42,521 nucleotides of DNA. Origin: Sphingomonas segetis (lineage in GTDB: Bacteria > Pseudomonadota > Alphaproteobacteria > Sphingomonadales > Sphingomonadaceae). Location: the NCBI RefSeq assembly GCF_009720245.1, contig NZ_WJSQ01000005.1, forward strand, positions 1 through 42,521, written 5' to 3'. Below the pieces are notes generated by a model that worked only from the letters and a program-made list of their open reading frames with translations, ran no database searches and had not been told where the DNA came from. Below are positions 1 through 42,521 of this stretch, piece after piece (position 1 is the stretch's first letter; each line of letters starts with the position of its first letter). The translations under genes were made by a program, and so were the position numbers.

Positions 1-282
1 AGCGCGCGGCTGCTGCTCGCGCCGCTGCTCGCCGGGCTCGTGGGGCTGGCGACCGGTCGCGCGCTGGCGTGGCGAAGGGTGCCGCTTGCCTCTGTGCTGG
101 CGGAATGCGGGGCGCGCGAAACATTCCATCGGGCGCGTTCAGTGCACGGCGACGCGCAAATCATCGAATTCCAGGATTCGAGCGCGCAAAAGGCGCTTGC
201 CCAGGCGGACCTGCTCGTCCGCCAGCGCGCGAATTCACCCGCGCTCGAGCCCGGAGCCGAAGTGGACGTGCTCGACTTCTAG
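1..282 (+). CDS. MoeA-like molybdopterin molybdotransferase, C-terminal part
   Basis: Partial gene: the frame is open from base 1 and ends at the stop at 280-282, leaving 93 residues. The visible part resembles the last domain of MoeA-type proteins, which insert molybdate into molybdopterin in the cytoplasm. It has a run of small hydrophobic residues, then an Arg-rich strand, a QDSSAQKALAQADLL segment in the place of the usual Gly-Ser ... ADG loop, and the closing PGAEVDVLDF strand typical of the MoeA C-terminal beta domain. The catalytic MPT-binding domain lies outside the window. The next two genes are a cytochrome b and a molybdoenzyme that needs this cofactor, which fits. The identification rests on this short tail, so another MoeA-related protein is possible. 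Confidence 0.55.
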   Translation, partial: SARLLLAPLLAGLVGLATGRALAWRRVPLASVLAECGARETFHRARSVHGDAQIIEFQDSSAQKALAQADLLVRQRANSPALEPGAEVDVLDF

Positions 283-347
283 TCCTGACCGGCAAGCTAT
301 CGCCGGCGCCCCCCATTCGCTATTCTCGTCCCGCGGAGAGGCAGCGG

Positions 348-1115
348 ATGGACCAGCCTGCGGCAATGAACGAGCCGATCGAGGCGGATGTGCCGCCGCC
401 TGCGCCGCCCCGCATCGTCTATCGCCACCGCCTGCCGACGCGTATCTGGCACTGGGTCAACGCCCTCACCGTGTTCGTCATGCTGATGAGTGGCCTGATG
501 ATCTTGAACGCCCATCCGCGGCTCTACTGGGGCCAGTACGGCGCCAACTTCGACCATGCCTGGCTGGAGCTCGGCTCCCGGCCGTTCCCCGGCTGGGCGA
601 CCATCCCGTCGACCTACAACCTCGCCGCCGCGCGGCGCTGGCACCTCGCCTTCGCCTGGGTCCTCGTCGCCGGGCTGGTGCTGTTCCTGCTCGTCAGCCT
701 GTGGAACCGTCACGTCCAGCGCGACCTCACCCCGACCGGCGAGGAGGTGAAGCCGAAGCACATCTGGAACGACATCCGCCAGCATGCGCGGTTGCGTTTT
801 CCGACCGGCGACGCCGCGCTCCGCTACAACATCCTCCAGAAGCTCAGCTATGCGGCAGTAATCTTCGTCCTGCTTCCGCTGATGCTGCTCACTGGCCTCG
901 CCATGTCGCCGGCGATCGACGCCGCCTGGCCGTGGCTGCTCGACATTTTCGGCGGGCGGCAGTCGGCGCGCTCGATCCATTTCATTTGCGCCGCCGCGAT
1001 CCTCGCGTTCATCCTCGTCCACCTCGTGATGGTGGCGCTCGCCGGACCCATCAACGAGATCGTCTCGATGATCACCGGGCGCTTCCGCGTGCCGCCTGAA
1101 AGGACCGAGGAATGA
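348..1115 (+). CDS. Di-heme cytochrome b561-type membrane subunit
   Basis: A 255-residue membrane protein of the cytochrome b561/hydrogenase b-subunit type, expected to pass electrons between the quinone pool and a periplasmic partner. Hydrophobic segments lie at about residues 36-54, 97-118, 167-187 and 208-232. Histidines at the right places for two b hemes are His35 (RIWHWVN), His99 (RRWHL), His211 (SIHF) and His225 (LVHL). The start at 348 is preceded by GGAGAGG and removes a longer reading of the frame without family similarity. The stop overlaps the start of the next gene (ATGA), so the two are translationally coupled and probably form one redox complex, in the manner of MsrQ-MsrP. The physiological substrate cannot be told from the sequence. 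Confidence 0.85.
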   Translation: MDQPAAMNEPIEADVPPPAPPRIVYRHRLPTRIWHWVNALTVFVMLMSGLMILNAHPRLYWGQYGANFDHAWLELGSRPFPGWATIPSTYNLAAARRWHLAFAWVLVAGLVLFLLVSLWNRHVQRDLTPTGEEVKPKHIWNDIRQHARLRFPTGDAALRYNILQKLSYAAVIFVLLPLMLLTGLAMSPAIDAAWPWLLDIFGGRQSARSIHFICAAAILAFILVHLVMVALAGPINEIVSMITGRFRVPPERTEE

Positions 1116-1858
1116 TCGGCCGGCGACGGTTCATCGCCGCGGCTTCGTCGGGGCTGCTGCTCGGCGGCTGCGACCGGTTGAACAACAGCCCGGGCTTCCG
1201 CTCGGTGCTGCGCTCGGCCGAGGGGCTGAACTTGCGCGCGCAGCGGCTGGTCTCGGCTCGCGACGCGCTGGCGCGCGAGTACAGCGAAGCCGACATGTCG
1301 CCGTTCTTCCGGTCGAACGGAACCGCCCATCCAGGCACGCCCGAATATGCGCGCCACCTCGCCGAGAATTTCGCCAACTGGCGGTTGGTCGTCGACGGCC
1401 TCGTCGCGCGGCCGCTGTCGATCCCGCTTCACGTGCTCAAGTCGATCCCGCACCGGGTCCAGATCACGCGCCACGACTGCGTCGAGGGATGGAGCGCGAT
1501 CGGCGAGTGGCACGGGCTCGAGCTGTCGCGAATCCTCGAAGCCGCGGGCCTGAGCACGCGCGCGAAATATATCGTCTTCCACTGCGCCGACCGGTTCGGC
1601 GACAAGCCTTACTACGAGAGCATCGACCTGATCGACGCCTTTCACCCGCAAACGATCATGGCGTGGGGCATGAACGGCCATTTGCTCCCCGTCCCCAACG
1701 GCGCGCCGCTCCGCCTCCGGGTCGAGCGCCAGCTCGGCTACAAGCATGCCAAGTACGTCCAGCGCATCCAGGCGGTCGAGACCCTTGCCGGAATCCACGG
1801 CGGCAAGGGCGGCTACTGGGAGGATAATGTCGACTACGAATGGTATGCCGGCATCTGA
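1112..1858 (+). CDS. Tat-exported molybdopterin-dependent oxidoreductase, sulfite-oxidase fold
   Basis: A 248-residue protein with a twin-arginine leader (MIGRRRFIAAASSG) that also carries a lipobox-like LLGGC ending at Cys20, so it may be an exported lipoprotein. The rest matches the oxidoreductase molybdopterin-binding domain of the sulfite oxidase/MsrP superfamily. Cys123 in HDCVEGWSAIGEW is the expected molybdenum ligand, followed by the FHCADRFGDKPYYES and LPVPNGAPLRLRVERQLGYK segments that line the cofactor pocket. It overlaps the cytochrome b561-like gene by 4 bp, and a MoeA-like gene lies just upstream, giving a small cofactor/enzyme/electron-partner cluster. Methionine sulfoxide, sulfite or another S- or N-oxide are all possible substrates. 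Confidence 0.87.
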   Translation: MIGRRRFIAAASSGLLLGGCDRLNNSPGFRSVLRSAEGLNLRAQRLVSARDALAREYSEADMSPFFRSNGTAHPGTPEYARHLAENFANWRLVVDGLVARPLSIPLHVLKSIPHRVQITRHDCVEGWSAIGEWHGLELSRILEAAGLSTRAKYIVFHCADRFGDKPYYESIDLIDAFHPQTIMAWGMNGHLLPVPNGAPLRLRVERQLGYKHAKYVQRIQAVETLAGIHGGKGGYWEDNVDYEWYAGI

Positions 1859-1928
1859 CTGCGCGAGGCAATGGTGGATTCGGTAATTACCTATGGGGGC
1901 GGCGGTAACGACGGGCTAGTGCAGGCCC

Positions 1929-3167
1929 ATGCCTGAAGTATCGACCGGCGAGAGGATCGTGACTCGCGGCGAGCAGATGCTCGCGTTGCGGCGGCGGCGA
2001 ATGGCCGCCTCGCACCCGTTTTTCCGCGGCGGCTTCCGGCCGTTCTTTTTCGGCGGAGCGGCCTGGGCGCTGATCGCGCTGACCTTGTGGATTTGTTCGC
2101 TCACCGGCGAGATTACGCTTCCGACTGCGATCGATGCGCTCTCCTGGCACCGGCATGAAATGCTGTTCGGCTTCGTCGGCGCGATCATCAGCGGATTCCT
2201 CCTGACCGCCGTCCCCAACTGGACCGGACGCCTGCCGATCGCCGGCTGGCCGCTCGTTGGCCTGTCCGCCCTGTGGCTCGCGGCGCGGCTCGCCTTGCTC
2301 TTCTCCGGACTGACCGGCCTTTGGCTCGCCGCCCTGCTCGACGTCGGCTTCTTCTTCGTGCTCGGGCTTCTCGCCGCGCGCGAGGTGCTCGAATCGAAGA
2401 ACCGCAACCTGCCCATCGTCGGGGTGATCCTGCTGTTCGGAACCGCGGACGCGGTCGACTATCTCGCGATCACCGGCACCCTCGGGGCGCCCGATCTCGG
2501 ATGGCAGATCGCCCTCTCGCTGGTCGTCCTCCTGATCTCGCTCATCGGCGGCCGGATCATCCCGTCCTTCACGCGCAATTGGATGGCCAAGCAGGGCATT
2601 AAGAATGGCTTGCCGACGCAGGCGGGCCGCTTCGACCTGTTCGTCATCGCCGCGACGGCGGTGGCGCTCATCGCCTGGCTTGCAGGCCCGGCGGAAGCGC
2701 CCATCGGAATCGTGCTGCTCGCAGCAGCGGTCCTGCAAGCAGCGAGACTGGCGCGCTGGCGCGGCTACCGGGCGGTCGCCGATCCGCTCGTTCTGGTCCT
2801 CCACGTCGGCTATGCTTGGGTGCCGATCGGCCTTGCGCTGCTCGGCTGCAGCTTGATGGGCCTCGTCCCTCGGAGCGCGGCGATCCACGCGCTGACGGCC
2901 GGCGCGATGGCGACGATGATCCTGGCGGTGATGACCCGCGCCAGCCTCGGCCACACCGCGCGCGAGCTCAAGGCGAACGCAGCGACGACCGCCGTCTACG
3001 CACTCGTCACCGTGGGCGCGATCCTGCGCGTCGCTGCCTCGCTGCGGCTGATCGACTATAATTTGGGTATCGAAGTCGCGGGGCTCGCCTGGGGCGGCGC
3101 CTTCCTGCTGTTCCTGATCGCTTACGCCCCGGTGCTGTGGAAGCCGCGGCTTGGCGAGAAGCGCTGA
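1929..3167 (+). CDS. nnrS: NnrS family heme/copper membrane protein
   Basis: A 412-residue polytopic protein with about twelve hydrophobic helices. The N-terminal HPFFRGGFRPFFFGGAAWA segment and the following WHRHEMLFGFVGAIISGFLLTAVPNWTG region are signatures of NnrS. NnrS of Rhodobacter is a heme- and copper-containing membrane protein made under nitric-oxide-linked control, and related proteins protect against nitrosative stress. The start is ATG 1929 with only a weak ribosome binding site. It stands 70 bp after the molybdoenzyme gene and 300 bp before fixLJ, so the neighbourhood is about respiration and gas response. I see no NO reductase or denitrification gene in the window, and no clear FNR/FixK box in front of it. 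Confidence 0.9.
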   Translation: MPEVSTGERIVTRGEQMLALRRRRMAASHPFFRGGFRPFFFGGAAWALIALTLWICSLTGEITLPTAIDALSWHRHEMLFGFVGAIISGFLLTAVPNWTGRLPIAGWPLVGLSALWLAARLALLFSGLTGLWLAALLDVGFFFVLGLLAAREVLESKNRNLPIVGVILLFGTADAVDYLAITGTLGAPDLGWQIALSLVVLLISLIGGRIIPSFTRNWMAKQGIKNGLPTQAGRFDLFVIAATAVALIAWLAGPAEAPIGIVLLAAAVLQAARLARWRGYRAVADPLVLVLHVGYAWVPIGLALLGCSLMGLVPRSAAIHALTAGAMATMILAVMTRASLGHTARELKANAATTAVYALVTVGAILRVAASLRLIDYNLGIEVAGLAWGGAFLLFLIAYAPVLWKPRLGEKR

Positions 3168-3196
3168 TCGGCTTGGGCAACTGCTGCGACGGAAGC

Positions 3197-3370
3197 TTAT
3201 TCGCCCGTTGCGTTCTTCTTGCCGGCATCCGCGATGGCGCGGTCGATAAGGCGCAGCGAGCGGGGCCGGCCCTCGGCCTCGACCCTTCGGCGATAACGGG
3301 CAAGGCGGTGCGCGAGGTCGGACGGGGGAAGCCCCTCGACGTCCTTTGCGGTGGAATCGATCTCTTTCAT
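3197..3370 (-). CDS. Small conserved-looking protein, unknown function
   Basis: A 57-residue, charged, soluble protein with no signal peptide or membrane segment. The sequence is rich in Arg and Glu through the middle (SDLAHRLARYRRRVEAEG), is probably mostly helical, and ends in Lys/Asn. I do not recognise the family. The frame stays open further upstream, but ATG 3368-3370 is preferred because the extra residues are of low quality. The gene is divergent from fixL. On its coding strand, GGAAC (3417-3421) and CGGT (3396-3399) are 17 nt apart, close to the sigma-EcfG consensus GGAAC-N16/17-CGTT. It may therefore belong to the general stress response; this is weak inference. Confidence 0.5.
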   Translation of the reverse strand: MKEIDSTAKDVEGLPPSDLAHRLARYRRRVEAEGRPRSLRLIDRAIADAGKKNATGE

Positions 3371-3467
3371 CCTAATCGAGGGAGTAACCGCAGCCACCGC
3401 GCCTTTCGATAAGTATGTTCCCTGATGATTCGGGCAAGGCAACCTGCCACCACGCCCAGGCAATGCT

Positions 3468-4616
3468 ATGAGCCAACCCATGAACCCGCCCGCATCCCCG
3501 ACGCCGGTCGAGGCGGAAGCCCATCTCCGCACGATCCTCGCGACCGTTCCGGACGCGATGGTGGTGATCGACGAGCGCGGCTCGATCCTTTCGTTCAGCG
3601 CGGCGGCGGAAAAGATGTTCGGCTATGCCGAGGCGGAAGTCGTCGGCAGGAACGTGAAGATGCTGATGCCGTCACCGGACCGGGAGCGGCACGATCAATA
3701 TCTGGAAAACTATCTCACAACCGGAAAGCGAAAGATCATCGGCATCGGCCGGGTGACGACGGCGCTGCACCGCGACGGCAACACCTTCCCGATCGAGCTT
3801 GCCGTCGGCGAAGCCTGGAGCGCCGAGCGCCGCATCTTCACCGGTTTCATCCGCGACCTGACCGAGCGCCAGGAAACCCTGCTTCGGCTGCAGGACCTGC
3901 AATCGGAGCTCGCCCATGTCGGCCGCGTCAGCGAAATGGGGACGCTCGCTTCGTCGCTGGCGCACGAGCTCAACCAGCCGCTGACCGCCGTTGCCAGCTA
4001 CTGCGAAAGCGCCCGCGACCTGCTCAGCGATGACCCGGACGAGGAAACGCTCGCCATGATCCGCGAGGCGATGGACGAAGCCGCAAAGCAGGCAGTCCGC
4101 GCCGGCCAGATCGTCCGGCGCCTGCGCGACTTCATGACCTACGGCGAAACCGAACGCCGCGTCGAAAGCCTGCAGCGGCTGATCAACGAGGCCAATGCGC
4201 TGGCGCTCGTCGGCTCGCGCGAGTACGGAATCGACCTGCAGATGTCGCTGGACGCGAGCGCGGACCTCGTCCTCGTCGATCGCATCCAGATCCAGCAGGT
4301 GCTCGTCAACCTGATCCGCAATGCCATCGACGCGATGATCGGCAGTGCTGTCCGTGTCCTCTCGATCCGCACCGCGGCGGGGCCCGACAGCTTCGTCACG
4401 ATCACGGTCGAGGACACCGGCTCGGGAATCCAGCCGTCGGTCGCACCCCAGCTGTTCCAGCCGTTCGTCACCTCGAAGCAGAACGGGATGGGAATCGGCC
4501 TGTCGATCTGCCGGACGATTGTCCAGGCGCATGGCGGGCGGATATGGTTCGAGCCGGGCGCGCGCGACGGCACCGCCTTTCACTTCACCCTTCCTTCCGG
4601 AGAAACCAGGGCATGA
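3468..4616 (+). CDS. fixL: FixL-like heme-PAS oxygen-sensor histidine kinase
   Basis: A 382-residue soluble sensor kinase. A single PAS domain (about 18-135) closely follows the FixL heme domain: PSPDRERHDQYL holds His75, which aligns with the heme ligand His200 of Bradyrhizobium FixL, and IIGIGR holds Arg95, which aligns with the oxygen-switch Arg220. Two other pocket positions differ: Asn81 stands where Arg206 is, and Lys89 where His214 is. The H-box is SSLAHELNQPL (His166), followed by the N-box NLIRNAIDAM and the glycine-rich ATP lid. No membrane helices are present, so it is cytoplasmic like the Bradyrhizobium protein but shorter. The stop overlaps the fixJ start (ATGA). It probably phosphorylates FixJ at low oxygen. 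Confidence 0.92.
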   Translation: MSQPMNPPASPTPVEAEAHLRTILATVPDAMVVIDERGSILSFSAAAEKMFGYAEAEVVGRNVKMLMPSPDRERHDQYLENYLTTGKRKIIGIGRVTTALHRDGNTFPIELAVGEAWSAERRIFTGFIRDLTERQETLLRLQDLQSELAHVGRVSEMGTLASSLAHELNQPLTAVASYCESARDLLSDDPDEETLAMIREAMDEAAKQAVRAGQIVRRLRDFMTYGETERRVESLQRLINEANALALVGSREYGIDLQMSLDASADLVLVDRIQIQQVLVNLIRNAIDAMIGSAVRVLSIRTAAGPDSFVTITVEDTGSGIQPSVAPQLFQPFVTSKQNGMGIGLSICRTIVQAHGGRIWFEPGARDGTAFHFTLPSGETRA

Positions 4617-5230
4617 GCAACGAAGAGCATCGGCTGGTTCACCTCGTCGACGACGACGAAGCGATCCGCCGCTCGGTCGGGTTCATGCTCAAGACTTCGG
4701 GCTTCCAAGTGCGCACTTACGAGAGCGGCACCGATCTCCTGAGGGCCGCGGCCGGCCTCGAGCCGGGCACCATTCTCCTCGACATCCGGATGCCGGGGAT
4801 GGACGGGCTCGAGGTGCAGTCGGCGCTTCGCGACAAGGGCATCGCGCTCCCCGTCATCATCATGACCGGCCACGGCGACGTCAGCCTTGCCGTCCACGCG
4901 ATGAAAGCCGGCGCCATCGACTTCATCGAAAAGCCGTTCGAGAAAGCCGTGCTGATCGGCGCGATCGAGCAGGCGATCGACCGGCTCGAACATGCTGCCG
5001 TCAGCCGCGACCGCGCCGACGAGGCGGCCGTCAGGCTCGAGGCGCTGACCCCGCGCGAGCGCGAGGTTCTCGACGGCCTCGCCAGGGGCCTGCCCAACAA
5101 GACCATCGCGTACGACCTTGGCATCAGCCCGCGCACCGTCGAAATCCATCGCGCCAATTTGATGACCAAACTCGAAGTGAGGAGCCTGTCCGAAGCGCTC
5201 CGAATCGCCTTCGCCGCCGAGAGCAAGTAG
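4613..5230 (+). CDS. fixJ: FixJ-type response regulator
   Basis: A 205-residue two-domain regulator, the usual FixJ length. The receiver domain (about 6-120) has the acidic pocket VDDDE, the phospho-acceptor Asp57 in ILLDIRMPG, the conserved Thr in MTGHGD and Lys107 in EKPF. The LuxR/NarL-type helix-turn-helix (about 140-203) carries LTPREREVLDGLARGLPNKTIAYDLGISPRTVEIHR. The start used is ATG 4613, which overlaps the fixL stop; a longer frame from 4544 lies inside the fixL 3' end. In rhizobia FixJ activates fixK and nifA; here no fixK lies directly beside it, although two Crp/Fnr-type genes occur 34-36 kb further on. Its targets are unknown. Confidence 0.93.
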   Translation: MSNEEHRLVHLVDDDEAIRRSVGFMLKTSGFQVRTYESGTDLLRAAAGLEPGTILLDIRMPGMDGLEVQSALRDKGIALPVIIMTGHGDVSLAVHAMKAGAIDFIEKPFEKAVLIGAIEQAIDRLEHAAVSRDRADEAAVRLEALTPREREVLDGLARGLPNKTIAYDLGISPRTVEIHRANLMTKLEVRSLSEALRIAFAAESK

Positions 5231-5309
5231 CGCCTCAGGGAAATTACGGATTCCGGGAAGGCACGTTCGCAATCCATATCGAGCGCCGTTCGATGAATGG
5301 GAGTGATCG

Positions 5310-5735
5310 ATGACGACCCGCCAGCAAACTCAAGTCCTTGTTGCCCGCGACGAGATCGTCGCACCGCCTGAGCCACGCGCTTGCGAAGACCAGAGCTTCG
5401 AGCTTCCGGGCCGCCTCTATGTGGCGATGATCACGATGTTCACCGGCTTCGTGGCGGTGCTGGCCCTTGCCTTCACCGGCGGGCACATGGGCGTCGCTTA
5501 TGGCGTGATCTTCGCCTTCATCGCCGCCTTCTTCGCGATCCCGGCGATGTTCCCGGGAATGGCGCCCGACGACCGCCGTAGCAAGGCGCTCAGCTGGGCC
5601 ATGTTCAACTACAAGGGCGTGACGACCGCCACCGGCCGCACGAGCGCGAAAGACGCGACCGTCCTCGTGCTGCTCCTGCCGAGCCTGATCCTGTGCTTCG
5701 CGGTCGCAGTGGCGCTGATCGCAGCGGTCGTCTGA
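5310..5735 (+). CDS. Small integral membrane protein, unknown function
   Basis: A 141-residue protein with a polar N-terminus of about 35 residues and three likely transmembrane helices: about 38-58 (LYVAMITMFTGFVAVLALAF), 62-84 and 117-140. A polar loop with SKALSWAMFNYKGVTTATGRTS lies before the last helix. I do not recognise a characterised family. The start at 5310 has GGGAGTG a few bases upstream. It follows fixJ by 79 bp on the same strand and may be cotranscribed or controlled by it. Aromatic and Met residues near the membrane faces are present, but no clear heme or metal motif. Confidence 0.7.
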   Translation: MTTRQQTQVLVARDEIVAPPEPRACEDQSFELPGRLYVAMITMFTGFVAVLALAFTGGHMGVAYGVIFAFIAAFFAIPAMFPGMAPDDRRSKALSWAMFNYKGVTTATGRTSAKDATVLVLLLPSLILCFAVAVALIAAVV

Positions 5736-5758
5736 ACTGCCGGACGCCGTTGCAGCGT

Positions 5759-5788
5759 TGGCCCCGGACCTAGCCGCTTCTGGGGCCA
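5759..5788 (+). terminator. Stem-loop after the membrane protein gene
   Basis: TGGCCCC (5759-5765) pairs with GGGGCCA (5782-5788) around a 16-nt loop, 24 bp after the stop of the preceding gene. No T-run follows, so this is at most a weak or Rho-assisted terminator. Confidence 0.25.
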
Positions 5789-5846
5789 GCGTACCGCTGC
5801 TCGGCTGGCCGGCGGCGATCCTCATCGCCTCCGCAATGTCCCTGCC

Positions 5847-6074
5847 CTACTCGCTCTGGCGCGCGCGAACCTGGAAGTCGACAGTGAAGCCGGCGAACAG
5901 GTACCGGCCCATGGGACCGAACATCTGCGGATAGCTATTGCCATTGCCCTGCGCGAGGCCCTGCATCGGCTGATCGCGGTCGAAGATGTTGACGCCCATG
6001 CGCAGGTTGAGACCAAAAGCCGACGCGGCTCGCGGATTTACGCCGATTCGCGGCGGAACAACGAACTTAGCCAC
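5847..6074 (-). pseudogene. Relic of a TonB-dependent receptor (C-terminal strands only)
   Basis: On the minus strand about 60 codons up to the stop at 5847-5849 read like the end of a TonB-dependent outer-membrane receptor. A LNLRMGVNIFDRDQP strand is followed by NGNSYPQMFGPMGRYLFAG and FTVDFQ, the usual last beta-strands (NLFDRDPP ... YDPLGRYFFAG). Similarity starts near 6020; further upstream the frame gives unrelated sequence and stops, so some 900 residues of plug and barrel are missing. It cannot make a functional receptor. It sits exactly at the left edge of the glycan-utilisation locus, so it may mark a deletion or replacement event there. The complete receptor at 16008-18908 has a different C-terminus. 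Confidence 0.65.
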
Positions 6075-6121
6075 ACAGCAATATCAATGACTTAGAAAAT
6101 CCTTGCGGAACGAGGAAGGCC

Positions 6122-9100
6122 CTAATTCCGACGCCCGATGGAGTCGTTTAGTGAGGCACATGCGGCCGGTTTGATGCCTTCGATGCGAACGCGCCGATCC
6201 TGCCTCAGGTCGCGCGCATCACGGACCAGAGGCTCCGGGCCGCTGCCCAGCCCGCGCCAGAGCGCGCTGTTGAATGCTTCGCTGTCGAGACGGTCTTCGC
6301 TGGCGAAATTCTGGTCCTTCATCGCCGCTGCCCAGTATCCCGCATCGTGATTGCTGCAGTCGGTTGCCGGCGATCGGCTCGCAACGAATCGTTCGGCAGG
6401 GATCGGCAACTCGGTTGTTCGCAGCACTTCTGCCGCGTCCGCGCGATAACTCCATCGCGACTGGCTGGGATCAAAGATGTCGACCATCGGCATGGCGAGC
6501 GCATCGTTAAAGCCCAGCGGCTCCAAACCGAGCACCGTTTCGATCGTGCGCAGAATGTTGATGGTCGTGTAGCGCGTGGAAACCAGCACATTCTGGCGCA
6601 CATATGGTCCCACCACGAAAGCGAGACTTCGACGGGCGTCGACGTGGTCGGCGCCGTTCTGCGCGTCGTCCTCGATGACGAAGATCAGAGTGGAATCCGC
6701 CGCCTTGCCGCGGGAGATCCGCTCCACGATGAGTCCCAGAGAATAATCATTGTCGGCGATTTGCGTCTCGACCGTGTTCACACCGTCGATCGCCTGGTCG
6801 AAGTCGCCGAAATGGTCGTTCGGCAGGCGCAGCAAAGTGAGCTGCGGAAGCGTTCCCGCCGCCTCTTGCTCGTCATATTCGCGCTGCCATTCGAGCACTC
6901 GCCAATAGTCAGGCAGCTTCATGTCGAACCCACGGAAATAGGGGTCGCTGCGGCCCGCGAGGAGCCGGTCCCCGGCGGTGAAAATCTGCCGCTTCTCCTT
7001 GAAGGGTTCGCGCACGACAGGCACGAAGCCCGGTGCGGCCGCGTCGTAGATACTTGCGTCGGCGAAGCCGTAGTTGCGGACCGAGATGCCCTCGCGGATC
7101 GCGGCGTCCCAGAGAAACCCCTCGTTCGGGCGGTCGTCGTCATCCGGATCCGCGGCAGTGAGCAAGGCCGGTCCCGGCAGGAGATCGGGATCGGGCGACA
7201 GCTTCGGGTTCGTCGCGACGCGTTCCGCGTGTGATTGCTGCGTGTAGATGAAGCGGTCCGCCTCTTCCGCTTCATAGGCAAGCCCGCGGTCCGCATAGTT
7301 TACGGGCGCCGTCTTCTCGATCAGGTCCGTGGCCCGCGCGGCCGTCGACCAGGCCCAACCCGTCGCCGACACTTCTCCTGAATCGTAGAAATTGTCGAGA
7401 GTCACAAACTGGCGGGCAAGGCGGTGATGGTTGGGCGTGAGCGCCCCGCCAAGGATCGCAAGATGCGGGTCGCCGTTCCCGATCTCCAGGTCACCGAGCA
7501 CCTGATCATAGGTACGGTTCTCCTTGATGATGAAAACCACGTGCTTCACGCGCTTACGGATCTCCGCCATCCGCGCGTCAGCCGCTTCGCGTTCCGCCGT
7601 ACCTGGAAGACCGATGTTTTTTGCGACCTGCGAAGTCGCCGCGGCGAGCGCGTGCTGGTCCGGGAAGGGGAACTCGAGGAGGCCCGACTTCTCGAGCTGA
7701 TAAATATACTGGTTGGCCGCGCCGCACGCCTGGGACTGGCCGCGATAGATTGCGAGCTCGGGCGGGCAGCCCTGCTTGTTCGGGCCCGGTGGGCTCTTGC
7801 GGTTGACGACGAAAACCCGGCTCGCCTTCGCATCGGTCGCGACGGAACTCGGGTACCAGCCGGTCGGGATCAGCGCCTGAACCGGATTTGCAGCCTCACC
7901 CGGGTCGACGACAGCAACGGCATTGATTCCGCCGAGCGTCACCAACAAGCGTGAATTGGGTAAGACGGCCAGGCCATTGGGATTGAGGCCCTTCCCGAGT
8001 TGCGGAGCGACCAGTGATTCCGGAAACGCAAGGCGGGGCTCTGCGACAAGATCGCCAGTGCCCAAGTCGATTATCGCCAATCGGTCGGCATTATCTTCAG
8101 TCGCGATCAAGCGCTTCGATGCCGGGTCGACGAGAATCGCCGTGGGCTCGCCGATCGTCGCGACGCGACTGAAAACCTTTATCCGATCGCCTTCGACGAC
8201 AAGCTCGACCAGCTGGCGGTCTCGCGGCGAAGACACCCAGGCGCGACCGCCGTCGACCCACGCGATCGCGAAGGGGAATTCCCCGCCCGGAACGCCCCTT
8301 GCCGACGGATCGATTTTTCCCGGCCTAAGGTCCTGCTCCGCAACAACTTTCCTCGCAGTTAGATCGACGAGGCTGACCGAGTCATTGTAATAATTCGCTA
8401 CCAGCACCCGGCGGCCGTCCGGACTGAAGGCGACGCCGGCGGCCTGCGGACGCACGCCCGCGCCGAGCCCCGCTTTATGCCCGAGAATGACCTTCGCGGT
8501 GAGCCCGAACTTGGAGCCCTGCCGCGTGAAAAGGTACAGCGCGTCATCGACTCCCCCGCCGACGATGAAGGCGCGCCCGTCGGGGCCCCACGAGATCCCT
8601 CCGAAACTGTTCGGCACCTGCACGCTCTCGATCCAACGCGCGTCCTCGCCGTCGATCGCATAGCGGAACACGTATTGTGTGGACTGCCCCTCCGCGACTT
8701 TCCCGTCCATGCGATTGAAGCGATTGAAGCCGCTCGTCAGGATAAGCATTTCGCGCTTGTCAGGGCTCACAGCAACCGCAGCGGCGCCGTCGGCGACGTA
8801 GGACGGATAGGGTCCCGTGTTCACCACCAGCGGGCTAAATCGGGCGCCCGGTGCCGCAAGCGGAGTGATCGCTTGACCCGTCGGCAGGAGCTGCATCGCC
8901 GGTTGAGCGGCAGGTGCGGTCGACGCGAACGCCTCGCACTGGCCCATCGTCCGGAATGCAACGTCCTGCAATTTGACGGCCAAGGGTGGAGCAATGCCGA
9001 GATCTCGAGCGGCGGCCTCGGTTGCTCCAAGCTTTCGAGGGTCCGTGTGCGTGACCGCTGCGAAGATCGTCAGCGCTTCGAGATAATAGCCCTCGTTCGA

Positions 9101-9775
9101 AGCGTGGTAATGATCCGGCGCCCATAGATCGATTTGGCCCGGCGTCAGCCCATCATAGGGGTTGGGGTCGCCGATCTTTTGGGCGATCGCACAATTGAAG
9201 GCCTCACCGACAGGTACGATGCGGCTGATCGAAGGAACGGCCGCTCGCACCTGGTCGTCAGCCTTGCGCAAATCCACGGCCATGCGCTCGACCGGTTGAC
9301 CAGACCAATGATTGCCTTCCGGATATGTGAGATCGGGCCGAGTCCATGTGGCGACGAGGCTGATGTCCACCCGTGGATTGCGTTGACGAAGAAGCGTCGC
9401 GAGACCCTTCGCTGCGGGAATTGTGTCGGAAACGTCTCCGGGTTTGTCGGGGCTCAGCGTGCTGTACTCCTGGAGAACGACCGCATCCCAGGGCCGATCG
9501 ATGACGGTCCGCTTGTTGGCCAGGTGCCAGGCTAATGTCTGGCCGGCCGCGGTTTCGAGCGACACGTTGTAGCGAAGCCCCGCCTCGTCGGCGAAGCGCT
9601 TGAAGAGTGCGGGGACGCCGGCCATCCCGTCACCGTTCAGATCGCTCACACTGCCCGTGCGGTAGGTCATCGCGTCGGAATCGGCCCCGAACGTGAAGCT
9701 GTTGCCGACGAACAGGATCGATCTCGGCGGTTCAGCGGCCACAACGACGGCGGCAGCAAGCAATGCGGTGATCAT
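6122..9775 (-). CDS. Secreted three-part protein: SGNH-like esterase, beta-propeller, alkaline-phosphatase-like phosphoesterase
   Basis: One uninterrupted 1217-residue frame with a signal peptide (about 1-14). Residues 18-260 form an SGNH/GDSL-type hydrolase: nucleophile Ser26 in VGNSFTFG, a LQEYS block at 101-105 and the DxxH pair Asp221/His224 in APDHYH. Residues about 310-660 are YVTN/YncE-like propeller repeats (AVSPDKREMLIL, AFSPDGRRVLVANYYNDSV, GLAVLPNSRLLVT). Residues 744 to about 1120 are a phosphoesterase of the alkaline phosphatase/phospholipase C superfamily, with VVFIIKENRTYD and a downstream IEDDAQNGADHVDARRSLAFVV metal-site block. Propeller plus phosphatase is a known combination; the added esterase is unusual. 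It is the last gene of the leftward operon and probably removes acyl and phosphate groups from the imported glycan. Function is inferred. Confidence 0.85.
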   Translation of the reverse strand: MITALLAAAVVVAAEPPRSILFVGNSFTFGADSDAMTYRTGSVSDLNGDGMAGVPALFKRFADEAGLRYNVSLETAAGQTLAWHLANKRTVIDRPWDAVVLQEYSTLSPDKPGDVSDTIPAAKGLATLLRQRNPRVDISLVATWTRPDLTYPEGNHWSGQPVERMAVDLRKADDQVRAAVPSISRIVPVGEAFNCAIAQKIGDPNPYDGLTPGQIDLWAPDHYHASNEGYYLEALTIFAAVTHTDPRKLGATEAAARDLGIAPPLAVKLQDVAFRTMGQCEAFASTAPAAQPAMQLLPTGQAITPLAAPGARFSPLVVNTGPYPSYVADGAAAVAVSPDKREMLILTSGFNRFNRMDGKVAEGQSTQYVFRYAIDGEDARWIESVQVPNSFGGISWGPDGRAFIVGGGVDDALYLFTRQGSKFGLTAKVILGHKAGLGAGVRPQAAGVAFSPDGRRVLVANYYNDSVSLVDLTARKVVAEQDLRPGKIDPSARGVPGGEFPFAIAWVDGGRAWVSSPRDRQLVELVVEGDRIKVFSRVATIGEPTAILVDPASKRLIATEDNADRLAIIDLGTGDLVAEPRLAFPESLVAPQLGKGLNPNGLAVLPNSRLLVTLGGINAVAVVDPGEAANPVQALIPTGWYPSSVATDAKASRVFVVNRKSPPGPNKQGCPPELAIYRGQSQACGAANQYIYQLEKSGLLEFPFPDQHALAAATSQVAKNIGLPGTAEREAADARMAEIRKRVKHVVFIIKENRTYDQVLGDLEIGNGDPHLAILGGALTPNHHRLARQFVTLDNFYDSGEVSATGWAWSTAARATDLIEKTAPVNYADRGLAYEAEEADRFIYTQQSHAERVATNPKLSPDPDLLPGPALLTAADPDDDDRPNEGFLWDAAIREGISVRNYGFADASIYDAAAPGFVPVVREPFKEKRQIFTAGDRLLAGRSDPYFRGFDMKLPDYWRVLEWQREYDEQEAAGTLPQLTLLRLPNDHFGDFDQAIDGVNTVETQIADNDYSLGLIVERISRGKAADSTLIFVIEDDAQNGADHVDARRSLAFVVGPYVRQNVLVSTRYTTINILRTIETVLGLEPLGFNDALAMPMVDIFDPSQSRWSYRADAAEVLRTTELPIPAERFVASRSPATDCSNHDAGYWAAAMKDQNFASEDRLDSEAFNSALWRGLGSGPEPLVRDARDLRQDRRVRIEGIKPAACASLNDSIGRRN

Positions 9776-9822
9776 CGCCGAATCTGCCAGTTGCTCGGGA
9801 ACACGGACATCAAGATCTCCGA

Positions 9823-11115
9823 TCAGCTTATCGGGGAGGCGGCCGTCGGCGGCTCAATCGCGGCTACGCGATTGGTGCGCGCCGCCACTGCAAAGAAGGC
9901 GACGAAAGCATATGCGGCGAGCGGGACGGCAAACGAGGCGCCAAGCCCGAAGCGGTCGGCGATCATGCCGACCGCGATCGGCAGCAGCGCACCTCCGAAT
10001 ATCGCCAGACACAACAGGCCCGACGTCGAGCTCTGCGAAACGCCCGACCGTTCGAGCGTTATCGTGAAGATCGTCGGGAACATGATGGAATTGAAGAAGC
10101 CGATCGCGAGGGCTGCATAGCCGGCAACTGGCCCCTGGCTCGTAAGGACGGTAAAGCAAAGCAGTGCGTTGACGCTTCCGCAGCCCGCCAGCAACCGTGC
10201 CGCCCGGACTTTCGTCAGAAGTATCGTCCCTACCAACCGTCCGCACAGCGCGCCGCCCCAGTAGAAGTTGGCGAGATAGACGCCGGCGGCCTCGAACGGC
10301 AGGCCGAGAACCGAGCGATGATTGAGGAAGTTGATCATGATGCTGCCGATCGACACCTCTGCGCCAACATACAGGCCGATGGCGGCAGCGCCGAACAGCG
10401 CCCACGGCGAGTGCAAGGCTTCGAACGTTCCTGCCGGGGCGACTGTCCGATGGTTCGGAGCTACACGGTCCAGGAATCCGCGCAGTGCGACAAACAAAAG
10501 AAGCAACCCGACCAAGCCCGCAGCCATGATCACGAATGCACGATCGACTGCAGTGAGCACCTCCGCCCGGTGGGCGAGATTCATTGCATGATGCGGAACG
10601 GCGCGCAGCGCAGGATCGCCAAGCATCACCAGAGAGCCGAAATGAACTCCGACGACCACTCCAAGCGAGTTGAAAGCCTGCGCGAAGTTCAGCCGTAGGT
10701 GGCTGTGTTCCGGTGCCCCGAGCTCGGCAGCCAACGGGTTGGCCGCAACCTGCAACGCCGTGAACCCGCCGGCGAGCACGAACAGCGCCGCAAGGATCGG
10801 CCAGAAACTGTCCGCATTCGTGCTGACGACCACGAGGAGGCAGCCCGCCGCCATAATGCCAAGCGACCCGAGGATCATGTCGACCGCTCCGATGCGGCTG
10901 ATCATCCAGGCCGCCGGAAGCGACAGCAGGCCGTAGGCAAGAAAGAAGACGATCTGGGTAAGGAGCGCTTCGGTGTAATCGAGGCGAAAGGCAGCGCGGA
11001 GCGCAACGATTAGCGGATCATTGTTCGATGTGATGAAACCCCAGGCGAAGAACAGGCTTGTGACCGCCGCAAGGGCCAGCAACGTGCGCCGCTTGTCGGG
11101 ATCGGCCGCACTCAC
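9823..11115 (-). CDS. FHS-type sugar:proton MFS transporter
   Basis: A 430-residue, twelve-helix major facilitator resembling the FucP/glucose-galactose family of inner-membrane sugar:H+ symporters. Family-like segments include SLFFAWGFITSNNDPLIVALR in helix 1, the FALGGF-like FVLAGGFTALQVAANPLAAELG, LNFAQAFNSLG and FFNSIMFPTIFTITLE. It would import the sugar released in the periplasm by the glycosidases of the locus. I chose GTG 11113-11115, which overlaps the GH30 stop as GTGA, the coupling used elsewhere in this operon; ATG at 11137-11139 would add eight residues but has no ribosome binding site. The sugar cannot be named from sequence; glucose or N-acetylglucosamine are likely given the glycosidases. 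Confidence 0.88.
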   Translation of the reverse strand: MSAADPDKRRTLLALAAVTSLFFAWGFITSNNDPLIVALRAAFRLDYTEALLTQIVFFLAYGLLSLPAAWMISRIGAVDMILGSLGIMAAGCLLVVVSTNADSFWPILAALFVLAGGFTALQVAANPLAAELGAPEHSHLRLNFAQAFNSLGVVVGVHFGSLVMLGDPALRAVPHHAMNLAHRAEVLTAVDRAFVIMAAGLVGLLLLFVALRGFLDRVAPNHRTVAPAGTFEALHSPWALFGAAAIGLYVGAEVSIGSIMINFLNHRSVLGLPFEAAGVYLANFYWGGALCGRLVGTILLTKVRAARLLAGCGSVNALLCFTVLTSQGPVAGYAALAIGFFNSIMFPTIFTITLERSGVSQSSTSGLLCLAIFGGALLPIAVGMIADRFGLGASFAVPLAAYAFVAFFAVAARTNRVAAIEPPTAASPIS

Positions 11116-12527
11116 TTGCCGCCGCTTCGCGCCTTCCATCGCAACGTCGCTACAGAGTCAACCGGAAGCGCGACTTCGTAACGTTCGCCGTCGAGGGCGA
11201 TCGTCAAGGGGCCTGTTCCAGACTTGCGATGCAGGATGGCCACACGAGTTCCGTCCGGATTGATGAAAGCCGACGCCTCAACCGCCTCGCCTCGCTTCGC
11301 AGTGGCAACGCGATACGCGCCCGGAAGCACGAACCGGCTCGCGTGGCCAAGCACATAATATTCGACGTTGCGGATGATTGCGCCGGTTGACGGATCGATC
11401 GTCACGACGCCGCGGCAATCGCCGCAGCCGCCCGTGTGCGGTCCGTGCTTCGGATCGAGCGCGAGGTTCCAGAGCAAAGTCCCCCGCGACCAGTGATTCG
11501 AAGCGCCGATGATGAGCTTGTCCGTCATCCACCCCAGCACCTCGGCGTACTTCGGCGACCATTGCCCTCCCGAACATTCGGTGACCCACGCATCCTTGGC
11601 CGGATAGGCATCGTGGACCCGCGATTGCGCCGGGACATCGCCTTCGTAGCAATGCCAGGCGACGCCGGAGACATACTGCCGGGCGCGCGGATCCCGAAGC
11701 ACCGTTAGCGGCATCTGCGGATCGTCCCAGTTATGGTCGTAGTCGAGGATCTGGGCCTTCAGGCCGCGCGTGCGAAATGTCGGCCCCACATAACCGCCGA
11801 TGATTACGGCGCGGTCAGGGGAATTTACGCGCATTCCCGGATAGTCGTCGGGTTCGAAATCGGGCTCATTCTGGATCGTGATCATCGACACCGGCACGCC
11901 CTCGCGCCCGAAGCCCTCGACCGTCCGTGCGAGATAGTTCGCAAACGGCTGGTAATATTGCGGCTGGAGCTGCCCGGTGATCAGGCTTCGTGAAGTCTTC
12001 ATCCACGCCGGGGCGCTCCACGGGCTGATCATCACCAGCAGGTCCGGATTGATCGCCAGGGCTTCACGAGTGCGCGGAAGGACGTATTTCTTCGCCGGCT
12101 CAATGGAGAAATGGCGGAGCTCGGGATCGGGCACGTTCCCGGGCGTGTCGTCGTAGCTGTAAGCGCGGGTGGAGAAGTCCGAGGCGCCGACCGTCAGGCG
12201 CGTGAAGGAAAGCCCGAGGCCGCTATTCGCCCGCCCAAACAGCTCGGCCATGATTGCCTTGCGCTTGCTGTCGGGAAGGTTGCTCAGAAGGATGGCGGAT
12301 GCATCGGTCATCGCCGCGCCGAACCCGTGCATCTCCTGGAAACGCTTGGACGTATCGATCGTGACCGCTTCGTCTCCGGCGGCACGCCCGGCCGGGGCCT
12401 GCTGAGGCTGCCGAGCGAGTTTCTGCGCTTCGTCGGCCGTCGTCAGCCACATTTCTGCAGGCGACGGCTTGTCAGCGCAGGCGGCTGCCAACAATGCAGC
12501 GAAAGCGATTGCCGCGAAGCGCCTCAC
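11112..12527 (-). CDS. GH30 glycosidase lipoprotein (glucosylceramidase / beta-1,6-glucanase type)
   Basis: A 471-residue retaining glycosidase of family GH30. The leader MRRFAAIAFAALLAAAC ends in a lipobox with Cys17, so the enzyme is probably membrane-anchored facing the periplasm or surface. Catalytic residues are Glu221 in TIQNEPDFEP (acid/base) and Glu317 in WVTECSGGQW (nucleophile). SDFSTRAYSYDDTPG and ISPWSAPAWMKTS are also GH30 hallmarks. A small C-terminal beta domain (about 390-471) is usual. GTG 12525-12527 is taken as start: it overlaps the halogenase stop (GTGA), has GGAAGAAA upstream and gives a clean signal peptide, whereas the longer frame begins with TTG. GH30 members cleave glucosylceramide, beta-1,6-glucan, xylan or beta-fucosides; the first two groups look closest. 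Confidence 0.88.
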   Translation of the reverse strand: MRRFAAIAFAALLAAACADKPSPAEMWLTTADEAQKLARQPQQAPAGRAAGDEAVTIDTSKRFQEMHGFGAAMTDASAILLSNLPDSKRKAIMAELFGRANSGLGLSFTRLTVGASDFSTRAYSYDDTPGNVPDPELRHFSIEPAKKYVLPRTREALAINPDLLVMISPWSAPAWMKTSRSLITGQLQPQYYQPFANYLARTVEGFGREGVPVSMITIQNEPDFEPDDYPGMRVNSPDRAVIIGGYVGPTFRTRGLKAQILDYDHNWDDPQMPLTVLRDPRARQYVSGVAWHCYEGDVPAQSRVHDAYPAKDAWVTECSGGQWSPKYAEVLGWMTDKLIIGASNHWSRGTLLWNLALDPKHGPHTGGCGDCRGVVTIDPSTGAIIRNVEYYVLGHASRFVLPGAYRVATAKRGEAVEASAFINPDGTRVAILHRKSGTGPLTIALDGERYEVALPVDSVATLRWKARSGGK

Positions 12528-14017
12528 GCCATTTCTTCCGCCGGACAATATTTCCTCACATATTCGTCGTGTGGCGGCATGACATCGACGCAGCGTCCAA
12601 TCGTCGTTGCGATGTTGCCGAGGAACTGCTCGATCTGCGCATCGCTCTTGATCGCGACGAGCGGGTCGTGGCTGCGCGGCACGATGCCCTGTCCGATGAA
12701 CACCTCGATCCAGCTCTCCTCACTGAAAAGCTCTTCGTCCTCCCGAAAAATGCGACCGTTGGAGCACCACAGGTCGATCTTGCGTTGGAGGGTCGCCGGC
12801 AACTCCATCCTCCGACAATGCTCCCAGAAAGGGCCTTCCCGCTCGTTCGCCCAATAATGAAGAATGAGAAAGTCGCGGACGCGCCCCCACTCGAAATCCG
12901 ACTGACGGTTGAACTCGTCGATCGTCGCCTGGTCGGTCTCAGCGTCCGGGAACAGGCGAACCAGCCGGATCGCCGCCGCCTGGACCAGGTGGATGCTGGT
13001 GGATTCGATGGGCTCAAGAAAGCCCGCGGCAAGGCCGATGGCTACGCAATTGCGGTTCCACATCTTGCGCCGCTTGCCGGCGAGGAAACGAAGCTTGTTG
13101 GGGTTGGCGAGTTGCTCGCCGTCCAGATTGGAGAGGAGGAGCTTTTCCGCCGCTTCCTCGTCGAGGTGTTTGCTCGAATAGACGAGGCCGTTGCCGGTGC
13201 GATGCTGGAGCGGAATCCGCCACTGCCACCCGGCATCGCGAGCGGTCGCCCGCGTGTACGGAGTGAGAGGGGCGACGCGGCTGCAGGGCACAGCGATTGC
13301 GCGATCGCACGGCAGCCAATGGCTCCAGTCTTCGTAACCCGTCTTCAGCACCTGCTCGATCAGCAGCCCGCGAAAACCCGAGCAGTCGATGAAGAAGTCG
13401 GCATCGAGATTACGGCCGTCCTCGAGTGTGACGGAAGCGATATCGCCGCTGTCATGCTGAGCGACATCGACGATCTTGCCTTCGGTGCGCCGAACGCCGT
13501 GTTGTTCGGCGAGGCCGCGGAGATATCTGGCGTAAAGCGTGGCATCGAACTGGAAAGCGTGTGCGATATGCCCGATTGGGGATTCCGCCATGTGAGGCCT
13601 GGCATGCATGAATTTGTTCGCAAGGGCCGCAGCGGTATTGATCGAATAATCGGCGAAGTCTCGTGCCCGCCCCCGGTGATGCGCCTGCAGCCAGTAATGG
13701 TGGCAGCGGAGCCATTCCCAGTCTTGCCCGATGATCCCAAATCCGTGGATATAGCTGTGGCCGGGCCGCCACCAATCGACGAACTGTACGCCGAGCTTGA
13801 ACGTGCCCCGCGTGCGCTGCATGAACTCGACTTCATCGAGCTGCACCAACTCATTGTATTTCTTGATTGCGGGGATCGTCGCTTCGCCCACCCCGACGGT
13901 GCCGATCGCTTCGCTCTCGACGACTTCAATGTCGTAGAGACCCTGAAACAGTTTGCCGAACAAAGCGGCGGTCATCCAGCCCGCAGTGCCACCGCCGACG
14001 ATGAGGATTTTTCGCAT
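12524..14017 (-). CDS. Flavin-dependent tryptophan-halogenase-like enzyme
   Basis: A 497-residue protein with all the expected halogenase marks. These are the FAD motif GGGTAGW (8-14), Lys74 in TFKLGVQF matching the catalytic Lys79 of PrnA/RebH, the WxWxIP motif as WQWRIP (264-269), and Glu338 in EPIEST matching Glu346 of PrnA. Such enzymes use FADH2, oxygen and halide to halogenate tryptophan or indoles. No flavin reductase or natural-product genes are near. Instead it sits between GH3 and GH30 in a TonB-receptor operon, a placement known for halogenase-like genes of Caulobacter, Brevundimonas and Xanthomonas relatives, where the real substrate is unresolved. The start is ATG 14017, 11 bp after the GH3 stop. 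Confidence 0.92.
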   Translation of the reverse strand: MRKILIVGGGTAGWMTAALFGKLFQGLYDIEVVESEAIGTVGVGEATIPAIKKYNELVQLDEVEFMQRTRGTFKLGVQFVDWWRPGHSYIHGFGIIGQDWEWLRCHHYWLQAHHRGRARDFADYSINTAAALANKFMHARPHMAESPIGHIAHAFQFDATLYARYLRGLAEQHGVRRTEGKIVDVAQHDSGDIASVTLEDGRNLDADFFIDCSGFRGLLIEQVLKTGYEDWSHWLPCDRAIAVPCSRVAPLTPYTRATARDAGWQWRIPLQHRTGNGLVYSSKHLDEEAAEKLLLSNLDGEQLANPNKLRFLAGKRRKMWNRNCVAIGLAAGFLEPIESTSIHLVQAAAIRLVRLFPDAETDQATIDEFNRQSDFEWGRVRDFLILHYWANEREGPFWEHCRRMELPATLQRKIDLWCSNGRIFREDEELFSEESWIEVFIGQGIVPRSHDPLVAIKSDAQIEQFLGNIATTIGRCVDVMPPHDEYVRKYCPAEEMA

Positions 14018-14028
14018 CGGCCGGCCGA

Positions 14029-15993
14029 TTAGCGACTTTCGACTGGGCAGGCCATGACCGGTTGAGCTTCCGGCAGCCGCCCGAGTGTCGATCGGCTGCC
14101 GAGCGTGAGGCCATAGCCGCGGCGGAACTGTATTCCGCCCTTCTTGGCCAGGCAGTCGCCCGCGGGCCAGTCGAACGGTAGCCGGCCCGTAAACGCAAAA
14201 GCGGGGAGTCCGTCGGGACCGGCGACCAGCATGTCCGCGAGCCCCATTCCCTCGGTTCCCGGGAGCCAGGCGGCGATAAACGCATCGGATCTGTTGATCA
14301 GGTCGTTCGCTGCAACCGGCCTGCCGGAGAACAGCAGCGTCACAACCGGCACGCCCTTGCCGCTCACGCGCGTGAGGGCCGCCAGGTCCGCCGGATAGCG
14401 GCTCGTGTGGCGCACGCTTCTCGGGAAGCTGATGTCGCCGGCGCCTTCAGCGTACGGATTTTCGGCGGCAACCATCACGATGGCACTATAGCCGCCGAGG
14501 TCCGCCACTTTGCCGTCAGGGCTGTAATCGACGTTGCCGGCGCCGATCGTCTTCCGCAACGCCGACAGGAGCGTGTCGGCGTTCGGGTAGTCCGACGTCT
14601 TCGTATTGTCGCCCTGCCACGTCAGGGACCAGCCGCCGGCCTGCATCGGTAGACTGGCGGCGCCCTTGCCGACGACGAGAACCTTGCCGGTGCGCCGCAG
14701 TGGCAGGACGCCGTGATCGTTCTTCAAGAGCACCAGCGATTTGCGGACAGCCTCGCGCGCGAGCATGCGGACCTCAGGAGAGTGCATGACTGTCGCGTCG
14801 GGATGCTGGCCCGTCGCCGGGGAGCTATCGAACAGCCCGGACTCCAGCTTGACCCGGACGATCCGCGACACCGCGTCGTCGATCCGGCTCATCTTGATCC
14901 GCCCGGTCCGCACATCGGCGATCGTCGTGCCGATGAACTTCTTCCAATCGTCGGGGACCATGACGAGGTCGATGCCGGCGTTGATCGCCTGGGGGCAATG
15001 CCATTTGGTGCAGCCCGGCACCTGCTCGATACCGTTCCAATCGCTGACGACGAGGCCATCGAAACCGAGCCGCCGCTTCAGCACGTCGCCGATCAAGTGG
15101 GCGTTGCCGTGCATCTTGCCCCAATGCTTGCCGCTCGCCGTGTCGGTGAAGCTGGAATAGCTCACCATCACGGTCTGAACGTTGGCCATGAGCGCGCCGT
15201 AATAGCCTGCGGCATGCGTCGCCGCGAGATTGGCCTCGCTCGTGCGAGTCTCGCCCTGGTCCTTGCCGTGGAAGGTGCCGCCGTCCCCGAGCCAATGCTT
15301 CGCAGTTGCAAGGACCGACGTGGGCGAACCAAGCTGCCCTTGCAGTCCGCGCACCATGGCTTCGCCATAATCGCGCACGAGCTCGGGATTCGAGCTGTAG
15401 CTTTCGTACGTTCGTCCCCACCTGGGGTTCTGGACCACGGCCAAGGTCGGTGCGAACGCCCAGGTGATGCCGGTCGCTCGGACCTGGCTTGCGGTCGCGC
15501 GGCCGATCCGTCCGACCAGCGCGGGATCGTGCGCGGCGCCGAGCCCGATGTTGTGTGGGAAGAGCGTCGCCCCATAGACATTGTTGTGGCCATGGACCGC
15601 GTCGGTGCCCCAGATCACCGGCACCTTCACCTTCATGTCGGTCGACATGCTCGCGCGGTAGAATGCGTCGGACAGCTTGAGCCAGTCATCGACGCTGGAG
15701 TGCATGTTCATCGACGGCCAAGCGCCGCCGCCATTGAGGATCGACCCAATATAATAGCGGCGAACCTCGTCCGGAGTGACCGAGCGGATGTCAGCCTGCG
15801 TCATCTGCCCGACCTTCTGCTCGAGGGTCATGCCGGCGACGATTGCATGCACGCGCGCGTCGAGCGCCGGATTCCGCGGCGCCGGATTGACCGCCCTGGG
15901 CCAGGGATCAGCGGCCGTCGCCGCGGACGCGAGAAGCGCGCCCGCGACGCACAGCATCACTTTCGGCCGAAAACGACCGGCCAAAGCCTTCAT
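14029..15993 (-). CDS. GH3 beta-glucosidase (periplasmic exo-beta-glucosidase)
   Basis: A 654-residue family 3 glycosidase with a signal peptide (about 1-27, ending ASAATA). The first domain has TLEQKVGQMTQADI, the VIWGTDAVHGHNN loop, NPRWGRTYES, Lys232-His233 in ATAKHWLGDG and the nucleophile Asp318 in VVSDWNGIE. The second alpha/beta domain contains AREAVRKSLVLLKND and ends with the YAEGAGD...LFSGRP region. It resembles the ExoP/plant exo-1,3/1,4-beta-glucanase branch of GH3, which removes glucose from beta-glucan ends. ATG 15993 is chosen because it gives a normal signal peptide; the frame extends back into the receptor gene. It lies 14 bp after the receptor stop and belongs to its operon. 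Confidence 0.92.
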   Translation of the reverse strand: MKALAGRFRPKVMLCVAGALLASAATAADPWPRAVNPAPRNPALDARVHAIVAGMTLEQKVGQMTQADIRSVTPDEVRRYYIGSILNGGGAWPSMNMHSSVDDWLKLSDAFYRASMSTDMKVKVPVIWGTDAVHGHNNVYGATLFPHNIGLGAAHDPALVGRIGRATASQVRATGITWAFAPTLAVVQNPRWGRTYESYSSNPELVRDYGEAMVRGLQGQLGSPTSVLATAKHWLGDGGTFHGKDQGETRTSEANLAATHAAGYYGALMANVQTVMVSYSSFTDTASGKHWGKMHGNAHLIGDVLKRRLGFDGLVVSDWNGIEQVPGCTKWHCPQAINAGIDLVMVPDDWKKFIGTTIADVRTGRIKMSRIDDAVSRIVRVKLESGLFDSSPATGQHPDATVMHSPEVRMLAREAVRKSLVLLKNDHGVLPLRRTGKVLVVGKGAASLPMQAGGWSLTWQGDNTKTSDYPNADTLLSALRKTIGAGNVDYSPDGKVADLGGYSAIVMVAAENPYAEGAGDISFPRSVRHTSRYPADLAALTRVSGKGVPVVTLLFSGRPVAANDLINRSDAFIAAWLPGTEGMGLADMLVAGPDGLPAFAFTGRLPFDWPAGDCLAKKGGIQFRRGYGLTLGSRSTLGRLPEAQPVMACPVESR

Positions 15994-16007
15994 TCGAAAT
16001 CGCCTAG

Positions 16008-18908
16008 CTAGAAGTGGTAACTGGCGCCGAGCAGCCACGACCGTCCGTATTTCTCGACACGCTCCAAGGTCGGAGAATCGTTCACGATGAAGTAAGTCCG
16101 ATAGGGGGAGTTCAGCACGTTGCTGACCTGGAGCAAAATGCCGAGCCCGTTAAGCCTTGAGCCGGGCTGGAACGTGTAGCCGATCTGCGCATCGACTTGT
16201 TCGTCTGGCTGGGTGAGCGGGTGATCAAGGTTCGCAAAGAGTGCGACGACTTCGCCCTCGAACTTCGACCGGTGACGCCACGACGCTCGCGCTTGGAAGC
16301 CGTACCTCTCGTAATAGGCAGTCACATCGTAAACCCATTTGGAGAAGCCAGGCAGCACGTTGTTGGCGAGTTGGTCTGCCGCTGCCTTGTCCAGCTTGTA
16401 GTCGGTGTAGGATATGCTGCCCGTTGCGCCAAAGCCTTCGAGTATGGGCGTCAGCCGCCCGAACTCGAACGCGCCGCTCACCTCGACGCCGCCAACCCAG
16501 CCGCCCTGTCCGTTTGCAGGCGCGCTGAGGGAGCCGATCGGACTGATCGTACATCCGTTACAACTGGCTTGGAGCGTGGCCAGGTCGGCCGGCGGGGCCG
16601 TTATCCCCGTGAAATCGGCGGCGAGAACCTGCGTATAGATGTAGTTATCCAACCACATGTAGAAACCGTGGACGGAGAAATAGCTCGCCTTGCCGCCATA
16701 CCATTCATAGCCGATGTCCAGTTCCTTGGCGCGCCATGGCTCGAGCTTGGGGTTGCCGCCCCCCGCCGACCAGGGGTGGACCTCTACACCCGGGCCGCAA
16801 GGTTGATTGGGCGGGACGATGACCTTGCAAACCGACCCATCGAAGCCGGGAACCAGGTTTGCGCGCATGTCGTCCATGCGCGGTCGAGCCATGACCTTGG
16901 CCACCGCGAAGCGGATGCGGTTGCGGTGGTTGATGTCGTAGAAAAGGTTCAGGCTGGGCAGGATATCGGTGTACTTTGCGCCTTCATTGACGTTGATCAG
17001 CTCAATCGGTGAGACCGCCGTGTTGATACGCAGACCCGAGGACCTCTGCTTCTGCTGGACCACCTGTACGCCGACATTGCCGTGCAGGTCCCCGGAATCG
17101 ATATTCGCCTTCGCCTTCCAGGTGAGGATGTCCTCTTTGATGTCCCACGCCTTGTCGAAGTGGGAGGCGTCTTCCAGCGGAACGATATCGAAAACATTTC
17201 CGTTGTTGACGAGGTCCGTGACCTTGACGCCGAGAATGCTCATATCGCCCGCGAAGCTCAACGACGTCGGGCCCGTCAGGAATTGCGGATCGACCAGGGT
17301 CTGCAGACGATCATTCTTCAGGAAGATGTCGAGCTCGTCGACCCTCTTGTCCTTGTGCCGATGCGTGTAGTCGAGGCCCGCTTCGACCGAGCTGAAGAAG
17401 TTGCCGATTCCCGTCCCTTGAAGGTCCTGCCTGAGCGTCAGATCGCCGGACGACAGCGTCTCCTTGATGTGGGGCGATTTCTTGTGCCCCTCAGACCCGT
17501 AGCCGCCCCAGGCCGAACGGTCGCCAAGGGACACATTGTTCGCATCAGCGTAATCGAGGCCGAAGTTCGTGACTTGCAGGAAGTCGTTATCGGGGATCAC
17601 GCGGTCGTAGCTGTCGAAGACCCGGCCCTGCGAGAAATCGTCGAAGCTCAGCCTGCTGCAGCAGCCGTAACCGCCGAAGAGTTCGATGTCCGTTTCATCT
17701 CGCTTGTTGGTCGAATAGGACAGATCGGCAAGTAAATGGGTCCGCTCTGCAAGGCGGAAATCATTGTTCAGTCCTGCGGAGAAGAGGTGGTCGACGCGCT
17801 TGTTGTCGTTCCACCGCAGAAGCGGCGTGACATTGGTGACATGGTCGGCGACCTGGAACGGAACGCCGTCGCGGGTCTCGGTCTCGACGTCGCTGTAGGT
17901 GACGTTGTCGGTCCAGGCAGAGGAAAACCATTCGGCGCCCCGGGTGGTATTGTCCTGCTTGAACCGGGAATAATAGAGATCGAGCACGGAATGGACGGCG
18001 TCGCTCGGCCTCCATTCCACGGTGCCCGTTATGCCGTCGCGAATATCGCGCGAGTTGGAGGCACGCACTTCCTGGCCCGACAGGACCTGCACCCCGTCTC
18101 CATAATCGGCGTAAAACCAATTCTTGGTCTCGTTGACGTGGCCCGGTGAGTCGAGGTGCGCATAGCTCATCATCCAGCCGAGCGTGCCGGCCTCGTTCTG
18201 ACCGATGTAGCTGGCACTGCCGCGCCAACCATATTTCGAGAAATCCTGATTACGCCCGCCGCCCTGGTCGAGCTGCCCACGCAGGTTTATCGCGATGGCG
18301 CGCTTGCCATATTCGAGCGGCCGAATGGTCCGCAAATCAACCGTGCCGGCGAGGCCCATGCCCGCAATGCTGGCGTCGGGAGTCTTGTAGACCACCACCG
18401 CGCCCATGAGCTCGGAGGGATATTGGTCGAACTCGACCGCGCGGTTGAAACCGGAGCTCGCCTGCTGGCGTCCGTTCAACAGAACCGTTGTAAAGTCGGG
18501 CGAGAAGCCGCGAATCGAGACGATCTCGGCACGTCCCTTAACGCGCTGCGCCGTGATGCCCGGGAGTCGAGCGATCGATTCGGCAATCGAGGTGTCGGGC
18601 AGCTTGCCGATCTCCTCGGCCGAGACGACTTCCACGACGCTGCGTTCCCGTCGCTTGATCTCGATCGAATTCTGCAAGCTGCGGCGAAGGCCGGTGATGA
18701 CGATTGCACCCGGAGGTGCGGGCTGGGTCGCGTCGGGTTGGCCTGGCGTCGTAGCTGCCGGCGGCGGCAGCGGCTGTTGCTGCTGCGGTGCATTCGGATC
18801 GTTGGGGTCCGGGGTCGTCTGCGCGAATGCTGCTGACGGCAGCACGACCAATGACGAACAACCGGCAAGCAAGAGCGCTCGACGCGCTCGCGACGAAGGA
18901 TTCGGCAC
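16008..18908 (-). CDS. TonB-dependent outer-membrane receptor, SusC-like without SusD
   Basis: A 966-residue outer-membrane receptor of the Xanthomonas/Caulobacter carbohydrate type. It has a signal peptide (to about Gln30), a Pro/Gln-rich linker, a TonB-box-like AIVITGLR, and a plug domain with VVEVVSAEEIGKLPDTSIAESIARLPGI, RGFSPDFTTVLLNGR and GAVVVYKTPDASI. The 22-strand barrel closes with LGASYHF. It would carry oligosaccharides into the periplasm using TonB energy. GTG 18906-18908 is chosen as start since AGGGGAG lies just upstream and the signal peptide then begins cleanly; the frame reaches back to 19001 across the LacI operator, which cannot be coding. It is the first gene of the leftward operon and no SusD-like partner is present, as is usual for Proteobacteria. 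Confidence 0.93.
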   Translation of the reverse strand: MPNPSSRARRALLLAGCSSLVVLPSAAFAQTTPDPNDPNAPQQQQPLPPPAATTPGQPDATQPAPPGAIVITGLRRSLQNSIEIKRRERSVVEVVSAEEIGKLPDTSIAESIARLPGITAQRVKGRAEIVSIRGFSPDFTTVLLNGRQQASSGFNRAVEFDQYPSELMGAVVVYKTPDASIAGMGLAGTVDLRTIRPLEYGKRAIAINLRGQLDQGGGRNQDFSKYGWRGSASYIGQNEAGTLGWMMSYAHLDSPGHVNETKNWFYADYGDGVQVLSGQEVRASNSRDIRDGITGTVEWRPSDAVHSVLDLYYSRFKQDNTTRGAEWFSSAWTDNVTYSDVETETRDGVPFQVADHVTNVTPLLRWNDNKRVDHLFSAGLNNDFRLAERTHLLADLSYSTNKRDETDIELFGGYGCCSRLSFDDFSQGRVFDSYDRVIPDNDFLQVTNFGLDYADANNVSLGDRSAWGGYGSEGHKKSPHIKETLSSGDLTLRQDLQGTGIGNFFSSVEAGLDYTHRHKDKRVDELDIFLKNDRLQTLVDPQFLTGPTSLSFAGDMSILGVKVTDLVNNGNVFDIVPLEDASHFDKAWDIKEDILTWKAKANIDSGDLHGNVGVQVVQQKQRSSGLRINTAVSPIELINVNEGAKYTDILPSLNLFYDINHRNRIRFAVAKVMARPRMDDMRANLVPGFDGSVCKVIVPPNQPCGPGVEVHPWSAGGGNPKLEPWRAKELDIGYEWYGGKASYFSVHGFYMWLDNYIYTQVLAADFTGITAPPADLATLQASCNGCTISPIGSLSAPANGQGGWVGGVEVSGAFEFGRLTPILEGFGATGSISYTDYKLDKAAADQLANNVLPGFSKWVYDVTAYYERYGFQARASWRHRSKFEGEVVALFANLDHPLTQPDEQVDAQIGYTFQPGSRLNGLGILLQVSNVLNSPYRTYFIVNDSPTLERVEKYGRSWLLGASYHF

Positions 18909-18968
18909 CAGTGTCTCCCCTCTTCCGCCTGTCACGAATGCGCGCGACAAGCCGCGTTCCCACTCTCC

Positions 18969-18984
18969 ATGGAAGCGCTTCCAT
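18969..18984. promoter_or_regulatory. LacI-family operator in front of the receptor operon
   Basis: ATGGAAGCGCTTCCAT is a perfect 16-bp palindrome with the central GCGC core typical of LacI-family operators (compare TGGGAGCGCTCCCA of CelR). It lies 60 bp upstream of the chosen receptor start and downstream of the lacI-type gene. A TTGACT on the minus strand at 19009-19014, in the last codons of the regulator gene, could be the -35 of the controlled promoter; no clear -10 is seen. A near copy stands before the GH20 gene. Confidence 0.85.
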
Positions 18985-19002
18985 TTTCGTGCGGCAAACA
19001 TC

Positions 19003-20040
19003 TTAGGGAGTCAAGAACTCCGGCGGCGGCGACGTCGATTGGCGGACGATGAGTTCAAAAGGCAACGCATCGTAGTGCGGCGCACCGTTCGACTGGCTCT
19101 CGGCGAGAAGGTGAACCGCGCGCTCGGTCAGCTCCTTGATGGGCTGACGGATGGTTGTCAGCGGCGGCCAGACAATCTCGGACATTGGCGTGTCATCGAA
19201 CCCCGTAACCGAAATCACACTCGGGATGTCCAGATGCGCTCGGTGTACTGCGAGCATGACTCCGGCAGCCATGTCGTCGTTCGCGCAGGCGATGGCCGTC
19301 ACTTTGCGGTCGCCGAGGAGTTGCTCTCCGGCCTCCACCCCCGATCTGAACGTGAAGTCGCCGATGCTCGTCCAGGGCTCATCCTCTATGCCGGATTCCC
19401 TAAGCGCTTCCCGGAAGCCATCGTAGCGAAGCGCCGCGGCGCGGTGTTCTGCGGGTCCATTCACGAAACCGACGCGTCGATGACCGAGCGATACGAGATG
19501 CTGCGCGATAGCGTGTCCGGCCGCGCGCTCGTCGATTCCGACAGCCGTTACCACGTCGCGCGCGCGCTCCCCCGCAGATACGGCGACCACTTGAACGCCT
19601 GCCCGTTGTGCCGCTTCTATGAACTCGACGTCATCGGACAATGGCGGGGACAGAATGAGTCCGGTGGGCCGTTCGCGGTCGAGGATGGATGCGAGTAGGC
19701 GCAGGCGATTGGCGTCATCCGGGTCGACCGCGCGCGTGACGAGATCGAAGCCGAGCGAGGAACATCCGCGCAACGCGCCAAGCTCGAGTCCAGCGTTGTA
19801 GTAACTGTTCGGCTGAAGGTTGGGACTGTGGGCGTGGATCAGCATGATCTGCGTCCCCATCCCACTCGCAAGCGCCCGCGCCTGGCGGTTGACCGAATAG
19901 CCAAGTTCCTCGACCGCGCGCCTGACTCGGTCGCGCGTTTCCGGACGAACATTCGAGCCGTTGTTGAGGACGCGCGAGACGGTGACGCGCGCGACCCCGG
20001 CCACCTTGGCGACGTCGTCGATAGTCGAATTCCGCTTCAT
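19003..20040 (-). CDS. LacI-family transcriptional repressor of the glycan locus
   Basis: A 345-residue LacI/GalR regulator. The N-terminal helix-turn-helix and hinge helix read STIDDVAKVAGVARVTVSRVLNNGSNVRPETRDRV ... NRQARALASG. The periplasmic-binding-protein-like domain follows (about 60-340) with SLGHRRVGFVNGP, AIACANDDMAAGVMLAVHR and VTGFDDTPMSEIVWPPLTT. The start is ATG 20038-20040; upstream codons are weak (TTG). It sits between the two divergent glycosidase arms, and both arms have a matching operator, so it very probably represses them until an inducing sugar binds. Regulator and receptor genes are transcribed in the same direction, so the receptor arm may also receive read-through from it. 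Confidence 0.92.
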   Translation of the reverse strand: MKRNSTIDDVAKVAGVARVTVSRVLNNGSNVRPETRDRVRRAVEELGYSVNRQARALASGMGTQIMLIHAHSPNLQPNSYYNAGLELGALRGCSSLGFDLVTRAVDPDDANRLRLLASILDRERPTGLILSPPLSDDVEFIEAAQRAGVQVVAVSAGERARDVVTAVGIDERAAGHAIAQHLVSLGHRRVGFVNGPAEHRAAALRYDGFREALRESGIEDEPWTSIGDFTFRSGVEAGEQLLGDRKVTAIACANDDMAAGVMLAVHRAHLDIPSVISVTGFDDTPMSEIVWPPLTTIRQPIKELTERAVHLLAESQSNGAPHYDALPFELIVRQSTSPPPEFLTP

Positions 20041-20125
20041 CGCGCGCGAGCGTGGCAAGCGTTTGGTCTGTTCGCAACGGCTTCAACGGGCTTGCCAGCA
20101 GTGGAAGCGTCACCCTAACAATGAA

Positions 20126-20143
20126 AATGGAAGCGCTTTCATT
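20126..20143. promoter_or_regulatory. LacI-family operator in front of the GH20 operon
   Basis: AATGGAAGCGCTTTCATT is an 18-bp palindrome with one mismatched pair and shares 15 of 16 bases with the site at 18969. It ends 9 bp before the GH20 start codon, so bound repressor would block the promoter and ribosome binding region. TTGCCA (20092-20097) and AACAAT (20117-20122), 19 bp apart, may be the promoter. A half-site TGGAAGCG lies at 20102-20109. The site is also 86 bp upstream of the regulator's own start, so autoregulation is possible. Confidence 0.85.
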
Positions 20144-20152
20144 TGGATCCAG

Positions 20153-21670
20153 ATGGTGCAGATCGTACGAGGCTTGTTGATCCTTTTGGCGCTGTGTCTG
20201 GGCGCGCCTGCAGCCGCTGCGCCTCCCGCCTTGATTCCCATGCCATTGGCTGCCGTTTGGCATGACGGGGAAGTCCGGATTGGGGCCGACACAGTCGTCG
20301 AAGGACGCGGCGAGGCTGCTTCGACCGCCGACTATTTGGCCCGGGAATTGGGGCTGAAATCGAAGCGCGGCGGGCCCTCGAGAATCCAGCTTTCGCTGGT
20401 GCCGACGAGCAAGATCGCGAACCCCGAGGGTTACTATTTGCGCGCGACCGGCAACGAAGTGCTGATCGAAGCATCCGATCCGCGCGGGCTATTCTATGGA
20501 GCGCAGACCCTTCGCCAGCTCGTCACGACCAAGTCCGCGTCCCGCACGGTTCCGAACGTAGAAATCAATGACTCGCCCCGCTTCCGCTGGCGCGGATTGT
20601 TGATCGACCTCGGCCGTCACTTCTTCGGCAAGCAAACGCTGTTCAAGATCATCGACGAGATGGCGGCGTACAAGCTCAACGTCCTCAAGCTTCACTTGAC
20701 CGACTATCAAGGGTGGCGGCTGGAGATCCCCGCTTATCCCAAGCTGACGCAAGTCGGCTCGCTGGTCGACGGCAAGCCGCAATATCTCACGACGGCCGAC
20801 GTGCGCGAGATCGTGCAGTACGCCGCGGAGCGCCACATCATGGTCGTGCCAGAGATCGAGATGCCGGGCCATGCCGGAGCCGCTGCCCGGTCCTATCCCG
20901 AGTTTTTCAATAAGACCGGCGACGCGTTCAATCCGGCGTACCCGAAGACTTACGATTTCGTTCGGGGCGTTCTCGCCGAAGTCGCCCGGCTTTTCCCCGC
21001 CCCGTATGTGGATTTCGCAGGGGACGAGGTTGGCGACGCGTGGGAGGGAATGGCGGATGTCGATCGGCTCAAGGCCGAGCACGGTCTAAAAACCTCAAAC
21101 GACGTTCAGGCCTATTTCGGACGCAGGGTCGTTGCGATCATCGAAGGTCTCGGCAAGCGGCCGATGGCATGGGATGACCAGGTCGATGCCCATGCGCCCA
21201 ATAGCGTGGTCATCCAGTGGTGGCGCAGGGACAAGCCGGAGGTGCTCAAGACCGCTGCAAAAGAGGGCCACGACCTCGTGATTTCACCGGCCGATCAGCT
21301 CTATTTCGACTATCACCAGGGTCCAGGCGAGCCGGGGGCGCCGTGGGAAGGAAACAAGGGCGGCCCGCAGTCGATCGGCAAGATGCTGGCGTGGGAACCG
21401 ATACCCGGCGACTTCACGCCGGAGGAATCCTCTCGCGTGCTGGGCATCGAGGCCTGCGTCTGGACGGAATTCATCGCGACTGAGCGGTATCTGCAGTTCA
21501 TGACCTTTCCACGACTGCTCGCTCTTTCGGAGATTGCATGGCGCCCCAAAGGCCAGCGCGACGAAGCCGAGTTCACGAAGCGCCTGGAGCCACATATCGA
21601 AGCGCTTCGCGCGAGAGGCATCAACGCGAGACGGGGTGAATGGGACGCTTATGAGTTCATCACGAACTGA
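20153..21670 (+). CDS. GH20 beta-N-acetylhexosaminidase
   Basis: A 505-residue exported family 20 glycosidase with signal peptide (about 1-23, GAPAAAA). A GH20b-type N-terminal domain (about 25-140, with LIPMP and GLFYGAQTLRQL) precedes the barrel: SPRFRWRGLLIDLGRHF, LKLHLTDYQGWRLEIPAYPKLT, PEIEMPGHAGAA and the catalytic pair Asp291-Glu292 in VDFAGDEVGD. GH20 enzymes remove terminal beta-GlcNAc or GalNAc by substrate-assisted catalysis. ATG 20153 is chosen over the longer frame because the latter runs through the LacI operator; GGA lies six bases before it. It heads the rightward operon. Chitin-type oligosaccharides or another amino-sugar glycan are likely substrates. Confidence 0.92.
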   Translation: MVQIVRGLLILLALCLGAPAAAAPPALIPMPLAAVWHDGEVRIGADTVVEGRGEAASTADYLARELGLKSKRGGPSRIQLSLVPTSKIANPEGYYLRATGNEVLIEASDPRGLFYGAQTLRQLVTTKSASRTVPNVEINDSPRFRWRGLLIDLGRHFFGKQTLFKIIDEMAAYKLNVLKLHLTDYQGWRLEIPAYPKLTQVGSLVDGKPQYLTTADVREIVQYAAERHIMVVPEIEMPGHAGAAARSYPEFFNKTGDAFNPAYPKTYDFVRGVLAEVARLFPAPYVDFAGDEVGDAWEGMADVDRLKAEHGLKTSNDVQAYFGRRVVAIIEGLGKRPMAWDDQVDAHAPNSVVIQWWRRDKPEVLKTAAKEGHDLVISPADQLYFDYHQGPGEPGAPWEGNKGGPQSIGKMLAWEPIPGDFTPEESSRVLGIEACVWTEFIATERYLQFMTFPRLLALSEIAWRPKGQRDEAEFTKRLEPHIEALRARGINARRGEWDAYEFITN

Positions 21671-22457
21671 CATGCTCTCCCCAATCACCGAGCGCACAGC
21701 GCCGAGCCCCGCGCAGTTCCGCGATGAAATCCTGCCGAGCGGACAACCAGCCGTAATGCGCGGCGTGGCAAATGATTGGCCCCTGGTCGTCGCCGCGCAT
21801 CACGATTCGCACACGGTCATGGCGTTGATGGCGGCGACCGCGAACGGCCGCCTGGCCAAGGTGCTTCGGGCCGACCCGGCGCAGCAGGGCCGGTTCCACT
21901 ACGCAGATGACAGTTATGCGATGAACTTCACCCGCGGAGAGGGCAATGTCGCGGGGATCCTAGCGGGACTGCGCGAGCAGGAGAACAGCTACCAACCGTT
22001 CGCGATGGCAGCGCAGAGCATGATCGCGGAACATTATTTTCCAGGGTTCGCACAGGCGCATCCAATGCCCTTGGTTCCTCCTTCGGCGGAGCCACGCCTA
22101 TGGATCGGCAATGCCGCGAAGGTCGCGACCCACAACGATCCCATCGAGAATGTCGCTGTCGTCGCCGCGGGACGCCGGCGCTTCACGCTGTTCCCGCCAT
22201 CGGCAGAGCCCGATCTTTACCTGGGTCCGCATGACCCGACCCCCGCCGGAGCGCGGATCAGCATGGTGCATGTGACCGCGCCCGACTTCGACCGATATCC
22301 TCGGTTCGCTTCAGCGCTCAAGGTCGCGCAGGAAGCGGAACTGCGGCCCGGCGATGCCATCTTCATTCCGCGCGACTGGTACCATCATGTCGAGGCGATC
22401 GAGCGCTTGAACGTACTCGTGAACTATTGGTGGGACGAAAGCAAAAGCGACGCATAG
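21651..22457 (+). CDS. JmjC/cupin-like (cupin_8) putative Fe(II)-dependent oxygenase
   Basis: A 268-residue protein related to factor-inhibiting-HIF/JmjC-type hydroxylases. The core has LPSGQPAVMRGVANDWP near the N-terminus, then LWIGNAAKVATHNDPIENVAVVAAGRRRFTLFPP, where His-Asn-Asp forms the HxD iron motif, and LRPGDAIFIPRDWYHHVEAI, which supplies the distal His. All three metal ligands are therefore present. The ATG at 21651 (overlapping GH20 by 20 bp, GGGA upstream) is used; ATG 21672 directly after the GH20 stop is equally possible. It lies between GH20 and GH3 in the rightward operon. Similar cupin-like genes accompany TonB receptors and halogenase-like genes in other alphaproteobacteria and Xanthomonas. 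The substrate is unknown. Confidence 0.82.
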   Translation: MSSSRTDMLSPITERTAPSPAQFRDEILPSGQPAVMRGVANDWPLVVAAHHDSHTVMALMAATANGRLAKVLRADPAQQGRFHYADDSYAMNFTRGEGNVAGILAGLREQENSYQPFAMAAQSMIAEHYFPGFAQAHPMPLVPPSAEPRLWIGNAAKVATHNDPIENVAVVAAGRRRFTLFPPSAEPDLYLGPHDPTPAGARISMVHVTAPDFDRYPRFASALKVAQEAELRPGDAIFIPRDWYHHVEAIERLNVLVNYWWDESKSDA

Positions 22458-22479
22458 GACTGCGCCAGGGGGAGATCTC

Positions 22480-24711
22480 ATGAGGAAGGCAATTCTGCTG
22501 GCCGCGTCAGTTGCGATGTTGCTTTGCACGTCAGTCCAAGCAGCACAGCCAAGCGCAGCGCAGAGCATGCCATGGCTCAACAGCGAACTCGCGCCAGAGA
22601 CACGCGCGAAGGCCGCGCTTGCCGCGATGACGCTCGACGAAAAGCTCAGGCTCATCTTCGGCTATTCAGACCAGGCGCTGACCGAGCTCGCAAAGGTCCC
22701 GGATGAGATCGTTGCTCCGGACCTGAAACGCTATGTCGTGAGCCACCAGGTAAAGGGTTCGGCGGGGTTCGTTCCCGGCGTTCCCCGGCTCGGGATTCCC
22801 GATCAAACCCAAACCGACGCGTCGATGGGCGTCCGCAACAGCTTCATCCCGAGCACTGCCCTGCCCTCCTCCCTTGCGACGGCGGCGAGCTTCGATCCCG
22901 AGGTCCCTCGCGCGGGCGGCGTCATGATCGGCGCCGAAGCGCGCGCTACCCGGCACAACACCATGCTGGCGGGCGGAATCAACCTCGCCCGCGAGCCGCG
23001 GAGCGGCCGGAACTTCGAATATGCCGGGGAAGACCCGCTCCTCGCCGGAATCATGGTCGGCGCGCTGATCAACGGCATTCAGTCGAACCATATCATCTCG
23101 ACGATCAAGCACTTCGCGGTCAACGATCAGGAGACGCTGCGCACGTCGCTGGACGTGACAATTTCCGCGGCCGCGATGAGGCAGTCCGACTTGCTCGCGT
23201 TCGAGCTCGCGATCGAGAAAAGCTCGCCCGGCTCGGTGATGTGCTCCTACAATCTCATCAATGGCCGCTGGGGCTGCGAGAACGACTATCTGCTCAACAA
23301 AGTTCTCAAGCACGATTGGGGCTACAAGGGCTTCGTGATGAGCGATTGGGGCGCCGTCCATTCGACCGTGGACGCGGCCAACGACGGCCTGGACCAGTTC
23401 ACCGGCTTTTGTTGCAAGGACGACAAGCCGTGGTTCGCGCCGCCGGCAATGAAAGCGGCGCTGCAATCTGGCGCCATTCCGCGGAATCGGCTCGACGACA
23501 TGGTGGAGCGGATCCTGTGGGCGATGTTCGCCAAGGGAGTGGTTGACCATCCGGTTCAGGTCTCGCCGATCGATTACGCTGCCAACGCCGCCTTGTCGCA
23601 AAAGGCGGCGGAAGAATCTCTCGTCTTGCTGAAGAACGACGGCGACCTGCTTCCGCTGCGCGGCGTGAAGTCGATCGCGGTGTTAGGCGGCAGTGCCGAC
23701 AAGGGTGTGCTCGCCGGCGCCGGATCGTCCGATGTGACTCCGGTCGGCGGCGCGGTGACGATCGACAATCACACCTATCTACCGTCGCCGCCCGTGGATG
23801 CACTGAAGCGGGAGCTGCCCAAGGCGAAGATCGCGTTCGACCCGGGCAGCGATCTCGCTGCCGCCGCTTCGCTGGCCGCGCAGTCCGACGTCGCCATCGT
23901 CTTTGTCACCCGCCACAACAGCGAAGGCTCGGAGGCAAGCCTGGAGATGGTCGGCAACCAGGACGCGCTGGTCGCGGCCGTCGCCAAGGCCAACCCCAGG
24001 ACCATCGTTGTCGCCGAGACCGGCGGCGCAATCTACATGCCCTGGATCGACGAGGTCCCAGCGATCCTCGAAGCCTTTTATCCCGGAATCCGCGGGGGTC
24101 CCGCAATCGCCCGAATCCTTACCGGCAAGGTCAATCCGTCCGGCCATCTGCCGATCAGTTTCCCAGCTTCGGCCGACCAGCTCGCGCGCCCGGATATTGC
24201 CGGCCTTGGCAAACCGGACGGAACCCCGGAGGAAGTCCTGTATGACGAAGGCGCCGCGATCGGGTACAAATGGTATGACCTGAAAGGCTACAAACCGCTG
24301 TTCTGGTTTGGTCACGGACTCAGCTACACCAATTTCGAGCTCTCCAATCTCGCGGCACAGCCCGACGGCAAAGCGATTCGAGTCAGCTTCGCGATGCGCA
24401 ATGTTGGCAAGCGGCAAGGCAAGGGCGTCGCCCAGGTTTATGTCGCCCCGGCCGACTGGAAGAAGGCCGGGTGGGAAGCGCCAAAGCGGCTCGGCGCATT
24501 TGCGAAGGCCAACCTCAAGCCGGGGCAGATCAAGAGCATCGAGCTGACCATCGATCCGCGGCTTCTCGCAACCTACGAGGCGGCCGGGAACAACTGGCAC
24601 ATCCGCGCCGGGGAGTATCGGCTAATGCTTGGCGAGGCGTCGGACGACTTGCTCAAATCGGTGGCCGTTACCTTGACTGACGCCGTCTGGAGTGCGTCGA
24701 CGACAAATTGA
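22480..24711 (+). CDS. GH3 beta-glycosidase, BglX-like
   Basis: A 743-residue family 3 glycosidase with signal peptide (about 1-22) and a strong GGGGGAG ribosome binding site. Domains in order are the TIM-barrel (TLDEKLRLIFGYSD, Lys210-His211 in TIKHFAVND, CSYNLINGRWGCEN, nucleophile Asp289 in VMSDWGAVHS), the alpha/beta sandwich (EESLVLLKNDGDLLPL, VTRHNSEGSEASLEMVGNQDALV) and a C-terminal fibronectin-III-like domain (FGHGLSYTNFELSNL to the end). The three-domain layout is that of many beta-glucosidases. It differs strongly from the GH3 at 14029, so the two probably act on different linkages or chain lengths. Its stop overlaps the next start (TGATG). Confidence 0.92.
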   Translation: MRKAILLAASVAMLLCTSVQAAQPSAAQSMPWLNSELAPETRAKAALAAMTLDEKLRLIFGYSDQALTELAKVPDEIVAPDLKRYVVSHQVKGSAGFVPGVPRLGIPDQTQTDASMGVRNSFIPSTALPSSLATAASFDPEVPRAGGVMIGAEARATRHNTMLAGGINLAREPRSGRNFEYAGEDPLLAGIMVGALINGIQSNHIISTIKHFAVNDQETLRTSLDVTISAAAMRQSDLLAFELAIEKSSPGSVMCSYNLINGRWGCENDYLLNKVLKHDWGYKGFVMSDWGAVHSTVDAANDGLDQFTGFCCKDDKPWFAPPAMKAALQSGAIPRNRLDDMVERILWAMFAKGVVDHPVQVSPIDYAANAALSQKAAEESLVLLKNDGDLLPLRGVKSIAVLGGSADKGVLAGAGSSDVTPVGGAVTIDNHTYLPSPPVDALKRELPKAKIAFDPGSDLAAAASLAAQSDVAIVFVTRHNSEGSEASLEMVGNQDALVAAVAKANPRTIVVAETGGAIYMPWIDEVPAILEAFYPGIRGGPAIARILTGKVNPSGHLPISFPASADQLARPDIAGLGKPDGTPEEVLYDEGAAIGYKWYDLKGYKPLFWFGHGLSYTNFELSNLAAQPDGKAIRVSFAMRNVGKRQGKGVAQVYVAPADWKKAGWEAPKRLGAFAKANLKPGQIKSIELTIDPRLLATYEAAGNNWHIRAGEYRLMLGEASDDLLKSVAVTLTDAVWSASTTN

Positions 24712-26600
24712 TGCTCGATCCCGCCGTCAGAATCGCGCTGCGTTTCATTGCCGCAAGCGCCGTCTGGATCGCATTGTGCGTGCCGGCCACGGCGTCGCAT
24801 CTCGTCACCGGAAATGGCCATGGCTTTGCAGTCGTCGCGCCCGAGAGCGGGATGGCGACGAAGTTTTACGCGCACCCGCACAGTTTTACCCGACCCGATC
24901 CGCGTGATCCCCTGAGCGAAGGCATCGAGACCGCGAACTTCATCAAGTCGCTCCGCTTGGGAAAGCGCGACTCCGGAAACGCCGACTATGTCGATGACTC
25001 GCACGTCATCCGACTGCGCCGTCCGGGCGGAACCGGCTACTTCTTCATGCCGTTCGGGCTGGAGCGCTCCGCGCTGGTCATCAGCGGGACGGCGACGGCG
25101 TGGTACGTGGAATGGAACCGGCCGCTCCGCTCCCAAGAGAAATTCGTCGGCGGCGCGCGGTTGCTGCGGTTCGAGGGAATCGACGAATCGCTGCTGCTGA
25201 TTCCGCTGGCCGCAGTGGGAAAAGCGCCGGATGCCCAACCGCTGGCGGCAAGCTCTGCATGGGCGATGGTCGCGCTCGAGGATGAACGTGACGCGGACGA
25301 CGTCATCAGCGACGTCACACGCTGGCGAGCGGGACTTTCCCCATCGCAACTGATCAACCGGGAAGTCGCCGAATTCAACCGATGGCGCGCGAAGCCCGCC
25401 GTGCGCTTCGCGAGCGAGAAGGAACGGCACCTTTGGCGCCAAAGCGAAACGATGCTGCGAATCGCGCAAAGCCGCGAGCCCAACCGCGCCGACCGACACG
25501 GCAACGGACTGATCGTCGCCGCACTGCCCGACGTTTATTCGACGCCATGGGTCCGCGACATGGCGTGGGCGACGGTGGCGCTGGCGCGCATGGGTCATCG
25601 CGCCGAGGCTCGCGCCGCGCTTCTCGCCTACTTCAACGCGCGGCCGACCGGCAAAATGCGGAGCGAAGTCAACGGTGCGGACTATCAGATCTCCGTCGTT
25701 CGCTATTTCGGGAACGGCGAGGAGGAGCCCTTCTTCACTCAGGAGGGCAGCACCAACATCGAATTTGACGACTGGGGCGAGGCGCTGTGGGTGCTCGGCG
25801 AATATCTGCGCAAATACCACGATCCGGCGTTGCTCAAGGCCGCCACGTACCGCGGGTCGCTCTACGAAACGGCGCGCGACTTCATCGTCAAGCCGCTGAT
25901 GGCCAACACCGAGAAGTACGGCGACGGATTGATCGTCGCGGCCGACACCTCGATCTGGGAGGAGCGGCAGAAGGACGAAAAGCATTTCGCCTTTTCGACA
26001 GCCATGGCGATCATGGGCCTCCGCGAATTCGCGGAAGTGGCGAGAAGGCCCGGCGATGAGGCCGCGCGCAGCCAGGCACTTGCCGACGCGGCGCTGCTTC
26101 AGAAAGGCTTCGACGCGGCCTTCATCCGCGACGGGAGGCTCCGCGGCGCGCTCGAGCCGGGCATGAAGAACGATATCGACGGAGCGCTGATCCCGATCAT
26201 CAATTTCGGGATCGTCCGCGATCCGGCGGTGATCCGCGACACGGTCGAGCGAATGCGGCTGCTGAAGGTCGCGTCCGGCGGATATCGGCGCGTCCGCGGC
26301 ACCTACACCGACCCCAAGATCTTCGAATATTGGTATGAGCAGGAGGAGTTCCTGTTCGTCGATTTCCAACTCGCGGAGCTGTACAGACGTCTCGGCCGAA
26401 GCCGTGAGGCCGACGCGATCCTGCAGCGGATCACCGACAAGTCAGCGGCCGACCACAACATCATTCCCGAAATGTACATAGCGGTGCCGTGCGAGCTGTT
26501 CCCGGGCCGGATCGGCGATCCCACGGGGGCGATGCCGATGGTGGGATACGGCGCGGGTGCTTACGTCCTTCATCTATTGGACCGCGAGAGGATCGAATGA
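24711..26600 (+). CDS. GH15-like exported (alpha/alpha)6 glycosidase
   Basis: A 629-residue protein with a hydrophobic leader (about 8-29, PATAS). After a beta-rich N-terminal domain (30-220), residues 235-629 match the (alpha/alpha)6 barrel of family 15: STPWVRDMAWATVALARMGHRAEA (281-300), TSIWEERQKDEKHFAFSTAMA (413-433, general-acid Glu417) and NIIPEMY (583-589, Glu587 as probable base). GH15 includes glucoamylase, glucodextranase and trehalase, all inverting enzymes acting on alpha-glucosides. ATG 24711 overlaps the GH3 stop by one base. Together with GH3 enzymes it suggests the glycan contains alpha- as well as beta-linked glucose. Exact specificity cannot be read from the sequence. Confidence 0.78.
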   Translation: MLDPAVRIALRFIAASAVWIALCVPATASHLVTGNGHGFAVVAPESGMATKFYAHPHSFTRPDPRDPLSEGIETANFIKSLRLGKRDSGNADYVDDSHVIRLRRPGGTGYFFMPFGLERSALVISGTATAWYVEWNRPLRSQEKFVGGARLLRFEGIDESLLLIPLAAVGKAPDAQPLAASSAWAMVALEDERDADDVISDVTRWRAGLSPSQLINREVAEFNRWRAKPAVRFASEKERHLWRQSETMLRIAQSREPNRADRHGNGLIVAALPDVYSTPWVRDMAWATVALARMGHRAEARAALLAYFNARPTGKMRSEVNGADYQISVVRYFGNGEEEPFFTQEGSTNIEFDDWGEALWVLGEYLRKYHDPALLKAATYRGSLYETARDFIVKPLMANTEKYGDGLIVAADTSIWEERQKDEKHFAFSTAMAIMGLREFAEVARRPGDEAARSQALADAALLQKGFDAAFIRDGRLRGALEPGMKNDIDGALIPIINFGIVRDPAVIRDTVERMRLLKVASGGYRRVRGTYTDPKIFEYWYEQEEFLFVDFQLAELYRRLGRSREADAILQRITDKSAADHNIIPEMYIAVPCELFPGRIGDPTGAMPMVGYGAGAYVLHLLDRERIE

Positions 26601-28573
26601 AGCGAGTTGCATTGGCCACGCGCCGCTTCCTCATTGCGGGGACCTGCATTCCGTCGGTCGTGGGCTTTACCGTCCATGCGGCCGACAACAAAGGCGCTGC
26701 CGTCGACCAGCACCAGACCGCCGCGCGCACCGTCAATCTTACGCTTGCCGCCGATGACGTGATCCCCACCGGAAACGACTGGATCGCGCTTCCCTCCATT
26801 CGCGCCGCCGACGGCGCGCTTGAGAATTTCAACCTCGTTTCGATGCGCTATCGCGGGCTGCTCGAAGTGGCCGGCCTCCCCGACCGTCCGCTGATGGCGC
26901 CTTTCATCGAGATCGCCGGCGTTCGGCAGCCGCTCGCGCACCTCCATTGGTTGCTTCGCGATTACTGGATTCCTACCGGGACGATGGAAACGGACGGCGT
27001 TCGCGTGCGGCTTACTTACGTCGCGCCGCCAGACAGCCGCGCTGCGATCGTTCGATTTCAAGTCACGAATTTGCGTGCCACCGCATTGCGGGTTGCGCCC
27101 GGAATGGAGCTCGACTGGGGCAGGACCAACCGCGTCACCTATACGCCCGAACCGCTGAGGGGCAGGCGCACCATGTCGCCCACCCCGATCGATACGGACA
27201 TGGAGGTCTTCGAATATGATACCGACGACACGCAGATGGCGTGGGGCTTCGCCTATGTCGGCTCGCAAGGCACGCTTCACACCGACAGCGACAATCCGGG
27301 CCTTACCGCGCGGCATGAGAGCGAACTGGCGCCCGGCCAGACGCTCGACATGCATTTCATCATCGGAGCGGGGCTCGAGGAATATAGCGCCGCCTATGCG
27401 ATGCGCGTGCTCAACAAGAAGATCGACCGCTACGGCCTCGACGGAGTGATCGACCAGGCGGCCGACGACGCCCATCGCCGCACCCGCACCACCGGCGATC
27501 CCGACCTCGACCGGATCATGAACCGGAATCTCCTGTTCTCGACCTATTTCGCCTGGGGACGGGCGATCGATACCGAACAGTTCACTGGCATGACGTCGCG
27601 CAGCAACCGCTATTATGTCTCGGCGGCCTATTGGGACCGCGATGCATTGCTGTGGAGCTTTCCGGCCATCCTCGACAGCGATGCGCCGCGAGCGCGCGAG
27701 ATTCTCGATTATGCGCTCGGCATCCAGGCACGCAATGCCGGCATCCACAGTCGCTTCATCGACGGCGTCGTGCTCGAGGATGGTTTCGAGCTCGACGAGC
27801 TGGTGGCCCCGTTCGTCGCGCTCGGTTCCTATGTCGACAAGACGCACGACATGAGCATGGTGGAGCGGCACCGCGGGGTCATCCACACTCTGCTCGAGCG
27901 GCTGCGCGCGCAACGCGATCCGGCAACGGGACTTTACGCGACCTTCCAGGATTCGCAGGACGAATATGTCCGCAAGCCCTTCTCGATCTACGACAACGTG
28001 CTGGCATGGAAGGCCTTCGGCGATCTCGCAAAGATCGCGGCGCTCGAGCACCGGACCGAGGAAGCGGCGTCGCTGACTTCCGAGGCTGCGAAGCTCAAGG
28101 CCGCGATTTACCGATACGGCGTGCTCGATGGCGCCGAGGGTGCGGGCGGCCCCATCTTTGCCGCTCTCGTCGATGCGACTAGCGGCGACTTTGTCGACGT
28201 TCCCCCCGGGTCGCTCATGAAGCTGCCCGCACTGGGTTTCGTTTCGGAGAATGATGCGCTCTTCCGCCGCACCTATGCCTGGCTGCATTCGCGGCATTAC
28301 GCTTATAGTTATGCCGACCAGCCGTACGGGCTGCCCGGGAGCTATCGGCTGCCGTTCACGACCTCATGGGAAGTCGCCGACCATTTGCGGCTTGCCGCCG
28401 GCCGCGCCCAGGCGCTGAAAATCCTCAAGCAAAGTCCGTGGGACGGCGGGATCATCACAGAGGGCGTCAAGGCCGACACCGGCGTTCCCGACCAGGAGGG
28501 TCGCGCGTTCGCAACGGCAGCCGGCTACGTCGCCCACACGATCTGCCAGGAATTTTGTATCGACCGGAGGTAA
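26597..28573 (+). CDS. Exported six-hairpin glycosidase-like protein (glycogen-debranching/GH125-like fold)
   Basis: A 658-residue protein with an N-terminal leader containing TRRFLIAG and ending VHA, possibly Tat- or Sec-exported. Residues 45-265 form a beta-sandwich resembling the N-domain of debranching-type enzymes. Residues 290-650 form a helical barrel with acidic motifs RYYVSAAYWDRDALLWS (WDRD 346-349), FELDELVAPF (ELDE 398-401), KPFSIYDNVLAWKAF, YSYADQPYGLPGSY and TEGVKADTG. These resemble the RD and ElDs motifs of GH15/GH63/GH125 relatives, but I cannot place it in one family. The start ATG 26597 overlaps the previous stop (ATGA) with GAGAGGA upstream. It is the last gene of the rightward operon. 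A processing alpha-glycosidase is the best guess. Confidence 0.65.
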   Translation: MKRVALATRRFLIAGTCIPSVVGFTVHAADNKGAAVDQHQTAARTVNLTLAADDVIPTGNDWIALPSIRAADGALENFNLVSMRYRGLLEVAGLPDRPLMAPFIEIAGVRQPLAHLHWLLRDYWIPTGTMETDGVRVRLTYVAPPDSRAAIVRFQVTNLRATALRVAPGMELDWGRTNRVTYTPEPLRGRRTMSPTPIDTDMEVFEYDTDDTQMAWGFAYVGSQGTLHTDSDNPGLTARHESELAPGQTLDMHFIIGAGLEEYSAAYAMRVLNKKIDRYGLDGVIDQAADDAHRRTRTTGDPDLDRIMNRNLLFSTYFAWGRAIDTEQFTGMTSRSNRYYVSAAYWDRDALLWSFPAILDSDAPRAREILDYALGIQARNAGIHSRFIDGVVLEDGFELDELVAPFVALGSYVDKTHDMSMVERHRGVIHTLLERLRAQRDPATGLYATFQDSQDEYVRKPFSIYDNVLAWKAFGDLAKIAALEHRTEEAASLTSEAAKLKAAIYRYGVLDGAEGAGGPIFAALVDATSGDFVDVPPGSLMKLPALGFVSENDALFRRTYAWLHSRHYAYSYADQPYGLPGSYRLPFTTSWEVADHLRLAAGRAQALKILKQSPWDGGIITEGVKADTGVPDQEGRAFATAAGYVAHTICQEFCIDRR

Positions 28574-28628
28574 TTTCCGGGCCCGGCGAGTGTCGCCCCT
28601 TCAGCTGAACCGGGCGGCGAATGCCGGA

Positions 28629-29639
28629 TCAAGGTTGGCGAAGCGCCTCGGTGAGCATCTTTTTCACGCGCGCGACCAGTTCCGGCGTGCGCTTGCCGAG
28701 CACTCCCCGCGCATTTTGCGGGAGGTGCTCGACGGGGTCGCCGTTGTCTCCGAAGATGTAATGGTTGAACATGTTCTGCCAGGCCGCGAGTTCCTTCGGC
28801 GGCAAGTCCCTCAACGTGATAACCGCGTGATAGAGCGCATTGAGCGGGGTCAGCAGCGGCGGCTTGGAATCGCGCCACCAGAAATTGATCAACGAGCCGA
28901 AATCCTCGAGCGACAGAACGTCGTGCCACCACATGGCGGGAATATAGAGCGCGTCACCGGGACCGAGCTCCGCTCGCTGTGCCGTTTCGAGCGCCTGCGC
29001 AAATCGCGGGTACGTCTCGAGGTCTGGCGTATCGATGTCGACCAGGCTGGTCGGCTGGCCAGCCAAGGTGAAATCGAGGGGCCCGACATACAGGTTCTTC
29101 AGCTGCTCCGGCGGGAACAGCGTAATCCGCCGCCGGCCGGCTACGACGCATGCGAGGTTCTGCGATTGGTCCCAGTGCGTGGCGGTGTGCGTGCGATTGC
29201 CGAGCCACAGCGAAATGAGCGTCTCGCGCGCCATGTCCAGCATCGTCACCGGAATATTCGGAATGAGGCTGGGCAGGTGCTTCCGGATCGGAATTCCCCC
29301 TGCATATATTGAGTAAGGCTTCTCGTCGCCGCGTTGGCGCAGCAGCAAATCGAGCAATTGATCGATCGTCGCCAGCTTGCGTTCGAAGTTGAAGCCGCTG
29401 AGGTCCGCATTGTAGTTGAAGCGGCCGTCGATCTCGGGCGGCGCGAACCAGGCCTGGAATGGCTCGTCCGTCGCGGCGAAGCGCAGCATTTCGGCGAGTG
29501 CCTCGGGCCCGTCTTTGGAGGCGCGGACCGCCGGCCAGTCGGCGACCAGGCCGCGGAACACGGCCGGCTCGCTTCGCGGGACGATCTCGCCCTCGAAGCG
29601 CGCGCGATCCATCGGATCATATTCGGCAATCGGCCGCAT
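28629..29639 (-). CDS. Second JmjC/cupin-like (cupin_8) putative oxygenase
   Basis: A 336-residue protein related to the one at 21651 and to FIH-like hydroxylases. It has IVPRSEPAVFRGLVADWPAV near the start, LISLWLGNRTHTATHWDQSQNLACVVAGRRRITLFPPEQ with the His-Trp-Asp iron motif, and LGPGDALYIPAMWWHDVLSL with the distal His. The C-terminal 80 residues (LTPLNALYHAVITLRDLPPKEL ...) form an additional helical part missing from the shorter relative. It is convergent with the end of the rightward glycan operon, 55 bp away, and is therefore in its own transcription unit. No LacI operator is visible in front of it. The substrate is unknown; protein hydroxylation or another 2-oxoglutarate-dependent reaction is possible. 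Confidence 0.82.
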   Translation of the reverse strand: MRPIAEYDPMDRARFEGEIVPRSEPAVFRGLVADWPAVRASKDGPEALAEMLRFAATDEPFQAWFAPPEIDGRFNYNADLSGFNFERKLATIDQLLDLLLRQRGDEKPYSIYAGGIPIRKHLPSLIPNIPVTMLDMARETLISLWLGNRTHTATHWDQSQNLACVVAGRRRITLFPPEQLKNLYVGPLDFTLAGQPTSLVDIDTPDLETYPRFAQALETAQRAELGPGDALYIPAMWWHDVLSLEDFGSLINFWWRDSKPPLLTPLNALYHAVITLRDLPPKELAAWQNMFNHYIFGDNGDPVEHLPQNARGVLGKRTPELVARVKKMLTEALRQP

Positions 29640-29777
29640 ATCCGTTGGTTAGCAGCACCCACCTGGCTTCGCTATCGACTCCCGCCCCGGTGAATGTCGC
29701 GCGTCCCGCCGCGAAGTGCCCGACAGACACGGTAGGCAACAATTGCGGAACGGCTGTTAAGAGAGTCAGCTAAGTGC

Positions 29778-29852
29778 TGGCTGGGGCGGCAGGATTCGAA
29801 CCTGCGAATGCCGGTACCAAAAACCGGTGCCTTACCACTTGGCGACGCCCCA
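29778..29852 (-). tRNA. tRNA-Gln (anticodon UUG)
   Basis: On the minus strand this 75-nt gene folds as a tRNA. The acceptor stem TGGGGCG pairs with CGCCCCA, the D-arm is GCCAAGTGGTAAGGC, the anticodon stem CCGGT/ACCGG surrounds a loop with TTG, the T-arm contains GGTTCGAATCC, and the CCA end is encoded (29778-29780). The sequence closely follows bacterial tRNA-Gln. It sits alone between the cupin-like gene and ilvE. Confidence 0.96.
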
Positions 29853-29858
29853 GCAGGC

Positions 29859-29937
29859 GTGGGCCTCGTGCTCCGGGCCCGGAAGAACCGGGGCTTATAC
29901 CGGCGAAGCTGCGTGTTGGAAGGGGGACGAGGCCCAC
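29859..29937. repeat. 11-bp inverted repeat around the tRNA-Gln promoter
   Basis: GTGGGCCTCGT (29859-29869) is exactly inverted as ACGAGGCCCAC (29927-29937), with 57 bp between the arms. The pair fills the gap between the ilvE stop and tRNA-Gln and encloses the candidate tRNA promoter. It could be part of an ilvE terminator or a processing structure; no transposase or target duplication is visible. Confidence 0.6.
29894..29922 (-). promoter_or_regulatory. Possible tRNA-Gln promoter
   Basis: On the minus strand TATAAG (29899-29894) is a good -10 about 42 bp before the mature 5' end. The -35 is poor: CTTCCA at 17-bp or TTCCAA at 16-bp spacing. Confidence 0.35.
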
Positions 29938-29940
29938 CGG

Positions 29941-31047
29941 TCAGTCGATCGGTTCGGTCCAGCCGTAAGGGTCCGGCGCGGTGCCGCGCTGGATGTCGAC
30001 CAGGGCCGTGCGAAGCCGCTGCGTGACCGGACCGGACGACTCGCCGCCGATCGAGAACTCGCCGTCCCTGCCCTTCACCCGCCCGATCGGCGTCACCACC
30101 GCCGCCGTCCCGCAGGCGAAGGCCTCGGTCAGCCGCCCGCTCTGCGCATCGGCACGCCACTGGTCGATCGAATAGAGCTCCTCGCGGACCTCCAGCCCCA
30201 TGTCGCGCGCGAGCCTGATCAGCGAGTCCCTAGTCACGCCGTGGAGGATCGTGCCGTCGAGCGGCGGCGTCCGGAGCGAACCGTCGTCGAACACGAAGAA
30301 GATGTTCATGCCGCCGAGCTCTTCGACCCAGCGCCGCTCGACCGCGTCGAGGAACACGACCTGGTCGCATCCCTCGCGCACCGCTTCGGCCTGGGCGATC
30401 AGGCTTCCCGCATAATTGCCGCCGCACTTCGCCTCGCCGGTCCCGCCCGGCGCGGCGCGAACGTAATCGCGCGTCACCCACAGCGAAATGACCGGCGAAC
30501 CGGACTTGAAATAGGAGCCGACCGACGAAGCGATCACGGCATAGATGAACTCGGTCGAAGGTCGCATGCCGAGGAAGGAACCGTTCGCGATCATGAACGG
30601 CCGCAGGTACAGCGATCCCTCTTTGCTGTCCGGAATCCAGTCGCGGTCGGCGCGCACGAGGCCGCGCACCGATTCGAGGAACATCTCCTCCGGCAGCGGC
30701 GGCATCGCCATGCGAATTGCGGACTTGGCGAACCGCCGCGCATTGGCCTCCGGACGGAACAGGGCCGCGCCGCCATTCGGCCGGCGATAGGCTTTCATCC
30801 CTTCGAAGATTTCCTGCGCGTAGTGCAGCACCGGCGAGGCTGGATCCATCGTGAACGGGTGGCGCGCAGTAATCCGCGCGTCACTCCAGCGGCCGTCCTC
30901 ATATTCGATCATCGCCATGTGATCGGTGAACACGCGCCCGAAGCCCGGGTCGGCGAGCAGGCGCGCGCGTTCTTCGACCGGCACCGGCTTCGAGCTGGGC
31001 TCGAAGGCAATCGCCGCATGTTCTGGATCCAAGACTTCGCCGATCAT
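29941..31047 (-). CDS. ilvE: Branched-chain amino acid aminotransferase
   Basis: A 368-residue fold-type IV PLP aminotransferase that makes or degrades leucine, isoleucine and valine by exchange with 2-oxoglutarate/glutamate in the cytoplasm. Family marks are HYAQEIFEGMKAYR (75-88), LYLRPFMIA, and the PLP lysine Lys207 in GGTGEAKCGGNYAGSL. ERRWVEELGGMNIFFV and LTEAFACGTAAVVTPIG, which binds the phosphate, follow. Its length and motif order match the larger, eukaryote-like IlvE branch common in alphaproteobacteria. It is a single-gene unit: tRNA-Gln lies downstream and proC upstream, 69 bp away, ends towards it. Confidence 0.95.
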   Translation of the reverse strand: MIGEVLDPEHAAIAFEPSSKPVPVEERARLLADPGFGRVFTDHMAMIEYEDGRWSDARITARHPFTMDPASPVLHYAQEIFEGMKAYRRPNGGAALFRPEANARRFAKSAIRMAMPPLPEEMFLESVRGLVRADRDWIPDSKEGSLYLRPFMIANGSFLGMRPSTEFIYAVIASSVGSYFKSGSPVISLWVTRDYVRAAPGGTGEAKCGGNYAGSLIAQAEAVREGCDQVVFLDAVERRWVEELGGMNIFFVFDDGSLRTPPLDGTILHGVTRDSLIRLARDMGLEVREELYSIDQWRADAQSGRLTEAFACGTAAVVTPIGRVKGRDGEFSIGGESSGPVTQRLRTALVDIQRGTAPDPYGWTEPID

Positions 31048-31116
31048 TGAGGCCCTTTCCGGGCTTCAGCGCCTAGGACAGGCGGGCGGTGACGGCAAGT
31101 TGACGCAAGGAGCCCG

Positions 31117-31947
31117 TCAGCCGTCGACGCCGGCCTTCGCTTCCTCCGCGAGTTCCGCGCCGCGTTGCGCCGCGGCATCGATCGTGACCGCAACCAGCTC
31201 GTCGAGCACATGATCGTGGTCGAGCACCTTCAGCCCCACCTCGGTGGTGCCGTTCGGGCTCGCGACGCGCCGCGCGACCGACTCCATGCTCTCCTTGTTC
31301 GTCGCCGCCATCCACGCAGTGCCGAGCACCGTTTCGAGCGCCAGCGTGGCGGCGATCTGCTCGGTGAGCCCGCGCTTCACCCCGGCTTTGGCGAGCGCCG
31401 CGATGAAGCGCGCGACATACGCAGGGCCGGCGCCGGCGACGGATCCCAGCGCGGCGAGCTTCTGCTCGTCCGCCATCCACATCGCGAAGCCGAGCGCGGA
31501 GAAAAGGTTGTTGAGCTGTTCCCGGGTCGAGCCGTCGGCGTCGGGACTGTAGAGACCGGTTACGCCGCGGCGCACCGCGACCGGCAGGTTGATCGACGCA
31601 CGCACGATCGCCGCTGCGCCCGGCAAGCGTTGGCGGAGGCTCGCGGTTTCGACTCCCGCGAGAAGCGAAACGACGACGGTCCGTGCGCTGAGATACTGGC
31701 GAAGTCCGGGCGCAATCTCGTCCAGCTTCTGCGGCTTGAACGCGAGCACCACGAGACTGGGCGGAGGACCCGCCGCAGCGAAGGACGTGACGACTCGCGC
31801 GCCTTCGACGGGGATGCCGCTCGGCCGGATAATGGTGAGCGGGGAAAGGTCGAGCCCGCCCGTGCGCCACCCGTCGAGAATCGCCCCGCCCATGTTGCCG
31901 CAGCCGACGAACCAGGTCGGATCCGGAATCTGCAACGTTCCCGTCAT
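31117..31947 (-). CDS. proC: Pyrroline-5-carboxylate reductase
   Basis: A 276-residue enzyme for the last step of proline synthesis (NAD(P)H reduction of 1-pyrroline-5-carboxylate). The Rossmann motif is FVGCGNMGGAILDGW near the N-terminus, followed by VVLAFKPQKL and the P5CR signature region ALGSVAGAGPAYVARFIAALAKAGVKRGL. C-terminal SPNGTTEVGLKVLD corresponds to the conserved PGGTT-type segment, with Asn in place of the first Gly. ATG 31947 overlaps the upstream ybjN-like stop (ATGA), so the longer frame is discarded. It is the third gene of a ubiK-ybjN-proC unit. Confidence 0.93.
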   Translation of the reverse strand: MTGTLQIPDPTWFVGCGNMGGAILDGWRTGGLDLSPLTIIRPSGIPVEGARVVTSFAAAGPPPSLVVLAFKPQKLDEIAPGLRQYLSARTVVVSLLAGVETASLRQRLPGAAAIVRASINLPVAVRRGVTGLYSPDADGSTREQLNNLFSALGFAMWMADEQKLAALGSVAGAGPAYVARFIAALAKAGVKRGLTEQIAATLALETVLGTAWMAATNKESMESVARRVASPNGTTEVGLKVLDHDHVLDELVAVTIDAAAQRGAELAEEAKAGVDG

Positions 31948-32459
31948 GCCTCGCCGTGGGTGTCGATCAGCGCCGCGGAAATCGCCTCGCCGGGGGACTT
32001 GCCGCCCCACAGCACGAACTGGAATACGGGGTAGAAGCGCTCGCATTCCTCGACCGCGGCCTCGCTGATCGCCTCGGCCTGCTCAAAGCTCAGCCCCTCG
32101 CCTTCGCCAGCGTCGAGAATGGTCGAATGGCGAAACACCACCAGGCCCGATCCCGACCACATCTCGAAATGGCCGAGCCACAATTGCTCGTTGATCAGGC
32201 TGAGCGCCTCGTAGATCGCCAGCCGCTTTTCCGGCGCGACCTTGATGTCCGGGAAGGCAAGAAACTGGAGCACCTGGTCCTCGGGCCGCCATACCCCGCG
32301 CAGCTCGTACTGCGCCCAGCTTCCGGTCGCAGAAGCCACGATCTCGCCCTCGGCCGTGCGCTCGCACGCCCAGCCGCGCGCCTCGAAATACTGCTCGAGG
32401 ACGTCAATCGGCGGGCCGTCGTCCCGCTCGTCCTGGATTTCTTCGCCGCTCAGATTCAC
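31944..32459 (-). CDS. YbjN domain-containing protein
   Basis: A 171-residue soluble protein of the YbjN family. These proteins have a fold like type III secretion chaperones and are linked to stress and motility phenotypes in E. coli, without a defined biochemical role. Recognisable parts are IDVLEQYFEARGWACERTAEGEIVA, WAQYELRGVWRPEDQVLQFLAFPDIKV and a hydrophobic C-terminal segment (RFYPVFQFVLWGGKSPGEAISAALIDTHG) typical of the alphaproteobacterial members. The start is GTG 32457-32459, which overlaps the ubiK stop as GTGA. It is translationally coupled to both neighbours. Confidence 0.85.
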   Translation of the reverse strand: MNLSGEEIQDERDDGPPIDVLEQYFEARGWACERTAEGEIVASATGSWAQYELRGVWRPEDQVLQFLAFPDIKVAPEKRLAIYEALSLINEQLWLGHFEMWSGSGLVVFRHSTILDAGEGEGLSFEQAEAISEAAVEECERFYPVFQFVLWGGKSPGEAISAALIDTHGEA

Positions 32460-32758
32460 GCCCCCGGCGCGGCCTTCTTGCCGCCGCCGCGCTTGGCGGT
32501 GCCCGCGGCGGGGCCGGCAACCTTGGCTTCGAGCGCGGCGATCCGGGCTTTGAGGATTTCGTTCTCGTCGCGCGCCGCGGCGGCCATCGCCTTGACCGCC
32601 TCGAACTCGTCGCGCCCAACGAAATCGGCGCCGCCCATCCATTCCTTGAATTTTTCGCGCGCGCTCGATTCGGCTTCGCGGCCCATGCCGGCGAAGGTGC
32701 CGGCCATTCCGTTCACCATTTTCACGAAGTCGTCGAACAGCTTGTTCTCGGACTGCAT
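32456..32758 (-). CDS. ubiK: UbiK/BMFP-family accessory factor
   Basis: A 100-residue protein of the BMFP (YqiC/UbiK) family, which helps ubiquinone biosynthesis enzymes by coiled-coil interaction. The first 55 residues are amphipathic helix (NKLFDDFVKMVNGMAGTFAGM ... FVGRDEFEAVKAMAAAARDEN), then a heptad-like coiled coil EILKARIAALEAKV, then a Gly/Lys/Ala-rich tail. The DEFEAV(K/R)xxxxxARxEN...L..R...LE pattern is diagnostic. An AAGGAG ribosome binding site precedes ATG 32758, itself preceded by a small hairpin (32773-32790). It is the first gene of the unit with ybjN and proC. Confidence 0.88.
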   Translation of the reverse strand: MQSENKLFDDFVKMVNGMAGTFAGMGREAESSAREKFKEWMGGADFVGRDEFEAVKAMAAAARDENEILKARIAALEAKVAGPAAGTAKRGGGKKAAPGA

Positions 32759-32772
32759 CGCTCAATCTCCTT

Positions 32773-32790
32773 AGGGAGCGAAATCTCCCT
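32773..32790. other. Small inverted repeat before ubiK
   Basis: AGGGAG (32773-32778) and CTCCCT (32785-32790) pair around CGAAAT. In the ubiK mRNA this hairpin would lie right before the AAGGAG ribosome binding site, where it might affect initiation; this role is only inferred. Confidence 0.35.
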
Positions 32791-32843
32791 TTCGGCGCGG
32801 AAATAGGGGGTCGCGGACCAATCTGCCAGCCCGGCGGCCCTAC

Positions 32844-32874
32844 CTATCCCCAATTGCCTCTACTATCCCCAATT
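32844..32874. repeat. 12-bp tandem direct repeat CTATCCCCAATT
   Basis: CTATCCCCAATT occurs at 32844-32855 and again at 32863-32874, 19 bp apart, in the 119-bp gap between the ubiK start and the tspO stop. It could be a paired binding site for a regulator of ubiK or a chance duplication. Confidence 0.55.
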
Positions 32875-32877
32875 TTC

Positions 32878-33396
32878 TCAGCCGAGCAGCGGCATCCCCG
32901 CGCCCGGGTTCAACGCCTCGATCGTGGCGTTGAGCGTGGCCGCGAAGACGAGCCACACCAGGTACGGGACCAGCAGCAGCCCAGCGGCTCTCCGAAGCCG
33001 AATGAACTGGCGCGCCGCCGCCGCTGCGACCACAGCCATCACGAAAATCACCCATTTCGCCAGCGTGATGTCGTGGCCGGCAAAGAAGATCGGCGACCAG
33101 GCGAAGTTCAGCGCAAGCTGAACGAAAAACAGGGTCAGCGCCAGGCGCCTGCGCTCCGACCGCGGCTCCGCCATCACCATCGCAAGCGCGATCCCGAGCA
33201 GCGCGTAAAGGATCGGCCAAACGATCCCGAACGTCCACCCCGGCGGCATGAACAGGGGTTTGCGAAGGGACGCGAACCAATCGTTGCCATAGCCGCTGTT
33301 GGACAGCCAGCCGCTCAGACCGCCGAGGATCTCGATCGCGACCACCGCCAAGAGCGCGGTCTTCCACCAGTCCTTCCGCTGCACGGCCTCAGCCAT
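32878..33396 (-). CDS. tspO: TspO/MBR family tryptophan-rich membrane protein
   Basis: A 172-residue protein with five predicted transmembrane helices, the TspO/translocator protein fold that binds porphyrins and sterol-like ligands. Family motifs are SLRKPLFMPPGWTFGIVWPILYALLGIALAMV, QLALNFAWSPIFFAGHDITLA and LVPYLVWLVFAATLNATIEALNPG. In Rhodobacter TspO represses photopigment genes in oxygen; no photosynthesis genes are in this window. ATG 33396 overlaps the end of tlyA by 8 bp, so dxs-tlyA-tspO form one leftward unit, combining isoprenoid supply with a membrane protein that may handle tetrapyrroles. Confidence 0.93.
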   Translation of the reverse strand: MAEAVQRKDWWKTALLAVVAIEILGGLSGWLSNSGYGNDWFASLRKPLFMPPGWTFGIVWPILYALLGIALAMVMAEPRSERRRLALTLFFVQLALNFAWSPIFFAGHDITLAKWVIFVMAVVAAAAARQFIRLRRAAGLLLVPYLVWLVFAATLNATIEALNPGAGMPLLG

Positions 33397-34054
33397 TATT
33401 CACTGCCCCGAGCAGAAATTCGACATTCCCTTCCGACCCGGTGATCGGGCTTTGCGTAACGCCCACTACGCTCCAGCCCTGCGATTGGACCCACGCCCGG
33501 GCTTCACGACAGACCCGCTCGTGCACGGAGGGATCGCGCACGACTCCTCCCTTGCCCACCTCCTCGCGCCCCGCTTCGAACTGAGGCTTGATCAGCGCGA
33601 CAAGCCTCGCCCCGCGCTTGGCGAGCCTGAGCGGCGCCTCCAGCACCTTGGCGAGCCCGATGAAGCTCGCGTCGCACACGATAATATCGACCGCCTCGGG
33701 GACGATGCCGGCGGCGAGCGAGCGCGCGTTGGTCTGCTCGTGAACCACGACGCGCGGGTCCTGGCGGAGCTTCCACGCCAGCTGGTTGGTTCCGACATCG
33801 ACCGCATAAATCTTCGCCGCGCCGCGCGAGAGCAGCACATCGGTGAACCCACCCGTCGAGCTCCCCACGTCCAGCGCCACCGCGCCCGAAACATCGAAGC
33901 CGAAATGGGCCAGCCCGTGATCGAGCTTGATCCCGCCACGCGAGACCCACGGATGGTCCTTGCCGCGCACTTCGAGAACAGCGTCCTCCGCGAGCATTTC
34001 GCCAGCCTTGCCGAGCTTCTTCTCACCCGAAAACACCGCGCCGGCCATGATCAA
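33389..34054 (-). CDS. tlyA: TlyA-type rRNA 2'-O-methyltransferase (N-terminal S4 domain continues upstream)
   Basis: The listed frame (221 residues from TTG 34052-34054) holds the FtsJ-like methyltransferase domain: HPWVSRGGIKLDHGL, the SAM motif ALDVGSSTGGFTDVLL, YAVDVGTNQLAW, VDIIVCDASFIGL and VALIKPQFEAGREEVGKGGVVRD. TlyA methylates cytidines of 16S/23S rRNA. Codons upstream of the TTG, up to about 34126, still read as a proper S4 RNA-binding domain (IRADQLLVSRGLAESRSRAQAL), yet contain no ATG, GTG or TTG before entering the dxs stop. Either translation starts at a rare codon (ATC 34115-34117 or GTA 34124-34126) or the S4 domain is not made. Confidence 0.85.
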   Translation of the reverse strand: MIMAGAVFSGEKKLGKAGEMLAEDAVLEVRGKDHPWVSRGGIKLDHGLAHFGFDVSGAVALDVGSSTGGFTDVLLSRGAAKIYAVDVGTNQLAWKLRQDPRVVVHEQTNARSLAAGIVPEAVDIIVCDASFIGLAKVLEAPLRLAKRGARLVALIKPQFEAGREEVGKGGVVRDPSVHERVCREARAWVQSQGWSVVGVTQSPITGSEGNVEFLLGAVNNG

Positions 34055-34122
34055 AGCCTGCGCCCGCGACCGGCTCTCCGCAAGGCCGCGGCTGACCAGA
34101 AGCTGGTCTGCGCGGATCTTGG

Positions 34123-36045
34123 CTACGCCCGCACCCCTTCGACCTCGGTGCTGTCGACGCGCAGGGCCTTCAGCACCGTCTCGACGATGTGCGGCGCGTT
34201 CAACCCCGCCTCGTCATATTGCTTGTCGGGCTTGTCATGCTCCTGGAAGCGGTCGGGGAGGCGCAGGGTGCGGATCTTGAGGCCGGCGTCGAGAAGCCCA
34301 TCGTCGCTCGCAAGCGTCAGCACATGTGCGCCGAGCCCGCCGATTGACGCTTCCTCGACCGTCACCGCGACTTCGTGATTGGTCAGCAGCCGGCGGATCA
34401 ATTCGCCGTCGAGAGGCTTGGCAAACCTGAGGTCGGCAACCGTGGTCGAAAGCCCCATCGCGTCGAGCTGGTCGGCCGCTTTCTCTGCCTCCTTGAGCCG
34501 CGTGCCGAGCGACAGGATCGCGACCTTCTTGCCCTCGCGCACGATGCGGCCCTTGCCAATCTCCAGCGCGAGCGGCTGTTCCGGAAGTGCGACGCCGCTG
34601 CCCTCGCCGCGGGGGTAGCGCACCGCAATCGGCCCGCTGTCGTGAAGCGCCATGGTGTGCACCATGTGGCACAGCTCGGCTTCGTCCGCCGCCGCCATCA
34701 CGGTGAAGTTCGGAAGCGTGCACAGGTAAGCCAGATCGAACGATCCGGCGTGGGTCGCGCCGTCGGCCCCGACCAGCCCCGCGCGGTCCATCGCGAAGCG
34801 CACCGGCAGGTTCTGGATCGCGACGTCGTGCACCACCTGGTCGTACGCACGCTGGAGGAAGGTGGAATAAATGGTCGCAAACGGCCTGTAGCCTTGCGCC
34901 GCGAGCCCCGCCGCGAAGGTTACGGCATGCTGCTCGGCGATCCCGACGTCGAAGGTGCGCTCGGGAAACTTCTCCTCGACCTTGTCGAGACCGGTTCCCG
35001 ACGGCATGGCGGCGGTGATCGCGACGACCTTCTCGTCGCGCTCCATCTCGCCAATCAAGGCCTTGGCATATACGCCGGTGTAGCTCGGCGCCCCGGCGGC
35101 AGGCTTGGCCTGGACACCCGAAACCACGTCGAACTTCACGACCCCGTGATACTTGTCGGCGGCGTTCTCGGCCGGCGCGTAGCCCTTGCCCTTCTTGGTG
35201 ACGACGTGGACCAGCATCGGCCCGATCTCGGCGTCGCGGACATTCTCGAGCACCTCGACCAGCGCCTCGACATTATGTCCGTCGATCGGTCCCACATAAT
35301 AGAAGCCGAGCTCGTCGAAGAGCGTCCCGCCGGTGAACATCCCGCGGGCATATTCCTCCATCCGCCGCGCCGCGACGTGGAGCGGCTCGGGCATCGCCCG
35401 CGCGAGCTTCTGCGCGAGCTTGCGCGGCGCGAGATATTTGCCCGAGCTGACCAGCCGCGCGAGCGCGTTCCTGAGACTTCCGACCGGGGGCGCGATCGAC
35501 ATGTCGTTGTCGTTGAGAATGACGATCAGCCGGTTGCCCGCCGCCTCGGCATTGTTCATCGCCTCATAGGCCATGCCCGCGCTCAAGGCGCCGTCACCGA
35601 TCACCGCGATGGCGTGATGCGGGTCGCCCGACAACTTGTTGGCGATCGCGAAGCCCAGTGCGGCCGAGATCGAGGTGGAGCTGTGCGCCGCGCCGAAGGG
35701 ATCGTATTCGCTTTCGCTGCGCCGGGTGAAGCCGCTCAAACCCCCGCCCTGGCGAAGCGTGCGAATGCGCTCCCGCCGCCCGGTGAGGATCTTGTGGGGG
35801 TAGGCCTGGTGGCCGACGTCCCAGATCAACTTGTCGTTCGGCGTGTCGAACACATAGTGGAGCGCTACCGTCAGCTCGACCACGCCGAGGCCTGCGCCGA
35901 GATGTCCGCCGGTCACCGAGACGGCGGAGATCGTCTCCTGCCTGAGCTCGTCGGCGAGCTGGGGGAGCTGGTCCTTGTCCAGCCCTCTGATGTCGCTGGG
36001 ATAGTGAACGCGATCGAGCAGGGGCGTGTCGGGCCGGTCTGACAT
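34123..36045 (-). CDS. dxs: 1-deoxy-D-xylulose-5-phosphate synthase
   Basis: A 640-residue thiamine-diphosphate enzyme, the normal DXS length, catalysing the first step of the MEP isoprenoid pathway (pyruvate + glyceraldehyde 3-phosphate). Visible parts are [47 protein letters not shown], the ThDP motif GDGALSAGM...[24 protein letters not shown] with the catalytic Glu, and RYPRGEG in the C-terminal domain. ATG 36043-36045 ([11 protein letters not shown]) is chosen over an upstream TTG. It heads the dxs-tlyA-tspO unit. The stop TAG 34123-34125 overlaps the possible start region of tlyA. Confidence 0.96.
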
Positions 36046-36118
36046 GGCCCGCGGCTTATCGGCTGGCGGCGCCAATGTCACCAACGCACGGCGATTTCAG
36101 CGATTCCTCAGATATTGC

Positions 36119-36589
36119 TCAGCCGGCGGAGCGTTCGCACTCGCCGCAGGTGCCCCTCACCTCGATCACGGGCCGGGGCGCGGAGAAGCCGGCCTCGGCT
36201 GCCGCCTTGCGGATACTTGCCGAAAGGGCGTCGTCATCGACGTGCACCGTCTGCCCGCAGCTGTCGCAGATCAGGAAGATGCAGTCGTGCAGGCACTCAG
36301 GGTGCTTGTTCGCGACATAAGCGTTGGCGCTCTCGACTCGCCGCGCAAGATTGGCTCCGACGAACAGATCGAGGATCCGGTAGACGCTGTTCGCCGCGAT
36401 GCGCCGCCCTTCCGCCTTCGAGGCCGCCTCGGCGACGTCATAGGCGCTCGCCGGCTTGTCGAAGCTCGCCAGGGCGTCGAACACGGCTGCGCGCATGCCG
36501 GTCCACTGCTCGCCCTGGTCCGTCAGGCGCTCGCGCGCCGCGTCCCTCAGCGCTTCCCCCTCGTGGAGCCGATGATCGTGGCGGGCCAT
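36119..36589 (-). CDS. zur: Fur-superfamily regulator, probably Zur
   Basis: A 156-residue Fur-family repressor. The winged-helix domain (about 15-85) has WTGMRAAVFDALASFDKPASAYDV and RRIAANSVYRILDLFVGANLARRV. The C-terminal part has the structural zinc cysteines as CDSCG and CGEC, plus a His/Cys-rich KHPECLHDCIFLICDSCGQTVHVDD sensor region. These spacings and the HDCIFLIC stretch look more like Zur than iron Fur, but the call is not certain. A MerC-like gene follows upstream on the same strand, preceded by a sequence close to the alphaproteobacterial Zur box (37038-37052). The regulator probably senses zinc and represses uptake genes. Confidence 0.78.
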   Translation of the reverse strand: MARHDHRLHEGEALRDAARERLTDQGEQWTGMRAAVFDALASFDKPASAYDVAEAASKAEGRRIAANSVYRILDLFVGANLARRVESANAYVANKHPECLHDCIFLICDSCGQTVHVDDDALSASIRKAAAEAGFSAPRPVIEVRGTCGECERSAG

Positions 36590-36627
36590 GCAAAGGAGAT
36601 AGAGCGCAGCCCTCGCCGCGACAAGAA

Positions 36628-37005
36628 TCAGAAGCTCGGGTGCTTGGCCATCATGTTGAGCCGGTGCCCGAGCGCGAGGACCGCCACGCCGACGATCGTG
36701 AACGCCGGCTCCAGGCCGCTTTCGTGCAGAGTCATCGCATAAGCCATGATCGCGAGCCCGGCGATTCCGACGGCGCTTGGAAGCACGAATCCGTGCTCCC
36801 GGATTCCCCGGCCGAGCGCCACTGTGCCCAGCAACATCGCGAGGGTCAGGCCGACCTCATGGATGATCGGCCTGCCGAGCAGCCCCCCCGCGGAAGCGAG
36901 GACGCCGAGCAGTACCGCAGTGGCGACGCAATGGACCGCGCACAGGCCCGAAAGTCCAACTGCAAGCCGGTCGAGCCGGCCGGTCGAGATCGGTCTGGAA
37001 GCCAT
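36628..37005 (-). CDS. MerC-like integral membrane protein
   Basis: A 125-residue protein with four hydrophobic helices related to MerC, originally described as a mercury transporter. The first helix carries GLSGLCAVHCVATAVLLGVLA with a Cys-x3-Cys pair typical of MerC, and a His sits at the start of helix 2 (PIIHEVGL). The start ATG 37005 gives MASRPISTGRL; an upstream ATG (37053) would overlap the candidate Zur box. No other mercury-resistance genes (merR, merA, merT) are present. Its position beside the Zur-type gene suggests a role in zinc or another soft-metal supply rather than mercury; this is inference from context. Confidence 0.8.
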   Translation of the reverse strand: MASRPISTGRLDRLAVGLSGLCAVHCVATAVLLGVLASAGGLLGRPIIHEVGLTLAMLLGTVALGRGIREHGFVLPSAVGIAGLAIMAYAMTLHESGLEPAFTIVGVAVLALGHRLNMMAKHPSF

Positions 37006-37037
37006 GTGCGCCGGCGCATATAGGCCGATCCCAATCG

Positions 37038-37052
37038 CGTTACAATATATCA
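37038..37052. promoter_or_regulatory. Candidate Zur box before the MerC-like gene
   Basis: CGTTACAATATATCA agrees at 12 of 15 positions with the alphaproteobacterial Zur box core TGTTATAATATAACA. It lies 33 bp upstream of the MerC-like start (minus strand) and 60 bp before ctaA on the other strand, in an AT-rich patch of otherwise GC-rich DNA. The consensus is recalled, not computed. Confidence 0.5.
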
Positions 37053-37111
37053 TCGGAGCTGCGTTGCCACTTGCCGGGCGGCCTCCGCGACGGGCATAGG
37101 CGCCGCGCGGC

Positions 37112-38179
37112 ATGAGCACCCACGCCTCCTCCAGCATTGCGCCCGACGCAACCCGCGGCGCCGGTCCGCGCTCCTTGTCGAACCTGCTTCTGTTTGTCGC
37201 CGCGCTGGTCTTCGCGATGGTGGTCATCGGCGGCATCACCCGGCTGACCGAGAGCGGGCTGTCGATCACGCAATGGGACGTGGTCACCGGCGTGGTTCCC
37301 CCGCTGTCGCACGCCGACTGGGTTCGCGAGTTCGGCCTCTACAAGCAGACCCCGCAATATCAGCAGGTCGCCGGCCCCGCGGGCATGACGCTGTCGGGGT
37401 TCAAGTTCATCTTCTTCTGGGAATGGGCGCACCGCTTCCTGGGGCGCGTCATCGGGCTGGTGTTCTTCGTCGGTGTCGGCTGGTTCGCGGTGAAACGGGA
37501 GATCCCGAAGGGATATGGCTGGCGCCTCGGCGCATTGTTCGTGCTCGGCGGCTTCCAAGGCGCGGTCGGCTGGTTCATGGTGGTCTCGGGCCTCGAAGGT
37601 CCCCGCACCGAGGTCAGCCCTTACCGATTGTCCGCCCACCTGCTGTTCGCGCTGTTCCTGTTCGGCGCGCTGATCTGGACCGCGCTCGACCTGCGCGGAG
37701 TCGCGCGCAACTCCGACGCGCGCCCGGCGCGCCTCACCGGGTGGGGCGTGTTCGCGCTGGCTACCCTTTTCATCCAGCTGCTGCTCGGCGCGTGGGTCGC
37801 CGGCTTCCGCGCCGGCTACGTCTCGAACACGTGGCCACTCATGAACGGCGGTTTCGTGCCCGAAGGGATCGACTGGTCGCGCGGGCCGCTGTTCGCCGTT
37901 ACCCACGACCTGTTCCTGCTCCATTTCCTCCACCGCTGGTGGGCATGGATCGTCGTCGCGGTGCTCGTCGTCTTCGCGCGCAAGGTGCGCAAGGTCGACG
38001 GCGCACGGCCTGCATCGATCGCGATCCACAGCGCATTCGGTACGCAGATCATTCTCGGCATCCTGACGGTGCTCTCCGGAATTGCGATCTGGCTCGCTGT
38101 TCTCCACCAGGCGACCGGCGCGCTGCTGGTCGCCGCAACGGTGTGGGGCGCGCATATCCTCGGGCGGCGGCAAGCATGA
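37112..38179 (+). CDS. ctaA: Heme A synthase (CtaA/COX15)
   Basis: A 355-residue inner-membrane enzyme with eight transmembrane helices that oxidises heme O to heme A for aa3-type cytochrome oxidase. The conserved heme-ligand histidines are His107 in FFWEWAHRFLGR (with Glu104), His176 in RLSAHLLFA, His274 in HFLHRWWAW and His332 in AVLHQATGA. GGITRLTESGLSITQWDVVTGVVPP and SNTWPLMNGGFVP are family signatures. It lacks the loop cysteines of the Bacillus type, as expected for alphaproteobacteria. The stop overlaps the cutA start (ATGA). Confidence 0.96.
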   Translation: MSTHASSSIAPDATRGAGPRSLSNLLLFVAALVFAMVVIGGITRLTESGLSITQWDVVTGVVPPLSHADWVREFGLYKQTPQYQQVAGPAGMTLSGFKFIFFWEWAHRFLGRVIGLVFFVGVGWFAVKREIPKGYGWRLGALFVLGGFQGAVGWFMVVSGLEGPRTEVSPYRLSAHLLFALFLFGALIWTALDLRGVARNSDARPARLTGWGVFALATLFIQLLLGAWVAGFRAGYVSNTWPLMNGGFVPEGIDWSRGPLFAVTHDLFLLHFLHRWWAWIVVAVLVVFARKVRKVDGARPASIAIHSAFGTQIILGILTVLSGIAIWLAVLHQATGALLVAATVWGAHILGRRQA

Positions 38180-38499
38180 GCATCGTCTCCGTCTACGCCG
38201 TGTTCGCCAACGCCGAGGAGGCCGAGCGGATCGGGCGCACGGTCGTCGAGGAGCGCCTCGCCGCCTGCATCAACATCCTTGCGCCGGTCCGCTCGCTCTA
38301 TCGCTGGAAGGGCAAGATCGAGACCGCCGACGAGGTCGCCGCGATCCTCAAAACGCATCACTGGCGCAGCGACGCCCTGATTGCACGCATTGCCGAGCTC
38401 CATAGTTACGACGTGCCGTGCGTCGTCAGCTGGCCGATCGACAAGATCGTCGGCGCCTACGCCGACTGGGTCGAGGACATGGTCATCCGCGACCGCTAG
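38176..38499 (+). CDS. cutA: CutA-like divalent-cation tolerance protein
   Basis: A 107-residue protein of the CutA1 family, a very stable trimer with a PII-like fold. Motifs: YAVFANAEEAERIGRTVVEERLAACINILAPVRSLYRWKGKIETADEVAAILKT and ELHSYDVPCVVSWPIDK. E. coli cutA mutants are copper-sensitive, but the direct function is unresolved. It is coupled to ctaA by a 4-bp overlap. Confidence 0.94.
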   Translation: MSIVSVYAVFANAEEAERIGRTVVEERLAACINILAPVRSLYRWKGKIETADEVAAILKTHHWRSDALIARIAELHSYDVPCVVSWPIDKIVGAYADWVEDMVIRDR

Positions 38500-38523
38500 C
38501 GCATTGCCGATCCGCGGCCGCTG

Positions 38524-39243
38524 CTACAATCGGTGCTGGTCGAGATAGAGGTAGGCTGGGTCGAACTCAGCCAGCGCTTCGAGCCCGGCGCGGTCGCGGA
38601 TCGTGAGCTGCCGGTTCTCGAGCTCGACGAGCGCGCGGCGGCGCAGCTCCTGCAGCGTGCGATTGACGTGCACGACGGTGAGGCCGAGGCATTCCGACAG
38701 CTCACGCTGGGTCAGCGGGAAATCGCAGCCGTGCTCGGTCCCCCGCCCGACAATCTCCAGCCGCCGGCAAATCTCGCAGAACAGGTGCGCCATGCGCGAA
38801 ATCGCCGACCGCTGCCCGAGTGAGAGGACGAGCTCGCGGGTGATCGCCGCATCGACGTTGGTCATGAACCAATAGATGCGCCCGAGCCGCGGCAGGCGCT
38901 CGGTGATCTCGCGCAACCGTCCGTGCGGCACGAGGCCGACGGTCGAGTCAGTAAGCGCGACGACGTCGTGGTCGAGCCGCTTCAGGGTGAAGCCGTGCAG
39001 GTCGACGAAATCGCCGGGAAGGTGGAGTTCGGTGACCTGCCGCGCCCCGCCCTCGAGGTCCTTGACCCGCGCCATCCAGCCCTCGAGCAGCATGACGCTG
39101 TGGCTGAGCGGCTCGCCGCAGCGGACCATCACACGGCCGGCGGGCACGCTCCGCGTTTCCGCGACGGAATTGCGGATCGCCTGCTCCTCGTCGGCGCTGA
39201 CGTGCGTGCGCTGGCGCAGCTTGTGCAAATGCGCAGTGATCAA
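38524..39243 (-). CDS. Crp/Fnr-family regulator A
   Basis: A 239-residue regulator with an N-terminal cyclic-nucleotide-binding-like beta-roll (about 25-130: VMVRCGEPLSHSVMLLEGWMARVKD, TELHLPGDFVDLHGF), a long helix, and a C-terminal winged helix-turn-helix (PLTQRELSECLGLTVVHVNRTLQELRRRALVEL). It lacks the N-terminal cysteine cluster of FNR, so it does not hold a 4Fe-4S oxygen sensor, and the phosphate-binding Arg-Ala of cAMP receptors is not evident. The start is TTG 39241-39243 with GGGGGAG upstream. The C-terminus ends FDPAYLYLDQ, very like the second Crp/Fnr protein at 40678. The effector is unknown. Confidence 0.9.
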   Translation of the reverse strand: MITAHLHKLRQRTHVSADEEQAIRNSVAETRSVPAGRVMVRCGEPLSHSVMLLEGWMARVKDLEGGARQVTELHLPGDFVDLHGFTLKRLDHDVVALTDSTVGLVPHGRLREITERLPRLGRIYWFMTNVDAAITRELVLSLGQRSAISRMAHLFCEICRRLEIVGRGTEHGCDFPLTQRELSECLGLTVVHVNRTLQELRRRALVELENRQLTIRDRAGLEALAEFDPAYLYLDQHRL

Positions 39244-39289
39244 TCGCTGGCTCCCCCCGGAGCGGTCCGCCCGTTACGCCAGCGGCATG

Positions 39290-39340
39290 TTATAAAAAGA
39301 CTGTATTTACAAGGACAAACAGGGCCCCGATGTAACTCAT
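39290..39340 (-). CDS. Possible 16-residue hydrophobic micropeptide
   Basis: ATG 39340 opens a frame encoding MSYIGALFVLVNTVFL and ending in TAA. A purine-rich GGAGGGGGA ends five bases before the ATG, a strong ribosome binding site. It is hydrophobic, like the micropeptide at 41642. It lies in the 155-bp gap between the Crp/Fnr gene and the 59-aa gene. No promoter is obvious; it may be chance. Confidence 0.25.
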   Translation of the reverse strand: MSYIGALFVLVNTVFL

Positions 39341-39397
39341 GTGAATCCCCCTCCGGCTTGGCCGTGTTATGGGTTCGGACTGTTTCGGGGGGTTTGC

Positions 39398-39577
39398 GTG
39401 CCTGCTTATCGTCTCTACCGGCTCGACGGCGCCGGGAAGATCTCCACTGCCGACTGGATCCATGCGGACGACGACCATGCCGCCCGCGACCAGGCGCGTG
39501 AGCGCGCCGACGGCACCCATTATGAGATCTGGCAGCGCAACCGGCTCGTCGCGAGGATCCCTGATCAGCCCGAGTGA
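39398..39577 (+). CDS. Small protein, unknown function
   Basis: A 59-residue soluble protein that starts at GTG 39398 with GGGGGG six bases upstream. It has a YRLYRLDGAGKISTADWIHADDDHAARDQARERADGTHYEIWQRNRLVARI pattern: two beta segments around a charged helix, a type of short protein often seen in sphingomonads but without a named family that I recognise. It is convergent with the 100-aa gene at 39589. The frame extends upstream to 39341, but the start with the ribosome binding site is preferred. Confidence 0.55.
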   Translation: MPAYRLYRLDGAGKISTADWIHADDDHAARDQARERADGTHYEIWQRNRLVARIPDQPE

Positions 39578-39588
39578 TCGAACGGCGG

Positions 39589-39891
39589 TCAGCCGCTCTT
39601 CGATTTACCCATTCTGTACGGCACCTCGTCGAGCTTGCGCCTCAGCTGCTCGATGCTCGCACGTTCGTCGTCATCGCCGGCATATTTCGACTCGAGCTCC
39701 ACCTCGTCCAACGTCTGCTCGCGGAAGTAGCTGATCGTCAGCCTTCGCCCGAACACGTCGTCGCCGCGGATTTTGAGCTCGGCTTGGTGCTCGGCGGGCA
39801 GATTGTCGCGGATCGTCTCGAGATAGCGGATCAAATCATCGAGCGAGGTGTATTCGCTGATGTCGATGAAGTCCTTGACTCGTCTCGGCAC
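39589..39891 (-). CDS. Small protein, unknown function
   Basis: A 100-residue acidic protein with no signal peptide. It starts at GTG 39889-39891 (VPRRVKDFIDISEYTSLDDLIRYLETIRDNLP), preceded by GGAGAG. The centre is a beta-rich segment (AELKIRGDDVFGRRLTISYFREQT) and the tail is a charged helix ending in Lys/Ser. The longer frame to 40035 adds low-complexity Pro/Arg/Ser sequence and is not preferred. No family is recognised; it lies among other small genes between the two Crp/Fnr regulators. Confidence 0.6.
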   Translation of the reverse strand: MPRRVKDFIDISEYTSLDDLIRYLETIRDNLPAEHQAELKIRGDDVFGRRLTISYFREQTLDEVELESKYAGDDDERASIEQLRRKLDEVPYRMGKSKSG

Positions 39892-40037
39892 GGGCGATGC
39901 TCTCCGGCTGCTACTGGACAGGCCTGGGCGAGGCTGGGTGAGCGGCGCCGCGGCACTAATCCCCATCCCCTGACGAGGCAACGCGCGATTGATCGGAATT
40001 TTCCGCCGGGGAGCGGCTGGGCGCGCCGCTCTCAACC

Positions 40038-40559
40038 TCAGACGGGATGAGTCGCGTCACGCGCCTCCCCGGCATCGCCGCTGCACCGGCCGCTGACATT
40101 CGACGTCACCTTGGGCGGCTTGCCAGTGCCCTGCGAGACGACTTCGGTCGTGCGCGTGCAGGTCTGGCCGTTGTCGCTGATGGACACGACCGTTGTGCTC
40201 GTCCGCCCTGCCGGCATGTTGCCGTAGGAAGCGATGTACGGCGCGGCGCCCGCGCGGCCGTGCGACATCTCCTGGGCCTGGCGCATCATCTCCTGAGTCC
40301 GCCGGTGCATCTCCTGCATCATCCGGTCGAAGCCAGCGAACGACGGGAACGGCATCGCCCAGGCGCTGGTCGCATCGGCGATCGGACGCGGTGCGATCGT
40401 CACCCTGGGCGCGACATCGCCGACATATTCCACGCGCGCGATCGAGCCGTCGGGCAGCGGCACGTTCATCACGTGGAACTTCGGCGCAGCGGCGAGTGCG
40501 GTTCCAGCCAGCGCCGCGGCGGCGACACCCGCAAAAGCGAAAGCGGGAAGCTTGCTCAC
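40038..40559 (-). CDS. Secreted Met-rich protein, unknown function
   Basis: A 173-residue protein with a clear signal peptide (about 1-24, AGTALAA) and a strong GGAGG ribosome binding site before its GTG start (40557-40559). The mature part has a short beta segment (FHVMNVPLPDGSIARVEYVGDVAPRVTI), a Met/Gln/Arg-rich helix (MMQEMHRRTQEMMRQAQEMSHG) and a Ser/Thr-rich region with two cysteines (TCTRTT, SGRCSGD) that may form a disulfide. I do not recognise the family. Met-rich exported helices can bind copper or chaperone proteins, but nothing here proves either. Confidence 0.72.
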   Translation of the reverse strand: MSKLPAFAFAGVAAAALAGTALAAAPKFHVMNVPLPDGSIARVEYVGDVAPRVTIAPRPIADATSAWAMPFPSFAGFDRMMQEMHRRTQEMMRQAQEMSHGRAGAAPYIASYGNMPAGRTSTTVVSISDNGQTCTRTTEVVSQGTGKPPKVTSNVSGRCSGDAGEARDATHPV

Positions 40560-40677
40560 GATTTCATCCTCCAGTGGTTTGCGATCGAGTGGAGGTTGAA
40601 AAATCTATTCGGCGATCCTGAACGCCAGATTGCTACGACGCCGGATTGATTTTCGTCATGGCAGCGGGTGACGACGC

Positions 40678-41466
40678 TCACGCCGCCGATGACATGCCCC
40701 TACCCATCTTGAGCCCTTGCGTGGCGCCCGCGCGCGTCGGCAAACCCAGCAGGAGATAGGCCGGATCGAAATCCGCGGCCTCGGCAAAGCACTGCCAATC
40801 GACGACGTCGATCGTGCGGCCGTGCGTCGCGAGCAGGCCCTCGCGACGAAGCGCCTGCATCGTCCGGTCCACGTGGACGGCAGTCAAGCCGAGCGCATCG
40901 GCAAGTTGCTCCTGCGTTGCGTCGAGAACGAAGCTGGTCCGGGTGCCGAGACCGGCAAGCTCGAGTCGGACGCCCATTTCGCACAACAAGTGCGCGAGCC
41001 GCGACCGCGCGTCCTGGCGGCCGAGGTTGCCGACCCATTTGGCAAGCACGGACGCGTCGGCGGTGCCGTCGCGCCAGAAAGAAAGCGCCACATTCGGATA
41101 AGCGATGGCGAGCTTGCGCAACTCGGCGTGCGAGAGGAACAGCACCGTGCTCGGAGAAAGCGCACTGATGCCCCATCCGGCGGTGGGCGCAACGACCGAA
41201 TGAAGGTCGCACATGTCTCCGGGAATGTGGAAAGCGGCAATCTGCCGCTTGCCGTCGCGCATCTGGTCGAACCGCGCGACGAGGCCTTTCGCAACCAGGC
41301 ACGCGTGGTTTACCGTTTCGCCCGGATAGACGATGTCGAAATGCGCCTGCGGCTGGGCAACTCGGCACGGAAGGTGCAGCAGCGCCTGCACCTCTTCGGT
41401 GCTCAGCGTTGAGCGTCGCAGCAGCCGCGCGACGAACTTCTCGAGTGCCGGATGACCGACGTTCAT
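40678..41466 (-). CDS. Crp/Fnr-family regulator B
   Basis: A 262-residue regulator, related to the one at 38524. It has a beta-roll sensor domain (about 40-150: FDIVYPGETVNHACLVAKGLVARFDQMRDGKRQIAAFHIPGDMCDLHSV), a dimer helix, then TQEQLADALGLTAVHVDRTMQALRREGLLATHGRTIDVVDW as the DNA-binding domain. There is no FNR cysteine cluster. Its FDPAYLLLG C-terminus repeats the paralogue's FDPAYLYLD. ATG 41466 has GGAG upstream. Such proteins in sphingomonads often control stress or membrane functions, but the ligand is unknown. Confidence 0.9.
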   Translation of the reverse strand: MNVGHPALEKFVARLLRRSTLSTEEVQALLHLPCRVAQPQAHFDIVYPGETVNHACLVAKGLVARFDQMRDGKRQIAAFHIPGDMCDLHSVVAPTAGWGISALSPSTVLFLSHAELRKLAIAYPNVALSFWRDGTADASVLAKWVGNLGRQDARSRLAHLLCEMGVRLELAGLGTRTSFVLDATQEQLADALGLTAVHVDRTMQALRREGLLATHGRTIDVVDWQCFAEAADFDPAYLLLGLPTRAGATQGLKMGRGMSSAA

Positions 41467-41596
41467 TGGCTCAGCTCCATCGCGGCGGGAGCAGGGCGCA
41501 CCCGCTCTCCGGCGCCGAAGCGCGGCAATTGGTGCGGCTTGCCGACGCCGATCGCCGCGAGCGCTGTTCTGATCAGTTAGCGAAACAAGAAGTGAA

Positions 41597-41623
41597 GCGG
41601 CAGGTCGTCAGATGGCCTGCCGC
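41597..41623 (-). terminator. Hairpin after the 21-residue micropeptide gene
   Basis: GCGGCAGG (41597-41604) and CCTGCCGC (41616-41623) form a perfect 8-bp stem around an 11-nt loop, 18 bp beyond the micropeptide stop. On the minus strand TTCACTTCTTG follows, a broken T-rich tract, so it may act as a terminator. Confidence 0.55.
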
Positions 41624-41641
41624 CGCACAGCATCCAATCCG

Positions 41642-41707
41642 CTAGATGACGCCGAGCAGCCACAGGATGAGGATGAGGATTAGAATGCCGCCGAGACCGA
41701 TATACAT
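41642..41707 (-). CDS. 21-residue hydrophobic membrane micropeptide under EcfG-type control
   Basis: ATG 41705-41707 opens a 21-codon frame ending TAG 41642-41644. The product begins MYIGLGG, continues with a run of Ile/Leu (ILILILILWLL) and ends GVI: a single membrane-spanning segment with almost nothing else. CAGGAG lies six bases before the ATG, an excellent ribosome binding site. A perfect sigma-EcfG promoter pattern stands 31-56 bp upstream of the start and a hairpin follows the stop, so the whole forms a self-contained transcription unit. Similar very short Gly/Leu/Ile-rich peptides occur in many Proteobacteria, but I know of no assigned function. Gene-finding programs are likely to miss it because of its length. 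Confidence 0.65.
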   Translation of the reverse strand: MYIGLGGILILILILWLLGVI

Positions 41708-41737
41708 GACACGCTCCTGTATTGGTTTTGCAGCTGA

Positions 41738-41763
41738 AACGGTGAGCGGCGCATCGATGTTCC
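41738..41763 (-). promoter_or_regulatory. Sigma-EcfG-type (general stress response) promoter
   Basis: Reading the minus strand, GGAAC (41763-41759), 17 nt, then CGTT (41741-41738). This is the alphaproteobacterial EcfG consensus GGAAC-N16/17-CGTT. It would start transcription about 20-25 nt before the micropeptide ATG. Confidence 0.75.
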
Positions 41764-41832
41764 AGTCGTTACGGAGGCGGCAGGAAGGCGTTGAAGGTAT
41801 CATTTTACCCGTCCAGAACATGCCGGATTTGC

Positions 41833-41861
41833 TTGACTTTCTCCGTCTCACCCGCAAATAG
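41833..41861 (+). promoter_or_regulatory. Possible rplM-rpsI promoter
   Basis: TTGACT (41833-41838) is a good -35; 17 bp later AAATAG (41856-41861) is a weak -10, which is common in alphaproteobacteria. It would give an mRNA leader of about 50 nt before rplM. Confidence 0.4.
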
Positions 41862-41918
41862 CCCGTCCGACGGCGGTGCCTGCAGGCGCCGCTTTTCTCG
41901 TTAGAAAGAAGGACGCCC

Positions 41919-42398
41919 ATGAAGGCGCTGATGAAGACCACAAAGTCGGCCAGGCCGGCCGAGGTCGAGAAGAAATGGCATCTGATCGACGCCGACGGCC
42001 TCGTGGTGGGCCGCGTCGCGACGATCATCGCCAACATCCTGCGCGGCAAGCACAAGCCGAGCTTCACCCCGCACGTCGACTGCGGCGATCATGTCGTCGT
42101 GATCAACGCCGACAAGGTCCGCTTCACCGGCCGCAAGCTCGACCAGAAAATCTACTACAAGCACACCGGCTTCCCCGGCGGGCTCAAGGAAACGACCGCG
42201 GGCAAGGTGCTCGAGGGCCGCTTTCCGGAGCGCGTCCTCGAAAAGGCCGTGGAGCGCATGATCCCGCGTGGGCCGCTTGGCCGCGACCAGATGCGCGCGC
42301 TTCATCTCTACAACGGCACGGAGCACCCGCACGCCGGCCAGAACCCGCAAGTCCTCGACGTCGCGTCGATGAACCGCAAGAACAAGGTTGGTGCATAA
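41919..42398 (+). CDS. rplM: 50S ribosomal protein L13
   Basis: A 159-residue ribosomal protein of the large subunit. Landmarks: [72 protein letters not shown] and [52 protein letters not shown] ribosome binding site precedes ATG 41919. It is followed immediately by rpsI, the usual L13-S9 operon. Confidence 0.97.
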
Positions 42399-42521
42399 AT
42401 GAGCGACACCCGCGAAACCATCGCCGAGCAGCTCGGCGCGACCCCTGCCCCGCCGCCTCCGGCCGAGGCCGAAGCGCCGGCGGCCGAGGCCACCGAGGCT
42501 GCTCCGCCACCGCAGGAATCC
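42399..42521 (+). CDS. rpsI: 30S ribosomal protein S9, N-terminal part
   Basis: Partial gene cut by the window end; 41 codons are seen. The start ATG 42399 directly follows the rplM stop. The visible N-terminus (MSDTRETIAEQLGATPAPPPP, then Ala/Glu/Pro repeats) is the low-complexity extension found in alphaproteobacterial S9 before the conserved domain, which lies outside the window. The call rests on this extension and on the invariant rplM-rpsI order. Confidence 0.85.
   Translation, partial: MSDTRETIAEQLGATPAPPPPAEAEAPAAEATEAAPPPQES

Follow-up and report, generated by a model that had tools for sequence, protein, structure and literature searches.

The window analyzed here is a stretch of 42,521 nucleotides from Sphingomonas segetis (contig NZ_WJSQ01000005.1). 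One of its open frames runs uninterrupted on the minus strand from an ATG to a stop and encodes a protein of 1217 residues, in which a predicted leader peptide, a putative SGNH esterase, a beta-propeller and a putative phosphoesterase follow one another (Table 1). An earlier note on this DNA had described both the continuous frame and a secreted three-part polypeptide of this kind, and both descriptions hold, with the strand now added. A search of the organism's own genome with this fusion gene returned no other match.

Table 1. Position and assignment of the fusion gene, its parts and its neighbors in the window.
Feature	Positions	Strand	Basis or remark
Fusion gene, 1217 aa	6122..9775	-	Open frame from residue 1 (9775) through the stop (6122)
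Predicted signal peptide, residues ~1-14 (MITALLAAAVVVAA)	9734..9775	-	Sequence and homologous N-termini, by reading
DUF4886-type SGNH esterase domain (putative), residues 15-280	8936..9733	-	Pfam, alignment, PDB profile match to 4i8i
Fusion joint, residues 277-299	8879..8947	-	Alignments, relatives' tails and heads, three-frame check
YncE-like beta-propeller, residues 309-704	7664..8851	-	TIGR02276, model, 3vh0 match; seven blades by homology
AlkP-like phosphoesterase domain PF04185 (putative), residues ~740-1130	6386..7558	-	Pfam, conservation, profile match to 2d1g
MFS sugar transporter next to the fusion on its upstream side (GluP/FucP-like, with scores under the cut-offs)	9823..11139	-	Pfam, NCBIfam
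GH30, closest solved structure endo-beta-1,6-glucanase BT3312	11112..12548	-	PDB search, NCBIfam
Tryptophan-halogenase family flavoprotein	12524..14017	-	Pfam
GH3, best NCBIfam match exo-beta-1,3/1,6-glucosidase	14029..16038	-	Pfam, NCBIfam
TonB-dependent receptor	16008..19001	-	Pfam, NCBIfam
LacI-family regulator	19003..20058	-	Pfam
Divergent genes GH20, Cupin_8, GH3, GH15-like, GH125-like	19961..28573	+	Starts unrefined

Because the MFS gene ends only 47 bp ahead of the fusion gene on the same strand, the fusion gene is placed at the end of the run of genes that includes the TonB receptor, in agreement with the TonB-receptor/glycosidase operon recognized previously. The gene set of a beta-1,6-glucan locus (GH30, GH3 and TonB receptor) is present, with both glycosidases scoring under the equivalog cut-offs: GH30 reached 302.2 bits against NF053856 (cut-off 700) and GH3 247.5 bits against the exo-beta-1,3/1,6-glucosidase NCBIfam profile (cut-off 1330). 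Among solved structures GH30 matched 5ngk (BT3312) at 244.5 bits, compared to 138.5 for the next. The operon is probably a beta-1,6-glucan locus. As presented in the main text of PMC5481569, PUL1,6-beta-glucan of Bacteroides thetaiotaomicron (BT3309-3314) shares with it a GH30 (nearest BT3312), a GH3 and a TonB-type receptor. In contrast to that locus, no SusD-like gene was found among the neighbors scanned around the fusion, a LacI-family regulator takes the place of the SusR type, and a halogenase-family gene and an MFS gene are additional. According to the same text, the BT3312 locus breaks down fungal 1,6-beta-glucan and the pustulan used was ~2% O-acetylated; that main text nowhere uses the term 'esterase' (PMC5481569). 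Pustulan is recorded from lichens in a passage of PMC7816849. Among the divergent genes, the GH15-like product had no PDB matches and the GH125-like product weak ones only. PADLOC returned no match that would suggest an anti-phage role.

The first half of the fusion is, as its sequence shows, a putative DUF4886-type SGNH esterase that retains its Ser, Asp and His. The Pfam profile DUF4886 (PF16227) was matched at 28.7 bits, above its gathering cut-off of 26.7, by residues 84-247 (profile positions 71-218 of 242); the GNS block falls outside this match because the match spans these residues only. The marks of the SGNH clan are nevertheless all there, namely a serine in the GNS block, the block II glycine (G78) and a DxxH motif (D221, H224), so that Ser26 and Asp221/His224, which the earlier note had singled out, stand as described. 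S26, G78, Q102, D221 and H224 are invariant in 15/15 aligned esterase sequences (fusion included), and Q102 presumably occupies the position of the block III Asn in the SGNH scheme. By profile, this half matched the PDB entry 4i8i (E 1.9e-4). A single-sequence model was of low confidence (pLDDT 52.7, pTM 0.60); superposed on 4i8i it gave Z 9.5 and rmsd 4.1 over 203 aligned residues, where unrelated entries reached up to Z 8.4, while many GDSL esterases were among its matches in the fold search and Foldseek returned a TM of 0.34 to the acetylxylan esterase Axe2. The sequence marks support a probable SGNH fold of the N-terminal part, on which the model is too weak to decide. The GNS serine, block II glycine, DxxH motif and the Pfam and profile matches are thus common to the fusion's esterase and to DUF4886/4i8i. 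In its portion on this family, a 2022 review names no known function for DUF4886 (PMC9487903), whereas the DUF4886 domain of the fusion is joined to a partner and encoded in a sugar locus. A search for viral homologues of the esterase yielded 35 stretches fitting the pattern, none of which was confirmed.

The second half is, again by sequence, a common YncE-propeller/PF04185 putative phosphoesterase that keeps its conserved residues. YVTN propeller repeats (TIGR02276) scored 35.4 against a cut-off of 27.85, and the propeller model (pLDDT 88.2) has a YncE-like fold, superposing on YncE 3vh0 with Z 32.7 and rmsd 3.0 over 313 aligned residues; many other propellers score within 2 of this Z. YncE itself (NF052280) reached 16.1 of the required 400 bits. 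PF04185 was matched at 29.3 bits (gathering cut-off 23), its best stretch covering only 22 positions (743-764), and 48/48 scanned family members matched it at E 0.01. KENRTYD (751-757) and DDAQNGADHVD (1036-1046) are both intact, as noted before, and E752, N753, D757, S803, D1036, D1037 and H1044, which we take to be metal and nucleophile residues, are identical in 53/53 phosphoesterase sequences. The best solved relative of this domain is the acid phosphatase 2d1g (profile E 4.7e-9), presumably Francisella AcpA and, we assume, lacking both propeller and esterase; its ENxxxD and DD...DHV motifs align with the fusion, but alignment is confined to two short stretches. Profiles for phosphocholine-specific phospholipase C (TIGR03396, 15.2 of the required 580 bits) and Burkholderia-type acid phosphatase (TIGR03397, 14.5 of 362) were not matched, and propellers took up the fold searches made with the whole model, with no phosphatase among the matches listed.

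This propeller-phosphatase half is a widespread and already annotated protein. Records from Paraburkholderia sp. PGU19 and Nostoc sp. C057 carry the name 'Bifunctional YncE family protein/alkaline phosphatase family protein', and the relatives so described, propeller first and PF04185 second, are collinear over ~900 aa with fusion residues ~285-1217 at ~27-75% identity, with identical key residues in the 53 aligned. The pairing of a YncE-like propeller with a phosphatase had rightly been called a known one. These relatives differ from the fusion in that none of the matches examined has an esterase in front, and those inspected begin with a leader of their own. Among the titles listed from open-licence literature, none concerned the substrate of the propeller-phosphatase.

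At the joint, as alignments and the tails and heads of relatives show, the esterase reaches its natural C-terminus, and what is left of the second gene's signal peptide comes next. Read by eye, none of the three frames across the joint contained a stop or a further hydrophobic leader. An artefact of frameshift or a lost stop was rejected, the second leader being missing in every frame. An assembly chimera or sequencing error, anticipated in the earlier note as a possible source of the join, might be suspected of a draft genome in 328 contigs and of a joint seen in no second genome. However, the joint is in frame and at gene ends, just past the esterase's natural C-terminus and within what had been the second protein's signal peptide, now lost, and with that leader absent in all frames a single base error would not suffice; we therefore consider such an error extremely improbable. 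Since the second signal peptide is gone, the leader of the esterase is predicted to export both halves.

The three-part fusion was present in 1/71 genus, 1/298 family and 1/396 order genomes, in samples that overlap and each include the genome itself, which leaves no full-length match elsewhere in them (at most two candidates were scored per genome in the wider searches). Likewise, neither the three-part architecture nor an esterase beside the propeller-phosphatase, within the flanks examined, was found among the best 80 loci of at least 577 propeller-phosphatase relatives, and 22 plasmid records matched, with none covering 80% of the query. A common three-part architecture was therefore rejected for what was searched; the arrangement, described earlier as unfamiliar, was encountered nowhere else. 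Frame 1573 of genome G024 looked fusion-like at first and is actually two genes, and of the long frames from the wider searches, which also occur in G250, G454, G456 and G495 among others, those in G470, G134 and G559 appear by eye to be extensions and not fusions. The fusion is thus a lone event and not an established architecture: the three-part layout is real, but it is a singleton made from two genes that relatives keep apart, and hence provides no evidence for a long-evolved three-domain enzyme. Decay of either half was not seen, with few breaks in conserved columns and a dN/dS of 0.10-0.14, pairwise values that average over pre-fusion time and cannot reveal selection since the fusion.

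Relatives encode the two halves as separate proteins, and each of these has a leader of its own. Two genomes of the same genus (G054 and G047) carry a bare esterase gene where the fusion stands here, behind the operon's MFS gene, and in G024 both genes lie in a cluster divergent from the operon, with an opposite-sense Cupin_8 gene between them. A GH30 homologue (E at most 1e-60) was detected in 9/71 genus and 5/298 family genomes (both counts include the own genome), and all six core genes (LacI, TonB receptor, GH3, halogenase-like, GH30 and MFS) surround it in 10 of 13 carriers; homologues of some of the divergent genes adjoin the same operon at three loci (L040, L140 and L052). Within the genus, the esterase homologue occurs in 6/9 GH30 carriers vs. 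5/62 other genomes (Fisher 2.2e-4) and the propeller-phosphatase in 3/9 vs. 0/62 (Fisher 1.5e-3), counts that include the own genome and are not independent because the genomes are related. Three GH30 carriers (G038, G060 and G035) have no esterase homologue, in G069 and G032 the esterase is distant from GH30 (about 1 Mb and 35 kb), and the homologues in G069 (L053) and G017 (L054) lie near housekeeping genes, e.g., GCS2.

These distributions bear on whether the two halves act together. The fusion could be an accident without joint function, in which neighboring genes with unrelated substrates were joined and selection tolerates the product. Its occurrence in a single genome is in line with this, as are the rule that most genomes with either half have only that one, the absence of the esterase from the examined flanks of the best 80 propeller-phosphatase loci, and the presence in G319 of an esterase of the DUF4886-type family joined to a peptidase M13, an unrelated partner, which implies that the esterase C-terminus can accept partners. 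Against it, G024 has both genes close together beside the same operon, the propeller-phosphatase in the genus is confined to GH30 carriers, and both sets of conserved residues are intact, so that we regard an accident as somewhat unlikely. Other propeller-phosphatase genes have GH43 or GH39 in their vicinity, or else a PLD together with an M16 peptidase and a methyltransferase, and because these neighborhoods differ, the link of this half to beta-1,6-glucan is weak. The phosphoesterase may instead scavenge phosphate as an acid phosphatase, leaving the esterase alone as a glucan accessory, a possibility that gains from the acid phosphatase 2d1g as best solved relative and from a family widespread in bacteria whose few scanned neighborhoods differ, but loses from the position of the gene in a sugar locus both in the window and in G024; we hold it to be rather doubtful.

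The explanation that we favor, with roughly equal weight for and against it, is that a deletion in a beta-1,6-glucan locus fused two neighboring genes, so that two accessory glucan enzymes are now exported as one protein. A deletion between adjacent esterase and propeller-phosphatase genes would have produced a single protein and removed the second leader. O-acetylated pustulan-type glucans are reported from lichens, and the esterase may take O-acetyl or other acyl groups off such a beta-1,6-glucan, allowing GH30 and GH3 to cut it. The phosphoesterase would take phosphate-containing groups off the glucan or attached glycans in the wall of a fungus or lichen, and the propeller would serve as a structural or binding platform. 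Fusion would hold both enzymes at the same place and dose, and would require no new chemistry. A single molecule may bear both the acyl and the phosphodiester groups, as the earlier note suggested, although the phosphoesterase may cleave phosphomonoesters instead of phosphodiesters and most genomes with one half lack the other. In a stronger version, which we think unlikely, one exported enzyme would clear the beta-1,6-glucan of fungi or lichens (or mannoprotein linked to it) of both O-acyl and phosphate-linked groups, DUF4886 would be a family of beta-1,6-glucan O-acetyl esterases, and the propeller-phosphatase would gain its first glycan substrate; if true, this would be the first function for DUF4886.

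The substrate could also be bacterial. Osmoregulated and other bacterial beta-1,6-branched glucans carry acyl and phospho-groups, and GH30 and GH3 resemble beta-1,6-acting enzymes, but the GH20 and GH125-like neighbors and the GH16 of relatives would fit a fungal wall (chitin, mannan, beta-1,3-glucan) better, which makes a bacterial glucan very unlikely. In G038 and G069 this GH16 (Pfam) is encoded right after the MFS gene, where G024 has a GH16-like sequence. Through the fusion and the separate genes of its relatives, DUF4886 and the propeller-phosphatase are both located in a locus whose candidate substrate is obvious, namely beta-1,6-glucan (pustulan, partly O-acetylated), and the function of each half is therefore open to plain assay. 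With unfused forms persisting within the same genus, the locus also offers a clear case of gene fusion.

The earlier note's continuous frame stood (table), and the fusion gene was the sole match in its own genome (a 2.85 Mb draft of 328 contigs, of which one, C274, makes up the window in full). Pfam matched DUF4886 at residues 84-247 and Phosphoesterase PF04185 over a short stretch from residue 743, both modestly above cut-off, and YVTN propeller repeats were detected with NCBIfam. Relatives encode the esterase and the propeller–phosphatase separately, and each of the two proteins carries a hydrophobic leader of its own. In the fusion, the esterase ends at about residue 280, near the stop of the esterase genes of the same-genus relatives G054 and G047. 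It is followed by FASTAPAAQP-AMQLLPTG, which aligns with the end of the second protein's leader and the start of its mature part (FAASSNAAEP-SRQLLPTG in the relative G024). Neither the start codon nor the hydrophobic core of that leader was present in any of the three frames inspected across the joint, so that a lost stop or single frameshift does not account for it; the form of the joint also makes unlikely the read-through or assembly error that the earlier note had considered. A deletion between neighbouring genes, which would have joined the esterase to the propeller–phosphatase, does explain the joint, and at the sequence level we read it as most probably a fusion rather than an artefact.

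Features in the window and in the compared genome G319
Feature	Position	Strand	Content
Fusion gene	9775 to 6122	minus	open frame, ATG to stop, 1217 residues
Fusion gene run		minus	LacI, TonB receptor, GH3, tryptophan-halogenase family, GH30, MFS, fusion (gene order)
Divergent genes		divergent from LacI–fusion run	GH20, Cupin_8, GH3, GH15-like, GH125-like
Recurring cassette	9823-20058		LacI to MFS
Cupin_8 (JmjC-like)	21534-22457		
GH15-like	24708-26600		
Cupin_8 (JmjC-like)	28629-29639		
Esterase–M13 ORF, G319	L056:9106-11910	+	935 aa

The three-part architecture did not prove common: full-length matches came solely from the fusion's own genome, at 1 of 71 genus genomes (any match in 12), 1 of 298 family genomes (44) and 1 of 396 order genomes (70), these samples overlapping, each including the own genome, and with at most two candidates scored per family or order genome. 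Both halves occur as separate genes in G024, G047, G203, G223, G462, G470 and G542. Of 577 related loci from named genomes, the best 80 were inspected; their matches started at residue 263 or later, and no esterase was found near a propeller–phosphatase within flanks of up to 7 kb, often shorter. The fusion is a real domain combination built from known parts, with no second case in the searches made. Separately, the G319 ORF joins a member of the same esterase family, at 52% to the esterase half of the fusion, in frame to a peptidase M13, again with no second leader seen, and is an independent fusion of a DUF4886-type esterase.

In the esterase half, S26, G78, D221 and H224 were kept in 15/15 aligned sequences, in line with the intact SGNH-like catalytic residues (Ser26, Asp221/His224) read previously. 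Its profile matched the DUF4886 structure 4i8i (E 1.9e-4). A low-confidence single-sequence model (pLDDT 52.7) aligned with 4i8i at Z 9.5 over 203 residues, with unrelated entries reaching Z 8.4, and also matched many GDSL esterases; the SGNH fold is thus supported by sequence and unsettled by structure.

For residues 286-1217, a model from 53 sequences reached a mean pLDDT of 88.2 and pTM of 0.91, and its propeller superimposed on E. coli YncE (Z 32.7, rmsd 3.0, 313 aligned). The phosphoesterase-domain profile matched acid phosphatase 2d1g (E 4.7e-9), and both motifs, ENxxxD and DD...DHV, were in register. These motifs were intact, as the earlier note had it, and E752, N753, D757, S803, D1036, D1037 and H1044 were identical in 53/53 sequences; S803 is presumably the nucleophile, as in acid phosphatases of this kind. 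The phosphodiester specificity assumed previously stays presumptive: among solved structures, the closest relative is this acid phosphatase. Propeller–phosphatases, in some records annotated as bifunctional YncE family protein/alkaline phosphatase family protein, are widespread, occurring among the best 80 of 577 loci in Sphingomonas, Caulobacteraceae, Acidobacteria, Verrucomicrobia, Nostoc, Paraburkholderia and Hymenobacter. These matches suggest a host among the Sphingomonadaceae. At two propeller–phosphatase loci (L060, L043), GH43 or GH39 genes lie close by, as do TonB receptors, hinting at glycan substrates more widely.

Both halves look maintained. Among columns invariant in the other 14 esterases, 2/55 were broken (relatives 0-5), and among those invariant in the other 10 propeller–phosphatases 8/252 (relatives 0-18); dN/dS against same-genus relatives was 0.10-0.14, these averages mostly predating the fusion.

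The minus-strand gene run bears out the placing of the fusion at the end of a TonB-receptor/glycosidase operon. The closest solved structure to its GH30 was the endo-β-1,6-glucanase BT3312 (5ngk, 244.5 bits; next 138.5), and its NCBIfam score of 302.2 fell below the cut-off of 700. GH30 homologues (E 1e-60 or better) were found in 9/71 genus and 5/298 family genomes, 13 in total with the own genome in both, and all six core genes surrounded GH30 in 10/13 carriers. In G047 the LacI and receptor genes were absent on the available stretch, the contig beginning inside GH3; the G032 locus had no MFS match, and the G125 locus neither MFS nor first GH3 match and a different gene order. The GH30 match was split between frames in G032 and G035. 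The cassette, halogenase-family gene included, recurs at L040, L052, L140 and L166-L174 with varying accessory genes (GH16, esterase, GH125-like, GH20). After the MFS gene, a bare esterase gene follows directly in G054 and G047, GH16 in G038 and G069 (Pfam), and a similar sequence in G024; in the own genome, GH16 was matched on a separate contig. The order in G024 is GH20, esterase, Cupin_8 (opposite sense), propeller–phosphatase and GH15-like gene, a Cupin_8 homologue thus sitting between the two halves; two Cupin_8 genes also lie amid the window's glycan genes.

Within the genus, esterase homologues occurred in 6/9 GH30 carriers vs 5/62 other genomes (p 2.2e-4) and propeller–phosphatases in 3/9 vs 0/62 (p 1.5e-3), but relatedness among the genomes and inclusion of the own genome make these p-values too small. 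The esterase lay inside the GH30 locus in only 4 of those 6 carriers. DUF4886 was a family without known function as of 2022 (PMC9487903), and the BT3312 locus degrades fungal 1,6-β-glucan, with pustulan there about 2% O-acetylated (PMC5481569). A DUF4886 protein in such an operon would most simply be an SGNH esterase clearing acyl groups so that GH30 and GH3 can act. In fungal walls, mannoprotein is joined to glucan, and the phosphatase half may strip phosphate-linked groups off the glucan or this attached mannoprotein, though phosphate scavenging is an equally plausible role for it. That the fusion is a tolerated accident joining proteins of no shared pathway stays a serious rival, because other esterase homologues adjoin housekeeping genes, propeller–phosphatase genes elsewhere have GH43/GH39 or unrelated genes as neighbours, three genus GH30 carriers had no esterase match, and in G319 the esterase C-terminus accepts a peptidase M13 partner without a shared pathway. 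The fusion is best used as a pointer to the functions of DUF4886 and propeller–phosphatase proteins. Elsewhere in the window, the GH15-like protein, which matched Pfam only marginally and nothing in the PDB at E 1, is possibly a divergent glycosidase.
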